Source of the DNA: Granulicella sp.
GTDB taxonomy: Bacteria > Acidobacteriota > Terriglobia > Terriglobales > Acidobacteriaceae
Length of the DNA stretch: 53,087 bases
Direction of reading: 5' to 3'
Assembly: GCA_027335345.1 (NCBI GenBank)
Contig: DAHWOF010000025.1
Span: forward strand, 1-53,087
Shown: in pieces, positions 1 to 53,087 of the stretch
How the letters are laid out: each line of letters begins with the position of its first letter
Numbering within the stretch: the first letter of the stretch is position 1
Position numbers and translations under genes: made by a program
Notes under the pieces: model-generated
Databases searched by the model: none
Told to the model about the DNA's origin: nothing
What the model saw: the letters and a program-made list of their open reading frames with translations, nothing else

Positions 1-1
1 C

Positions 2-2752
2 GAGTTTAAACCCCTGCGCCTCTCCGGCAGCCAGCCCTTCACCCAACAGAGGGGCGTCTTCATCATGATTGGCGAACGGACGAATGTGGCTGGCTCGCCG
101 AAGTTCGCTCGCCTGGTCAAAGAGGGCAAGTTCGAAGAGGCCGTGAGCGTCGCACAGCAGCAGGTGGAGAACGGCGCGAACATCCTGGATATCTGCATGG
201 ATGAGGGGATGATCGACGGCGTTGCGGCCATGATTCGCTACCTCCATCTTCTGGCCAGTGAGCCGGAGGTCGCCAAGGTGCCCTTCATGATTGATTCCTC
301 CAAGTGGGAGGTCATCGAGGCCGGCCTCAAGTGCATGCAGGGGAAGGGTATTGTCAACTCCATCTCGCTCAAGGAAGGGGAACGGATCTTCCGGCAACAC
401 GCCGATACCATCCTGAAGTACGGCGCCGCCGTTGTCGTCATGGCCTTTGACGAGCAGGGCCAAGCAGCCGGCTTTGCGGACAAGATTCGGGTCTGTGAAC
501 GCGCCTACAGATTATTGGTGGATCAGATCGGATTCGCGCCGGAAGACGTGGTCTTCGATCCTAATATTCTCACCGTGGCCACGGGCATGGAGGAGCACAA
601 CAACTACGCCCTGGACTTCATCAATGCCACGCGCTGGATCAAGGCAAACCTGCCCCATGCCAAGGTAAGCGGCGGCGTCTCCAATATCTCTTTCAGCTTT
701 CGCGGCAACAACAAGGTGCGCGAGGCGATGCATTCGGCCTTCCTCTACCACGCCATTCAAGCCGGCCTGGATATGGGCATTGTCAATGCCGGAATGCTGG
801 AGGTCTACGAAGAGATTGAACCCGACCTGAAAGAGCTGGTGGAGGATGTTCTGCTCAACCGCCGCGCTGACGCGACCGAGCGGCTGGTGGAGTACGGCGA
901 CAAGGTGAAGGGCGCCGAGAGCAGCGCCGGCCTGAGCGAGAAGAAGACCGAGCAGTGGCGCAGCGGGAACGTCGAAGAGCGCCTCTCCCACGCTCTGGTG
1001 AAGGGAATTGATGCCTACATCGAGCAGGACAGCGAAGAGGCCAGGGTCAAATTAGGTCGCCCGTTGCTCGTCATCGAGGGCCCGCTGATGGCCGGAATGA
1101 GTGTGGTGGGGGATCTCTTCGGCGCGGGCAAGATGTTCCTGCCGCAGGTGGTGAAGTCAGCGCGGGTGATGAAGAAGGCGGTCGCTTACCTGACGCCCTA
1201 CATGGAGGAGGAGAAGCGGGCTCTGGAGGCCTCCGGCCAGACCATCAAAGCCCAGGGTCGGATTCTTCTGGCCACCGTCAAAGGGGACGTCCATGATATC
1301 GGCAAGAACATCGTGGGTGTGGTGCTGGCGTGCAACAACTATGAGGTGATCGACCTGGGCGTGATGGTGGCCTGTGAGAAGATTCTGGAGCGCGCGCGCG
1401 AGGTGAAGGCGGACATCATCGGCCTCAGCGGGCTCATTACGCCCTCACTGGATGAGATGATTCATGTGGCCCGCGAGATGGAGCGCCAGGGCTTTCAGGT
1501 TCCTTTGCTCATCGGAGGCGCCACCACCAGCAGGGCGCATACGGCGATCAAGATTGCACCCCACTACAGCCAGCCCGTGGTGCATGTGCTGGACGCCAGC
1601 CGCGCGGTTCCAGTCACCAGTAGCCTGCTGAGCGAGAGTAGCTCAGCATTCATCCAGGAACATCAGGCAGAGTATGAGGCCCTGCGCCGCAGACATGCTG
1701 CGCCGCCCCAACCCCTAATCTCCCTTGAAGCCGCACGGGAGCGCCGCACGCCCATTGTCTGGCGTGCGGAGGACCTTCCGGCGCCCGAACAGCTCGGTGT
1801 CCAGGTGTTGCGGAACTTCCCTCTGGAGGAGCTGCGCGAGTACATTGACTGGACGCCCTTCTTCCATGCGTGGGGATTGAAGGGGATCTATCCGCGCATC
1901 TTGGAAGACCAAAAGCACGGCGAAGATCAAGGGCAGGGCGAGGAGGGGCAGGGAGCCGAGGCGCGCCGGATCTTTGCTGACGCCAACAAGTTGCTCGATC
2001 GGATCGTCGCGGAGAGGCTGCTAACGGCCAACGGCGTCTTCGGGTTCTTTCCAGCCAATGCAGCCGGAGACGATGTTGAGATTTACTCCGATGAGGAGCG
2101 CCGGCAGGTCAAGGAACGATTCCACTTCCTGCGTCAGCAGGCCCATCGCGAGGGAAATGAGCCCTGCCGCTGCCTGGCCGACTTCATCGCTCCGGCTTCA
2201 ACCGGTCTGGCTGACCACGTGGGAGCCTTTGCCGTCACCAGTGGGATGGGGCTTAAAGAGCTCTGTGACAGCTTTCGCGCCGTTCATGACGACTACAACG
2301 CCATCATGGCCGAGGCCCTAGCCGACCGGCTTGCCGAGGCCTTTGCGGAGTGCCTGCACAAACGCGCTCGCGACCAGTGGGGGTACGGACGTTCCGAGAA
2401 CCTGTCCCCTACCGAACTGGTCCAGGAGGGATATCGGGGAATTCGTCCCGCGCCGGGCTATCCTGCCTGCCCGGACCACACCGAAAAGGGCAAGATCTGG
2501 GACTTGCTCCAGGTGGAGGCGAATGCCGGGATGAAGCTCACCGAATCCTTTGCCATGTGGCCTGGATCGAGCGTCTGCGGACTCTACTTCGCCCATCCGG
2601 AGGCGCGCTATTTCAGCCTGGGCAAGATCGATCGCGACCAGGTGACCGACTACGCTGCCCGCAAGCAGTGCAGCGTAGCAGAGATGGAGCGCTGGCTGGA
2701 GCCGAATCTGAACTACGATCGGGAGGCAGGAGCAGGGGACGGCAAGGTCTGA
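2..2752 (+). CDS. metH: Cobalamin-dependent methionine synthase, 5'-truncated by the window edge
   Basis: Transfers a methyl group from methyltetrahydrofolate through cobalamin to homocysteine to make methionine in the cytoplasm. The reading frame is open from base 2, and residues ahead of the first ATG (base 65) already match the family (RLSG...GERTN), so the gene starts outside the window. Numbering from the ATG at 65, the pterin-binding domain comes first (GERTNVAGS, then [11 protein letters not shown]). The cobalamin module follows, with the lower-ligand motif DVHDIGKN (His410). The C-terminal activation domain has the S-adenosylmethionine-binding stretch [12 protein letters not shown] near residue 794. 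The homocysteine-binding domain is not in the window. It could precede in the same gene or, as in some bacteria, be a separate gene. Family assignment is secure; the 5' architecture is not visible. Confidence 0.96.
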
Positions 2753-2826
2753 CTCCGCCGTCGCGGCGCGATCCGCAGTCTGGGCCGGATTTGAGCCGCA
2801 GGGCTGACGATGCGTCTCTGAACGGA

Positions 2827-3279
2827 CTAGGACTGCGGAGCCACAGCGGCTACATCACCTGTGGGTGCGGCACCGGGCTTGGCAGGAGCATACTTGCTGG
2901 CGCACTTGGCCTGCAATTGCGTCGCATGAAAGGTCCCATCCCGTCCGAACGTTCCCACGGCCAAGGTCTGGGCTCCATCCTTGAACTCGTCAGGAGGAGG
3001 CTCAGCGCCGTTGTAGTCCACGCGCAGCGTCTTGCCTTGCTCGGTCAGGATAAAGTTGGCTGCCGGCCCGTTGCGCGTAATGCTGCCTGGTTGAACGTTT
3101 CCGGCAACGCGCAGGTTCACCCGGTATGCCTTGTTTCCCATCGCCTGCAGCTCGGCGACGGTTACGTAGTAGCTCTTTGCGTTCCCGGCAGCCGATACCG
3201 AGAGCCAGGCAACGGTACCCAGGACGATGGCTCCAGCGACGACGAACTTCAGAATGGAATTGGGTTTCTGCTTTGCCAT
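2827..3279 (-). CDS. ccmE: Cytochrome c maturation haem chaperone CcmE, CxxxY variant
   Basis: CcmE carries haem on the outer face of the cytoplasmic membrane to the cytochrome c ligation machinery. The 150-residue protein has an N-terminal membrane anchor (about residues 9-30), then an OB-fold core with the family patterns YRVNLRVAGNV and ANFILTEQGKTLRVDYNG. In the usual protein a histidine in HxxxY binds haem covalently. Here the site reads KCASKY, so Cys126 takes that place and Tyr130 is kept. Such CxxxY forms are known from some archaea and sulfate reducers. The gene begins 13 bases after the oxidoreductase stop codon, so the two are probably co-transcribed. No other ccm gene is in the window. 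The Ala/Pro-rich tail after residue 131 looks disordered. Confidence 0.9.
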   Translation of the reverse strand: MAKQKPNSILKFVVAGAIVLGTVAWLSVSAAGNAKSYYVTVAELQAMGNKAYRVNLRVAGNVQPGSITRNGPAANFILTEQGKTLRVDYNGAEPPPDEFKDGAQTLAVGTFGRDGTFHATQLQAKCASKYAPAKPGAAPTGDVAAVAPQS

Positions 3280-3291
3280 ACCGAGTTCAGT

Positions 3292-4407
3292 TTACTCCGT
3301 GAAGTCGACGGTCAGGGTGTGATTCTGGTCACTGGCTTCGAGCGCGAGCTCCAGCAGGCGAATCGTCCTGAAGGCATCCTCGGCGGAGATCTCCAGAGGA
3401 GCCTCGCCGCGAATGGCGTTGCGCACGTTGGCGTAGAAGCGGCGATAGTCGCCAGTTTCGGTGGGAAGCTTCCCGCGCTCCACCAGGACCGGCTCGGTCA
3501 CGCGCGTGGCCAGCGTCAGCGTCCCCCAAGATGCCTCTTTCTCCGGCAGCCATGGTATCGGAGATCCAAACGGGGTTGGTCTGGATCCTTCAAGTAATGC
3601 CGCTTCTTGTGGATCCAGTCCGAACTTCACGTAACTTCCCATGGTTCCATTCACGCGAAAGCGGGGTGCCGGTTCTGGCGCAAGCATGGTGGCATGGCAC
3701 TCGTAGCGCACGCGGTGACCCTCGGGCAACTCGAACTCCAAGACAATGTCGAACGCATCCTCAATGGCGGTCACATCCCGTTCGTGGCGAACGCTCGCGG
3801 AAATCGTTTTGGGGGCGCCAAACAGCGCCAGGGATTGGTCCACGAGATGCGGTCCCAGGTCAAAGAGAATTCCATTGGCGGCGCCTCCCGCTTCCTTCCA
3901 TGTGTTGGGCCGCTGCAAGGGCCGAAAGCGATCATAGTGCGAATCCACCAGCGTGATTCTTCCCAGGCGGCCTTCCTCCTTCAGCCGTTTGACGGTGAGA
4001 AAGTCACCGTCAAAGCGGCGGTTGTGGAAGGGTGCCAGCAGCCTGCCCTGGCGCTGGGCGAGCTCTATTAGCGCCCGGACTTGCGAGGAAGAACCAGCGA
4101 CCGGTTTGTCGACCACGACATGCTTGCCGCTCTCCAGGGCGCGCTGCGCTATCTCCACATGCGAGTCATTGGGGGTGGCCACCACGATCAGATCGATGGC
4201 TGGGTCGGCAAAAGCCTCCCCAGGTGAGCGCAGCAGGCGGATCCCAGGATAATCTTCAGCGGCCGTGTCTCCGTGACGCTGCACGATGGCGGTCAGTTCC
4301 AGCCCGGGCACGGTGTTCACAAAAGGGGAGTGAAAGATGCGGCCTGCAAATCCATATCCCACAACGGCGGTGCGAATCGGTGCGGTTTGTCTCATCTGGG
4401 TTGACAC
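3292..4407 (-). CDS. Gfo/Idh/MocA family NAD(P)-dependent oxidoreductase
   Basis: A 371-residue dehydrogenase of the Gfo/Idh/MocA family, which oxidises or reduces sugars and cyclitols with NAD(P). The N-terminal Rossmann fold is clear: IRTAVVGYGFAGR is the dinucleotide-binding glycine motif. It is followed by VVATPNDSH and the family signature KHVVVDKPVAGS with its conserved Lys-Pro. The C-terminal alpha/beta domain follows (LVDSHYDRFRP, LFDLGPHLVDQ). I chose the GTG start at 4407 because GAGGAGAG lies just ahead of it; an ATG four codons later (4395) is possible, and an upstream ATG at 4470 lacks support. It lies directly upstream of ccmE. The substrate cannot be predicted. Confidence 0.9.
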   Translation of the reverse strand: MSTQMRQTAPIRTAVVGYGFAGRIFHSPFVNTVPGLELTAIVQRHGDTAAEDYPGIRLLRSPGEAFADPAIDLIVVATPNDSHVEIAQRALESGKHVVVDKPVAGSSSQVRALIELAQRQGRLLAPFHNRRFDGDFLTVKRLKEEGRLGRITLVDSHYDRFRPLQRPNTWKEAGGAANGILFDLGPHLVDQSLALFGAPKTISASVRHERDVTAIEDAFDIVLEFELPEGHRVRYECHATMLAPEPAPRFRVNGTMGSYVKFGLDPQEAALLEGSRPTPFGSPIPWLPEKEASWGTLTLATRVTEPVLVERGKLPTETGDYRRFYANVRNAIRGEAPLEISAEDAFRTIRLLELALEASDQNHTLTVDFTE

Positions 4408-4526
4408 GGTTCTCTCCTCATCCTTGACCAAGGTACCGCAGTCGCAGGCCAGGCGAACGCAGCTTTTCACCAGAGCGAAGCCGGGCAGGGGCAGCTTTGG
4501 CGCTGGGACGCAGCAGATCGCGATCC

Positions 4527-5408
4527 TCAGGGGTGTTGTGGGGGAGGGGTTGCCGGCGAGGAGGGCTTAACCGGGATATCGCCCATCAGCCGCGCCACAT
4601 CCGGCTCGATCGCCGACGCCATCAGGCGCTGCCCGACGGTATTGGGGTGCAGCGCGGGACGTGGCGGCGAAAGGGTAGGGTCGTAAAACAAGCTGGTGTC
4701 CAACTGTCCATAGGTATAGAAGACCACACTCACGTCGATGTAGGAGACCATGGGATCTTCCCCACCAGCGTAGTGGCTGCCCAGATAATCATTCACATCG
4801 AAGTTGACCTCTCGGGACGGCAAGGCTGAGGGCAGCAAACCCATCAGCAGGATTCGAGTCTTAGGCAAGCGGTGTTCCAGATCCTTGATCACCGCGTCGA
4901 TCCCCTCTTCAGTCTGCTCGGCGGTCTGTCCGAAGAAGGTGTTGTTGGTTCCAATCAGCAGTACGGCCAGTTTGGGGTGAAGGCCGGCCACCTCTCCGTG
5001 ATCCAGTCGCCAGAGCACGTTGGCCGTTGTATCGCCGCTGAAGCCCAGGTTCAAGGCCTTGCGGGGAGCGTAGTACTGGTTCCAGATGGGTTGAAAGTTC
5101 TGGTTGGGTGGGTTGGCCTTGTCGTAGTTGTTGATAATTGAGTCGCCGATGAGGAGTAACTGGGTATCGGGGTGAGCCGCTGCTTCGGCCACGATCTGCT
5201 TGTGCCGCACCGCCCACCACCCCTCCGCAAGCCGGTCGGTGGGCACAATTGCAGGGTCTGGGGTTGCAGGGCTTTGGCCCGCGAGACCTTGGGCAGGGGG
5301 AGCGACGGCGTCGGGGGAGGCAGCCGCCTGTGCGCCAGAGAGAGCCGGCAAGGCCGCGAGCGCTCCTAGCAGCGCGGCTGTGCGGAGATGCAGGAGAGAG
5401 AACCTCAT
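4527..5408 (-). CDS. Secreted SGNH/GDSL-type esterase-like protein
   Basis: A 293-residue protein with an N-terminal signal peptide (hydrophobic stretch in residues 6-25, ending around SGAQA), so probably exported. Block I, LLIGDSIINNY, carries the nucleophile Ser90. Block II is GFSGDTT, block III is LLIGTNN (Asn155), and block V has the catalytic His254 in ALHPNTVG. This resembles the PAF-acetylhydrolase-like branch. In block V the Asp normally three residues before His is Pro (RPALH). The nearest acidic residue is Asp243 in FYDPTLSPP, so the triad may be altered. Start chosen at 5408, where the signal peptide begins; an open frame extends upstream to 5531 without signal-peptide character. 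The gene is downstream of the xylulokinase gene on the same strand. Confidence 0.82.
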   Translation of the reverse strand: MRFSLLHLRTAALLGALAALPALSGAQAAASPDAVAPPAQGLAGQSPATPDPAIVPTDRLAEGWWAVRHKQIVAEAAAHPDTQLLLIGDSIINNYDKANPPNQNFQPIWNQYYAPRKALNLGFSGDTTANVLWRLDHGEVAGLHPKLAVLLIGTNNTFFGQTAEQTEEGIDAVIKDLEHRLPKTRILLMGLLPSALPSREVNFDVNDYLGSHYAGGEDPMVSYIDVSVVFYTYGQLDTSLFYDPTLSPPRPALHPNTVGQRLMASAIEPDVARLMGDIPVKPSSPATPPPQHP

Positions 5409-5523
5409 CACTCTAGATGCTACGACAGAGCCTGCGGAGTTTGGTGATCGACCGCGACCTCCGGCCATGGCGGCAGGCCTTTCGATCTGGCCTAAAGCCT
5501 TAAGGTGAACGATGATTGGCTTC

Positions 5524-5554
5524 CATCCCAACCGCGCTCTTTGCGGTTTGGATG
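5524..5554 (-). terminator. Hairpin between xylulokinase and esterase genes
   Basis: Two 12-base arms (5524-5535 and 5543-5554) pair except at one position around a 7-base loop, giving a strong hairpin 32 bases after the xylulokinase stop codon. There is no clear T run, so it could be a Rho-assisted terminator, an mRNA-stabilising hairpin or a processing site. Confidence 0.4.
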
Positions 5555-5585
5555 GGAAAGTCTGAACTTACTGTTTGGGATGGGA

Positions 5586-7061
5586 TCAACCGTTGATCTG
5601 CCGCAGGGCTGGATACACATTGCGATAGCGTTTGTAGGCCTGCGCCATCGTCTCTGCGTGCAGCGGTTGGATGGTCTCCGCCGGCCGAACCGCGGCCTGG
5701 CAGGCTTCCTCGACCGACGGCCAGGCTCCCACCCCGGCGCCAGCCAGCAAGGCAGCTCCAAACGCTCCGCCCTCTTCGGCCTCCAGAATCTGCACTGCGT
5801 GGCCATAGACATCGGCTTGGATCTGCCGCCACATCGGACTGCGCGCGCCGCCGCCGCCCAGACGGATGTTTTCCACCGGGATTCCAAGCTCGGCAAAGAG
5901 CGTGAAACTGTCCTGAAGCGAAAAGGCGACGCCCTCCAGCACCGAGCGTACGTAGTGCGCGGTGGTTGTTGAGGCGGTAATTCCCACAAAGGCTGCGCGC
6001 GCGTCAGGATCCAGATGGGGCGTTCGCTCGCCGAACAAATAGGGCGCCCATAACAACCCATCGCTGCCGGGTGGGATCCCAGCCGCCGAAGATGTCATCT
6101 CCTCATAGGAGCGGGAAGGAAAGAATGTGTCGCGCAGATAGCGCAGGCTCAATCCAGCTCCGTTGGTCACCCCCATCACATGCCAGACTCCTGGCGCTGC
6201 ATGACAGAAGGTATGCAGCCGGCCCTTGGGGTCCAGGGTGGGTTTGGCTGTGGCGGCAAAGACGACGCCCGATGTCCCGATGGTTGCGGACACCGACCCT
6301 GGAGCCAGAATTCCCATCCCCACGGCTCCGGCTCCCTGATCGCCGGCTCCGGCGGCTACAGGGGTTCCAGCCGGCAGCCCAGTCGCTGCTGCTCCGGCGG
6401 GACAGATGCGTGCGCAGATCTCCACCCCCTCGAAGAGCCGCGGTAGCCAGCCAAGCGGGATCCCGGTCCGCTCTGCCATCTCGGTTGACCAGCGTCGGTG
6501 AACTACGTCGAGTAGCAGGGTTCCAGAGGCCTCCTGCAGATCCATGGCATACTCGCCGGTTAGCCGCAGACGCACAAAGTCCTTGGGGCAAAGGACGTGG
6601 GCGACCCTGGCAAAGATCTCCGGCTCATGTTCGCGCACCCATAGCAGCTTGGTGAGGGTAAAGTTGGGCAGGGCAGGGTTGGCGGTCAGTTCGATCAGGT
6701 GTTGGTAGCCAATGGTCTCGGTCAGCCAGTCGCATTGGGGTTGCGTCCGTTGATCGCACCATATCAGGGCGGGGCGCAGCACCTCGCCGCTGGCATCCAG
6801 CAGGACGCACCCGTGCATCTGCCCGGTCAAGCCCACTGCCTCCACCGGGCCGGGGGTTCCGGCTGTTTTAGCCACTCGCAGCGCTCCCTTGATGGCCTCC
6901 TGCGCCGCTCTCCACCAGTCTTCTGGGCTCTGTTCAGCCCAACCGATCGCCTCTGAGTGGATGGGAGCATGGTCGACGGAGTGCGACGCCAGCACCCTTC
7001 CGCCGCGGTCAACCAGGGTGGCGCGTGTGCCGCCAGTACCAACATCGATGCCTAGAAACAT
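5586..7061 (-). CDS. xylB: Xylulokinase (FGGY carbohydrate kinase)
   Basis: Phosphorylates D-xylulose with ATP, feeding pentose into the pentose-phosphate pathway. The 491-residue length fits bacterial xylulokinases. The N-terminal ATPase-fold motif FLGIDVGTGGTRATLVD opens the protein. VGLTGQMHGCVLLD and LIWCDQRTQPQ are typical of XylB, and GAGDQGAGAVGMG and the late glycine motif LGGGGARSPMWRQ complete the FGGY fold. Start at 7061 is supported by AAAGGAG at the proper spacing. A long palindromic leader element lies 34 bases upstream (7095-7158). No xylose isomerase is nearby, so another FGGY substrate remains possible. Confidence 0.9.
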   Translation of the reverse strand: MFLGIDVGTGGTRATLVDRGGRVLASHSVDHAPIHSEAIGWAEQSPEDWWRAAQEAIKGALRVAKTAGTPGPVEAVGLTGQMHGCVLLDASGEVLRPALIWCDQRTQPQCDWLTETIGYQHLIELTANPALPNFTLTKLLWVREHEPEIFARVAHVLCPKDFVRLRLTGEYAMDLQEASGTLLLDVVHRRWSTEMAERTGIPLGWLPRLFEGVEICARICPAGAAATGLPAGTPVAAGAGDQGAGAVGMGILAPGSVSATIGTSGVVFAATAKPTLDPKGRLHTFCHAAPGVWHVMGVTNGAGLSLRYLRDTFFPSRSYEEMTSSAAGIPPGSDGLLWAPYLFGERTPHLDPDARAAFVGITASTTTAHYVRSVLEGVAFSLQDSFTLFAELGIPVENIRLGGGGARSPMWRQIQADVYGHAVQILEAEEGGAFGAALLAGAGVGAWPSVEEACQAAVRPAETIQPLHAETMAQAYKRYRNVYPALRQING

Positions 7062-7378
7062 GGGACTCCTTTGGGTTTGTTGCTGTTCCGTCGCGCCTCC
7101 CCGCAGCGGTGTAGACCCGGTGGCGGGCTCAACGCCCACCGAACGCTGCGGGGGAGGCCCCAGCAAAAGTGTAAAGGGTGAGATGCTCTCTTATAGCGAT
7201 TTAACATAGATTGTGATTCAGCTCTCCCTCTGCCGGGCAGTGCCGTGGGGAAGCGGGAAGGGGTTGAGGTGGATTTCCTATGAACTTTTGCATACATCCT
7301 CCCTGTGCAAGCATCTTTGAGGTATGAGACGCCGGACAGAAGAAGATGATGACCGGCGGGTTCATTTGACGATTTAGC
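7062..7378. other. Divergent intergenic region between xylB and the tolC-like gene
   Basis: A 317-base region holding the leaders of two divergent genes. The only clear structure is the palindromic element at 7095-7158. No promoter could be assigned with confidence. Confidence 0.6.
7095..7158 (-). repeat. Long nested inverted repeat in the xylB leader
   Basis: The arms at 7095-7108 and 7144-7158 are complementary over 14 pairs with one bulged base. Inside, GGTGG and CCACC (7119-7140) form a second hairpin. In the xylB transcript this would fold 34 bases before the start codon. It could be a structured regulatory leader or a lone palindromic repeat; only one copy was noticed in the window. 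Confidence 0.55.
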
Positions 7379-8911
7379 ATGGAAGTCATGATTCGATTGC
7401 ACCGAGACGCGTCACGGGACGCGATGAGGGGAGCTGTTGCTCTGCTGCTGCTGGCGTTGGCCACTTCGATGGCCGTGGCGCAATCCACGGGCGCCACCTC
7501 CAATGGAGGCTCTGCGGAGCTGGGCGTTGCTCTGCAGACGCAACAGCAGCTTGCCGTCCCGGGTCCGGCGCTCAACCCCTCCAGCAGCACTTCGCAGAGC
7601 GGGATGGACCCCAGCTTCCATGGCAGCCTGGTGCGCGGAAGGGCGAACGGGCAGGTTTTGCCGCTGAGCATCGATCAGGCGATTCACATGGGCCTGCAGA
7701 ACAATCTGGGCCTCATCCTGCAAGGTTCCAGCCAGCGCCAGGCGCAGGGCGAGCGGCTGGAGAGTCTGCAGTCCCTGCTGCCCACCGTGACTGCCGGCGC
7801 CTCGATCACCGTAGAGCAGATTGACCTGGCTGCATATGGCCTCAAGATCCCTGGAATCAACCCAATTATCGGGCCGTTTCAGGTGGAAGACTTTCGGGCG
7901 TTTCTCAATCAGAACCTGGTTAACCTGAACTCGCTTCAGACCTACCTGGCTTCGAAGCACAACTTTCAGGCGGCGCAACTGACGGCGCAGGATGCTCGCG
8001 ATTTGGTGGTGCTTACGGTGGGTAATGCCTATCTGCTCTGTATCGCGGACCAGACCCGGATTCAGGCAGTCGAGGCCGAGTTGGCCAGCTCCAAGCTCTC
8101 TTTTGATCAGGCCACCGACGCGCATGAGGCCGGCACCAGCCCCCGCCTGGATGTACTGCGAGCGCAGGTGGACTACCAGAGTGAGCAACAGGCTCTGATC
8201 TCTGCCAAAAATGAGTTGGCCGAGGATAAGATTGCCCTGGCGCGCTCCATCGGTTTGCCGCTGGATCAGAGATTTCGGCTCACCGACGGAGAGCCCTTTC
8301 AGGCGCTGGATACTCCCGATCCAGAGGCCGCCTACCAGGCGGCTCTGAAGCAACGCAAGGATCTCGCTGCGTCCGCGGAACAGGTCAAAGCCGCCCAAGC
8401 TGAACGAAAGGCTGCGGGCGATGATCAACTTCCCACCGTGAATGTCAGTGGCAACTATGGCGTTCTGGGGCAGACCATGGCTCACTCCCACGGCACTTAC
8501 ACCGCTGTGGGGTCGGTCTCCGCGCCCATATTGCAGATCGCCAGAGTGCATGGAGAGGAAGAGACCGCTGACGCCCAGCTTGACCAGGCCAAGGCCCGGC
8601 TTTCGGACCAGGTGCAGCAGGTCAACGCCGATGTTCGTGACGCCATTCTGGATATTCAAACCGCGGCGAAGCTGGTAGAGGCAACCAGAAGCAACGTGGA
8701 TTTATCGCGCGAAGCCCTTGCGGAGGCCCAGGAACGGTTCAAGGCCGGGGTTGACTCCAGTCTGACTGTCTCCCAGGCGTTGGCGACCGATCGCGAGGCG
8801 GAAGACCAATATATCAGCGCGCTCTACCAGCACAACGTCGCCAAGCTCTCCTTGGCCCGGGCGTTGGGAGTTGCGTCGACCAACTACACAAAGTATCTCG
8901 GAGGAAAGTAA
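7379..8911 (+). CDS. TolC-family outer-membrane efflux protein
   Basis: An outer-membrane channel of the TolC/OEP family that forms the exit duct of tripartite efflux or type I secretion systems. The protein is about 510 residues, with an N-terminal signal peptide (hydrophobic run ALLLLALATSMAVAQ). Two OEP repeats follow: one from about residue 95 (LSIDQAIHMGLQNNLGLI) and one from about residue 310 (DPEAAYQAALKQRKDLAAS), each with long coiled-coil helices rich in Ala, Gln and Glu. The start is uncertain: 7379, 7388 and 7424 are all ATG codons in frame ahead of the signal core. The stop lies two bases before the GTG of the adaptor gene, whose ribosome-binding site is inside this gene's end, so the pair is translationally linked. 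Confidence 0.9.
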   Translation: MEVMIRLHRDASRDAMRGAVALLLLALATSMAVAQSTGATSNGGSAELGVALQTQQQLAVPGPALNPSSSTSQSGMDPSFHGSLVRGRANGQVLPLSIDQAIHMGLQNNLGLILQGSSQRQAQGERLESLQSLLPTVTAGASITVEQIDLAAYGLKIPGINPIIGPFQVEDFRAFLNQNLVNLNSLQTYLASKHNFQAAQLTAQDARDLVVLTVGNAYLLCIADQTRIQAVEAELASSKLSFDQATDAHEAGTSPRLDVLRAQVDYQSEQQALISAKNELAEDKIALARSIGLPLDQRFRLTDGEPFQALDTPDPEAAYQAALKQRKDLAASAEQVKAAQAERKAAGDDQLPTVNVSGNYGVLGQTMAHSHGTYTAVGSVSAPILQIARVHGEEETADAQLDQAKARLSDQVQQVNADVRDAILDIQTAAKLVEATRSNVDLSREALAEAQERFKAGVDSSLTVSQALATDREAEDQYISALYQHNVAKLSLARALGVASTNYTKYLGGK

Positions 8912-8913
8912 GC

Positions 8914-10146
8914 GTGTCCGATCAGAGCGAACGTTCGCAACAGCCGGAGCCGATGGAAGCTCCGCCCAGGAACAACTCGAAGAGGAAGTTTATCGGCGTT
9001 CTTGTGATCACGGTGTTGATTCTCGGAGCCGGGCTCTTTTACTGGCGCTCCACCTACACCGAGGACACTGACGATGCTCAGGTGGATGGCAACCGCTACC
9101 AGGTGAGCTCGCGTGTGGCCGGCCAGGTGATCCACGTGGATGTGGAAGAGGAGCAGTTTGTCCACAAGGGCGACAGCATCGCCGAGATCGACCCCAAGGA
9201 CTTCCAGGTGGCTCTGGAACAGGCCCAGGCCGACTTGGCCAACGCCCAGGCAGCCTATCGTCAGGCCGTGGTGGGCGTACCCATTACCCACGTCCAGACC
9301 TTTACCACCCTGCGGACTTCCATCTCCGACGTAGCTGGCAGTGAGGCTGCGGTGAAACAGGCGGAGGCTCAGGTGGAGGTGGACAAGGCCAAAGTTGCCG
9401 CCGCCAAGGCCCAGGCCATCAAGTCCCAGCTTGACGTGCAGCGCTACACCCCGCTGGTGGCCAAAGATGTGATCTCCAAACAGCAGTATGATGCCGCTGT
9501 GGCCCAGGCGGCCGCCGACCAGGGCAACCTGGAGGCTGCCCGGCGTGACGTCAAGGCGCAGGAGCAAGCAGTACGCACCATGGAGGAACGGCTGGCGCAG
9601 GCCCGCTCACAGAGGTTCCAGAGCCAGCAGAACGGCCCCAAACAGGTTGCGGCGCAGCAGGCGGCTGCGGCAGCCGCCTTGGCGGCCATCAAGGTGGCTC
9701 AGGCCAGGGTAGATCAGGCGGAGCTGAACCTGAGCTATACCCGGATCGTCTCTCCCATCACCGGCATTGTCAGCAACAAGAGCGTGGCCGTTGGAGAAAA
9801 CCTCAGCGTCGGACAGGCTCTGATGACTGTGGTGCCTTTGACCGATCTTTGGGTGACGGCCAACTTCAAGGAGACTCAACTGACCCATATGCACCCTGGC
9901 CAGAGGGTGAATATCTCGGTGGATGCGCTGGGCGGTCGAAAGTTCACCGGCGTGGTGACGCAGATTGGCGGGGCGACGGGAAGCTCGTTGAGCCTCTTTC
10001 CGCCGGAGAACGCCACCGGCAACTACGTGAAGGTGGTGCAGCGGATTCCGGTTCGCATCAACTTTACGAATCTCGATCAGGAGAACAAGGACTACGCTCT
10101 GCGGATCGGGATGTCGGTGGAACCAACCGTGCGCATCAAGGATTAG
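8914..10146 (+). CDS. EmrA/HlyD-type membrane fusion protein
   Basis: The periplasmic adaptor of a tripartite pump, linking an inner-membrane transporter to the TolC-like channel. The 410-residue protein has a short charged N-terminus and one membrane anchor (about residues 26-44, VLVITVLILGAGLFYW). The signature TEDTDDAQVDGNRYQVSSRV follows, typical of EmrA. Then come a split lipoyl domain, a long Ala/Gln-rich coiled-coil hairpin (about residues 90-265) and the second lipoyl half (LSYTRIVSPITGIV). The GTG start is supported by GGAGG immediately upstream. The expected partner is an MFS pump such as EmrB, but none follows; the next gene encodes a DedA protein. The pump is either elsewhere or shared. 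Confidence 0.9.
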   Translation: MSDQSERSQQPEPMEAPPRNNSKRKFIGVLVITVLILGAGLFYWRSTYTEDTDDAQVDGNRYQVSSRVAGQVIHVDVEEEQFVHKGDSIAEIDPKDFQVALEQAQADLANAQAAYRQAVVGVPITHVQTFTTLRTSISDVAGSEAAVKQAEAQVEVDKAKVAAAKAQAIKSQLDVQRYTPLVAKDVISKQQYDAAVAQAAADQGNLEAARRDVKAQEQAVRTMEERLAQARSQRFQSQQNGPKQVAAQQAAAAAALAAIKVAQARVDQAELNLSYTRIVSPITGIVSNKSVAVGENLSVGQALMTVVPLTDLWVTANFKETQLTHMHPGQRVNISVDALGGRKFTGVVTQIGGATGSSLSLFPPENATGNYVKVVQRIPVRINFTNLDQENKDYALRIGMSVEPTVRIKD

Positions 10147-10534
10147 CGTGATCTCCCTGCCGATGAGAGATCTGCGCCGCTTGGGTAGGGGAAGTCGCGC
10201 AACAGGCAGGGCGACGCCGCGGCCCTGGAGGTTCTGGCCGCCGGGTGAGGTCTCCTGCCGGGCGCTGGTTTGGGTTTGGCTAGGACCTTGCTGGGAGAGG
10301 CTCAGGAAGTACCCGGCAGACTCATCGGACAACTGACCCTCGAAGCCAAGGTGCGGATCTGTGATCAGATTCCTGTTCCGGGCGCGTGCTTTGGAGGGCT
10401 CAGAAGATCTGCGTTCCGGCTTCGGCTGGAACCGTTTTGGCTCACTTCAATTTTTCCGCACCGCGCGCGTCCAACCATCATCTACTGTTTTAGATAACAG
10501 TCCTCTGTTCCTGGATTTGGAGCGAGCGGAAAGG
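10147..10534. other. Intergenic region upstream of the DedA-rhodanese gene
   Basis: This 388-base stretch has no convincing gene. A short GTG-started open frame (10148-10336) lacks a ribosome-binding site and recognisable features. A small inverted repeat, ACTGTT/AACAGT with a 6-base spacer (10484-10501), precedes the DedA start and could be an operator, but repeats of this size occur by chance. Confidence 0.5.
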
Positions 10535-11500
10535 ATGAGGTGGATGCCTTCGGTTCTAAGCATGCTTGTGCATCATACCTATGCTCTCCTCTTTGCCTGG
10601 GTGCTGGTGGAGCAGGGCGGTGTGCCGATTCCCACGGTTCCACTGTTTATCGCAGCCGGCGCCATGAGCGCAGCACACCAGCTCCATATCGCCTATGCGC
10701 TCCCGGTGATCCTGGCTGCCTGTATGCTGGGGGACTCGGCTTGGTACTTCCTGGGTAAGCGCTACGGCGCACGCGTTCTCAATGCCCTCTGTCATCTCTC
10801 GCTGGAGGCCGCCACCTGCGTCGAGCGTACTCACGGGACGGTGAGCCGGCGCGGGGCCCTTACCCTGCTCTTTGCGAAGTTCGTTCCGGGTCTGAACACG
10901 GTAGCCGCTCCGATCGCCGGCCAGGTTCGCATTCCTTTCTTCACCTTTGCGGTCTATGACCTGATCGGCTCGCTCGCCTGGGGTGGCGCATGGCTCTTCG
11001 CAGGACGATTCTTCGGAGATATCGCCAGAAAGAGCAGCGAGTTCTTCGCAGCGCTCGGCCACTTCGGCGTCGGGCTGGTCCTCTTGGCGGTCTTCAGTCT
11101 GGTGATCTATCGAGTGCTCAAACGCCGCCAGTTTCTGGACGAGCTGGAGGGGCTGCGTCTGGAGCCGAGACAACTGATGGAGATGATTGCAGAGGCTGAG
11201 CGCGATGGTCTTGATCGCCCCTTCATCGTTGATCTCCGCCATCCGCTGGATGTCCTTACCGACCCTCTGATCCTTCCCGGCGCCCTGCGCATCGGCCCGG
11301 ATGAGCTCAAGCAACGCCGCGAGATCATTCCCAATGACCGCGACATCGTCCTCTACTGTACGTGCCCCAGCGAAGAGACCAGCGCGAAGGTAGCCCTGGA
11401 GTTGCATCGCCTGGGCGTTCACCGCGTGCGTCCTCTCCGTGGCGGCTTGCAAGGCTGGAAGGATGCGGGCTATCCGGTAGACAAGATCGCCTTTTTGTAG
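10535..11500 (+). CDS. DedA-family membrane protein fused to a rhodanese domain
   Basis: Residues 1 to about 205 form a DedA/SNARE-associated membrane domain, the family of lipid flippases and membrane-homeostasis proteins. It shows an amphipathic N-terminal segment (EQGGVPIPTVPLFIAAG), several hydrophobic helices, and the family's re-entrant motif as LLFAKFVPGLNTVAAPIAG. The C-terminal part is a rhodanese domain (FIVDLRHPLDV, then DIVLYCTCPSEETSAKVA, where the Cys after Tyr sits at the catalytic position, then RPLRGGLQGWKDAGYPV). The start is either ATG 10535 or ATG 10544; GGAAAGG at 10528-10534 sits better for 10544. An upstream in-frame ATG at 10361 would add 58 residues without membrane character. 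What the sulfur-transfer domain does on a DedA protein is unknown. Confidence 0.87.
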   Translation: MRWMPSVLSMLVHHTYALLFAWVLVEQGGVPIPTVPLFIAAGAMSAAHQLHIAYALPVILAACMLGDSAWYFLGKRYGARVLNALCHLSLEAATCVERTHGTVSRRGALTLLFAKFVPGLNTVAAPIAGQVRIPFFTFAVYDLIGSLAWGGAWLFAGRFFGDIARKSSEFFAALGHFGVGLVLLAVFSLVIYRVLKRRQFLDELEGLRLEPRQLMEMIAEAERDGLDRPFIVDLRHPLDVLTDPLILPGALRIGPDELKQRREIIPNDRDIVLYCTCPSEETSAKVALELHRLGVHRVRPLRGGLQGWKDAGYPVDKIAFL

Positions 11501-11663
11501 AGAGGCATGGCTGCAGATGGATATTTTGGCCAGGATGCGCCGGCTCGCCTTTGTGGCAATCCCTTCCCAGGAAAATGTCCCAGACAGTGGGATTGGCTAT
11601 CCGTTCGACCGCTCCGCTTCGGATCCGAAAGTGGGTTTGACTCGCCATTGATCTGGCCGCTCC

Positions 11664-13376
11664 ATGGATGACGAGGCGATTCACGTTCGCTTGACAGGAA
11701 CGTGGGACAATCGAGAGATGATCTCTTCCTCTGAACTGAAGGCCCTTCCAGTCTTTGCGTCTCTTGACGAGTTGGGTTGCCGGCGCTTGGCGGAACGGGC
11801 CGCCGATATTCGTCTGCACCCCGGGGAGTGGCTCCTTCGAGAAGGAGAGATGGCCGGCTTTTACGTCCTGCTCGAGGGTAACCTTCAACTGGTGAAGGAG
11901 GTCCTGGGCCAGCCTATGGAACTGCGCAGCTACAAAGCGGGCGAGTTCTTTGGCGAGGTTCCGATTTTGCTGGGTGGGGCAGCGTTGGTCTCTATTAGGG
12001 CCATCTCCAAAGCCAGGGTTGCGCGGTTTGATCCGCAGGTGTTGTTTGACTTGATTCAGGGTTCGGCGGCCTCCAGCGCGGTGATCCTGCAGACGATGAC
12101 GGATCGCCTGATCTCCGTACAACAGTTCGCCAAGAGTCTGCCGGGCTCGCGGGTGCTCGTGGTGGGCACAAAATATGACAGCGACTGCCAGGAGATCCGG
12201 AACTTCCTCTCCTCGAATCGAATCCCCTACGAGTGGGTGGATGCGGAGCGCGAGCCGGACCGGCTTCCTGCTTGCATGACGGGAGGATACCGGGGGCCGG
12301 AGGTGATTGTGGACCGAGCCTTCTGTGTGGAGCAGCCCACGATGCGGAGCGTGGCCGAGGCGCTGGGAATACGCACTCAGCCGCGCCAAGATGAGTACGA
12401 TGTGGTGATTGCGGGGGCGGGCCCGGCGGGGCTGGCTGCCGGCGTCTACGGCGCCTCGGAGGGCCTGCGAGTGCTGCTGGTGGAACGATTCTCGGCTGGT
12501 GGACAGGCGGGCGCTTCATCGCGAATTGAGAACTACCTGGGGTTCCCGAATGGAATCTCGGGAGAAGAGCTGAGCGACCGGGCGCAGAAGCAGGCCGTTC
12601 GATTCGGCGCGGAGATTGTGATGACCCGCTGCGTGGAGCATCTGGAGCCACTCTCCGACGGGCGATATTGCGTGGAGTTGGATGGAGGTCAGAGGGTCTC
12701 TGCTTGCGTAGTGCTTCTGGCGACAGGTGTGGAATGGAGAGTTTTGCAGGCCGATGATGTGAACCGGTTCCAGGGGCGGGGTGTATTCTATGGCGCCGCT
12801 CGTCATGAGGCGATCAATGTGGTCGGGAAGAGAGTGTTTGTTGTCGGCGGCGGGAACTCCGCTGGTCAGGCAGCGATGTTCTTTTCCAACTATGCCGCGA
12901 AGGTGACGGTGTTGGTCCGCGGCAAGGGGTTGGAGTTGACCATGTCGCAGTACCTGATTGAGCAGTTGGGGGCCAAGAAGAACGTAAGCGTGGAGGCGTA
13001 TACCGAGGTGATTCGGGCCGAAGGTGAAGATTTTCTGGAGCGGATTGTGACTCGTGCGCAGGGGCCGGAAGGTGCGGAGATGATCCAGACCCGGGATGCC
13101 GATGCGCTCTTCGTGATGATCGGCGCAAACGCCAGTACGGCATGGCTTCCCTCGAGCCTGGAGAGGGATGCGGGCGGTTATATCTGTACGGGGCGCGATC
13201 TGACCATGTGGCCGCTCCGGGAGCGCGAACCGTTCCCGCTGGAGACCAGCTTGCCGGGTGTCTTCTGCGCCGGCGATGTTCGTCACAACTCCATCAAGCG
13301 CGTCTCCAGCGGCGTGGGTGAGGGCAGCATGGCGATCGCCTTCATCCATCAGTACCTCGCGCTGCGGAACTTTTAG
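11664..13376 (+). CDS. Cyclic-nucleotide-binding domain fused to a thioredoxin-reductase-like flavoprotein lacking CxxC
   Basis: A three-part cytoplasmic protein. Residues about 25-150 are a cNMP-binding domain (LHPGEWLLREGEMAGFYVLL, then YKAGEFFGEVPIL). About 160-240 is a glutaredoxin-like fold with a single Cys at the active-site position (SDCQEIRNFL, Cys175). From 245 on is a thioredoxin-reductase-like module with the FAD motif VVIAGAGPAGLAAGVYGA, the NADPH motif VFVVGGGNSAGQAA and the C-terminal FAD motif GVFCAGDVRHN. The CxxC redox pair of true thioredoxin reductases is absent: where GVSYCATC is expected the sequence is GVFYGAARHE (about 374-382). It is thus unlikely to reduce thioredoxin in the standard way. 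The start may instead be ATG 11718, which begins directly at the cNMP domain. The ligand and electron acceptor are unknown. Confidence 0.88.
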   Translation: MDDEAIHVRLTGTWDNREMISSSELKALPVFASLDELGCRRLAERAADIRLHPGEWLLREGEMAGFYVLLEGNLQLVKEVLGQPMELRSYKAGEFFGEVPILLGGAALVSIRAISKARVARFDPQVLFDLIQGSAASSAVILQTMTDRLISVQQFAKSLPGSRVLVVGTKYDSDCQEIRNFLSSNRIPYEWVDAEREPDRLPACMTGGYRGPEVIVDRAFCVEQPTMRSVAEALGIRTQPRQDEYDVVIAGAGPAGLAAGVYGASEGLRVLLVERFSAGGQAGASSRIENYLGFPNGISGEELSDRAQKQAVRFGAEIVMTRCVEHLEPLSDGRYCVELDGGQRVSACVVLLATGVEWRVLQADDVNRFQGRGVFYGAARHEAINVVGKRVFVVGGGNSAGQAAMFFSNYAAKVTVLVRGKGLELTMSQYLIEQLGAKKNVSVEAYTEVIRAEGEDFLERIVTRAQGPEGAEMIQTRDADALFVMIGANASTAWLPSSLERDAGGYICTGRDLTMWPLREREPFPLETSLPGVFCAGDVRHNSIKRVSSGVGEGSMAIAFIHQYLALRNF

Positions 13377-13494
13377 ACCGCCCCGAAGAGCTTCTTGCAG
13401 AGCGCTGCAGCAGCCGGCCTGGCGTAGAAGACTTTTGTAGCGGCGGCAGAGACGCGCCATGGATTGGGCAGCTTGCCGGCTGAAATTTTATCTC

Positions 13495-15357
13495 TCAAAG
13501 GTACCAGGGAATGTTGATGATCGAGATGCGTTGGTTGCCGCGCATGATCAGCAGAAGCTTGAGCAGTTGAGCGCGCTGATTATGTAAAGGGGCCTGCCAC
13601 CACCGCTTGACGATCAACTGAGGAACCAGGACGGCGATCTGCCGATCAGGGAACTGGCTTTCGAGCTGAAGAATGTAATCCACCAGGGGCGCCAGGACGA
13701 ACCGGTAGGGGGAGGGTAGGCATACCAGCTTGGGAACTGCGAGGCCGGCTTCCGCGATGGGGCCGGCGACATCGCGCTGCCAGACTTGTTCGAGGTCGTT
13801 GTGCTCTTCCTCGGTATCGATGTGTACGGCTTCAATCTCATCGCTGAGCTTCAGGGCGAAGCGCAAGCCCTTCTCCGTGATTCTAGACCAGCGGTCTACG
13901 GGAACGACGATCAGAGGACGGTTCAGGTTCTCAAGCAGGATGGGCCGATTGATTTGAATCTCGCGGGAAACAGCCTCATAGTGCCGCCGGACGGCGATCA
14001 TCAGGAAGATGAGTAAAGGAACCAATAGGGTTGTGATCCACGCGCCATCGACAAACTTGGCGATCAAGACGACGATGAGCGTGACGCCGGTGGCCAGGGC
14101 GCCGATGCCGTTAATCAGAATGCGGTGAATGGAGCGCGGCCCCGGTTTGCGCAGCCAATGCATCACCATGCCGGCCTGCGAGAGCGTGAAGGCCAGGAAG
14201 GCCCCGATGGCGAAGAGCGGAATCAAACGGTCGGTGATGCCACTAAAGGCGATGAGAAGGATCGCCGAAAAGCCGACCAAAGCATAGATGCCATAGGAGT
14301 ACAGCAAGCGCCGGCCACGGACCAAAAAGACGTGAGGAAGGTAGTTGCTCTGGGCGATCGCACGAGTAAGACGAGGAAAGTCAGCAAAAGAGGTGTTCGC
14401 CGAAAGGGCTAGAACCAGAAGGATGGAGCCCATTCCGACGTAGTAGAACCAGCCCCGGCCGAGAACCGCGCCGATGAGCTGAGAGAGGATACTCTGGTAG
14501 CCGGCCCCTGCAGGGTCAGTGGCGCCGATGTTGTAGGCCCTGCAAAGCACGGCGATGCCGCCCAGGAAGATCGCCAGCAGAGCGATGATGATGGTGAGGG
14601 TGCGCTTGGCGTTTGGTTGGGTGGGTTCACGGAAGGCGCCCACTCCGTTGGAGACGGCCTCGACGCCGGTCATGGCGGTGCAGCCGCTGGCGAACACCTT
14701 CAGGAGCAGCCATGGAGTCAGCATCATGGCTGCCTTCGGAAGGATCGGAGGAGCGATGATCGGCGTTGGGTGCCCGTGGGCCAAAACCGTGCGCACCCCG
14801 CCCACCAGGATGACTACCAGCAGGGTTCCGATGAAGAGGTAGGTGGGAATCAGGAATGCGTTGCCCGTGTCACGGACGCCGCGCGTATTGATGACGGTAA
14901 GCAGAAACAGGATGAGCAGACAGAGCGCCAGGGTATGCGGTTGCAGAGAAGGAAAGGCAGAGACCAGAGCCCCGACGCCGGCGGAGATGCCAACGGCAAC
15001 GTTCAGGATGTAGTCGATCATCAGCGCTGCTGCCGCCAGCAGCCCGGCCGTTGCACCCAGGTTCTCTGAGGCCACCGTGTAGCTGCCGCCGCCGTGAGGG
15101 TACACATCAATCGTCTGGCGGTAAGAGAAGTAAAGGATGGTCAGCAGAAGGATAATGGCCAGGCTGATGGGGATGATATACGCCAGCCCCGCTAGCCCTA
15201 AAGGAATCAACAAGGTAAGGGCGGCCTCTGGGCCGTAAGCCGCAGAGCTGAGAGCGTCCAGCCCAAAGACCGGAATCCCGGCGATCGGACCAATGTGTTC
15301 TGCGCGCTCCTCCGATGTGGCGAGCGGTTTACCAACCAGAAAATCAAAGAGAGACAT
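13495..15357 (-). CDS. kimA: KimA-like potassium transporter (APC superfamily)
   Basis: A 620-residue membrane transporter with an N-terminal APC-type permease of roughly 12 helices (about residues 20-475) and a cytosolic alpha/beta domain (about 480-620). From memory it aligns along its length with Bacillus KimA (formerly YdaO), a proton-coupled K+ importer. Shared stretches are FGLDALSSAAYGPEAALTLL, YPHGGGSYTVASENLG, DYILNVAVGISAG, LLKVFASGCTAMTGVEAVSN, ALSANTSFADFPRL, GAFLAFTLSQAGM, and in the tail PLIVVPVDRWS and VPQLIVKRWWQ. Its position beside the kdp genes agrees with K+ transport. I found no c-di-AMP riboswitch in the short leader (15358-15499). Other APC substrates remain possible. 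Confidence 0.85.
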   Translation of the reverse strand: MSLFDFLVGKPLATSEERAEHIGPIAGIPVFGLDALSSAAYGPEAALTLLIPLGLAGLAYIIPISLAIILLLTILYFSYRQTIDVYPHGGGSYTVASENLGATAGLLAAAALMIDYILNVAVGISAGVGALVSAFPSLQPHTLALCLLILFLLTVINTRGVRDTGNAFLIPTYLFIGTLLVVILVGGVRTVLAHGHPTPIIAPPILPKAAMMLTPWLLLKVFASGCTAMTGVEAVSNGVGAFREPTQPNAKRTLTIIIALLAIFLGGIAVLCRAYNIGATDPAGAGYQSILSQLIGAVLGRGWFYYVGMGSILLVLALSANTSFADFPRLTRAIAQSNYLPHVFLVRGRRLLYSYGIYALVGFSAILLIAFSGITDRLIPLFAIGAFLAFTLSQAGMVMHWLRKPGPRSIHRILINGIGALATGVTLIVVLIAKFVDGAWITTLLVPLLIFLMIAVRRHYEAVSREIQINRPILLENLNRPLIVVPVDRWSRITEKGLRFALKLSDEIEAVHIDTEEEHNDLEQVWQRDVAGPIAEAGLAVPKLVCLPSPYRFVLAPLVDYILQLESQFPDRQIAVLVPQLIVKRWWQAPLHNQRAQLLKLLLIMRGNQRISIINIPWYL

Positions 15358-15499
15358 GCACGGTCCGTGGAGTGGGGTACGAGCGAGCTAATCTCAGGGT
15401 ACGACGGATGCGCACTCAGTGCCGGGACATTTTTTGATCTGCACCTGAAGTCTCGTGTGGAGCGGCATACACAGAACCGAAGATGGATGGCGCGCGAGG

Positions 15500-16923
15500 C
15501 TAATGAAGGGCGTACTTGCGGCAAAGATATTTGATCCGCTGTCCGTCGATGTGCAGCAGCCGCGCCGCGGCTGCCTTGTTGCCCTGGGTGCGGCGAAGCG
15601 CGGCGGTGGGCAGGGCGATCTCCATCTGCTGCACGGCCGCATCGAAGTCAGTTCCGGAGTCGGGCAGCAGGACCGCTTCGTTGGCGGCAAGATGATTCAC
15701 CAGAAGCTGCGAGGGGAGGTGAGTGGACTGGATCTCATCGCCTCCAACGGTGATGACCAGCCGCTGAAGCAGATTTTCCAGCTCCCGGACGTTGCCCGGC
15801 CAGCTATGCTGCTCCAGGGCGGAAAGAGCCAGGTCGTCGAAGTGCTTCGGTGGGATGTTGTTGGCGATGCAGTGGGTGTGGAGAAGAAGTGGGAACAGAG
15901 CAGGGGAATGTCGCCGTGACGTTCGCGCAGCGGGGGAAGTTGAATCGGAACAACGTGGATGCGGTAGTAGAGATCCTCGCGGAAGCGGCCGGTGTGAACC
16001 ATCTCTTCCAAGTTTTCATGGGTGGCGCAGATCAGCCGAAAGTCGATCTTGCGCTGGGTGCGGCCGCCCAGGCGTTGCACCATATGATCTTCCAGCACCC
16101 GCAACAACTTGGTCTGGAGCGGAAGGGTGAGGGTCGCGATCTCATCCAGAAAGAGTGTGCCCTGATCAGAGAGTTCAATCTGACCGGGCCGTGATTCGGT
16201 GGCTCCGGTGAAGGCTCCGCGTTCGCTGCCGAAGAGTTCGCTCTCGATCAGGTCGTGGGGGAGCGCTGCGCAGTTGAGACGGATGTAGGGCTGGTGGGCG
16301 CGGCGGCTTAAGGCAACGATCGCGCGCGCGGCCAGCTCCTTTCCCGTACCGCTCTCGCCGCGGATCAGAACATTCACGCCGCTGCCTGCGACCTACTCAA
16401 TAGCGGCATAGACCGCGCGCATCGGTTCGCTGTAGCCGATGAAGCTCTGAAAGCGGCTGCTCTCCTGGGCCTGACGCAGGAGGTTCTGCCGAGAGATCTC
16501 CGCGCTGCGGGTGCGGAGAAGCTCCGCCAGGGAGAGACGGAGATCGGGGATATCCACGGGGCTGCGGAAGTGAGCGTCAGCGCCGGCCTGGAGAGCCTGC
16601 TTCTGCATCGACGGCTGCTTGGAGTCGCTGAGGGAGAGCAGAACAAACTCGGGGTTGAGCCTGCGTAGTTCGTTGAGCACGGCCAGGGCATTCGAGCCGG
16701 GATCAAAATCGAGGTCAAGGATGACGGCCTGGACGTCCGCTTCGCGGGTCCATCGGGCGAGGTTGTGGCAGCTATGACGCAGCACCACCTGGAACCAGGG
16801 TATCAACTCGGGGAAGAGATCAGCGAAAAACTGCTTGTCGTTGGCGACGACGCAGAGGACCGGCAGATCAAAGTGTCCCGGCGGAAGGGAGGATCTGTGC
16901 ACCGTGGATCTTCGCGACGCCAT
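15500..16923 (-). pseudogene. Sigma-54-dependent transcriptional activator, disrupted
   Basis: Three pieces on one strand together make a normal NtrC-type activator. The first (to 16393) is a receiver-like N-terminal domain (VQAVILDLDFDPGSNALAVL). An in-frame TAG at 16393-16395 interrupts it just before the AAA+ domain, where the family usually has Gln or Lys. The AAA+ part is otherwise intact: Walker [15 protein letters not shown] loop, LFLDEIATL and REDLYYRI. The frame then shifts near 15865-15890, inside the segment after LLCSHFF. Beyond it, the tail continues in another frame with [14 protein letters not shown] and a Fis-type helix-turn-helix (GNKAAAARLLHIDGQRIKYL). One nonsense change plus one frameshift argues for a decaying gene, though sequencing error is possible. 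It lies between kimA and kdpC, so it may once have regulated K+ genes. Confidence 0.82.
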
Positions 16924-17267
16924 GCGCCATGGTAAACGAAAACTCAGCGGATGGATGGGATAACAGGCGCAGTTGCTGGTCTAGCCAGCTTCTGCCTGCA
17001 TCGCATTCTGCAGATTCCGGGACCCTGGAGATTTGAATCGGACCGAGGAACAGGATCGATCTGGGGCGAAGACCGCAGCTCAGCCACTGTGCTTGCGGCC
17101 TGATCTGTTTCGCGGCAAGCAGGGGAAAGATCCGTTTCCGTGCCGCCGCAGCGGGGGATCTTCTACAACGGTATGCTGCTCCTTGCCCACCTGTGGTCAT
17201 GCCGGCACTCTTGATCCGGGATAGGGTCTGCCGTAACGCCAGCATGTGACTCTCAGCGGGAAGAAAG
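16924..17267. other. Intergenic region between the broken activator and kdpC
   Basis: In these 344 bases I see no gene, no convincing -24/-12 element and no strong terminator. It would contain the end of the kdp transcript and the leader of the disrupted activator. Confidence 0.5.
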
Positions 17268-17831
17268 CTAACGCTTGGAGAGGCCGTCGAGGGCCAGGTT
17301 CAATTCCAGGACGTTCACGTGGGGTTCGCCGAGCAGTCCAAAGAGGCGCTGGGTAATGTGATCTTCGATCAGACGATTGACGTCGGCTACGGGAAGATGG
17401 CGGGCCTGCGCGACGCGGGGGGCCTGGTAGTAGGCGGCGGCTGGAGAGATATCCGGGTCAAGGCCTGAGCCGGATGCGGTGACCAGATCGACCGGGACGG
17501 GAGCGTTGCCGATCCTCTCCGCGGCGACGCTGGCGTCGATGCGGGTGATCAGAGCCGAGCTGGTTGCGCCCAGGTTCGAGCCGCCGGAGGCGGTAGCGTC
17601 ATAGCCGTTGCCGGCGGCCGAGGGGCGGCTGTGGAAGTACAAGTCGCCGCTGAAGGCCTGACCAATCAGTCTGGAGCCGATGACCTTGCCGTTGCGGGTG
17701 ATCAGGGATCCATCCGCCTGGTGGGGAAAGAGGAGATGGTCCAGGCCGAGAATGAGCATCGGGTAGGCGACGCCAAGGAGGATGGCTGTGACAGTGGTGT
17801 ACAGGACGGAGGTAATCAGAGTCTTTTTCAC
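17268..17831 (-). CDS. kdpC: Potassium-transporting ATPase subunit C
   Basis: The KdpC chaperone-like subunit of the high-affinity K+ pump KdpFABC. The 187-residue length matches the family (190 in E. coli). One N-terminal membrane helix (about 8-30) includes LLGVAYPMLILGL. The family blocks IGQAFSGDLYFHSRPSAAGN, YDATASGGSNLGATS and ASGSGLDPDISPAAAYYQ are present, followed by RVAQARHLPVADVNRLIE near the C-terminus. It begins 9 bases after the kdpB stop and is the last gene of the kdp operon. Confidence 0.97.
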   Translation of the reverse strand: MKKTLITSVLYTTVTAILLGVAYPMLILGLDHLLFPHQADGSLITRNGKVIGSRLIGQAFSGDLYFHSRPSAAGNGYDATASGGSNLGATSSALITRIDASVAAERIGNAPVPVDLVTASGSGLDPDISPAAAYYQAPRVAQARHLPVADVNRLIEDHITQRLFGLLGEPHVNVLELNLALDGLSKR

Positions 17832-17840
17832 GGGTGTACC

Positions 17841-19895
17841 TTAGGCAAGATGGAGCGCTGTGATGAGCATGTCAATGAGCTTGATGCCGAGGAACGGAGC
17901 GATGATGCCTCCCACGCCATAGACGATGAGGTTGCGCTGCAGCATGGCAGCCGCGGACATGGGACGGTATTTGACTCCGCGCAGAGCCAGCGGGATGAGC
18001 GCGACGATGATGATGGCGTTGAAGATGACCGCGGAGAGAATCGCCGACTGGGGATTGTTGAGGTGCATGATGTTGAGCTTGTTCATCACCGGAAAGACGC
18101 CGGCGAACAGGGCGGGGATGATGGCGAAGTACTTGGCGACGTCGTTGGCGATGGAGAACGTAGTGAGAGCGCCGCGGGTCATCAGGAGCTGTTTGCCGAT
18201 GCCGACGATCTCAATGAGCTTGGTGGGGTTGGAGTCGAGGTCCACCATGTTTCCGGCCTCTTTGGCGGCCTGAGTTCCAGAGTTCATGGCTACGCCTACA
18301 TCCGCCTGAGCCAGGGCCGGAGCGTCGTTGGTCCCATCTCCGGTCATGGCCACCAGCTTGCCTTCCGCCTGCTCGCGCTTGATTAGATCCATCTTGTCCT
18401 TGGGCTTGGCCTCGGCAAGAAAGTCATCCACGCCGGCCTCGCGAGCAATGGCGGCGGCGGTGAGGGGGTTGTCACCAGTGATCATGACCGTGCGGATACC
18501 CATGGCGCGGAGGTGGTCAAAGCGCTCCTTCATGCCGCCCTTGACGATGTCCTTGAGGTGAATCACTCCAAGGGCGCGGCCGTTTTCGGCCACTACCAGA
18601 GGAGTGCCTCCGGAGCGGGCGATGGATTCGACTGACTCGCGGACCTGGTCTGGGAGCCGGGAGCCATGCTCTACCAGGTAGGTGGAGATGGCATCGACAG
18701 AACCTTTGCGGATGCTGCGGCCGTCCACCTCGATACCAGACATGCGGGTAGTCGCGGAGAAAGGGATGAACTCGGCGTTCAGATGCGCCAACTCGCGGCC
18801 ACGCAGACCGAACTGTTGTTTGGCCAGGACGACGATGGAGCGGCCTTCGGGAGTCTCGTCGGCCAGTGAGGAGAGCTGTGCGGCGTCAGCGAGCTGGTTA
18901 CTCTCGGTGCCGGGTGCAGGAAGGAACTCGCAGGCTTCGCGGTTGCCGATGGTGATGGTGCCGGTCTTGTCGAGGAGCAGGGTGTTGCAGTCGCCGGCGG
19001 CCTCAACGGCGCGGCCTGACATCGCCAGCACGTTGTGCTGCACCAACCGGTCCATGCCGGCGATGCCGATGGCGGAGAGCAAGCCGCCAATGGTGGTGGG
19101 GATGAGGCAGATGAGCAGGGAGACCAGCACAAAGACGGTCTGCGGGGCGGCTGAGTAGATGGAGTACGGCTGGAGAGTCACCACGGCCAGAAGGAAGATG
19201 ATCGTGAGGCCGGCGAGCAGGATGTTGAGGGCGATCTCGTTGGGTGTCTTCTGGCGCTCGGCGCCTTCCACCAGGGCGATCATGCGGTCCAGGAAGGTCT
19301 CGCCGGGGTTGGAGGTGATGCGGACCTTGATCTCGTCAGAGAGGACGCGGGTGCCGCCGGTGACGGCCGATCGGTCGCCGCCGGCCTCACGGATGACGGG
19401 GGCGGATTCTCCGGTGATGGCGGACTCGTCGACGGAGGCGACGCCCTCGACGACCTCGCCGTCGCCGGGAATCATCTGGCCGGCGAGGACCCGGACCAGA
19501 TCTCCAGAGCGGAGTTGAGCGCTGGGAATCTCCTCGATCGAGCCGGACTTGGTGATCTTGTATGCGGTGGTCTCGGACTTGGCCCGGCGCAGCGTGTCGG
19601 CCTGGGCCTTGCCGCGGCCTTCCGCCATGGCCTCAGCGAAGTTGGCGAACAGTACGGTGAACCACAGCCAGAGGGTGATCTGGAGGTTGAAGAGGAATTG
19701 GCCCTTGCCGGTGAACAGATCAACAAGCAGGAGCACTGTGGTGAGGACGCTGCCAACTTCGACGACGAACATCACCGGGTTCCTCATCATGTGGCGGGGC
19801 GAGAGCTTGAGGAGAGCGTCTTTGGACGCCCGGCGGGTAATTGCCGGATCGAAGAGGGAACGGCGCTGGCCTTTGGCTTGAGTTGACGTGGACAT
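17841..19895 (-). CDS. kdpB: Potassium-transporting P-type ATPase subunit B
   Basis: The ATP-hydrolysing P-type ATPase subunit of the inner-membrane Kdp complex. At 684 residues it is full length (682 in E. coli). The phosphorylation motif is [10 protein letters not shown], the actuator motif is [15 protein letters not shown], and the hinge motif is [20 protein letters not shown]. The N-domain has the KdpB-type FSATTRMSG. All catalytic residues appear intact. It begins 23 bases after kdpA. Confidence 0.98.
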
Positions 19896-19918
19896 GGTAT
19901 CTCCGAATTCAGATTCGC

Positions 19919-21697
19919 CTAGAAGGCGTGGCCGGCGTGCAGGAGCAGATGCTCCAGGATGGGGCCAAGAGAGAGCGCGGGAAAGAAGGTAAGCGCGCCG
20001 ACGATGATGATCACTGAGAGCAGAAGGACGGTGAAGGTCGGCGTGGTGACGGGGAAGGTTCCTGCGGTCTCCGGGGTGATTTTTTTGCCTGCAAGGTTCC
20101 CGGCGATGGCCAACATGGGAACGATCATCATGAAGCGGCCGAAGAACATGGTCACGGCGAGCGAGTAGTTGTACCAGTTAGTGTTGGCGTTGAGACCGGC
20201 AAAGGCGGAGCCGTTGTTGCCCGCGGCCGAGGCGTAGGCGTAGAGGATCTCAGAGAGACCATGAGGTCCGTGGTTGCTCAGAGAACTGAGGCCGAGGTTG
20301 GGCATAAGAAGAGAGACGGCAGAGAACCCAAGGATAACGAGCGGGAAGATTAGCAGGAACAGCATGGCCATCTTGACGTCGAACGCCTCGATCTTCTTGC
20401 CCAGGTACTCGGGAGTTCGGCCTACCATCAGGCCGGCGATAAAAACCGAGATGATGATGAAGACGATCATGCCGTAGAGGCCGGAGCCTACGCCGCCGAA
20501 GATGACCTCGCCGAGGAGAATGTTGACCATGGGAACGAGTCCGCCGAGAGGCATGAAGGAATCATGCGTGGAGTTGACAGCGCCGGTACTGCTATCGGTG
20601 GTGACGGTGGCAAAGAGCGCTGAGCCGGTGATCCCGAAGCGAACCTCTTTGCCCTCCATGTTGCCGCCGGACTGAAGCATGTAGGAGTTGCTCTGGTCAA
20701 CGTTGTGATAGAGGGGGTTGGGTTGAGATTCAGCCCAGTAGCAGGTGAAGACGCCTAAAAACCAGAGGATGGTCATGCAGGCGAGCACGGCCCAGCCGTG
20801 TTTGGGTGAGCCGACCATCTTGCCGAGGGTGACAACCAGACCGGCAGGGATGAGGAACATCGAGAGCATCTCCAAGAAGTTGGTCAGTGGAGTGGGGTTC
20901 TCGAAGGGATGCGCGCTGTTGGCGTTGAAAAAACCACCGCCGTTGGTGCCGAGTTCCTTGATGGACTCCTGGGAGGCTGTGGGGCCCTGCGCGATGGTCT
21001 GCGTGGTAACTGTGCTGGTGGTTGTTTTGCCGTCGGCTCCGGTGGATGTGACCGTCATTGGCTGGACGAGGGTAGCCATGGTGTAGGGCTTGAGGTTATC
21101 GATGACTCCCTGGGAGGTGTACACCAAGGCCAGAACGATGGAGAGAGGCAGAAGGATCCAGAGAGTTGCGCGGGTCAGGTCAACCCAGAAGTTGCCCAGA
21201 GTCTTCATCTCGCGCCGGGCGATGCCGCGGATGAAGGCAATGGCAAGGGCGATGCCGGTGGCGGCGGACCAGAAGTTATGCGTGGCGAGTCCAAGCATCT
21301 GAGTGAGATAGCTCATGGTGGACTCTGGAGTGTAAGCCTGCCAGTTGGTGTTGGTGGAGAAGGAGACGGCGGTGTTGAGGGCGAGCGCCGGCGCTACTCC
21401 GGGTAGGTGCTGCGGGTTGAAGGGGAGGTAGAACTGAAGACGCTGGATGACGTAGGTGAGCACCATCGTGGCCGCCGTGAAGACGAGCATGGCGATGCAG
21501 TACCCGATCCAACTCATCTCTTCGCTGGGGTTGACGCCGGTGAAGCGGTAGAGAAGCCGCTCGCAGGGGACGAGAACAGGATCAAGCCAGGTGCGGCGGC
21601 CCTCAAAGACACGAGCCATGTAAAGGCCCATGGGCTTGGCGAGCAGCAAGGTAAGGGTGATGAACAGGGTAATTTGAAGCCAGCCGTTGAGCGACAT
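19919..21697 (-). CDS. kdpA: Potassium-transporting ATPase subunit A
   Basis: The K+-selective, channel-like subunit of KdpFABC. The 592-residue membrane protein has the four pore-loop repeats of the superfamily. Recognisable selectivity-filter regions are [13 protein letters not shown] and [34 protein letters not shown] is another filter region, and [19 protein letters not shown] is a conserved loop. The start codon overlaps the kdpF stop by one base, which suggests coupled translation. It is slightly longer than the E. coli protein (557) because of a loop near residues 200-225. Confidence 0.98.
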
Positions 21698-21783
21698 TAG
21701 AACTTCTCCGGACGCAGGAGTGCGTAAACGAGATAAGCGAGCAACAGAGCGCTGATGAGCAGGAGAATGACGTCTTCCATCAT
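21697..21783 (-). CDS. kdpF: Potassium-transporting ATPase subunit F (28 residues)
   Basis: A 28-residue single-helix peptide ending in AYLVYALLRPEKF, the hallmark of KdpF, which stabilises the Kdp complex. It is too short for usual gene callers. The start ATGATG overlaps the stop of the upstream 32-codon ORF by four bases (ATGA), AGGAGG precedes it, and its stop overlaps the kdpA start. The second ATG (21780) is an alternative start. Confidence 0.93.
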   Translation of the reverse strand: MMEDVILLLISALLLAYLVYALLRPEKF

Positions 21784-21878
21784 CGCTTGCCTCCTCTCAG
21801 ATGTTCACAGCCGTGGATGTAGAGAATGGATAGGGGAAAGAGGATGGCGAGGGTGATCAGTGCAACGAGATCGGCCAT
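21780..21878 (-). CDS. Small membrane peptide upstream of kdpF (32 residues)
   Basis: A 32-codon ORF encodes MADLVALITLAILFPLSILY followed by a short polar tail (IHGCEHLRGGKR). It consists of one predicted membrane helix and a Cys/basic end. CGGAG sits seven bases before the ATG, and the stop overlaps the kdpF start by four bases, so it is part of the kdp operon. From memory, similar short ORFs precede kdpF in other bacteria, but I know of no assigned function. A role as an additional Kdp subunit or regulator is only an inference. Confidence 0.78.
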   Translation of the reverse strand: MADLVALITLAILFPLSILYIHGCEHLRGGKR

Positions 21879-22162
21879 GGGTTTGCTCCGTTAGCGGATG
21901 ATTCGGCTGAGAACTTGACAAGGATGTAGGGCGAACTGCTGCCAATTAAGATTGAGACGAGTACACAGGAGGGCTGAGAGGCTGCGTCGCGATCCAGCTT
22001 GCCAACCGCGCAAGAGCCGGACAATCGGATGTTCGAGGTGTCTCGACCCGGGCTGACGGCCGATGGGGCATTGCGCGCAGCGGAATGGGTGGCGATCGCT
22101 TTCATTCCAACCTCGATTGTTATTTGAAGGTTATAGGGCGTAGGAAGTCTATAGGGAAGTCG
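21879..22162 (-). promoter_or_regulatory. Leader/promoter region of the kdp structural genes
   Basis: A 284-base gap lies between the kdpE stop and the small kdp ORF. Near its upstream edge, on the minus strand, GACTTCC occurs twice 12 bases apart with CTATA between (22143-22161 on the plus strand). TATAGGG also occurs twice 18 bases apart (22132 and 22150). Tandem repeats of this kind suit an OmpR-family regulator such as KdpE, but no binding consensus for this lineage is known to me. No riboswitch was recognised in the remaining leader. Confidence 0.35.
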
Positions 22163-22849
22163 TTAAGAACTTGTAAGTTCAGAACGCAGCCGATAGCCCA
22201 CCCAAGGTTCGCTTGTGATGAATCGGGAGCTGTCGGCGGGGTCCAGCTTTTTGCGTAGTTGGGCGATGAGAACACGAAGATATTCGGGTTGATCTTCGCC
22301 GGCGGGTCCCCAGATCTGGCGCAGGAGATACTTGTGGGCGAGGACGCGGTTGGGGTTATTGGCAAAAAGAAGAAGGAGATCGAACTCCTTGGGGGTCAGG
22401 TGAATTTCAACCTCGCCGACGCGGACGACTCGGGCAGCGGAGTCGATGAAAAGGCAGCCAACGGTGAGCTGCGCAGGGGGCGGGTCGGTTTGGTCGATTT
22501 TGCGCAGATTGGCCCGGACGCGGGCCAGAAGCTCGGGCATGCTGAAGGGTTTGGTGACGTAATCGTCTGCGCCCTCGTCGAGGGCGTTGATTTTCATGGT
22601 CTCCTGTTCGCGGACGGAAAGGACGATGATGGGGGTCTCGGCAATGCGGCGGATGGCTCGGGTGAGTTCGATTCCGCCCATCTCCGGCATGCCGAGATCG
22701 GTGATGATCAGATCGGGGGACTGGTTGCGGAAAAGGTCAAAGGCCTGCATGCCGTTATTGGCAACGAGTACCTCATAGCCGCAGCTCTGCAGAGAGGTAC
22801 GTAGCACACGGGTAATTTGTCGTTCATCGTCCACTACAAGGATGCGCAT
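22163..22849 (-). CDS. kdpE: Response regulator KdpE (OmpR family)
   Basis: A 228-residue two-component regulator expected to activate the kdp genes when K+ is scarce. The receiver has VDDERQ (acidic pocket), the phospho-acceptor Asp in DLIITDLGMPEMGG (Asp51), and Lys in DYVTKPFSMPELLAR. The winged-helix domain follows (VEIHLTPKEFDLLLLFANNP, then WGPAGEDQPEYLRVLIAQLRKK, ending PWVGYRL). All key residues are intact. It lies 74 bases downstream of the KdpD N-terminal gene on the same strand and upstream of the kdp structural genes. Confidence 0.95.
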   Translation of the reverse strand: MRILVVDDERQITRVLRTSLQSCGYEVLVANNGMQAFDLFRNQSPDLIITDLGMPEMGGIELTRAIRRIAETPIIVLSVREQETMKINALDEGADDYVTKPFSMPELLARVRANLRKIDQTDPPPAQLTVGCLFIDSAARVVRVGEVEIHLTPKEFDLLLLFANNPNRVLAHKYLLRQIWGPAGEDQPEYLRVLIAQLRKKLDPADSSRFITSEPWVGYRLRSELTSS

Positions 22850-22873
22850 GGGGCAGGTCCTGGGCGCTCTGTT

Positions 22874-22891
22874 TGGGCCAGGTTTGGCCCA
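22874..22891 (-). repeat. Hairpin between kdpD N-terminal gene and kdpE
   Basis: Perfect 7-base arms (TGGGCCA and TGGCCCA) surround a 4-base loop in the 74-base gap, 25 bases before the kdpE start. It could act as a processing or attenuation hairpin separating the two genes; no T run follows. Confidence 0.4.
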
Positions 22892-22903
22892 GGAATCGCC
22901 TAG

Positions 22904-22939
22904 TTCTCATGGATGTCCAGGTTCTAATGGATCTCCTGG
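22904..22939 (-). repeat. 18-base tandem repeat at the 3' end of the kdpD N-terminal gene
   Basis: Positions 22904-22921 and 22922-22939 are identical at 15 of 18 bases and directly adjacent. The copy inside the gene contains the TAG stop; the other lies just past it in the same phase and ends at a second TAG. Confidence 0.6.
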
Positions 22940-24075
22940 TTGATGATGTGTAGGTCGACGTGCGGGGCTTCCGAAAGGAAACGCTGGATGGCCAGGAAGT
23001 AGAGGTACTTGCGCAGGCCGTGGAGAGCCGAACGGCCGAACATGGCCTGGGTGATGCGGTGCTCGGTGATGAACGCAGCGGTAGCGGAGGCGATGTGCTT
23101 GCCCGGAGCAAGATGGATGATGTGGGCGCCCAGGTTCTCCGCGAACTTGATGCTGGCCTCCAGGTTGCGCTTGCAGTCGGCGGACTCATCCTTCTCGGAC
23201 TGCACGTGGAGGACGTAGAGTTCGCCCCCCAAGCCCTCGGCCAGCCGGGCGCCGCGGGCGATCAGGTCGCGGGCCTGAGGACGGGAGCTGATGCAGACGG
23301 CCACCTTTTCCGAAACCGACCAGTGCGGGCCAAGCTGCTTGCGTTTGACGTAGTTGTCCAGGGTTCGGTCGACGGCGCGGGTGACACGATGGAGCGCCAT
23401 TTCTCGCAAGGCGATCAGGTTGCCCCGACGGAAGAAGTTGGCAAGAGCGCGCTCGGCGCGGTCGACCGGATAGATGTCGCCCCGCTTCATGCGCGTGACC
23501 AGCGCCTCGGGGGTGAGGTCGGAGATGACGATCTCATCGGCTCGGTCAAGAACCCAGTCTGGGACTGTCTCACGGACGGGAATTCCGGTGAGGCTCTGGA
23601 CGCGGGGGGTGAGGCTTTCAATATGCTGCACGTTGATGGTGCTGAGGACGTCGATGTTGGCTTCCAGAATGAGGAAGACATCCTCATACCGCTTGGCGTT
23701 GCGGCTGCCCACGATGTTGGTGTGGGCGAGCTCATCAATGAGCACGACTTGGGGACTGCGAGCGATGATGGCGTCAACGTCCATTTCCTGGAAGAGGGTG
23801 CCCTTGTAGTCGATCTCACGGGTGGGTACGTGCTCCAGCCGGGCGGCCAGTTCGGCGGTAACCTTACGCCCGTGCGATTCAACGACCCCGATCACGACAT
23901 CTTCACCGCGCTGGCGGCGGCGAATGCCTTCGCTGAGCATACTGAACGTTTTGCCCACGCCGGGGGCGTAGCCCAGGAAGACCTTGAAGCGGCCGCGAGT
24001 CTTTTCCGGCTCGGCTGCAATCAACCAATCTTCGGGAGTTTTGCGGGGTGTAGAGTCGGCCTGCAAATTATACAA
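22924..24075 (-). CDS. kdpD: KdpD N-terminal half (KdpD ATP-binding domain plus USP domain), without kinase
   Basis: A 383-residue protein equal to the cytoplasmic N-terminal part of the KdpD sensor. The KdpD domain has Walker A GYAPGVGKT (35-43), GIVESHGRKVTAELAARL-type sequence (here GVVESHGRK), and Walker B VVLIDELAHTN. A universal-stress-protein domain starts near residue 250 (VAVCISSRPQARDLIARGAR). It stops where E. coli KdpD enters its four membrane helices; those parts are in the divergent gene at 24083. The start is TTG at 24075 (AAGGAG one base away) or TTG at 24066 (better spaced); no ATG fits. The protein may bind ATP or c-di-AMP and modulate the separate kinase. It is not truncated by mutation: the stop sits in a neat 18-base tandem repeat (22904-22939). 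Confidence 0.9.
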   Translation of the reverse strand: MYNLQADSTPRKTPEDWLIAAEPEKTRGRFKVFLGYAPGVGKTFSMLSEGIRRRQRGEDVVIGVVESHGRKVTAELAARLEHVPTREIDYKGTLFQEMDVDAIIARSPQVVLIDELAHTNIVGSRNAKRYEDVFLILEANIDVLSTINVQHIESLTPRVQSLTGIPVRETVPDWVLDRADEIVISDLTPEALVTRMKRGDIYPVDRAERALANFFRRGNLIALREMALHRVTRAVDRTLDNYVKRKQLGPHWSVSEKVAVCISSRPQARDLIARGARLAEGLGGELYVLHVQSEKDESADCKRNLEASIKFAENLGAHIIHLAPGKHIASATAAFITEHRITQAMFGRSALHGLRKYLYFLAIQRFLSEAPHVDLHIINQEIH

Positions 24076-24082
24076 TCTCCTT

Positions 24083-25528
24083 GTGAGTGCTCAACGCTTG
24101 GTGGAAGTATTCCGATGGTCGGCCGCAGCAGTCATGCTGACGGGAATTGTAGCTGTATTTCATCTCTGGGTACACCTCAACTCGACCACGGTGGCTTTGA
24201 CGCTGCTATTGCTGGTCTTATTTCTTGCCGCGAGATGGGGCTTGCGCTATGCCTTGGCCACGTCCATCGCAGCCACCGTGGCCTATAATTACTATTTTCT
24301 GCGAAAACTTGAGCGAATTGCTATCAACGATCCTCAGGTTTGGTTAAATATCTTCGCCTTTTTGACGGTTGCCGTGGTGGGTAGCCGCCTATCAGAGCGG
24401 GTACGGAAGGAGGGCGCCGATGCGCGCCGCCGGCAGGCAGAGCTGGAGGTGCTGTACGGCTTGAGCCGGCAGCTTCTCCAGACGGAGAACCTGCCTAGCC
24501 TGCTCAACGCCATCAGTCCTGCAATTATGCTGGTGACGCGGGCCGACGCTGTCATGTTGTACCTGCTGGAGGGAGATCGGCGGTATCTGGCCGGCGACGG
24601 ATCCGGGATTCCACTGGACGATATTGCCCTGCGGCAACTTGCAGAGACGCTGCCTGCTCCCGAGACAACGGTCTCCAACCAGGCGCGGATTCCGCTGCGC
24701 GTGGGCGTTAGGCCGCGGGGACTGCTTCTGATCAATGGGGTGAACCTGTCGGTGGAGACGCTGGAGGCTATTTCGGGATTGATCTCGGCATCCATTGACC
24801 GAGCGCAAGCGCTGGAGGACCTGACTCGAGGGGAGGCTTCCAAAGAGAGCGAACGGCTCCGGTCGTTGATGATTGATTCGATCACTCACGAACTGCGCAC
24901 GCCGCTGACGGCCATCAAGGCTGCCGCCTCGACCCTGCTGCTGCCCAAACCGCTGGATGAAGCGGAGCGGCGGGAGCTGCTGACGGTGATCAACGAGGAG
25001 AGCGACCGCCTGAATCAGCTCGTCTCCGAGGCGGTGGAGATGGCGCAACTGGATACCCAGGAGGTCCACATGACCTTCGCTGCGGCGTCCATTCGAACCC
25101 TGGTGGAGAAGGCGTTGACTTACTGTTCCAGTCTTCTGGACGATCACGAAGTGAAGCTGGACCTGCCCGATCTGCCGCCCGTGAAGGCGGACGCCGATTA
25201 CATCACCAAGGTGCTGACAAACCTGATCGAGAATGCGGCGAAGTACTCGCCGGCGGGAACGCCGATTCGCATCTCGGCGGAGCGGAAGGACGGCATGGTC
25301 AGTGTGAGCGTGGCCGATCGCGGCATGGGAATCGATCTCTCCGAGCAGAGCCTGATCTTCGAACGGTTCTACCGGGCCAACGTTCCCAGCCAGCAAAGCT
25401 GGGGGACTGGTATGGGGCTGGCCATCAGCAGGGCCATTATTGAGGCGCACCATGGGGTTCTGTCCTTGACCAGCCAACTGGGCGAGGGCTCGGTGTTCAG
25501 CTTTACGCTGCCGGTGTTTGAGGGCTAA
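24083..25528 (+). CDS. Sensor histidine kinase equal to the C-terminal half of KdpD
   Basis: A membrane sensor kinase of about 481 residues, divergent from the KdpD N-terminal gene. It starts with a DUF4118-type four-helix membrane domain (VMLTGIVAVFHLWVHLNSTT, TVAYNYYFLRKLERIAINDP). A GAF-like region follows (LLNAISPAIMLVTRADAVML). The HisKA phospho-acceptor site is DSITHELRTPLTAIKAAAST, and the HATPase has N box LTNLIENAAKYSPAG, G1 DRGMGIDL and G2 GTGMGLAI. This order matches E. coli KdpD after its USP domain, so the natural partner is KdpE. The start is uncertain. GTG 24083 is first clear of the divergent gene; TACAAT lies six bases ahead of it, so a leaderless transcript is possible. ATG 24134 would cut the first helix. 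Confidence 0.9.
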   Translation: MSAQRLVEVFRWSAAAVMLTGIVAVFHLWVHLNSTTVALTLLLLVLFLAARWGLRYALATSIAATVAYNYYFLRKLERIAINDPQVWLNIFAFLTVAVVGSRLSERVRKEGADARRRQAELEVLYGLSRQLLQTENLPSLLNAISPAIMLVTRADAVMLYLLEGDRRYLAGDGSGIPLDDIALRQLAETLPAPETTVSNQARIPLRVGVRPRGLLLINGVNLSVETLEAISGLISASIDRAQALEDLTRGEASKESERLRSLMIDSITHELRTPLTAIKAAASTLLLPKPLDEAERRELLTVINEESDRLNQLVSEAVEMAQLDTQEVHMTFAAASIRTLVEKALTYCSSLLDDHEVKLDLPDLPPVKADADYITKVLTNLIENAAKYSPAGTPIRISAERKDGMVSVSVADRGMGIDLSEQSLIFERFYRANVPSQQSWGTGMGLAISRAIIEAHHGVLSLTSQLGEGSVFSFTLPVFEG

Positions 25529-26034
25529 GGCTTCTTCTGCGCAGGCGTCATCCGCTGCCTTACCGTTGATGGTCATCTCCCCCCCCAACCCAAGAGTTCG
25601 CGAATGTCTTGCCTGATGGCGGTGGACGCAGCGGGTCTGTGGCAGAGTTGTCTGCAAGGGGCATGAAGACGTCACAAGAAGCCTCGTTCGGCAGACTCAT
25701 CCACACAGAAGGATCTGTAGACAGTGCTCGCAGTGATGCAGCGCGCTGAGGACAATCGTTGACCGTCACTGCGCTACGCGAAGGTCGTTTGCGCAGAGAC
25801 GCCTGTCGATGTAGATAGATCGATCTGTGCCTCCGCCGACCGATGGATGCTAATTTCATCCCTCTTTCTGAAGACGGAAACGTTGTCCAGACCTACTCTT
25901 ACCCAGTAATTCTTGTCCTGCCGATATCGATGTTCAAACAATCATTCTGTGCGGTGAGCTAGAGGAGGAGCTGTCTTCTTGCTTGCCACATGACTTGTCC
26001 GCGCGGTCAAGACTGACTCGCGCAAGGAGATAGC
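25529..26034. other. Intergenic region before the first Oar-like receptor
   Basis: This 506-base stretch contains no convincing gene on either strand. It ends with a palindromic element at 25994-26011 and a ribosome-binding site AAGGAG for the receptor gene. It would contain the receptor promoter, which I could not assign. Confidence 0.5.
25994..26011 (+). promoter_or_regulatory. Palindrome 23 bases upstream of the Oar-like receptor start
   Basis: CTTGtCCGCGCGGtCAAG is an 18-base palindrome with one mismatched pair. Its position just before the ribosome-binding site allows either an operator or an mRNA hairpin. A site of this quality is expected a few times by chance in a window this size. 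Confidence 0.3.
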
Positions 26035-29000
26035 ATGCGCCTAAGAGGGAACCTTAGGACCTCCTCTGTCTGGTTCACGATATTCCTTGTGGCGGCTGCA
26101 GCAGAGGTGCCGACGCCTAACACAGCCCAAGCCCAGGCGACGAGCGCTTCTATCCATGGCCTGGTAGCTGATCCGACGGGCGCACTCCTTGCGGGTGCGA
26201 GGGTCACGGTGATCAATAGAAGCACGGGAATATCCAGCACGCAGAAGACCGACCGCGAGGGATATTATATGTTTCCCGGCCTGCATATTGGAGGGCCGTA
26301 CACGGTTACGATCGATGCGCGCGGATTTCGAACCTGGGTTGTGAACGGTATCGTGCTTGACCTGAGTTCGGAGCGGGAGATCGATGCCAAGCTGAAACTT
26401 GGCGCGGCATCGCAGACCATCAAGGTAAGCTCCTCAGCAGTACAGGTAGAGACCTCGGACGTGCAGCTTAAGAGCGTGGTGGGAGCCACAGAGATTGAAG
26501 AGCTGCCGCTCCTCGGCCGAGATGCCGTGGAGCTTCAGAAGACCGCTCCGGGAGTGGTCGAGTCGAATGACCGCGAGGGCACATTCTCCACCAATGGAAG
26601 CCAGACGCAGGAGAACTCCTACCTGTTGGACGGCACCGACATTAACGACATTCTTCTGAATACGCCGGGCATTACAGTCAATCCCGATGCGCTGGGGGAG
26701 ATCAATATCATCTCCAGCACGCTGGATCCGGAGTTCAGCCGCAACTCTGGAGCGATTGTCGATGAAACGTTGAAGAGTGGAACAAATCAGTTTCACGGCG
26801 ACGGGTTTGAGTTTTATCGGGACACCTTTCTGAACAACGGAAACTACTTCTCCGCCACCAGGCCGGTCTTCCACCAGAACGTTTTTGGAGGCACGCTGGG
26901 CGGGCCGATCCTGAAGCGGCATGCATTTTTCTTTGTAGCCTATCAGGGGTTGCGCAGCCGCACGGCGCAGACGCAACTGACGCAGGTCTTCGATACCCTG
27001 CAAAGGAGTGGTGATTTCTCCTCCGACGGCGGCTTTTCAACGAACCCTATTCCATTTCCGGGCGGTCTGCAGGGGCCCCAAGGTTTTTGCTCGGCAGGAA
27101 CACCGTGGAACGCGTGTTTCCCGAACTCGCAGGTGCCGGCATCGAACTTCAATCCGATTGCGCTGAACCTGCTAGATAAGTTCGTGCCCGAGGCGAATTT
27201 TATGAGCGGTGGGATTAACTACTACAACTTCAATGCGCCGAATACGGATGGAGACGACCAGGGCATTATCCGTATCGACGACCAGTTGACGCGGAAGGAT
27301 GCGCTGTGGGCTTCGACGATCTTTGATTCCAGTCTGAGCACGAATACGTTGCCGCTGCCTTCAACCACGGCAACGGGAACAGGGGCTAATCTGCCGGGGT
27401 TTGAGGCCGATAATGCTTCGCACATCAAGATCTTCAATGCATCGTGGACTCGGCTGATCAACAGCAGCACGGTCAACGAGCTGCGTGCGGGGTACTTCCG
27501 CTTTAATTACGCGGAGCTGGAGCCGGCGCCGACGACGCTGGCGGCTCCTTCGTCCTTTGGGTTCAATATTGAGCCGCAGGATGCAGCAGCCGGAACGCTT
27601 CCGTTTATCAATGTGACAGGGTACTTTGCGCTCGGTTTCAGCACCAACGGTCCGCAGCCGCGCAAAGATGAGAACTACGACTACTTCGATAACTTCAGCA
27701 AGGTGGTGGGGAACCATAGCCTGAAGTTTGGAGCTAATGTAGAACGATTCATCATGAGCAATCCGTACTATTCCGACAACAGCGGGGCGTACGATTTTGT
27801 GGGCTCAGGGACATATAGCACGGGCGATCCCGCTGCGGATTTCCTGCTTGGGGTTCCTGCTACCTATAATCAGGGTTCCGGTTACTTTGTGGATGTTCGT
27901 GCCTGGCAATACTATGGATATGCACAAGACCACTGGATGGTCTCCGATTCGCTGACGCTGGCCTATGGCGTCGGATATGACGTGGAGACGCCGTTCGAAA
28001 ACCTGCAGTATCAGGGCGTAGGCGTTACCTGCTGGCTGCCAAACGATGAGCAATCGAAGGTGTTTAGCGATGCGCCGCCGGGTCTGCTGTATCCCGGCGA
28101 TCCCGGATGTAACAGAAATGGGAGCCCGGTAACCCACTGGAATCATCTGTCTCCTCGGGTAGGCTTTGCGTGGTCGCCGAGCGAGGAATTGGGCCTGCTC
28201 TTCGGGGCGCCGGGTGAGCATGATTTTGTACTTCGCGGCGGATTCGGGGTCTATTGGAACCGCCCGCAAGCAGAGGGCGCCCAGGAGAACTCCAACGATC
28301 CACCCTTTTCGTTGAACAGTGTTGGCGCGGCTGGGTTAGGCGGGAGCCCCAGCTTTGCGAATCCATTTCAAGATATTGCAGGCAGGCCGGGTGCGTCTTA
28401 CACGGCGAATCCATTTCCGTATCAGGTCCCCAGGCCGGGCCAGAATGTCAGCTTCGCTTCACTCTACCCGTTGGAGATGGACAATCTTACATCCGCCTTC
28501 GATGTTCCTTATACGTATAACTTCAATCTGAATATTCAGCGATCGCTGGCCGGAAATATGGTGCTGACGGTGGGCTATGTGGGGTCGCTGGGGCAGAGGC
28601 TGATGCGCGCCAAAGAAGGTGACAGGATTACGCAGGCCGGACACAACGCCTGCCTGAGCGGCACGGGAACTGGCGCACCGATCAATCTTGACGGTGGCAC
28701 ATTCACATGCGTGCAACTAGCTTCGGCGCAGTCGTTGTACTTCCCTGGCGATAAGACGCAGCCCGCGATTGTACCTGGTTCCCAGGTTCCGGGGTTGTTT
28801 CCCAATGGGCTTCCGGATTACCTGTCGATCGGCGGCATGTATACGAATGGCTCTTCCAACTACAACGCGCTCCAGGTCTCGCTGGTGAAGGCGCCCACGC
28901 ACGGGTTGTACTTCACGATTGCCTATACGTATAGTCATGGATTGGATAATGCTTCCAGTCTTGAGGATTCCGTGGCCAACGGATATGGAACGAACTATGT

Positions 29001-29640
29001 GCCCGGGTTCCGGCACCTGAGTTATGGCGATTCCGCCTACGATGCGCGCAACCGGCTGGTGGCTTTATATGACTATGCGATTCCTGTGGCGCATGGGCTG
29101 GGCGGAGGTCCGCTGGCGCGCTCCCTTCTAGGTGGTTGGAACTTCTCCGGCATCACCGCTCTGCAGAACGGCTTCCCGGTGACGATCTACGATGGCGGCG
29201 TCTACAACTCGCTGTATTGCGACGAGTTCAGCTTCGTCAATTGCCCGGACGTACCTAATACATCGACGTTCCGTATTAAGACACTGAATCCGCGTCGTCC
29301 CGGCCATTATTGGTTCAATCCGGCGACGTTTTCACAGGAGCCGATTGGGACATTCGGCAATGTGAAGCGGAATTTTTTCCATGGACCTGGATTCAATTAC
29401 TCGAACGTAGAGATCTACAAGAATATCGCGCTGGGAGGCCTGGATAACGCGAGGTACGTACAACTGCGTCTGGAGGCGTATAACGCGTTCAACCACGCCA
29501 ACTTTGCAAACCCAAATGGCGACTATGGCGCCGGAGCTCCGGCGTTCGGGGCGATCAGTTCGGTGGATCAGCCGGTGAATCCCAGTGGCGATCCGCAACC
29601 GGCGCGCGCCATTCAGCTTGCGGGGAAGTTTTACTTTTAA
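26035..29640 (+). CDS. Oar-like TonB-dependent outer-membrane receptor with carboxypeptidase-regulatory domain
   Basis: A 1201-residue outer-membrane protein of the Oar/OmpA-like TonB-dependent class that is expanded in Acidobacteriota. A signal peptide ends near residue 34 (PNTAQAQA). A carboxypeptidase-regulatory-like beta-sandwich follows (about 38-125: ASIHGLVADPTGALLAGARV, then GYYMFPGLHIGGPYTVTIDA). Next is a plug domain with EELPLLGRDAVEL and NGSQTQENSYLLDGTDIND. The rest is a beta-barrel of about 950 residues ending in the aromatic FYF, typical for barrel insertion. AAGGAG lies six bases before the ATG. The substrate is unknown; polysaccharide or peptide fragments are typical guesses. 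Two AhpD-like genes and an MFS gene follow on the same strand. Confidence 0.92.
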   Translation: MRLRGNLRTSSVWFTIFLVAAAAEVPTPNTAQAQATSASIHGLVADPTGALLAGARVTVINRSTGISSTQKTDREGYYMFPGLHIGGPYTVTIDARGFRTWVVNGIVLDLSSEREIDAKLKLGAASQTIKVSSSAVQVETSDVQLKSVVGATEIEELPLLGRDAVELQKTAPGVVESNDREGTFSTNGSQTQENSYLLDGTDINDILLNTPGITVNPDALGEINIISSTLDPEFSRNSGAIVDETLKSGTNQFHGDGFEFYRDTFLNNGNYFSATRPVFHQNVFGGTLGGPILKRHAFFFVAYQGLRSRTAQTQLTQVFDTLQRSGDFSSDGGFSTNPIPFPGGLQGPQGFCSAGTPWNACFPNSQVPASNFNPIALNLLDKFVPEANFMSGGINYYNFNAPNTDGDDQGIIRIDDQLTRKDALWASTIFDSSLSTNTLPLPSTTATGTGANLPGFEADNASHIKIFNASWTRLINSSTVNELRAGYFRFNYAELEPAPTTLAAPSSFGFNIEPQDAAAGTLPFINVTGYFALGFSTNGPQPRKDENYDYFDNFSKVVGNHSLKFGANVERFIMSNPYYSDNSGAYDFVGSGTYSTGDPAADFLLGVPATYNQGSGYFVDVRAWQYYGYAQDHWMVSDSLTLAYGVGYDVETPFENLQYQGVGVTCWLPNDEQSKVFSDAPPGLLYPGDPGCNRNGSPVTHWNHLSPRVGFAWSPSEELGLLFGAPGEHDFVLRGGFGVYWNRPQAEGAQENSNDPPFSLNSVGAAGLGGSPSFANPFQDIAGRPGASYTANPFPYQVPRPGQNVSFASLYPLEMDNLTSAFDVPYTYNFNLNIQRSLAGNMVLTVGYVGSLGQRLMRAKEGDRITQAGHNACLSGTGTGAPINLDGGTFTCVQLASAQSLYFPGDKTQPAIVPGSQVPGLFPNGLPDYLSIGGMYTNGSSNYNALQVSLVKAPTHGLYFTIAYTYSHGLDNASSLEDSVANGYGTNYVPGFRHLSYGDSAYDARNRLVALYDYAIPVAHGLGGGPLARSLLGGWNFSGITALQNGFPVTIYDGGVYNSLYCDEFSFVNCPDVPNTSTFRIKTLNPRRPGHYWFNPATFSQEPIGTFGNVKRNFFHGPGFNYSNVEIYKNIALGGLDNARYVQLRLEAYNAFNHANFANPNGDYGAGAPAFGAISSVDQPVNPSGDPQPARAIQLAGKFYF

Positions 29641-29978
29641 GCCCAGCGGTCGGGTGAGAGCATCTCCGCCGCAAGGTGGGGTTCCAATTCCGGAGGCGGT
29701 CAGAAAGGCGACACGATGTTACAACGCAGACGAATGGTTGCGATGAGCGGTAAGACACGATGGATGAGGTTCGCGATGGGAAAGGATGACGGGAATGTTT
29801 TTCGATGTCGGGAAGCTGGGGCCGCACTGCCGTCAGGAAGGCGCGCGAGAATCCCAGAACGGTGTGGGCTGTGCGGCAGGTGGGGAGGCCGTTTCGGCAT
29901 GCAACGGCAGCCGGACCCTGCGCAGGCTTAAGAGTGTTTGAACGATGCGTCGAGTTCGAGTTGAAAGGATGACTTCCA
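29641..29978. other. Intergenic region between the Oar-like receptor and the first AhpD-like gene
   Basis: These 338 bases show no convincing gene; a 71-codon open frame (29716-29931) has an Arg/Gly-rich translation typical of random GC-rich DNA. No strong terminator or promoter was recognised. Confidence 0.5.
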
Positions 29979-30551
29979 ATGCCTCATATCGCACTGCCAG
30001 AGGGTTTGCCGGGAATTCGCGGCGCCATGGCTTTCCGTCCCGAGATCGCAGGGCCAATGAGTGAACTAGCTGAGGTACTTCTGCATGGACCGCATTCGCT
30101 GCTGCCCGGGGACCGTGAACTGATTGCCACCTATGTTTCGTCGCTCAACGAATGCTATTACTGTCAAACCAGTCACGGCGCGATTGCGGCTGTGCATCTG
30201 GATGGCAATGAAGATCTGGTGAGGAGCGTGAAGGAAGACTTCCACCATGCTGAGATATCAGAGAAGCTTAAGGCCCTGATAGTGATCGCAGCAAAAGTGC
30301 AGCGAGGCGGCAAGAACCTGACCGAGGAAGATGTTGCGTTGGCGAGGCGTCAAGGAGCAACTGACCTGGAGATTCACGATGTGGTGCTGATTGCGGCTGC
30401 CTTCTGCATGTACAACCGTTATGTAGATGGATTGGCCACTACCCAGCCCCGCGATGAAGCCCTTTACCGGGAGCGAGGCAAACAGGTTGCGAGCGAAGGG
30501 TACATCATCGCCGGCAAGAAGTATCTGCCGTTCATGTCCGTAAATCGTTAA
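29979..30551 (+). CDS. AhpD-like (carboxymuconolactone decarboxylase family) protein, copy 1
   Basis: A 190-residue protein of the AhpD/CMD family, all-helical enzymes that often reduce peroxides through a CxxC pair. The active site NECYYCQTSHGAIA gives Cys59, Cys62 and His66 in the AhpD arrangement ExxCxxCxxxH, with Asn in place of the usual proton-relay Glu. The C-terminal block ATDLEIHDVVLIAAAFCMYN and NRYVDGLA matches peroxidase-related members. It is the first of three close paralogues in the window (also 30562 and 42177), all opening with MPHI.LP.GL. The spacing of 10 bases to copy 2 indicates an operon. AAAGGATG lies upstream of the start. Confidence 0.88.
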   Translation: MPHIALPEGLPGIRGAMAFRPEIAGPMSELAEVLLHGPHSLLPGDRELIATYVSSLNECYYCQTSHGAIAAVHLDGNEDLVRSVKEDFHHAEISEKLKALIVIAAKVQRGGKNLTEEDVALARRQGATDLEIHDVVLIAAAFCMYNRYVDGLATTQPRDEALYRERGKQVASEGYIIAGKKYLPFMSVNR

Positions 30552-30561
30552 GGAGAAGACC

Positions 30562-31101
30562 ATGCCACATATCGCTTTACCAGAAGGACTACCGGGCATC
30601 AGCGCCGGTTTCGCTTTTCGCCCCGAGACTGCCAAGCCCATGCGAGAACTAGCGCATATTCTTCTCCATGAGCCTGGGATGCTTACGCCAGGAGAGAGGG
30701 AGTTGATCGCGACATCTGTCTCAGCACGCAATGATTGCTATTTTTGCCAGACCAGCCACGGCGCCGCCGCTGCTGCGCACCTCGGCAGTGAGGAAGTGGT
30801 TCAGAAGGTGAAGGTTGATCCGGAGAACGCGCCGGTCTCTGCAAAGCTGAAGGCTCTGCTCAACATCGCCGGAAAGGTCCAGATTGGAGGCAAGAACGTG
30901 AGCGAGGAGGATATTGCCCGGGCGCGCGCTCTCGGAGCCACGGACCTTGAGATTCACGACACGGTGCTGATCGCGGCGGCATTCTGCATGTACAACCGCT
31001 ACGTCGATGGCCTGGCGACCTGGCAGCCGCAGGATCCATCCATGTATGCGCAGATGGGCAAGCGCCTGGCGGAACACGGATATCGGGACCCCTCCCGGTG
31101 A
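30562..31101 (+). CDS. AhpD-like (carboxymuconolactone decarboxylase family) protein, copy 2
   Basis: A 179-residue paralogue of the preceding gene. The active site is NDCYFCQTSHGAAA, with Cys59, Cys62 and His66 at the same positions as copy 1. The C-terminal block ATDLEIHDTVLIAAAFCMYN is nearly identical, but the last 15 or so residues differ and are shorter. AAGGAGAAG precedes the ATG. The tandem arrangement suggests local duplication followed by divergence. Peroxide or organic-hydroperoxide reduction is inferred from the family; the reductant is unknown and no AhpC is nearby. Confidence 0.88.
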   Translation: MPHIALPEGLPGISAGFAFRPETAKPMRELAHILLHEPGMLTPGERELIATSVSARNDCYFCQTSHGAAAAAHLGSEEVVQKVKVDPENAPVSAKLKALLNIAGKVQIGGKNVSEEDIARARALGATDLEIHDTVLIAAAFCMYNRYVDGLATWQPQDPSMYAQMGKRLAEHGYRDPSR

Positions 31102-31128
31102 GTAGTAGCTAGACTGGAGCGACCGCGA

Positions 31129-32448
31129 TTGAACACTTCTGCCGTTGAGCAAGGTTACCCGGAGCAGAGCCTGCGCTACCCTGGCTGGCGTGTGGTGGTC
31201 GTCTGTCAGATTGGTGTACTTACCGGGATTGCCACCATCTTCTTTACGATCTTTACACTGTTCATCAAACCATGGCAGCTTGAATTCGGTTGGAGCAGGG
31301 AACAAATTGCGCAGGCGTTCAGCACCGCAGCGATCACGGTGGCGATCTGCTCGCCCTTCATGGGCAGAGTGCTGGACCGATTCGAGCCGCGGAAGATCAT
31401 TGCAGGCATGATGGCATGCTTCGGGGCGGTGTTTGCATCCCTTGCATGGTTGAGCCCTTCCACAGGACGGCTGTACTGCACGGCGGTTCTTTTGGGTTTA
31501 TCGGGCACGGGAACGTATCAGCTTGGCTACGCTCGGATTGTGGCCAGTTGGTTTCAGCGTCGTCTGGGTACAGCGCTCTCTGTGGTAGTAGCCGGCTCAG
31601 GATTGGGCTCTCTGTTCTTGCCACCCCTGGTGCAGCACTGCATTACAACCTATGGATGGCGGAGCACGACACTACTACTGGCGAGTTTTCCGTTGCTTCT
31701 CGGAGCGCCGCTCACATTTTTGTTTGCCTCTCCACCTCGAACTCCCGGTACGCCGCAGAGAAAGAAGCAGGATACGGCGTTGGGTGTGGATTGGAGGGAG
31801 GCGGTGAAGGGACGCAGTTTCTGGCTGCTGGCTTTGGGAGTCTGCTCCATGTCTCTGGCTGAAAACGGCATCACGGTGCATCTGGCGCCGATGCTGAGCG
31901 ACCGCGGTGTGCCGGTAGCCGATGCCGCGCTGGTGGTCTCATTCCTGGCCGGCGCCAGCGTGGCGGGGCGGCTTCTGTTGGGTTGGGTGCTGGACTATCT
32001 TGAGGGGGCATATCTTGCGACAGCCTCACTGCTGTTAGCGGCGGCCGGGCTGTTCCTTCTGGGTCACGCGCACACCTTTGAGGCGGCGATCATTGCTTCG
32101 TTGCTGGCGGGGCTGGGAATGGGCTGCGAGTTCGATCTGATGCCGTATATCCTGAAACGCTACTTTGGGATGTGTTCGTTCTCCACCATGTATGGCCTGC
32201 TGTATACGGCCTATGCGACAGCGGGGGCCATCGCTCCGCTGGTGATGGGCCACATCTATGACCTAACCGGCTCGTATGCCGCGATTGTCTCCATCTTTTC
32301 CGGAGCTACGACGGTTGCCGGCCTTTGCATGTTGATGCTACCGGTCTACGCCAGCGCCGACGGGATGGCCTTGGATGCGGGACCCAGGGATCTGCTGGGT
32401 GGGGCGGAGGGTCCGCTGGACGTGGCTGGACAGGATGTGGTGGGATGA
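31129..32448 (+). CDS. MFS transporter, monocarboxylate/oxalate-formate antiporter-like
   Basis: A 439-residue inner-membrane carrier with about 12 hydrophobic segments in two halves separated by a basic loop near residues 200-220 (SPPRTPGTPQRKKQD). The first half has the MFS loop motif MGRVLDRFEPRKII and a glycine-rich helix (GLSGTGTYQLGYARIVASWF, resembling OFA/MCT members). The second half has LAENGITVHLAPMLSDRGVP, also typical of this group. The start is TTG at 31129 with a weak GGAG nearby; the gene begins 28 bases after AhpD-like copy 2, so it may belong to the same operon. The substrate is probably an organic anion, by family. Confidence 0.85.
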   Translation: MNTSAVEQGYPEQSLRYPGWRVVVVCQIGVLTGIATIFFTIFTLFIKPWQLEFGWSREQIAQAFSTAAITVAICSPFMGRVLDRFEPRKIIAGMMACFGAVFASLAWLSPSTGRLYCTAVLLGLSGTGTYQLGYARIVASWFQRRLGTALSVVVAGSGLGSLFLPPLVQHCITTYGWRSTTLLLASFPLLLGAPLTFLFASPPRTPGTPQRKKQDTALGVDWREAVKGRSFWLLALGVCSMSLAENGITVHLAPMLSDRGVPVADAALVVSFLAGASVAGRLLLGWVLDYLEGAYLATASLLLAAAGLFLLGHAHTFEAAIIASLLAGLGMGCEFDLMPYILKRYFGMCSFSTMYGLLYTAYATAGAIAPLVMGHIYDLTGSYAAIVSIFSGATTVAGLCMLMLPVYASADGMALDAGPRDLLGGAEGPLDVAGQDVVG

Positions 32449-32694
32449 GTGGGCCGTGCAGGATTGGAGGCACGAAGCGCGAGATCCCCGGTTTGCTGTT
32501 GGCGAGGGTGCGGAGCGCCTATGCCTCTGAAGGGCGAGCGCGGCGTAGAATCGAGCCAGCATCCGGGAGAACTGATTGTTGGAGGGGGAAAGTTAAGCCG
32601 TTTCGGTCGCGACTTGGGTGTCGGCGTCCCTTTACAGAGAATACGGAGTGATTTTCCACAGGGCGAGGGTAGGTTGGTGGGGGAAGATCGCTCT

Positions 32695-32723
32695 TAGAGG
32701 TTGAATGGCGAAAAGCACCTCTA
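32695..32723 (+). promoter_or_regulatory. Possible ribosome-binding-site hairpin at the sigma-fusion gene start
   Basis: TAGAGGT (32695-32701), which contains the ribosome-binding site AGAGG, is exactly complementary to ACCTCTA (32717-32723). The start codon ATG 32705 falls in the 15-base loop. Pairing would hide the ribosome-binding site and could limit translation. Short inverted repeats of 7 bases are not rare by chance. Confidence 0.35.
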
Positions 32724-35719
32724 GATGGTCAGCCGCGGCCGCATCGGACCCGGCCGAGACGCTTTTGGGAGACCGCTATGGCCAGCTCCTGGTGTGGGGC
32801 AGAGTGCTGGCGCGTGGCGATCAGGCCCTGGCGGAGGAGATCGTTCAAGATCTGTGCCTGCAGTTGGCGCTCTCGCCGCCCGATTTCAGCCGGATCGCCA
32901 ATCTCGATGGTTATCTCTACACCTGTCTCCGCCACCTGTACGTGTCGAAGCTGGCACGGGCTTCGCGAGAGGCCGTGCGCTTTGTGAGCGTAGCGGACTG
33001 CGATTCCTTGCGCTTTGCCCAGGATGCGGGTCAGCGGTTGGATTCGATCGAGAGTCAGAATGTTCTGCGGAGCATCTGTTCCTACTCGATCTGGCGCCGG
33101 GAACAGGCGAAGGGTTTCAGCTATTTCATCCTCCATTTTTTTCACGGCTACTTCCATCGCGAAATCGCCGAGCTTGCCTGTTTGCCCTTGGCGGCGATCT
33201 ACAACAAGCTGAAAGCTGCCCGCACGGAATTGAGGATCCAACTGGAGGAGCCGGACAAGCTTCGTATCTCCCACGGGCGGGAGGCTCCACAGCCTGCATT
33301 CATGCGGATTGCGATTTCGTCAGAGGAGTTCTTCCGGGAGCTACGCTGCGCGATTCTGGCTTCGCGGAGAGGTGAGTGTCTTCCCGAGGAAGAGTTGCTT
33401 GGCCACTATCGCGCTGCCAACCCGTCTCCCCTTCCGTGCTCGCTGCTGGCTCATATTGTGAGTTGCGAACGTTGTCTGGAGATGGTGGATCGCCATCTGC
33501 GCAGACCATCCCTGCGCCAGCGCGACGCTCTGGACGGTATCGATCCTTCGCCCACCCTGGCTGTGAAGGAGGGGGGCGGCGCCGGACCTGGGCGGCTCCG
33601 CGCTCTGCAGGGACGTCTCCGTCGCCTTCGTGAGCACCGGCCCGGCACGCTATCCATCGCGGTGAATGGCAGGATTGTGGGTTCTCATGATGTTCGCGGA
33701 GAATCCGGCCTACTCTCGGTAAGGGCGGGCTCACAGGACTCTGTGGAGTTCGTCGAGGGGTTCTCTGAGCAGAATGTACGCCTGGTCTGGCTCTCTATCC
33801 AGGATTGCCCTCCGAACGGGCCGCACACGCTCAACCAGCGCGTCGAACTCAGCGACGGCCGCTGGCTGGAACTGAGGCTCGATTTCGATGGCCTAGGGCT
33901 GAACTGCGAGTTGTCCTACTTCGATCCGGCATTTGAACCGGAAGCTGCTGGAGAAGATTTCGAAGGGCTGCCGGCGCAGCCGAGCGGCGACTCGCAGAAG
34001 ACGCTGCCGGCAGGCGAAACGTCGCCGTCCGGGGAGCGTCGAAGATGGGCCGCTCTGGAGCCTTCAAGGGGCAGGCTGCATTTGTTGCAGGTGCTCGGGT
34101 GGGGATTCGCGCTGCTGGCGCTTTGTTGTGTTGGCTACTTGTTCTGGCGCTCCACGTATCGCCCGCTGGATGCGCAGACCCTTCTGAACCGTTCGATGTT
34201 GGCTGAGGCCCGGAGTCTTGAGGGTCACGCGGAGCATCAGGAGATCTCCCTGGAGGAGATTGGAGCTGGCGGGCAGACGCTGGCTCAGGGCTCGATCGAT
34301 CTGTGGAAGGATGGCGTCACCGGCCGGCGCATGCGGCGCTTGTATGACCGCCAGCATCGGCTGGTGGCGGCGGAATGGAAAGGGAAGGACAATGCAGTCG
34401 GATCGTATGCTGCCACCCTCAGCCCTGGCGCTTCTGGCGAAGATCGTCTGCTGGCCTCCGATCCCCTTTGGATGCAGGCCCTTTCGACGAAGGCATTCCG
34501 CGTCATTGCCAGTGCTCGGATTCGCGTGACTGCTGACCGAGCGGGCTATATGCTGGCTGCTGATGTTGAAAAAAGGAAAGAGCGGCAGTTGGTGTATGTC
34601 ACGCTGATCCTCGATCGGCGCTGGATGCCGGTTGGAGAGATCCTGCGGATGCGCACTGGCGCCGCCGTCCGGGAGGTCCGCCTGATGCAGACCCGATTTG
34701 AAGTTGAGCCTGCGTCCTCGGTTCCAAATTCTGTCTTTGATCCTGGCGTTCTCAGATCCCAGGAAGGATCTGTCGCGCGCTCTTCGATCGCTCCGGCCTC
34801 CGGCGGCGGGCTCTCCCTCTCTGAAGACGTGCGGCTGGCTGCGCTCGATATTGGAGTTCTCTACAAGCTCCATGAGCTGGCTATGGATACAGGTGAGCCG
34901 ATTCAGGTGGAACGAGCGCCTGGCGAGCGAATCCGCGTGACAGGATTTCTCTCCGAAGGACAGCGTAAGGCTGAGCTTCTGGCCGCCCTTCGATCGCTTC
35001 CCGATCAGCCCGCGCTCGAAGTTCACCTTGGCAGTCAGGCGGAGGTGAGCGCGCTGGCGCAGAGAGATGTGGAGAAAGAAGCTCGGTCAGCCACGGTGTA
35101 TGATTTGGCGGCGCGACCACCGTTGGCGGAGCCAGTGCTACGTGCGTACTTTGAAGAGCACCCTCTACCGAACAAGACAGTTCAAGCAGCCATCACCCAG
35201 TTTGAAGGTGAAGGGTTGAACCACGCGCAGGCCGCTTTGCAGCACGCCTATGCTCTGGACCGTCTGGGCAACGAGTTCACTCCGGCGGAGCTGTATGGGG
35301 TGAAGGCTACCTCTCGCCGCCAGTGGGCGGAGATGGTTGAGGGTCACGCGATGGCTTTGGAGAAGGAGCTGCGCGCCCTTGCCGGCGAGATGAGCCTCGT
35401 TGGCATCCCGCGCCCACCGGAGGCCTCGGCAGCGCCGGACGGGATTGCCAGCCCGGCGGAGTTCGCGCGGGCGTCCCGGGCTCTGCTCAACAAGACACAG
35501 AGGCTCAATCGACGGGTCGACGCAGCCTTGGCGTCAAACATGGATGCGGCTCCAAAAAGCAGCGCGAGAGCTGTGCTGGAGTCTGCGGCGGATTCGATAC
35601 CACTGGCGGAGGCTGCCAGCATGGAACGTCTCGCTGACCACCTGAAGGAAGCTGGTGAGAGGGCCAGTGGAGGCAGGACTCGTGCCGAAGATCGTTTGTC
35701 ACCCGCACCGCTCCACTGA
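32705..35719 (+). CDS. Membrane-tethered ECF-like sigma factor fused to a zinc-binding anti-sigma-like motif and a large extracytoplasmic region
   Basis: A 1004-residue mosaic. Residues about 15-90 resemble sigma region 2 (AEEIVQDLCLQLAL, then NLDGYLYTCLRHLYVSKLAR). About 117-182 resembles region 4 (FHGYFHREIAELACLPLAAI, then YNKLKAARTEL). Residues 205-265 include HIVSCERC (His250, Cys254, Cys257), the H-x3-C-x2-C signature of zinc-binding anti-sigma domains. A beta-rich domain follows (about 312-410), then one membrane helix (about 458-482, VLGWGFALLALCCVGYLFW). About 520 extracytoplasmic residues remain, including a small alpha/beta repeat near 735-790 and an Ala-rich helical tail. Sigma, anti-sigma and sensor are usually separate proteins. 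The gene lies 40 bases upstream of an Oar-like receptor. Release of the N-terminal part by proteolysis is an inference. Each domain call is by eye; sigma identity is the firmest. Confidence 0.8.
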   Translation: MAKSTSRWSAAAASDPAETLLGDRYGQLLVWGRVLARGDQALAEEIVQDLCLQLALSPPDFSRIANLDGYLYTCLRHLYVSKLARASREAVRFVSVADCDSLRFAQDAGQRLDSIESQNVLRSICSYSIWRREQAKGFSYFILHFFHGYFHREIAELACLPLAAIYNKLKAARTELRIQLEEPDKLRISHGREAPQPAFMRIAISSEEFFRELRCAILASRRGECLPEEELLGHYRAANPSPLPCSLLAHIVSCERCLEMVDRHLRRPSLRQRDALDGIDPSPTLAVKEGGGAGPGRLRALQGRLRRLREHRPGTLSIAVNGRIVGSHDVRGESGLLSVRAGSQDSVEFVEGFSEQNVRLVWLSIQDCPPNGPHTLNQRVELSDGRWLELRLDFDGLGLNCELSYFDPAFEPEAAGEDFEGLPAQPSGDSQKTLPAGETSPSGERRRWAALEPSRGRLHLLQVLGWGFALLALCCVGYLFWRSTYRPLDAQTLLNRSMLAEARSLEGHAEHQEISLEEIGAGGQTLAQGSIDLWKDGVTGRRMRRLYDRQHRLVAAEWKGKDNAVGSYAATLSPGASGEDRLLASDPLWMQALSTKAFRVIASARIRVTADRAGYMLAADVEKRKERQLVYVTLILDRRWMPVGEILRMRTGAAVREVRLMQTRFEVEPASSVPNSVFDPGVLRSQEGSVARSSIAPASGGGLSLSEDVRLAALDIGVLYKLHELAMDTGEPIQVERAPGERIRVTGFLSEGQRKAELLAALRSLPDQPALEVHLGSQAEVSALAQRDVEKEARSATVYDLAARPPLAEPVLRAYFEEHPLPNKTVQAAITQFEGEGLNHAQAALQHAYALDRLGNEFTPAELYGVKATSRRQWAEMVEGHAMALEKELRALAGEMSLVGIPRPPEASAAPDGIASPAEFARASRALLNKTQRLNRRVDAALASNMDAAPKSSARAVLESAADSIPLAEAASMERLADHLKEAGERASGGRTRAEDRLSPAPLH

Positions 35720-35759
35720 AGGGAAGTTGCCGTTAATTCGGGGTGGCAAGTGTGCCCTG

Positions 35760-38700
35760 ATGAGGCTGCTTGCATCGGCCATTCTATGGCTGGCCGGGTC
35801 TGTGCAGGCCCAGGTGAGTACGGCGAATGTTACTGGGGTAGTGGAGGATGGGACGGGAGCGCGGATTCGTAGCGCGTTGGTGAAGTTGATCAATACGCAA
35901 ACGGGAGCGGAAAACGACTGCAAGACCAGTAGCTATGGTAGCTTTCTTCTCCCCGGCGTCTTTCCCGGAACATATGTGCTGCGGATTGCGCGGAGTGGTT
36001 TTACGACGCTGCAGATCGCCGGTCTGACGCTGAATGTTGGAGAGACAAAAGATCTTTTGATCCGGATGCAGGTAGGCTCTATTCATCAGACAGTGACGGT
36101 GAATGGCTCCGGGCTGGCGCTGAACACAGTTGATGGCACGATGAGCACGATCGTCGATCGGACGTTTGTGGCCAACATCCCGCTGGACGGACGCAGCTTT
36201 CAGGATCTTATCTCGATGACGCCGGGGGTTTTGACGCAGACGCCGCAGAACTTTAACGGGATGGGAGCGGGCAATGGAGACTTCAGTGTGAATGGGGAAC
36301 AGCCGGAGGCGAACGCTTACTCTGTGGACGGCGTGTCGGCCGATTTCGGCATCGGTTCGCTGGCCGGGCATGAGAAGGTTGCGAGCGCCGGCGATCTGCC
36401 GGGTACGACGGCTATCGGTACGACCCAGAGCCTTGCATCGGTGGATGCGCTGCAGGAGTTCCGGGTTCTCAGTTCGTCGTACTCTGCGGAGTACGGCGGC
36501 GGCCCGGGTGGGCAGTTCAGTCTCCTCACCCGGTCGGGAACCAGTGCTTTCCATGGCGCCTTCTTCGATTATTTCAGGAACTTTGAGGCCGATGCCGCTG
36601 ACTGGTTTATACGGTACTATCCGGGGATCCTGCGTTACCAATATTTTTCCATGCCGTTCCACCAGAACGATTTTGGCGGTAAGTTAGGGTTTCCAGTGCT
36701 GCTCCCTGGAATCGACCACGGACGGAGACGAACGTTTCTCTTTTTCTCCTACGAAGGCCTTCAGGTAAAGCAGCCAACGGGTCTATTTGTGCAGTTTGTT
36801 CCTTCAAGCGAGATGATCACCGAGGCGCCACCTGCGCTCGAGCCGATTCTTCCGCTACTTGCCTACAATACGACGGGCCTCAGGTTGGCGGTTCCGCATT
36901 TGGGACTCACTGCTGCGGGTGAGAATCCAACACCTTATCCGGACAGTGTGGATGCGGTTGCCGTCCGGCTCGACCATACGTTCACTCGCGGGTCAACCGC
37001 TTTTATCCGGTACAGCAATACACCCAGCAACAGCCAATCGGCATCTTTGGCCTCTCTGACTCTCAACTCCGTCCATACACAGACATTGACCGCGGGCTGG
37101 ACGGCCCAGCTCTCTTCAGCGATAGCCAACGATCTGCGAGCCGGGTACGCAACGACTCACTCCTTGTTGCAGACGCAGACGATCGGCTATTTGATCTACG
37201 ACGGTTTCGAGAACTTTCCCTTGAATGTGTCGCTGGGGGCGCCGTCGGGTTCAAGCTCTGAGAGCAGCGATTTCTTTGTTCAAATCGCCGGAGCCGGCAG
37301 CTCTGAGGTCAATACGGATGTGGCTTCCGGGTCGCTTGACGAATGGAATTTGCGGGACACGATCGCGTATCAGCGGGGGCACCATCTGCTGCAGTTTGGG
37401 TTGGATGTGCGGCATCTCCTCTCGACCGTAGAGCCGCCAGCGCTGACGATTGAGGCGGATTACTTCAATGAGCCGTCGATCCTGCAGAACCTGGCCTCTG
37501 ACATCTCGATCACAAAGGCGGAGAAGGCGACGCCGGTCTTCAATGAGTTCGCCGGGTTTGTAGAGGATGAATGGCACGTTTCACCGGCGGTGACGCTATC
37601 TCCGGGGGTGCGCTGGGAGGTGAACCCGCCGCCGCACGGGTGGGAAGGGGACGATGCTTACACGCTGCACGGCGACGTGGCTTCACCAACTTCGTTGCAG
37701 CTTGCCCCGCGCGGCTCTCCGCTGTGGAAAACGAGCTGGCTCAACTTTGCTCCTCGTTTCGGCGTTGCCTGGAGCGCGGACAAGCATCCTGGCCGGGAGT
37801 TGGTGCTACGGGCGGGCGGAGGAGTCTTTTTTGAAACGGATAACCGCGCCGCAATGGGCGCCTTCAGCGCTCTGGGGTTTTCTGCGACCTCGCATCTTCA
37901 GAACGTCCCAGTGCCCGTGACTTCCGCTCAGCTCGATTTTTCGTCTGTTCCGGCCGCGCCGTATACCGATAGCACGGTCTTCGACTTCCAACAGCACCTG
38001 CAGCTACCGTTTGTGTTGCAGTGGAATGGTTCAGTCGAGAAGGCCTTCGGAAAAGATCAGGCGCTCACCGCCTCCTGGACGGGTGCGGCCGGACGCCGTT
38101 TGTTGCTGCAACGCAGGACGAGCGTAAGCGCCGGCAATCCGGAGTTTGGCGAGGTCATCTCCTTCCCGAACGGAATCACCTCGAATTACCAAGCGCTCCA
38201 AGTCAAGTTTCAACGTTCTGTCTCCCCAGGAGTTCAGGCGCTTGCGGACTGGACATGGTCCCATGCGCTGGACTATGGATCAACGGACCCCGCGTGGCCG
38301 CTCACCCGCAGCAATTCGGACTTCGACGTGCGACAAAATGTGGAGGCGGCGGTCTCCTGGACGGAGCGTGAGATCTCCGGCAATTGGTTGAAGAGGAGTG
38401 TTCTTAGCGGGTGGGGCGCAGATGGGCTGCTGTCCTTGAGAACCGCGTTCCCGGTGACGCCGCTGGGGACGATCTACTCGGACCCTGCGACGGGCAACCG
38501 CTACTACAGCGGCGATGATCTGATTCCTGGCCGTCCGCTTTACCTGTATGGGTCGCAGTATCCTGGCGGCCGCATGTTCAATGGCGGCCCCAACGCCACG
38601 AATCCAGCCTTTGTGCTGCCTGCGCCGGGTTCGGCCGGAGATGCGCCCAGGAACAAGCTGCGCGGATTTGGGGAGCAGCAGATCAACATCGACTTCCGCA

Positions 38701-38918
38701 AGGAGATCGCGATTCGAGGAAGGCTGGGTCTCGAGCTGCGCGGAGAGGCTTATAACCTCTTCAATCATCCGGACTTTGGTTACATGGATGCAGTGACCAC
38801 CGACTTTCTATTCGGCCAGGCCGCCCTGATGCTGAACCAGAGTTTCGGCTTGACCAGCTCCCTCTATGAACCCGGCGGTCCACGTTCGATTCAGATTGAC
38901 GCGCGATTTCACTTCTAA
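35760..38918 (+). CDS. Oar-like TonB-dependent outer-membrane receptor, second copy
   Basis: A 1052-residue outer-membrane receptor. The start at 35760 gives a clean signal peptide (MRLLASAILWLAGSVQAQ). A carboxypeptidase-regulatory-like domain follows (STANVTGVVEDGTGARIRSA, then YGSFLLPGVFPGTYVLRIA). The plug has IPLDGRSFQDLISMTPGVL and FSVNGEQPEANAYSVDGV. The long barrel ends in DARFHF, a typical C-terminal barrel signal. It resembles the receptor at 26035 in architecture but is clearly diverged. It starts 40 bases after the membrane-tethered sigma gene, so the two are probably co-transcribed. Its last 111 bases overlap the 3' end of the convergent sugar transferase gene. The ligand is unknown. 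Confidence 0.92.
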   Translation: MRLLASAILWLAGSVQAQVSTANVTGVVEDGTGARIRSALVKLINTQTGAENDCKTSSYGSFLLPGVFPGTYVLRIARSGFTTLQIAGLTLNVGETKDLLIRMQVGSIHQTVTVNGSGLALNTVDGTMSTIVDRTFVANIPLDGRSFQDLISMTPGVLTQTPQNFNGMGAGNGDFSVNGEQPEANAYSVDGVSADFGIGSLAGHEKVASAGDLPGTTAIGTTQSLASVDALQEFRVLSSSYSAEYGGGPGGQFSLLTRSGTSAFHGAFFDYFRNFEADAADWFIRYYPGILRYQYFSMPFHQNDFGGKLGFPVLLPGIDHGRRRTFLFFSYEGLQVKQPTGLFVQFVPSSEMITEAPPALEPILPLLAYNTTGLRLAVPHLGLTAAGENPTPYPDSVDAVAVRLDHTFTRGSTAFIRYSNTPSNSQSASLASLTLNSVHTQTLTAGWTAQLSSAIANDLRAGYATTHSLLQTQTIGYLIYDGFENFPLNVSLGAPSGSSSESSDFFVQIAGAGSSEVNTDVASGSLDEWNLRDTIAYQRGHHLLQFGLDVRHLLSTVEPPALTIEADYFNEPSILQNLASDISITKAEKATPVFNEFAGFVEDEWHVSPAVTLSPGVRWEVNPPPHGWEGDDAYTLHGDVASPTSLQLAPRGSPLWKTSWLNFAPRFGVAWSADKHPGRELVLRAGGGVFFETDNRAAMGAFSALGFSATSHLQNVPVPVTSAQLDFSSVPAAPYTDSTVFDFQQHLQLPFVLQWNGSVEKAFGKDQALTASWTGAAGRRLLLQRRTSVSAGNPEFGEVISFPNGITSNYQALQVKFQRSVSPGVQALADWTWSHALDYGSTDPAWPLTRSNSDFDVRQNVEAAVSWTEREISGNWLKRSVLSGWGADGLLSLRTAFPVTPLGTIYSDPATGNRYYSGDDLIPGRPLYLYGSQYPGGRMFNGGPNATNPAFVLPAPGSAGDAPRNKLRGFGEQQINIDFRKEIAIRGRLGLELRGEAYNLFNHPDFGYMDAVTTDFLFGQAALMLNQSFGLTSSLYEPGGPRSIQIDARFHF

Positions 38919-39707
38919 GAGGTGAGGGCTGCGGTTGCGGCGTCCGGTTTGCCCGGAGGGGTATGGGCTATCTGTCTGCGAGAGCAGTTTCACCAGATCC
39001 TGATTGGTATCCTTCGCGGCGAGGCTTCTAAAGATGAGTGACAGATCCGACCGGAAGGTTGCTTGCCGCATGTAGTGAGCATCCAATGTCTGTTTTGCCG
39101 GAAGAACGACGCTGCGATAAAAGACGTCCAGGCTTGCGTGTGGTAACGAACTAAGAGCTTCCTCTTCTTTGGAGAAGGCGAGAGTCGCTCGACCTGTGAG
39201 GCCAGGGCGGCAGGAAAGTGGATCCATCTGGTGGCAGGGGAGTTTTGGACGCGGACCAACCAGGCTCATGTCTCCGCGCAGGATGTTGAATAGCTGGGGT
39301 AGTTCATCAAGTTTCGAGCGCCGCAGAAAACGTCCGATCGGGGTAAATCGCTGATTGGCGACGGTTGTCACGTCAGGGCGAGGATCCGAGCCTGACGCGA
39401 CGGGCATGGTGCGGAACTTGAAGATCGTAAAATGCCTTCCCCCGCGCCCAACTCGTATCTGCTGAAAGAGAACAGGGCCCGGGGAGGAGAGCCTGACCGC
39501 GATGGAGGTGGCGATGAGTACGGGGAGGGTGACCGGAAGAGAGCAGAGGATGCAAATGCAGTCAAAGAGGCGCTTCATGGAAGAACGCGACCAACGGCTC
39601 AGATCTTCCTGATGCAGGTCCGCCTTCAGCTTTTGGCCAAAAATGACAAAGAGTGTGGCTGGATGGGAAGTTTTCGACAGATCGATGTTTCCTTGTTTCA
39701 AAGCCAT
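38808..39707 (-). CDS. Undecaprenyl-phosphate sugar transferase (bacterial sugar transferase family)
   Basis: A 299-residue polyisoprenyl-phosphate hexose-1-phosphate transferase that would start assembly of an exopolysaccharide or O-antigen repeat at the inner membrane. One hydrophobic segment (about 46-72) precedes the catalytic core: GPVLFQQIRVGRGGRHFTIF, KFRTM, then RRSKLDELPQLFNILRGDMS and LVGPRPKLP, and later RPGLTGRATLAF. This is the short form without the large N-terminal membrane domain of WbaP/WcaJ. GAGGA nine bases before the ATG at 39707 supports the long start; a second ATG lies at 39578. The last residues, in the region overlapping the receptor gene, are not family-like, so an extended tail may have arisen by loss of the original stop. 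No other polysaccharide genes are nearby. Confidence 0.88.
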   Translation of the reverse strand: MALKQGNIDLSKTSHPATLFVIFGQKLKADLHQEDLSRWSRSSMKRLFDCICILCSLPVTLPVLIATSIAVRLSSPGPVLFQQIRVGRGGRHFTIFKFRTMPVASGSDPRPDVTTVANQRFTPIGRFLRRSKLDELPQLFNILRGDMSLVGPRPKLPCHQMDPLSCRPGLTGRATLAFSKEEEALSSLPHASLDVFYRSVVLPAKQTLDAHYMRQATFRSDLSLIFRSLAAKDTNQDLVKLLSQTDSPYPSGQTGRRNRSPHLLEVKSRVNLNRTWTAGFIEGAGQAETLVQHQGGLAE

Positions 39708-39753
39708 GCGTTTGCGTCCTCGATTGCGTGCGGCCGCCGTTGAATCTGCCAGG

Positions 39754-40518
39754 TTATCTCTTGCTCTTGTGGCCGAAGATATAGACGACGCTGATGGTCG
39801 GTTCGTTGGTGACGGTAAGAAACATTGAGGTGGGTACGGGGGCGTAGGGGTTGTAGAAACCGGGATCTTTATAGAAGAGGCCGCGGTACTCTGCCCGAAG
39901 GGCTAGATGCCGGGAGAGCCCGTAATTCAGCGCAGATCCGAAGACTAGCGTTGGGCGGCGCTCCACGGAGTATGGTGAGGGGTTGGAGGCGGGGACGAAG
40001 AAGAGGGCGCCGGCCCCGAGCTGCGCTGAGGTGCTCCAGCGCCCGGCTCGGGGCCCCGAGACGGAAGCGGCTAAGGTGAGTTCATACATGCCGGTCCCGA
40101 TGGATCCCTGAGAGAAGCTGGATTGCGGCCGGTTATAGGGGTTGTTGGTTTCGAATGAGGATCCTTGCGCGTATTGCTCGGGAAACCGACTGTAGCCGAG
40201 GTTGACGTTGTAGCCAAGCCAGAGGGAGAAGGCCTGATGGACTACTCCGAGGACGCCTGCTGATGGGGATGCGCCCTGCATCTTTTCTAAGACGTTGGAG
40301 CTGTCTCGGGTATCGTCGTTCTGGAGTGAGGTGCGCGTAGGTGTTAGCTGGCCGAAGACGCCGAGAGAGATGTCGGTCTCCGGGGTGAACTTAGGATCTG
40401 TGGCTGGTGGCGGGGCGGATTGAGCGGCCACGGGAGGCCCTGAAGAACAAGCAAGCAGAAAAGCCAGGAGAAGAGTTCGTAGGGTTTGGGAAGGGAAGTG
40501 CAACTGCGGTGCTGCCAT
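39754..40518 (-). CDS. Outer-membrane beta-barrel protein of unknown function
   Basis: A 254-residue exported protein. The hydrophobic segment TLLLAFLLACSSGPPVAAQS could be a signal peptidase I site (VAA-QS) or, less well matched, a lipobox (LLAC). The mature part alternates aromatic and polar residues as in 8- to 12-strand barrels (DISLGVFGQLTPTR, LWLGYNVNLGYSRF, LALRAEYRGLFYKDPGFY) and ends with IFGHKSKR. It resembles outer-membrane beta-barrel or porin-like families by pattern only. The start at 40518 is supported by GGAGAG; a longer frame begins at 40575. It lies 46 bases upstream of the sugar transferase gene on the same strand. Confidence 0.7.
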   Translation of the reverse strand: MAAPQLHFPSQTLRTLLLAFLLACSSGPPVAAQSAPPPATDPKFTPETDISLGVFGQLTPTRTSLQNDDTRDSSNVLEKMQGASPSAGVLGVVHQAFSLWLGYNVNLGYSRFPEQYAQGSSFETNNPYNRPQSSFSQGSIGTGMYELTLAASVSGPRAGRWSTSAQLGAGALFFVPASNPSPYSVERRPTLVFGSALNYGLSRHLALRAEYRGLFYKDPGFYNPYAPVPTSMFLTVTNEPTISVVYIFGHKSKR

Positions 40519-40761
40519 CAAGCTCTCCGGAACAGCCCCTGGGGCCGTTGCCTGTAAAGAGAGGCTTGATAGCATGATCTACCCTGCAGTCTTCTGAAAA
40601 AGGCCGATGCTGGGACTGACCTTCTCAGGGCGGCGTCTTCGCAGGCTTGAGAAGGAATAGACTCAGTTCGCTCGCGAGTTCCCGTGAGCGGTGCGCGTTC
40701 AATGTCATCGCCTCAGGCGCTGCGAGCGCATGTGTTTTCAGCAGGACGCGGGTTTGCCGCT

Positions 40762-41796
40762 CTATTGCTTGAGCTGGCCAGCGTACCGCGCGGCTACGAT
40801 GTTGCGTTGCACGGCCTTCATGGCGTCTGCGCCGGGCATGCCGGTGGTCATTACGCCCTCAAAGAAGTAGCCGGTGGCCCAGTTGCTGTTGTCGCCCCCG
40901 GTGCCCAGGATGATCGCGCCTTCCTGCTTCATTGGTTGATAGCGCTTGGGTAAAGGTATAACGCCAGTGGTGGTCAGGCTGCCGCTCTGGGCGTTGCCCT
41001 GGTAGATGGCGTAAGAGTGTTGACCGTCGTTGGCGCCCATATCGGTGACAAAGCGTGTGCCGGGTGGCACAGGAAGACGGCCGTAGATGCCGTTCTCCAT
41101 ATCGAGTCCCGCAACCGGCTTGCACGGACTGCCCTTGCACATGATGTTGATCGCATCCATGTGGCCGACATCGTTGTCCAGGTTGTTGATCTCGGCGTTT
41201 CCCAGGTCAAAGCAGCACTTCGAGTTCAGATGGAGAGCGGAGGTGACCATGTAGACGCCCTCGGGCTGACCGTTGATCGCTGTGCCCACAGGAGTGTCAT
41301 TGCGGTAGCCCACCCCAGGTGATACGGCGATGCCGTAGGCAGGATGTCCGTGGACGGTGAGCGGAAGCGCGTCGGCTTTGGCGGGAACGTCATAACCGTT
41401 GGGGCCGGGACCATGGGCTGCGCCGCCAGGAGGCGCAGGGATCAGGTCATTATGGTTGGGAGACTGGTCGTAGATCTTGACAATGGTGCAACTGGCATGG
41501 GCGCAGAAGGTATCCTGCCGGGAGGCGTCAGCGTAGCCGTCGCGGAGAAGACCGATGTTGATGGAGGCCTTATCCGACTGGCGCATTATCTGGTAAAGAG
41601 GGCCGGTGTACCTGTGATAAAGGGCGCGGGTGGTGCTGTAGGCGGCGACACAGGGAGTTTGTGCGGCGAAGATGTCACAGGGACGACGCGTAAACGCATG
41701 TGCGGCGTTGACTCCAACGTTACAGATTGCGACGGCCAGGAGTCCTCGCCGGAACCAGCGAAACTCGGTGAAAGCAGACTTGGATCGGAACTGCAT
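40762..41796 (-). CDS. Secreted alpha-L-arabinofuranosidase, GH54 catalytic domain
   Basis: A 344-residue exported glycosidase that would remove arabinofuranosyl side chains from plant arabinan or arabinoxylan. A signal peptide (about residues 1-34, ending NAAHA) is followed by a complete AbfB-type catalytic domain: PCDIFAAQTPCVAAYSTTRA, ADASRQDTFCAHASCTIVKI, YDQSPNHNDL and SPGVGYRNDTPVGTAI. The predicted nucleophile is Glu234 in LDMENGIYG and the acid/base is Asp302 in GTGGDNSNW, by comparison with fungal AkAbfB. The adjacent Cys194-Cys195 pair (NSKCCFDLGNAE) matches the unusual vicinal disulfide of that enzyme. The arabinose-binding CBM42 module usual at the C-terminus is missing. Most characterised GH54 enzymes are fungal, so a bacterial stand-alone form is notable. 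Confidence 0.92.
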   Translation of the reverse strand: MQFRSKSAFTEFRWFRRGLLAVAICNVGVNAAHAFTRRPCDIFAAQTPCVAAYSTTRALYHRYTGPLYQIMRQSDKASINIGLLRDGYADASRQDTFCAHASCTIVKIYDQSPNHNDLIPAPPGGAAHGPGPNGYDVPAKADALPLTVHGHPAYGIAVSPGVGYRNDTPVGTAINGQPEGVYMVTSALHLNSKCCFDLGNAEINNLDNDVGHMDAINIMCKGSPCKPVAGLDMENGIYGRLPVPPGTRFVTDMGANDGQHSYAIYQGNAQSGSLTTTGVIPLPKRYQPMKQEGAIILGTGGDNSNWATGYFFEGVMTTGMPGADAMKAVQRNIVAARYAGQLKQ

Positions 41797-42176
41797 AGGA
41801 TTTTCGTCATCTCCTTGGCGGTTGAGGATTGTCTTGCCTGGCTTTCCGCCTCATTCGGGCTACGCCGTCCGGGCAATGGGAGTGGGAAGTCAGAAAGTTC
41901 TGCAGAATCCCCCGGGCCATCTTAGTCAACCGTTTACAGCCTTGTCCATACTGTTGCGGGCAGCGCCGGGGGTCCGCCAAGGCCGTGGGGCAAGGCGTCT
42001 TCCATTGCGCCGATTCAAACCCGAGGTAGAAGACCTTCTTGAGGTAGGTCAAGCTGCCTACTCTCCTCCTTTTGGTGGATTGTGAGTTATCCAAACGTGA
42101 GGCTAAACTTCCCCGTGAACTCGGAGCCCTTCGAAGGAGCTTCGTCTTCCATCGAAAATGTAAAGGACCAACGAGG
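41797..42176. other. Divergent intergenic region between the GH54 gene and AhpD-like copy 3
   Basis: These 380 bases should contain both divergent promoters. I see no gene. A 10-base palindrome, CCTTCGAAGG (42128-42137), lies about 40 bases ahead of the AhpD-like start but is of a size expected by chance. Confidence 0.45.
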
Positions 42177-42749
42177 ATGCCACACATCACCCTGCCTGAT
42201 GGACTCTATGGTATTCGCAGCGCCATGGCGTTTCGCCCCGAAACAGCAAAGCCTTTGAACGAGCTGGTTCAGGTCTTGCTCTGTGACGCTCACACGCTCT
42301 CCGCTGGGGAGCGCGAGCTGATCGCCACCTACACCTCCTATCTGAACGACTGCCACTACTGCCAGAGCATTCACGGTGCGATAGCGGCCGCACACCTGCA
42401 AGGCGACGAAGCGCTGGTGAGCCGCGTGAAGGCGGACTTTCAGCACGCGCAGGTCTCAGAAAAGTTGAAGGCCTTGCTGGTGATTGCGGCCAAGGTGCAG
42501 GAGAGCGGGAAGAAGGTGACCGCGCTCGATGTGGAGCGCGCGCGCAATTTGGGAGCGACGGATCTTGAGATCCACGATACGGTTCTGATCGCCGCCGCGT
42601 TCTGCATGTACAACCGCTACGTGGATGGTCTGGCCACCGTGCAGCCGCAGGACGAGGCCATGTATCGAGAGCGGGGAAAGATTGTGGCGCGCCAGGGGTA
42701 CGTCAACGTCAGCAAGAGTTATCTACCCCAGACGGCTAAGCTTGACTGA
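42177..42749 (+). CDS. AhpD-like (carboxymuconolactone decarboxylase family) protein, copy 3
   Basis: A 190-residue member of the same AhpD/CMD group as the genes at 29979 and 30562, 12 kb away. The active site NDCHYCQSIHGAIA gives Cys59, Cys62 and His66 at identical positions, and ATDLEIHDTVLIAAAFCMYN is shared with copy 2. The start at 42177 is chosen because MPHITLPDGL matches the paralogues; AAAGGA is upstream. In length and C-terminus (QPQDEAMYRERGKIVARQGY) it is closer to copy 1. It stands alone, divergent from the arabinofuranosidase gene and convergent with the S53 peptidase gene. Confidence 0.88.
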   Translation: MPHITLPDGLYGIRSAMAFRPETAKPLNELVQVLLCDAHTLSAGERELIATYTSYLNDCHYCQSIHGAIAAAHLQGDEALVSRVKADFQHAQVSEKLKALLVIAAKVQESGKKVTALDVERARNLGATDLEIHDTVLIAAAFCMYNRYVDGLATVQPQDEAMYRERGKIVARQGYVNVSKSYLPQTAKLD

Positions 42750-42845
42750 GGGGGCTGTGGCTGAGGAAGACAACTCGATTTGACCCTCCGGTGTGGGGCT
42801 TGAGGGTCAGGAGCAGGGTTAGTTCCCTTGGGCTTGGGCCGATCT

Positions 42846-44405
42846 TCAGTTGGTTGAAGATGAATCGCCCAGTGCCGTGGCGACCGCTGTTCCAATTGGC
42901 GAGCCCAGCCCCGTGCATGCGTTCCATCCGGGGCCTGCGGAAAAGGCTCCGTTGCTTCCTGAAGTGATGGGGTGGAAGGCGCTGGGATTGGCGTAGAGCG
43001 TAGGGTTGAGGAAGCCGGCGGAGGTGGTGCGGCCCTGGTTGATCAGTGCGGTCAGCGCAGCCCACAGCGGCGCGACCGCGCTGGTGCCGCCGACGACCTC
43101 CTGCTGGCCGTCGACGAAGATGTTGTAGCCGGTCTCGGGTGAGGCGTCTCCGGCGACGTCGGGCACACCGCGGCCGCCGGTGGAGGTGGAAGGGGCGGGA
43201 ACGTTGGCGCTGTCCTGCCAGGAGGGTAGGGGAAAGACGTTGCTGACGCCGCCACCGGTGGCTCCGCCCTGACTGCCGTCGTTCCAGACGACCTCGCTGA
43301 CGATGGTGGATCCGTTGCTGGTGAGCTGAGTTCCTCCACAGCCGGTGACGTAGGGACTGGAGGCAGGGAAGTCGACGTTGTTGCCGCTGAGCCCGTCGCT
43401 GGAACCCTGATCTCCGGAGGCTACGGTAATCGTGACTCCCAATGCTGCGGCGGACTGACAAGCGTCGTTGAGCGCCGAGAGCGAGGACGGAGTCCAGCTC
43501 GCCTCCGGCGCTCCCCAACTGATGGAGAGAATGGAGGGGTTGTGGGTGGTGTCATGGACGGCGGTGGTGACGGCGTCGATGAAGCCCTGATCGGTGTTGG
43601 GCGTGAAGTAGACGGCAATCGCTGCGCCGTTGGCGATGGAGCCTGCGACCTCAATGTCCAGCGCCACCTCGGCGTCCGCGCTGCTGGCGGTGGTGGGTGA
43701 GTTGGCTCCGCCGTCCACGGAGATCGAGGAGACAGTTGGTGTAGCCAGACCGAGGCCGGAGAAGTAGGTGCTGAGATCGCTGGGATTGTAGCCGCCACCG
43801 AGTTCGATGATGCCAATGGTCTGGCCCGCGCCGGTCGCCCCGGAGGGGAAGTTGTACAGTGCGGCGATCTGGGGAGGGTTATAGCTGGCTCCGGCCTGTT
43901 GCGCTTTGAGCCTTTCGGGCGGGCTGAGGATTCGGATGTGGGGCCGGGCCAGGGGACGTGTGTCCAGACCAAGTACGGCTTCCACCACCTCGGCGTGCTC
44001 CTGGGGCAGGGAGATTTCGCCGGTGAAGGCGCAGAAGAGGCTCTCCTCGATCTGGTAGTTGCGCAACTGGACGGCGAAGGCCTGTTCGAGGTTGCGCACG
44101 GCTCCGCGCAGCACCAGGGTGCGGCGTGGCAGGCTGGAGGAGTTCTCGTCCACGGAGAGGCCAAACTCGTGGGCGAAGTGGCGCAGGGTGGCAAAGCTGG
44201 TGGGGTCGGCGGCGAATCTGCGGTTGAACTCCTCGCGTGTCACCCGGCCGCCGGGTAGTTCCTGGATAGAGAGCGGTGACTTGCGCCGCACCAGAACGGA
44301 GACGCTCAGAATCTGGCTGTGCGGTGCAGGCCCGGTGTCGGTTGCATTGGGCGGAGCGCTGCGCTGGCTGCCGGGAAGCGGAACTCGGGGAGAGAGAGAC
44401 GGCAT
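42846..44405 (-). CDS. Kumamolisin-like S53 (sedolisin) peptidase with pro-domain
   Basis: A 519-residue acid-active serine-carboxyl peptidase. An N-terminal pro-domain (about 30-150: LSVSVLVRRKSPL, EFGLSVDENSSSLPRRTLVL, VEAVLGLDTRPLARPH) precedes the catalytic domain. The triad appears complete: Glu246 and Asp250 in DAEVALDIEVAG, and Ser442 in GGTSAVAPLWAAL. The oxyanion Asp332 is in VASGDQGSSDG. The calcium-site region near GWNACTGLGSPIG is typical. The sequence follows Bacillus kumamolisin closely. There is no obvious signal peptide at this start (GAGGTG precedes ATG 44405); kumamolisin precursors also lack a classical one. A longer frame to 44549 has no export signal either. It probably degrades protein outside the cell at low pH. 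Confidence 0.93.
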   Translation of the reverse strand: MPSLSPRVPLPGSQRSAPPNATDTGPAPHSQILSVSVLVRRKSPLSIQELPGGRVTREEFNRRFAADPTSFATLRHFAHEFGLSVDENSSSLPRRTLVLRGAVRNLEQAFAVQLRNYQIEESLFCAFTGEISLPQEHAEVVEAVLGLDTRPLARPHIRILSPPERLKAQQAGASYNPPQIAALYNFPSGATGAGQTIGIIELGGGYNPSDLSTYFSGLGLATPTVSSISVDGGANSPTTASSADAEVALDIEVAGSIANGAAIAVYFTPNTDQGFIDAVTTAVHDTTHNPSILSISWGAPEASWTPSSLSALNDACQSAAALGVTITVASGDQGSSDGLSGNNVDFPASSPYVTGCGGTQLTSNGSTIVSEVVWNDGSQGGATGGGVSNVFPLPSWQDSANVPAPSTSTGGRGVPDVAGDASPETGYNIFVDGQQEVVGGTSAVAPLWAALTALINQGRTTSAGFLNPTLYANPSAFHPITSGSNGAFSAGPGWNACTGLGSPIGTAVATALGDSSSTN

Positions 44406-44661
44406 TTCACCTCGCGGGATGGTTCGGGTAGTTGGAAGTGGAAATCGACTGCAGGGTTGCTTGGAAGCTCCGTCCCGAGAAGGCCTTAACTTAACTAAGG
44501 ATTCTGGGTTGACATCCTGCTTTGTGGGTGCCGGCTCGGCGTCCTGCACCCCATCTCAAAGGTGCGAGATACTGGGCGCCCGGCAGAGGAGCATCTCCGA
44601 GACGTGGGATTCGAGGCGCCGGTTCTGTTTGTCCTTGCAGGTGTGGTAGGCTTGGCGAACT

Positions 44662-45042
44662 ATGAACGGACGTTTTTCGGCGATGTTGCATATTCCCGGC
44701 GATGTTCGCGATGCCGTTGCTTTTTATGGAAGAGCGTTTGGCGCTACGACCGGCTGGAGTACGGCTCCATCTGCGGATATGGTGGCGCAGCTCTGGCTGG
44801 ATGGCGCAGAGTTCTGGGTGCATCCGGCTGGTCAAGAGATTAGCAATCCGTCGCCGGCACAACTCGGCGGGACCCCGGTACGGTTGATGTTGATCGTCGA
44901 GGACCCGGATGCCGTCTTCGATCAGGCAGTGGCTGCCGGCGCCGTGGTGCGCTCTCCCATGCAGGACCACGACTATGGATGGCGTGATGGCTCGGTCGTA
45001 GACCCGTTCGGTCATCGCTGGGAGATCGGCAGGCCGCTGTAG
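44662..45042 (+). CDS. VOC-family (glyoxalase/PhnB-like) protein
   Basis: A 126-residue protein with the two beta-alpha-beta-beta-beta units of the vicinal-oxygen-chelate fold: MLHIPGDVRDAVAFYGRAFG, then LMLIVEDPDAVFDQAVAAGA and DGSVVDPFGHRWEIGRPL. The last motif is the usual C-terminal strand with Glu that often binds metal. The sequence is closest to the PhnB/YdfO-like group of unknown function, which includes resistance and isomerase-type members. It is divergent from the S53 peptidase gene. The substrate cannot be predicted. Confidence 0.85.
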   Translation: MNGRFSAMLHIPGDVRDAVAFYGRAFGATTGWSTAPSADMVAQLWLDGAEFWVHPAGQEISNPSPAQLGGTPVRLMLIVEDPDAVFDQAVAAGAVVRSPMQDHDYGWRDGSVVDPFGHRWEIGRPL

Positions 45043-45446
45043 CGCGTGCCGATGGAAATGTTTGAGGATAAGCGAACCGAACACCACGGTTCCGATGGGC
45101 TAAGCGCGATGCGGGCTTGAGCTGGTTGGCGCAATGCGCTGTGACGCGAGCGTGGAGAGGCGCTTGTCGGGCGTTTGGCTGCACTACTTGACCGTCCCGC
45201 GGCTTGAGCCGGCGCTACCAGCGAGCAAAAAGGAATCGCTCCACGATTGTGTTCAGTTCCACGCATGAAACGGATCCTTTGACCCAGCAATCGACGGTCG
45301 CTTGGTCGAAAGCTTCCACCCAAGACCGTCGACCGGGTCAAGGATGTCCCGGGGCAAAATGTGAAGGATGCCTTGAGATTGGACCAAAGGCGACATGCGG
45401 GTGCTCTGGGCTGTTGTAGCGGGGTGGGATGGTTGCGGCTACCCGC
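45043..45446. other. Intergenic region between the VOC gene and the arginine operon end
   Basis: A 404-base gap between convergent genes contains no convincing ORF. Its one clear feature is the long imperfect palindrome at 45291-45332, which may end transcription of one or both sides. Confidence 0.5.
45291..45332. repeat. Imperfect 42-base palindrome downstream of the arginine operon
   Basis: The arm 45291-45305 (TCGACGGTCGCTTGG) pairs with 45320-45332 (CCAAGACCGTCGA) over 13 bases with a two-base bulge. The loop itself holds a near-palindrome around AAGCTT. Located 115 bases after the last arginine gene, it could be a bidirectional terminator without a T run, or a solitary palindromic repeat. 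Confidence 0.45.
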
Positions 45447-45998
45447 TTAGCGGCCGGGGAGGGTGGAGCTGAGTTGGAGCTGGACCAGTTCGGGGCGCTG
45501 GATGGTGCGCGGTCCCAGGACGGCAATCTGCGGCAATGGGCCGCGGACCATCGCTACCTCGTCGCAGGCGTAGAGGCGTGGGCAGGTCTGGCAGTCCTTG
45601 TAGATCTTGTCCGGCAGGGCGTCGCGATCCGCGATGCGGAAGCCGTAGTGCTCGAAGAAGGCCGGAATCCGGGTGAAGAGACAGACCGAGACTACGGCGT
45701 GCTCCTCGGCCTCTGCGACCAGAGCGTTCAGGAGCTTGCCCCCGGCGCCCTGACCCCTGGCCTCGGGCTTCATGACGATGGAGCGCACCTCAGCCAGATG
45801 AGGCCCGTAGAGATGCAGAGCACCGCAGCCAAGGAACTCGCCTTCATCGGTCTCGGCGACCGTAAAGTCCCGGATGTTCTCGCAGATCTCCGCGTAACTA
45901 CGGCGCAGCAGGGTTCCATCGCCGGAGAGAGAGTTGACCAGGTCGAAGACGTTGCGAGCGTCCTGCAGGCGCGCCTTGTGGATTCGCACCTCAGCCAT
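45447..45998 (-). CDS. argA: Short GNAT N-acetyltransferase, probable N-acetylglutamate synthase
   Basis: A 183-residue GNAT protein with the acetyl-CoA loop VMKPEARGQGAGGKLLNALV. The family fold includes VRIHKARLQDARNVFDLVN at the start and FFEHYGFRIADRDALPDKIY near the end. A Cys cluster (Cys136, Cys139, Cys145 in DCQTCPRLYACDEVAM) resembles that of short N-acetylglutamate synthases such as mycobacterial ArgA. Synthases fused to ArgH in other bacteria carry a comparable domain. Its start overlaps the argH stop by eight bases, making it the last gene of the arginine operon, so it most likely makes N-acetylglutamate, the first pathway step. The C-terminal 30 residues are extra. Substrate preference is inferred from context. 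Confidence 0.78.
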   Translation of the reverse strand: MAEVRIHKARLQDARNVFDLVNSLSGDGTLLRRSYAEICENIRDFTVAETDEGEFLGCGALHLYGPHLAEVRSIVMKPEARGQGAGGKLLNALVAEAEEHAVVSVCLFTRIPAFFEHYGFRIADRDALPDKIYKDCQTCPRLYACDEVAMVRGPLPQIAVLGPRTIQRPELVQLQLSSTLPGR

Positions 45999-47493
45999 GG
46001 GCAGCCTCTGCAGACGGGATGTTTGGAGGCTGAGTGCGATCGGCCCAGCGCTGGCGGGCGGCTGCAAGAGCCTTTTGCACGCGAAGAGTTGCGGTTCCAC
46101 CGAGGACATCGTGGCAGTCCAAGGCTGCCTGCAGGCAGATCGCCTCAGCAAAGTCTGGGCCGAACTCCGGGCTGAACTGCTGTAGCTCCGGGAGCGAGAG
46201 AGCGTTGAGTTCGACGCCGCGCTCCAGGGCGAAGCGGACGGCGTTGCCGATGATCTCATGCGCCTTGCGGAAGGGAACTCCCTTGTAGGTGAGGTAGGTG
46301 GCTGCAGCCATGGCGTTTAGATAGCCGGACTGCGCAGCGAGGTTCATCTTTTCCAGCCGGAAGTTGAGCGCTGCGGTGAAGGCCGGCAACACCGAGAGGA
46401 TGCCACCGATGGCGTCGGCGGCGTCAAAGACTGGCTCCTGGCCCTCCTGCAGATCCTTGTTGTAAGCCAGGGGAAGGCCTTTGACGAGCGTGGTGAGCGT
46501 GGTGACAGCCCCGGAGAGGCGTGCGCACTTGCCGCGGATCAGCTCGGTGAGATCCGGGTTCTTCTTCTGCGGCATGGCGCTGGAGCCGGTGGAGAAGCGC
46601 TCGGGAAGATCCAGGAAGGCGAACTCCGCGGTGGAGTAGAGGGTAAGCTCCTCGGCGAAGCGGGAGATGTGCAGCCCCAGGATGGAGAGAGACTGGACGA
46701 ACTCGATGGCGAAGTCCCGGTCGCTGGTGGCGTCCATGCTGTTGGGCGTGGGAGCATCAAAGCCGAGCGCTGCGGTGGCGATGGCGCGGTCCAGGGCCAG
46801 CGTCGCTCCCGCTACCGCGCCCGATCCTAGCGGGCAGAGGTTCATCCGCCGTCTGGCGTCGACCAACCGGGAGCGGTCACGCTCCACCATGCTGACGTAG
46901 GCCAGCAGCCAATGGGCCACCAGCACCGGCTCGGCGCGCTGCAGATGGGTGTAGCTGGGCATGACGGCGGTTCCCGCGGACTCCGCCACACAGAGCAGAG
47001 CGTCGATCCACTGATCCAGGCTGCACAGCGTGGCATCGATGCTGTCGCGCACGAAGAGGCGCATGTCTGTGGCGATCTGCTCGTTGCGGCTGCGCCCGGT
47101 GTGCAGCTTGAGCGCCAGGGGGCCGATCTGCTGGAGGAGCTGAAGTTCGACGAAGTGATGAATGTCTTCGGCTTGAGGACAGGAGGCCACCAGAGCAGCG
47201 CCGATCTGGGCGGTGCTGGCGGAGTACTCCGGCTCCGGTGAGGAGACGGAGATGCGATGGGACCATGCTTCGGCCTGCGAACCTACGACGGAGAGGCCGT
47301 GCAGCATGGTCTCCAGTTCCGCAGGGGTGAGCACGCCGGCGGCGGCGATCATGCGTGCGTGCGCCGCACTGGCGGCGATCTCCTGCGGCAGCAGCCGCCA
47401 GTCGAAGGGAAAGGAGCGCTGCCACTGCTCGAAAGTTCTATCCAGAGGCTCGCGAAAGCGTCCGGACCACATCTTGGCGGGTTGGGTGGACAT
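45991..47493 (-). CDS. argH: Argininosuccinate lyase
   Basis: Cleaves argininosuccinate to arginine and fumarate. The 500-residue protein starts [13 protein letters not shown], typical for ArgH. The superfamily signature is [13 protein letters not shown] in the catalytic loop, and [19 protein letters not shown] and [19 protein letters not shown] are present, with the catalytic His in THLQ. It is somewhat longer than the usual 460 residues because of a C-terminal extension (about 25 residues). Start at 47493 is chosen from homology; GGAGGAAG lies 12 bases upstream. It is separated from argG by 95 bases and overlaps the acetyltransferase gene by eight. Confidence 0.96.
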
Positions 47494-47588
47494 TGGGGAA
47501 GGACTTCCTCCGGGGTCAGGGCCCGGCAACGTTGGCGCAGGCGCTAGATAGTGGGCCATGCGTTTTGACTCTGAAAAGCGGGCTGGAT

Positions 47589-48965
<1,377 letters not shown>

Positions 48966-50084
48966 TTAGCGTCTGCGGCGAGAGGGCTGAGCAGCCGGGT
49001 TGCGGTGATGGGGAAGGCGCTTGGCTCCGCCAAGCAGCATCAGCGTGATGGCCTTCTGGGCGTGCAGACGGTTTTCCGCCTGGTCAAAGACGATTGACTG
49101 CGGTCCGTCCATCACAGCGTCGGTGACCTCCGCGCCGCGGTGGGCCGGCAGGCAGTGCATGAAGACCGCGGACTCGCTGGCCCGTTTCATCAGCTCCTCA
49201 TTCACCTGGAAGGGTTTGAAGATGGGTGCCCTGCGCGCTGCCTCGTGCTCCTGTCCCATACTGGTGCAGACATCCGTATAGATGGCGTCAGCATTCGTGG
49301 CCGCCTTCAGAGGATCGTGCGTGAGGGTCAGGGAGCCGCCGGTGTTCTCGGCAATTTCAATCGCCTTGTGGACGATCTCCAGCTTGGGTTCGAAGCCCTT
49401 GGGGGTGGCAATCGTGGTGTGAACGCCCAGCAGAGCCGCGGTCAGCATCAGGGAGTGGCAGACGTTGTTGCCGTCACCGACATAGCTGAAGTGCAGTCCC
49501 GACAGGGATCCAAAGCGCTCTTCCAGGGTCATGAAGTCCGCAATGGATTGGCAGGGGTGCTCGAGGTCGGAGAGTGCGTTGATGACCGGCACCCGAGCGA
49601 CAGAGGCCATCTCGGTAATCGTGTCGTGGGCATATGTGCGCAGCACGATGATGTTCATCCAGCGCTCCAGATTGCGGGCCACATCTGGAATCGACTCTCG
49701 CTCGCCGAGGGGAGATTTCGTCTGGTCAACGAACAGGGCGCTTCCCCCGGCGGTATTCATGGCTGCCTCAAAGGTGAGACGGGTGCGCAAGGAGTCCTTT
49801 TCAAAGATCAGGACCATCTGCTTGGCGTCCAGGGCGTGACGGAAGTCCTCAGGATGGGCCTTGACCGAATGGGAGAGCTCGAGAATGGCCGCCATCTCGG
49901 CGACCGAGAGATCAGCGATGGAGCAGAGGTCGCGTCCGGCGAGATCCTTGACAACCTGGTTGAAGGCGGTATCGGACTGAATCCCTAGCGATAGAGATGC
50001 GGTTTGGTCTGAGGAGCGTTGATTTCTGGCAGTGTTCATGACGATGGTCTTGTTTCCTTTGATGCCGTTGGCTGGGCTATCCAT
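48966..50084 (-). CDS. argF: Ornithine carbamoyltransferase
   Basis: Converts ornithine and carbamoyl phosphate to citrulline. The carbamoyl-phosphate loop reads FEKDSLRTRLTFEAAM, where ornithine enzymes usually have STRTR; SLRTR is more common in acetyl- or succinylornithine transcarbamylases. The amino-acid-side motif FMHCLPAHRGAEV and the DVCTSMG segment are of the ornithine type, so ornithine is favoured. Start at 50084 (ATG overlapping the argD stop by eight bases, GGAGAG upstream) gives 372 residues with a 45-residue N-terminal extension that lacks family similarity; ATG 50039 is an alternative. The C-terminal tail (HHRNPAAQPSRRRR) is also extra. It follows argD in the operon. Confidence 0.93.
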   Translation of the reverse strand: MDSPANGIKGNKTIVMNTARNQRSSDQTASLSLGIQSDTAFNQVVKDLAGRDLCSIADLSVAEMAAILELSHSVKAHPEDFRHALDAKQMVLIFEKDSLRTRLTFEAAMNTAGGSALFVDQTKSPLGERESIPDVARNLERWMNIIVLRTYAHDTITEMASVARVPVINALSDLEHPCQSIADFMTLEERFGSLSGLHFSYVGDGNNVCHSLMLTAALLGVHTTIATPKGFEPKLEIVHKAIEIAENTGGSLTLTHDPLKAATNADAIYTDVCTSMGQEHEAARRAPIFKPFQVNEELMKRASESAVFMHCLPAHRGAEVTDAVMDGPQSIVFDQAENRLHAQKAITLMLLGGAKRLPHHRNPAAQPSRRRR

Positions 50085-51366
50085 GAATCTTCTCTCCATC
50101 CAAGACGGCGGTCGACTGAGTGGAGCAACGGCTGTGCGTTGCCAGCAGTTCGTTCAGCGCGTCGATGGTGTGGTCCACATCCCGGCGCGAGAGGATATAG
50201 GGTGGAAGGAAGCGCAGCACGGTCTCATGGGTGCGATTGAGTATGATGCGACGCTCCATCATGCCCTGGAGCATCTGCCGCGCCAGACTCTCGGACTCCA
50301 TTTCGACGCCGATCATCAGGCCCATGCCCCGCACCTCACGGATGCAGGGGAAGCGGGTTTGCAACTCCCGAAGGCGGCCGAGAAAGTACCCTCCCAGCGA
50401 CGCGACGTGGTCCAGCAGCCGAGATTGCTTGATCTCATCGATGACGGCGATGGCTACGGCGCAGGCCAGGGGGTTGCCTCCGAAGGTGGTGCCGTGCATG
50501 CCTGGGGTGAGGGCGCGCGAGGCCTCTTCGCTGCACAGCATGGCGCCTATAGGAACGCCGCTGGCCAACGGTTTGGCCAGCGTGGTGACGTCCGGCTGAA
50601 TGCCATAGTGTTGATAGGCGCACCAGCGGCCGGTTCTTCCCATGCCGCTCTGAATCTCATCCAGCAGAAGCAGCGCGCCGGTGGAGTTGCAGAGTTCACG
50701 AGCGGCGGCCAGAAACTGCTGGGTGACGGGATGGATGCCGCCTTCGCCCTGGATGACCTCGATGGCGACAGCGCAAACATCGCTGGAGAAGGCTGCGCGG
50801 AGCGCCTCCACGTCATTGAAGGGGACGAACGAGACGCCGGGCATGACCGGTTCAAAGGGCTCGCGGTACTTGAGCTTGTGGGTGGTGGCCAACGAACCCA
50901 TGGTGCGGCCGTGGAAGCTGTTCTCCATGGCCAGAATGCCGGTTCCTATCTTTCTGCCCTGGCTGCGCAGCCGCCGGGCGTGAGCGCGGGCGAGTTTGAG
51001 CGCCGCCTCCCAGGCCTCAGTGCCGGTATTGCAGAAAAAGACTCGGTCCAGTCCGGTGATCTCGGTCAAGCGGAGCGCCAGTTCGCTCGTCCCGGGATGG
51101 TAGAAGAGGTTGGAGGTGTGCAACAGGCCCTGACTCTGTTGTTGCAGTGCGCCTGTGATGGCCGGATGCTGGTAGCCGAGCGCACAAACGCCGATGCCGC
51201 TGAGCAGATCCAGATACTGGTTACCCTGCTCGTCGCGCAGATGCACTCCTTGGCCGGAGACAAACAGCAATGGGTTGCGTTCGTAAGTCTGTACCAGGAG
51301 TTTTGCCTCAGCAGCTTGAATCTCATTCAGGCTGCCCAGCTTGCTGAAATCCATCTCAGGGTTCAT
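50077..51366 (-). CDS. argD: Acetylornithine aminotransferase
   Basis: A PLP-dependent class-III aminotransferase converting N-acetylglutamate semialdehyde to N-acetylornithine. At 429 residues it is of usual size. The cofactor-binding and catalytic motifs are FFCNTGTEAWEAALKLARAH, LLLLDEIQSGMGRTGRWCAY (Asp binding the pyridine nitrogen), and TLAKPLASGVPIGAML with the Schiff-base Lys. HGTTFGGNPLACAVAIAVID follows. Its ATG overlaps the argB stop by four bases (ATGA), and its end overlaps argF by eight, so translation is coupled on both sides. Confidence 0.96.
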   Translation of the reverse strand: MNPEMDFSKLGSLNEIQAAEAKLLVQTYERNPLLFVSGQGVHLRDEQGNQYLDLLSGIGVCALGYQHPAITGALQQQSQGLLHTSNLFYHPGTSELALRLTEITGLDRVFFCNTGTEAWEAALKLARAHARRLRSQGRKIGTGILAMENSFHGRTMGSLATTHKLKYREPFEPVMPGVSFVPFNDVEALRAAFSSDVCAVAIEVIQGEGGIHPVTQQFLAAARELCNSTGALLLLDEIQSGMGRTGRWCAYQHYGIQPDVTTLAKPLASGVPIGAMLCSEEASRALTPGMHGTTFGGNPLACAVAIAVIDEIKQSRLLDHVASLGGYFLGRLRELQTRFPCIREVRGMGLMIGVEMESESLARQMLQGMMERRIILNRTHETVLRFLPPYILSRRDVDHTIDALNELLATHSRCSTQSTAVLDGEKIHG

Positions 51367-52145
51367 GCGACCATCACCTCCGTACCATCATTGACGCGTG
51401 AATTCAGCAGATCAGGCAGAACAGACGCCGACTCCGCGGGCAGGATGCGGACACGCTTGACGCCATGCAGCAGCGCATCCTTGCAGGCGTCGAGTTTGGG
51501 CAGCATCCCCCCGGAGACGACGGCCTGGGCTGTAAGGGCAGGAATCTGTTGCAGGGAAAGCCAGCGCATCACATTCCCATCCGCCCCTTTGACGCCGGGC
51601 ACATCGGTGAGGAAAACCAGAGCATCGGCCTTGGTGGCGATGGCGCAGGCCGAGGCCATCTCATCGGCGTTGATGTTGTAGTACTCGCCATCGAAGCCGA
51701 GGGCGATGGAAGAGATTACCGGGACGGCTCCCATGGTCCAGATCGCATCCAGCCACTTGGGGTCGGTAGCGGCGATCTCCCCCACGTATCCCAGGTCCGG
51801 GGTGGTCTTCTTCTTGCGCGCCCGGAAGATGTGGCCATCTCCGCCGGTAAGGCCCATGGCTGGTTGTCCGCACTGGCCCAGCGACGCCACCAGCGATTTG
51901 TTGACCCTGCCGCCCAAGACCATCAACGCAGCATCGCGGGTCTCCGCGTCGGTTACCCGCAGACCGGCGACGAACTCACTCTTCTTGCCCATCTGGGCAA
52001 GAAGCCGGGTCAGTTGCACACCGCCGCCGTGGACCAGGGCGACCTTGTGCCCATCCCTGGCCAGTTCCGCAATGGCCCGCGAGCATCGCTGCAGGAGTTC
52101 GGGGTTCTCCAGCGCCGCTCCTCCCAGCTTGACGACAAATTTCAT
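51363..52145 (-). CDS. argB: N-acetylglutamate kinase
   Basis: Phosphorylates N-acetylglutamate. The 260-residue protein starts directly with FVVKLGGAALENPEL (nucleotide-binding glycines) and lacks the N-terminal helix found in arginine-inhibited, hexameric kinases. It thus resembles the E. coli type (258 residues), which is not feedback-inhibited. LVHGGGVQLTRLL, YNINADEMASACAIATKAD, and LVFLTDVPGVKGADG are the expected active-site blocks. It begins 16 bases after argC and overlaps argD by four bases. Confidence 0.96.
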   Translation of the reverse strand: MKFVVKLGGAALENPELLQRCSRAIAELARDGHKVALVHGGGVQLTRLLAQMGKKSEFVAGLRVTDAETRDAALMVLGGRVNKSLVASLGQCGQPAMGLTGGDGHIFRARKKKTTPDLGYVGEIAATDPKWLDAIWTMGAVPVISSIALGFDGEYYNINADEMASACAIATKADALVFLTDVPGVKGADGNVMRWLSLQQIPALTAQAVVSGGMLPKLDACKDALLHGVKRVRILPAESASVLPDLLNSRVNDGTEVMVA

Positions 52146-52161
52146 AGCTGGTTCACCGCCT

Positions 52162-53087
52162 TCATCGCAAGCCCTCCGCCTGATCCCATCCAGCCATCAG
52201 ATTCATATTTTCGACTGCTTGTGATGCAGCACCCTTCAAAAGATTGTCAAGACAACTCACCACCACCATCTTGCGGCCGTCCGGCCCGATATGAAATCCC
52301 AGATCGCAGTAGTTGCTCCGCACCACGTACTGAATCTGCGGAAGTTGAGGCGATCGCCTTACCCGGACCAGCGGAGCCTCGGCGTAGAAGCGGTCAAAGA
52401 TGACCTGGATGGCTGCCGGCTCCGAGCGTTGCCGCAAGCGAACGTAGATGGTGGAAAGGATGCCGCGCGGAATGGGCAGAAGGTGAGGAGTGAAGTGAAA
52501 CTGGTCCGCGCTTAGGCCAAGCTGTTCCAGAAGCTCGCCGGTGTGGCGATGTCCAAAGACAGCATAGGCGGAGAGGTTGTCGGCGGCGTGCATGAAGAGG
52601 TTGTTGGGCGTCAGCGCCTTGCCGGCTCCGCTCACTCCGGACTTGGCGTCGCAGACAACTCCGTGGTCCAGGTCCAGCACTCCGGCGCGAACCAGCGGCG
52701 CCAGCGCAAGCAGCATTGAGGTGGCATAGCAGCCCGGATTGGCCACCAGCCGGGCTTGGCGGATGGCCGCAGCATGCAGCTCTGGCAAACCGTAGACGGC
52801 TTCGCTCTGCAGCGCCGCCGCCAGCGATGGGTCCACATCTTCAAGGTTGTAGATAGCTCGATTTTGTTCCTGTTGCAGCCTCCAGGCTCCGCTGAGGTCG
52901 ATTACTCGCATTCCATGGGCCAGTGCGTGGGGCGCCCAGGCGCGCGACTGTTCATGAGGGGTCGCCAGCAGGATGAGTTCCGTCCCCTGGCGCTGCAACT
53001 GCTCCCAGGTGAAGGGCAGCACCTGCATCTGATCCGCCGTGCCCAGGCCGGAGAGGTGAGGATGAAGATGGGTAAGCGCTACCGGAG
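52162..53087 (-). CDS. argC: N-acetyl-gamma-glutamyl-phosphate reductase, N-terminus cut by the window edge
   Basis: Reduces N-acetylglutamyl phosphate to the semialdehyde with NADPH. The frame is open to the window edge and continues family-like (HLHPHLSGLGTADQ) upstream of the first in-window ATG at 53028, so the start and the Rossmann glycine motif lie outside. The visible part has LILLATPHEQSRAWAP, VIDLSGAWRL, the catalytic Cys in LVANPGCYATSMLLAL, GVSGAGKALTPNN, and the His motif FGHRHTGEL. It is the first visible gene of the arginine operon; the promoter is beyond the window. Confidence 0.95.
   Translation of the reverse strand, partial: PVALTHLHPHLSGLGTADQMQVLPFTWEQLQRQGTELILLATPHEQSRAWAPHALAHGMRVIDLSGAWRLQQEQNRAIYNLEDVDPSLAAALQSEAVYGLPELHAAAIRQARLVANPGCYATSMLLALAPLVRAGVLDLDHGVVCDAKSGVSGAGKALTPNNLFMHAADNLSAYAVFGHRHTGELLEQLGLSADQFHFTPHLLPIPRGILSTIYVRLRQRSEPAAIQVIFDRFYAEAPLVRVRRSPQLPQIQYVVRSNYCDLGFHIGPDGRKMVVVSCLDNLLKGAASQAVENMNLMAGWDQAEGLR

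Follow-up and report, generated by a model that had tools for sequence, protein, structure and literature searches.

A sigma/anti-sigma/sensor fusion protein encoded beside an Oar-like TonB-dependent receptor in Granulicella sp.: a putative one-piece cell-surface-signalling switch

Introduction

Can a sigma factor, its inhibitor and a sensor share one membrane polypeptide, and what would such a polypeptide sense? The question is raised by a gene of Granulicella sp. (GenBank assembly GCA_027335345.1, contig DAHWOF010000025.1, positions 1 to 53,087; these 53,087 nucleotides are the window here). A sequence-only reading had taken its product for an ECF-like sigma factor joined to an anti-sigma zinc motif, a membrane helix and an outer region, and had suggested an undescribed one-protein signalling route. 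Here, we report the domains, relatives and gene neighborhood of this protein and weigh how it may work.

Results

The gene was a single open frame (32705-35719, forward strand, start ATG) with a 1004-aa product. Its domain order (ECF-type sigma factor, complete zinc anti-sigma motif, one transmembrane helix and about 520 residues beyond) bore out the proposed arrangement on one polypeptide. Features on the forward strand were as follows.

32665..32675, +, candidate promoter element, box GAGGGTAG[AG]TT, 30-40 nt upstream of the ATG
32705..35719, +, one-piece sigma/anti-sigma/sensor protein, 1004 aa (open ORF; 42-row alignment)
32753..32989, +, sigma region 2, residues 17-95 (Pfam Sigma70_r2; PDB sigma-2 profile matches; predicted helices)
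33047..33259, +, sigma region 4, about residues 115-185 (weak Sigma70_r4_2; TIGR02985 at 38-180; invariant R131, E153, R173)
33317..33514, +, class I zinc anti-sigma domain (ZAS), residues 205-270 (C225, H250, C254 and C257 as likely ligands)
33617..33940, +, conserved cytoplasmic domain CYT, residues 305-412, fold not recognised (EHRP...VNG...FSEQ...LSD.R...Y.DP)
34070..34150, +, single transmembrane helix, about residues 456-482 (hydropathy)
34172..34819, +, first domain past the membrane, residues 490-705, fold not recognised (sensor profile)
34820..35074, +, BON-like domain, residues 706-790 (BON-type Pfam models in the family; marginal PDB profile matches)
35132..35716, +, C-terminal region, residues 810-1004, poorly conserved (alignment)
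35760..38918, +, Oar-like TonB-dependent receptor (CarboxypepD_reg, plug and OMP_b-brl_4), partner gene

The conserved domain at about residues 305-412, the receptor gene on the 3' side and the two-protein relatives described below had gone unmentioned in the sequence-only reading.

Sigma region 2 was firm. Pfam Sigma70_r2 matched residues 37-88 of the window protein (E 4e-5; 23.7 bits, cut-off 24) and 39/42 aligned members (E<=0.5; best, 7e-13), and the family profile found solved ECF sigma-2 domains in the PDB (best, 2.7e-9). Region 4 was weak family-wide, with Sigma70_r4_2 matching the window protein at residues 141-176 (E 0.042) and 14/42 members (E<=0.5; best, 1.4e-4); Sigma70_ECF matched 13 of the 42 members scanned. 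Two NCBIfam whole-sigma models matched the window protein under their curated cut-offs, TIGR02985 (38-180, E 1.4e-7) and TIGR02937 (37-180, E 3.5e-5); the former matched 38/42 members at E<=1e-3, and R131, E153 and R173, in the region 4 area, were invariant across the 42 rows. HMM searches found sigma-like regions where regions 2 and 4 had been placed, at the N terminus. Judged from sequence, the protein has the ECF arrangement of regions 2 and 4 with no region 3, region 4 being recognised chiefly via whole-sigma models. Structures were predicted from two-row alignments (the window protein and its homologue L032), and the two models were of poor quality (mean pLDDT, 40.3 and 35.4); use was made of the sigma-2 helices (residues 21-80, block pLDDT 58-77) and the order of elements in the BON-like domain.

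The string HIVSCERC, earlier singled out as an anti-sigma zinc motif, corresponded to residues 250-257. H-x3-C-x2-C was kept in 45/45 fused rows (one contig entered twice and one truncated protein among them), and H250, C254 and C257 were invariant across the 42-row alignment. Class I zinc anti-sigma domains have a fourth ligand upstream of H-x3-C-x2-C, and Cys stood at that place in 40/45 fused rows. Pfam zf-HC2 had no match in the window protein or in a separate ZAS+CYT protein (locus L093), nor was it among the 25/34 families listed for the 42 fused members; it matched 5/5 split sensor proteins scanned (E<=0.5), one of them above the cut-off (L095, 1.7e-6). Since H-x3-C-x2-C is described as the class I zinc anti-sigma (ZAS/ASDI) motif (PMC7406223), the fused family would carry a class I domain by its sequence pattern.

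CYT sits between the zinc motif and the membrane helix and occurs also in the separate protein of L093. Over this domain, no Pfam family had matches in two or more of the 42 members, and its profile had no PDB match below E 0.8. The single helix, earlier put at about 458-482, was recovered as a hydropathy peak at 458-476, and the peak was >=1.52 at this position in all 42 aligned rows; the positive-inside signal was weak (K/R before the helix more in 23/42, equal in 10 and fewer in 9).

Beyond the helix, one sensor profile (residues 490-960) covered both the fused forms and those in which the sensor is a separate protein. For residues 490-705, no Pfam family was matched by more than two of 42 members, and the profile gave nothing in the PDB at E<=5; a LolA/RseB-like fold, suggested by the sequence pattern, was dropped after Pfam and PDB profiles gave nothing. 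For residues 706-790, BON-type Pfam models were the only ones with matches in at least two of the 42 members, and the window protein's own segment had no BON-type match at E<=1. The profile of this segment had marginal PDB matches to OsmY (E 0.006) and OmpATb (E 0.012), and its model ran helix-strand-strand-helix-strand (pLDDT about 51-66). Residues 810-1004 of the window protein matched no family.

The sigma, zinc and CYT domains are under purifying selection. Against L032 (79% identical), the whole protein had dN 0.121 and dS 0.484, the sigma segment 0.051 and 0.447, and the ZAS domain 0.053 and 0.739; the linkers at 186-204 (dN 0.208 vs dS 0.179) and 413-455 (0.412 vs 0.369) were near-neutral.

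The domain order was conserved in 43 distinct one-piece proteins of Acidobacteriota, the window protein included, some of them from genomes of one or few contigs. Such conservation of the fused frame refutes a joining or assembly error. The 44 fused rows exclude L156 (CYT undetected, short contig) and L157; L032 and L121 (contigs of 62,528, same-size proteins) were counted as one, L133 was counted as fused despite a frame break near its C terminus and stands outside the 42-row alignment, and a truncated match (G142:C244) entered no count. Beyond the phylum, the search consisted of a single pass over the full genome collection using short peptide patterns; it yielded only L032 and, in a Lentisphaeria record, a match of 23 residues (L033).

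Homologues were not confined to two-protein forms, which exist alongside the fused ones and strengthen the reading as a fusion. Separate sensor rows fell from 35 to 31 on removal of L058, L059 (starts at a contig end), L133 (as a sensor row, a 116-aa fragment) and L157 (broken frames). L058 (873 aa) had been considered as a second independent fusion and was rejected, its sigma region 4 reading like out-of-frame sequence. The split sensors kept H-x3-C-x2-C in 30/31, with a sigma gene upstream in 25/31 (a 26th by eye) and a TonB-dependent receptor downstream in 22/31; in L093, the separate ZAS+CYT protein lies beside a separate sigma gene. A sigma tree gave no demonstration that the fused group is a single clade; in this tree, 2/6 outgroup rows were wrongly picked frames with very long branches, and 2/28 "split" rows (L054_S_10613 and L067_S_7015) are probably other sigma genes of the same loci.

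Downstream of the window gene lies a receptor of the Oar type, which combines CarboxypepD_reg with OMP_b-brl_4. Its mechanical ORF starts at GTG 35655; the alternative ATG 35760 is the likelier start, as it is followed by a signal-peptide-like sequence. A same-strand CarboxypepD_reg/OMP_b-brl_4 receptor was directly downstream of 43/43 distinct fused genes, at less than 60 nt (overlaps included; mechanical start codons) in 39/43. The window's genome (3.65 Mb) had 44 match rows for the receptor family, a number of these rows being fragments of a single gene, from which chance adjacency is estimated at about a percent per gene. Both domains were present in 38/38 downstream receptors scanned; an STN domain was found in 0/38 at E<=0.01, and the window receptor had no STN match at E<=1. 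CarboxypepD_reg is present also in the window's other receptor (26035-29640) and is therefore not reserved for signalling.

With sigma distances removed, sensor segments tracked the receptor CarboxypepD_reg (partial r 0.40-0.53, reached in 0/199 permutations each; 37 pairs), CYT hardly did (partial r 0.08, reached in 10/199 permutations) and ZAS did not (partial r -0.10; 37 pairs). Plain linkage would account for this gradient as well, the receptor-tracking segments being the nearest to the receptor in the DNA. Nearest neighbours agreed in only 16/37 pairs, and a receptor is not an obligatory companion of the sensor, since 9/31 split relatives had none downstream.

The upstream box is a candidate promoter element, possibly autoregulated. 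It was first spotted by eye and tested statistically afterwards: GGGTAG[AG]T occurred in 7/10 upstream regions of the closest homologues (500 shuffles: mean 0.05, maximum 1) and in 7/42 overall, the box being confined to a close clade, and the pattern was not significant inside the window alone. A search for a two-part promoter motif gave a weak signal, the best pair occurring in 7 of the 42 upstream regions and 20 shuffled sets reaching as many as 6.

Discussion

We propose, with a probability of roughly 0.7, that the protein is a one-piece cell-surface-signalling switch in which the state of the receptor controls release of the sigma factor, probably by proteolysis. Membrane tethering with release by proteolysis or conformational change, as suggested before, is sensible as a putative working model. 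The zinc domain would clamp the attached sigma regions, RNA polymerase being excluded while the protein is in the inner membrane, and the periplasmic part would read the outer-membrane Oar-like receptor, perhaps via the receptor's N-terminal CarboxypepD_reg. Substrate engagement by the receptor would turn the periplasmic part into a protease substrate; a site-1 cut, then a site-2 (RseP-type) cut, would free the sigma part, which would activate the operon that encodes it together with the receptor and, for some relatives, also the genes behind. Fusion may fix sigma and inhibitor at 1:1 and prevent exchange among paralogous systems in one cell. A site-2 protease homologue is present in the window's genome and in 14/14 control genomes; as these proteases are near universal, its presence says little.

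The periplasmic BON-like part might instead sense the envelope or membrane directly, the receptor being merely a target gene of the operon. The presence of a BON-like domain and the split relatives that lack a downstream receptor fit such direct sensing, but we think it unlikely given the receptor behind every distinct fused gene and the residual sensor-receptor co-variation, itself explicable by linkage. Somewhat less probable is a conformational, non-proteolytic switch, in which the whole protein stays in the membrane and the sigma factor acts once the zinc/CYT clamp opens: the near-neutral linkers are as expected for flexible tethers and the soluble fusions CorE and ECF41 are described as working by conformational change (PMC8999054), but IutY, a membrane fusion with experimental data, is activated through cleavage, and tethering at the membrane would limit access to promoters.

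That the sigma factor is degenerate, with transcription lost and a role as an envelope factor instead, would account for the weak region 4 and for a window region 2 just below the Pfam cut-off; the low dN of the sigma segment, the three invariant residues and the breadth of the whole-sigma matches make this very improbable. An artefact, be it a sequencing or assembly join of two genes or a separate anti-sigma made through internal translation, could draw on the split relatives and on Met at residue 200, within the sigma/zinc linker, but in a 22-row alignment that Met recurs in L032 alone, and with 43 distinct fused proteins we regard the chance of an artefact as negligible.

The one-piece switch has precedents, and the term "undescribed" does not hold: IutY and the ECF48/52/53 fusions are in print, so the principle of a one-protein sigma/anti-sigma is not new. 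As a "one-protein signalling route", the earlier proposal was right in joining sigma and anti-sigma and too narrow in leaving out the receptor gene that adjoins 43/43. IutY of Pseudomonas putida, a sigma/anti-sigma hybrid of group ECF243 with partner IutA, is reported to be cleaved by Prc/RseP on experimental evidence (PMC8999054, PMC9249621) and is described as a 41-kDa protein with a FecR-like periplasmic part and a typical signalling receptor (PMC9249621, PMC5411451). Like it, the window protein combines a sigma factor with a single membrane helix and a periplasmic part, beside a TonB-dependent receptor gene; unlike it, the window family has a zinc motif, an added cytoplasmic domain and a BON-like sensor, with STN matches in 0/38 receptors. 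No FecR-like domain was matched in the window protein or its segments 486-705 and 706-790, and the FecR family was absent among the matches listed for the 42 whole fused proteins. FecI/FecR/FecA likewise encodes sigma factor, membrane regulator and TonB-dependent receptor together, in the gene order of most split relatives, but the window-family regulator has a zinc motif and no FecR match and its receptors no STN match.

ECF48/52/53 are described as having a fused zinc finger and membrane helix (PMC8999054, PMC5826349) and as actinobacterial, ECF52 being SCO4117 of Streptomyces coelicolor (PMC5826349), with a proline-rich region and a carbohydrate-binding module (PMC5826349, PMC8999054). Like the window family, they have a sigma factor followed by a zinc domain and a membrane helix, and an extracytoplasmic part; by description, the window family differs in its phylum, Acidobacteriota, and in its extra cytoplasmic domain, BON-like sensor and outer-membrane receptor partner. 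No carbohydrate-binding Pfam family matched the window protein or was among the matches listed for the 42 members. For ECF270, review tables name an acidobacterial member and place another under "regulatory extension, proteolysis" (PMC8999054), a likeness drawn from table entries only. Among the literature matches listed, none described a dedicated sigma/anti-sigma partner for Oar-type receptors. As far as could be seen, comparing ECF52/53/48 by description and ECF270 by table entries, the new features are the presence of a zinc-type domain in a fusion linked to a receptor, the additional domain, a sensor that is BON-like rather than FecR-like, and receptors with no STN match.

IutY has been termed a unique hybrid protein (PMC5411451); the fusion described here is represented by no fewer than 43 distinct proteins within Acidobacteriota. 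Its two-protein relatives show how the pieces can stand apart, so that fused and split signalling can be compared directly. The family also offers a testable regulation for some of the many Oar-like receptors of soil Acidobacteriota and defines CYT as a conserved cytoplasmic domain in need of a function. More tentatively, and with the odds somewhat against it, TonB-receptor signalling here may be STN-independent, running from CarboxypepD_reg to a BON-like sensor covalently attached to the sigma inhibitor, in several insulated copies per cell that serve partly in peptide or protein uptake or export, the last because an S9-peptidase-like gene lies behind the receptor in some relatives. One genome (G035) carries five fused genes (L034, L036, L043, L048 and L049).

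The gene at 32705-35719 is predicted from its sequence to encode a one-piece cell-surface-signalling regulator (probability about 0.70, and no higher because sigma region 4 is weak across the whole family). The features concerned are:

32705-35719, plus strand: fused gene, a single open frame of 1,004 aa
30 to 40 nt before the fused start codon: box GAGGGTAG[AG]TT, first spotted by eye
35760, plus strand: likely start (ATG) of the window's Oar-like TonB-dependent receptor gene, 40 nt past the fused-gene stop codon

The sequence-only reading had placed a sigma factor, a zinc motif, a membrane helix and a sensor in one polypeptide, and this was confirmed by the open 1,004-aa frame and by 43 distinct fused proteins. 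The first 185 residues of the window protein are an ECF-type sigma factor, matched by Sigma70_r2 (E 4e-5, marginally below the Pfam cut-off), Pfam Sigma70_r4_2 (E 0.042) and longer NCBIfam models, with TIGR02985 at the top (E 1.4e-7, under its cut-off). Across 42 aligned homologues, Sigma70_r2 was matched in 39 at E<=0.5 (best, 7e-13) and TIGR02985 in 38 at E<=1e-3; Sigma70_r4_2 was found in just 14 and Sigma70_ECF in 13, so region 4 is weak family-wide and not in the window alone. Solved structures of SigH, SigR and SigW were among the matches of the family profile. The zinc motif is C225-x24-H250-x3-C254-x2-C257, with H-x3-C-x2-C present in 45/45 fused rows and the upstream cysteine in 40/45 (one contig counted twice, truncated L156 included). 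A single hydrophobic helix lies C-terminal to it, at about 456-482.

Alignment columns of the conserved cytoplasmic domain (CYT; 305-412) average 48% identity across 42 members, and the domain has no consistent match in Pfam or PDB. A profile of CYT plus the zinc anti-sigma domain (ZAS; 205-270) matched 10 of 396 phylum genomes (E<=1e-6); of the 14 match rows, 12 fall within long frames (937-1036 aa), and the other two are the L093 protein described below and a 144-aa remnant. Pfam and PDB profile searches recovered no recognised relatives of the first periplasmic domain. The second is BON-like: BON-type models alone matched more than one of the 42 members in Pfam, BON itself matching seven and the window's own segment giving none. 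OsmY and OmpATb top its PDB list at marginal E values (0.006-0.012), and a low-confidence model predicts helix-strand-strand-helix-strand, which is the order of the BON fold.

Searches covered three overlapping genome sets, two from the same family (150 and 398 genomes) and one from the phylum (396), plus one scan of genome contigs; beyond the phylum, coverage was by short-pattern scan of contigs alone. Among loci fetched with flanks were 44 fused rows, two of which evidently represent one contig; the 43 distinct proteins (window included) are spread over many genera of one family, with one each in two other phylum families (f71 and f22). Matches at E<=1e-20, some via the sensor alone, occurred in at least 55/398 family and at least 16/396 phylum genomes, which are lower bounds because scoring was limited to two candidates per genome. 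The nearest relative, L032, is 79% identical in the fused protein and 93% in the receptor; codon changes between the two gave dN/dS of about 0.11 (sigma), 0.07 (zinc) and 0.15 (CYT), indicating strong constraint, with near-neutral linkers (186-204 and 413-455). The fused architecture is not an artefact, and explanations of that kind, internal translation included, are extremely improbable. Copies of the fused gene that are broken or reduced to remnants occur at L157, L133 and L067, the L157 receptor frame also being broken. In a Lentisphaeria record, 23 residues encoded at L033:892-960 are 48% identical to the query's sigma region 4; they probably belong to an ordinary sigma factor.

A same-strand TonB-dependent receptor gene related to the window's receptors lies directly downstream in 43/43 distinct fused loci; in 39 the gap is under 60 nt (overlaps counted, start codons set mechanically). 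CarboxypepD_reg and OMP_b-brl_4 were found in all 38 receptors scanned against Pfam, and STN in none at E<=0.01. The window's genome has 44 match rows of this receptor family; receptors are therefore common, yet adjacency in every fused locus is far beyond chance. Receptor and fused-protein distances correlate (r 0.575, 0/999 permutations, 37 pairs). Once sigma distances were removed, sensor segments still tracked the receptor, most strongly with CarboxypepD_reg (0.40-0.53, 0/199 permutations); the zinc segment gave -0.10 and CYT 0.08 (reached by 10/199 permutations). Such co-variation is what sensor-receptor contact would give, although DNA linkage would produce a similar gradient. Nearest neighbours were concordant in just 16/37 pairs, which may reflect noise or past partner exchange. 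Behind another Oar-like receptor gene in the window (26035-29640) sit two adjacent, similar carboxymuconolactone decarboxylase/AhpD-like genes (29979-31101) starting with identical residues.

The sensor also occurs as a separate protein of about 580-675 aa, in 31 split loci (35 rows minus L058, L059, L133 and L157). H-x3-C-x2-C falls within the first 200 residues in 30 of them, and zf-HC2 matched all five scanned at E<=0.5, one over the Pfam cut-off (L095, E 1.7e-6). A sigma gene is directly upstream in 25/31 by profile and in a 26th, L062, by eye; a receptor is downstream in 22/31. Four more loci (L139, L140, L142 and L143) have the sigma gene without a receptor, and neither neighbour was found in five (L144, L147, L149, L150 and L152). 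In these five, a frame of about 1310-1330 aa comes after the zinc sensor-type protein. In L093, from another family of the phylum, the ZAS and CYT regions sit in a separate 458-aa protein, which by eye also has a hydrophobic stretch; immediately downstream, in the same orientation, come a separate sigma gene and a gene for a long protein with, by eye, TPR- and CHAT-like features (5739-10727). This arrangement is possibly a different output of the same anti-sigma module. In the sigma tree, the L093 sigma shares an unresolved fork with fused sigmas and stays outside a supported group of 24 split sigmas; given this placement and the separate ZAS-CYT protein, the fusion could have arisen by combining two modules.

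The proposal that one-protein signalling was an undescribed principle was not upheld, since parts of a review (PMC8999054) list ECF sigma/anti-sigma fusions, namely IutY (activated by Prc and RseP), ECF48, ECF52, ECF53 and some ECF36; for ECF270, the review's tables include an acidobacterial member and one placed under proteolysis of an extension. In excerpts of other papers, ECF52 combines a zinc finger, a membrane helix and a carbohydrate-binding module and is termed exclusive to Actinobacteria (PMC5826349), the IutY periplasmic part is modelled as closely resembling that of FecR (PMC9249621), IutA is its partner (PMC5411451), and the FoxA signalling domain meets FoxR via STN-like domains (two-hybrid and predicted model; PMC11637429). 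IutY and ECF48/52/53 share the fusion principle with the acidobacterial family, which fits neither group fully. The portion consulted of a paper on the acidobacterium Solibacter describes no such fusion (PMC3174227), and an open-literature search, mostly at listing level, gave no recognised description of the acidobacterial family. The find is a receptor-linked variant, new as a variant, of a known fusion principle; an ECF group number may already exist for it in the 2021 ECF reclassification.

Behind the receptor, a homologous gene of about 620-810 aa was present in 13 of the 36 loci with a next gene >120 aa (crude gene calling). Two of this cluster were scanned, giving Peptidase_S9 over the cut-off (L034) and just under it (L045); the L049 next gene, outside the cluster, matched Peptidase_S9 strongly. 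Other scanned next genes differ (redoxin-like, Omp28/TPR, DUF6528, GDPD and PMT_2), and some matched nothing. The window and L032 have no close same-strand gene behind the receptor. At L038:12097-13431 and L040:976-2703, the gene there encodes an AhpC/redoxin-domain protein, not an S9 peptidase.

Upstream, GGGTAG[AG]T occurs in 7/10 regions of the closest homologues (shuffles, mean 0.05) and in 0/32 of the remainder (42 regions being long enough to use); inside the window, the pattern alone has no significance. Four loci (L048, L050, L127 and L053) share TTAAGA..GGCGAATAT upstream of the fused gene, followed some 15-17 nt on by GATTCGC or a variant; by eye, this sequence is partly an inverted repeat (GGCGAAT/ATTCGCC).
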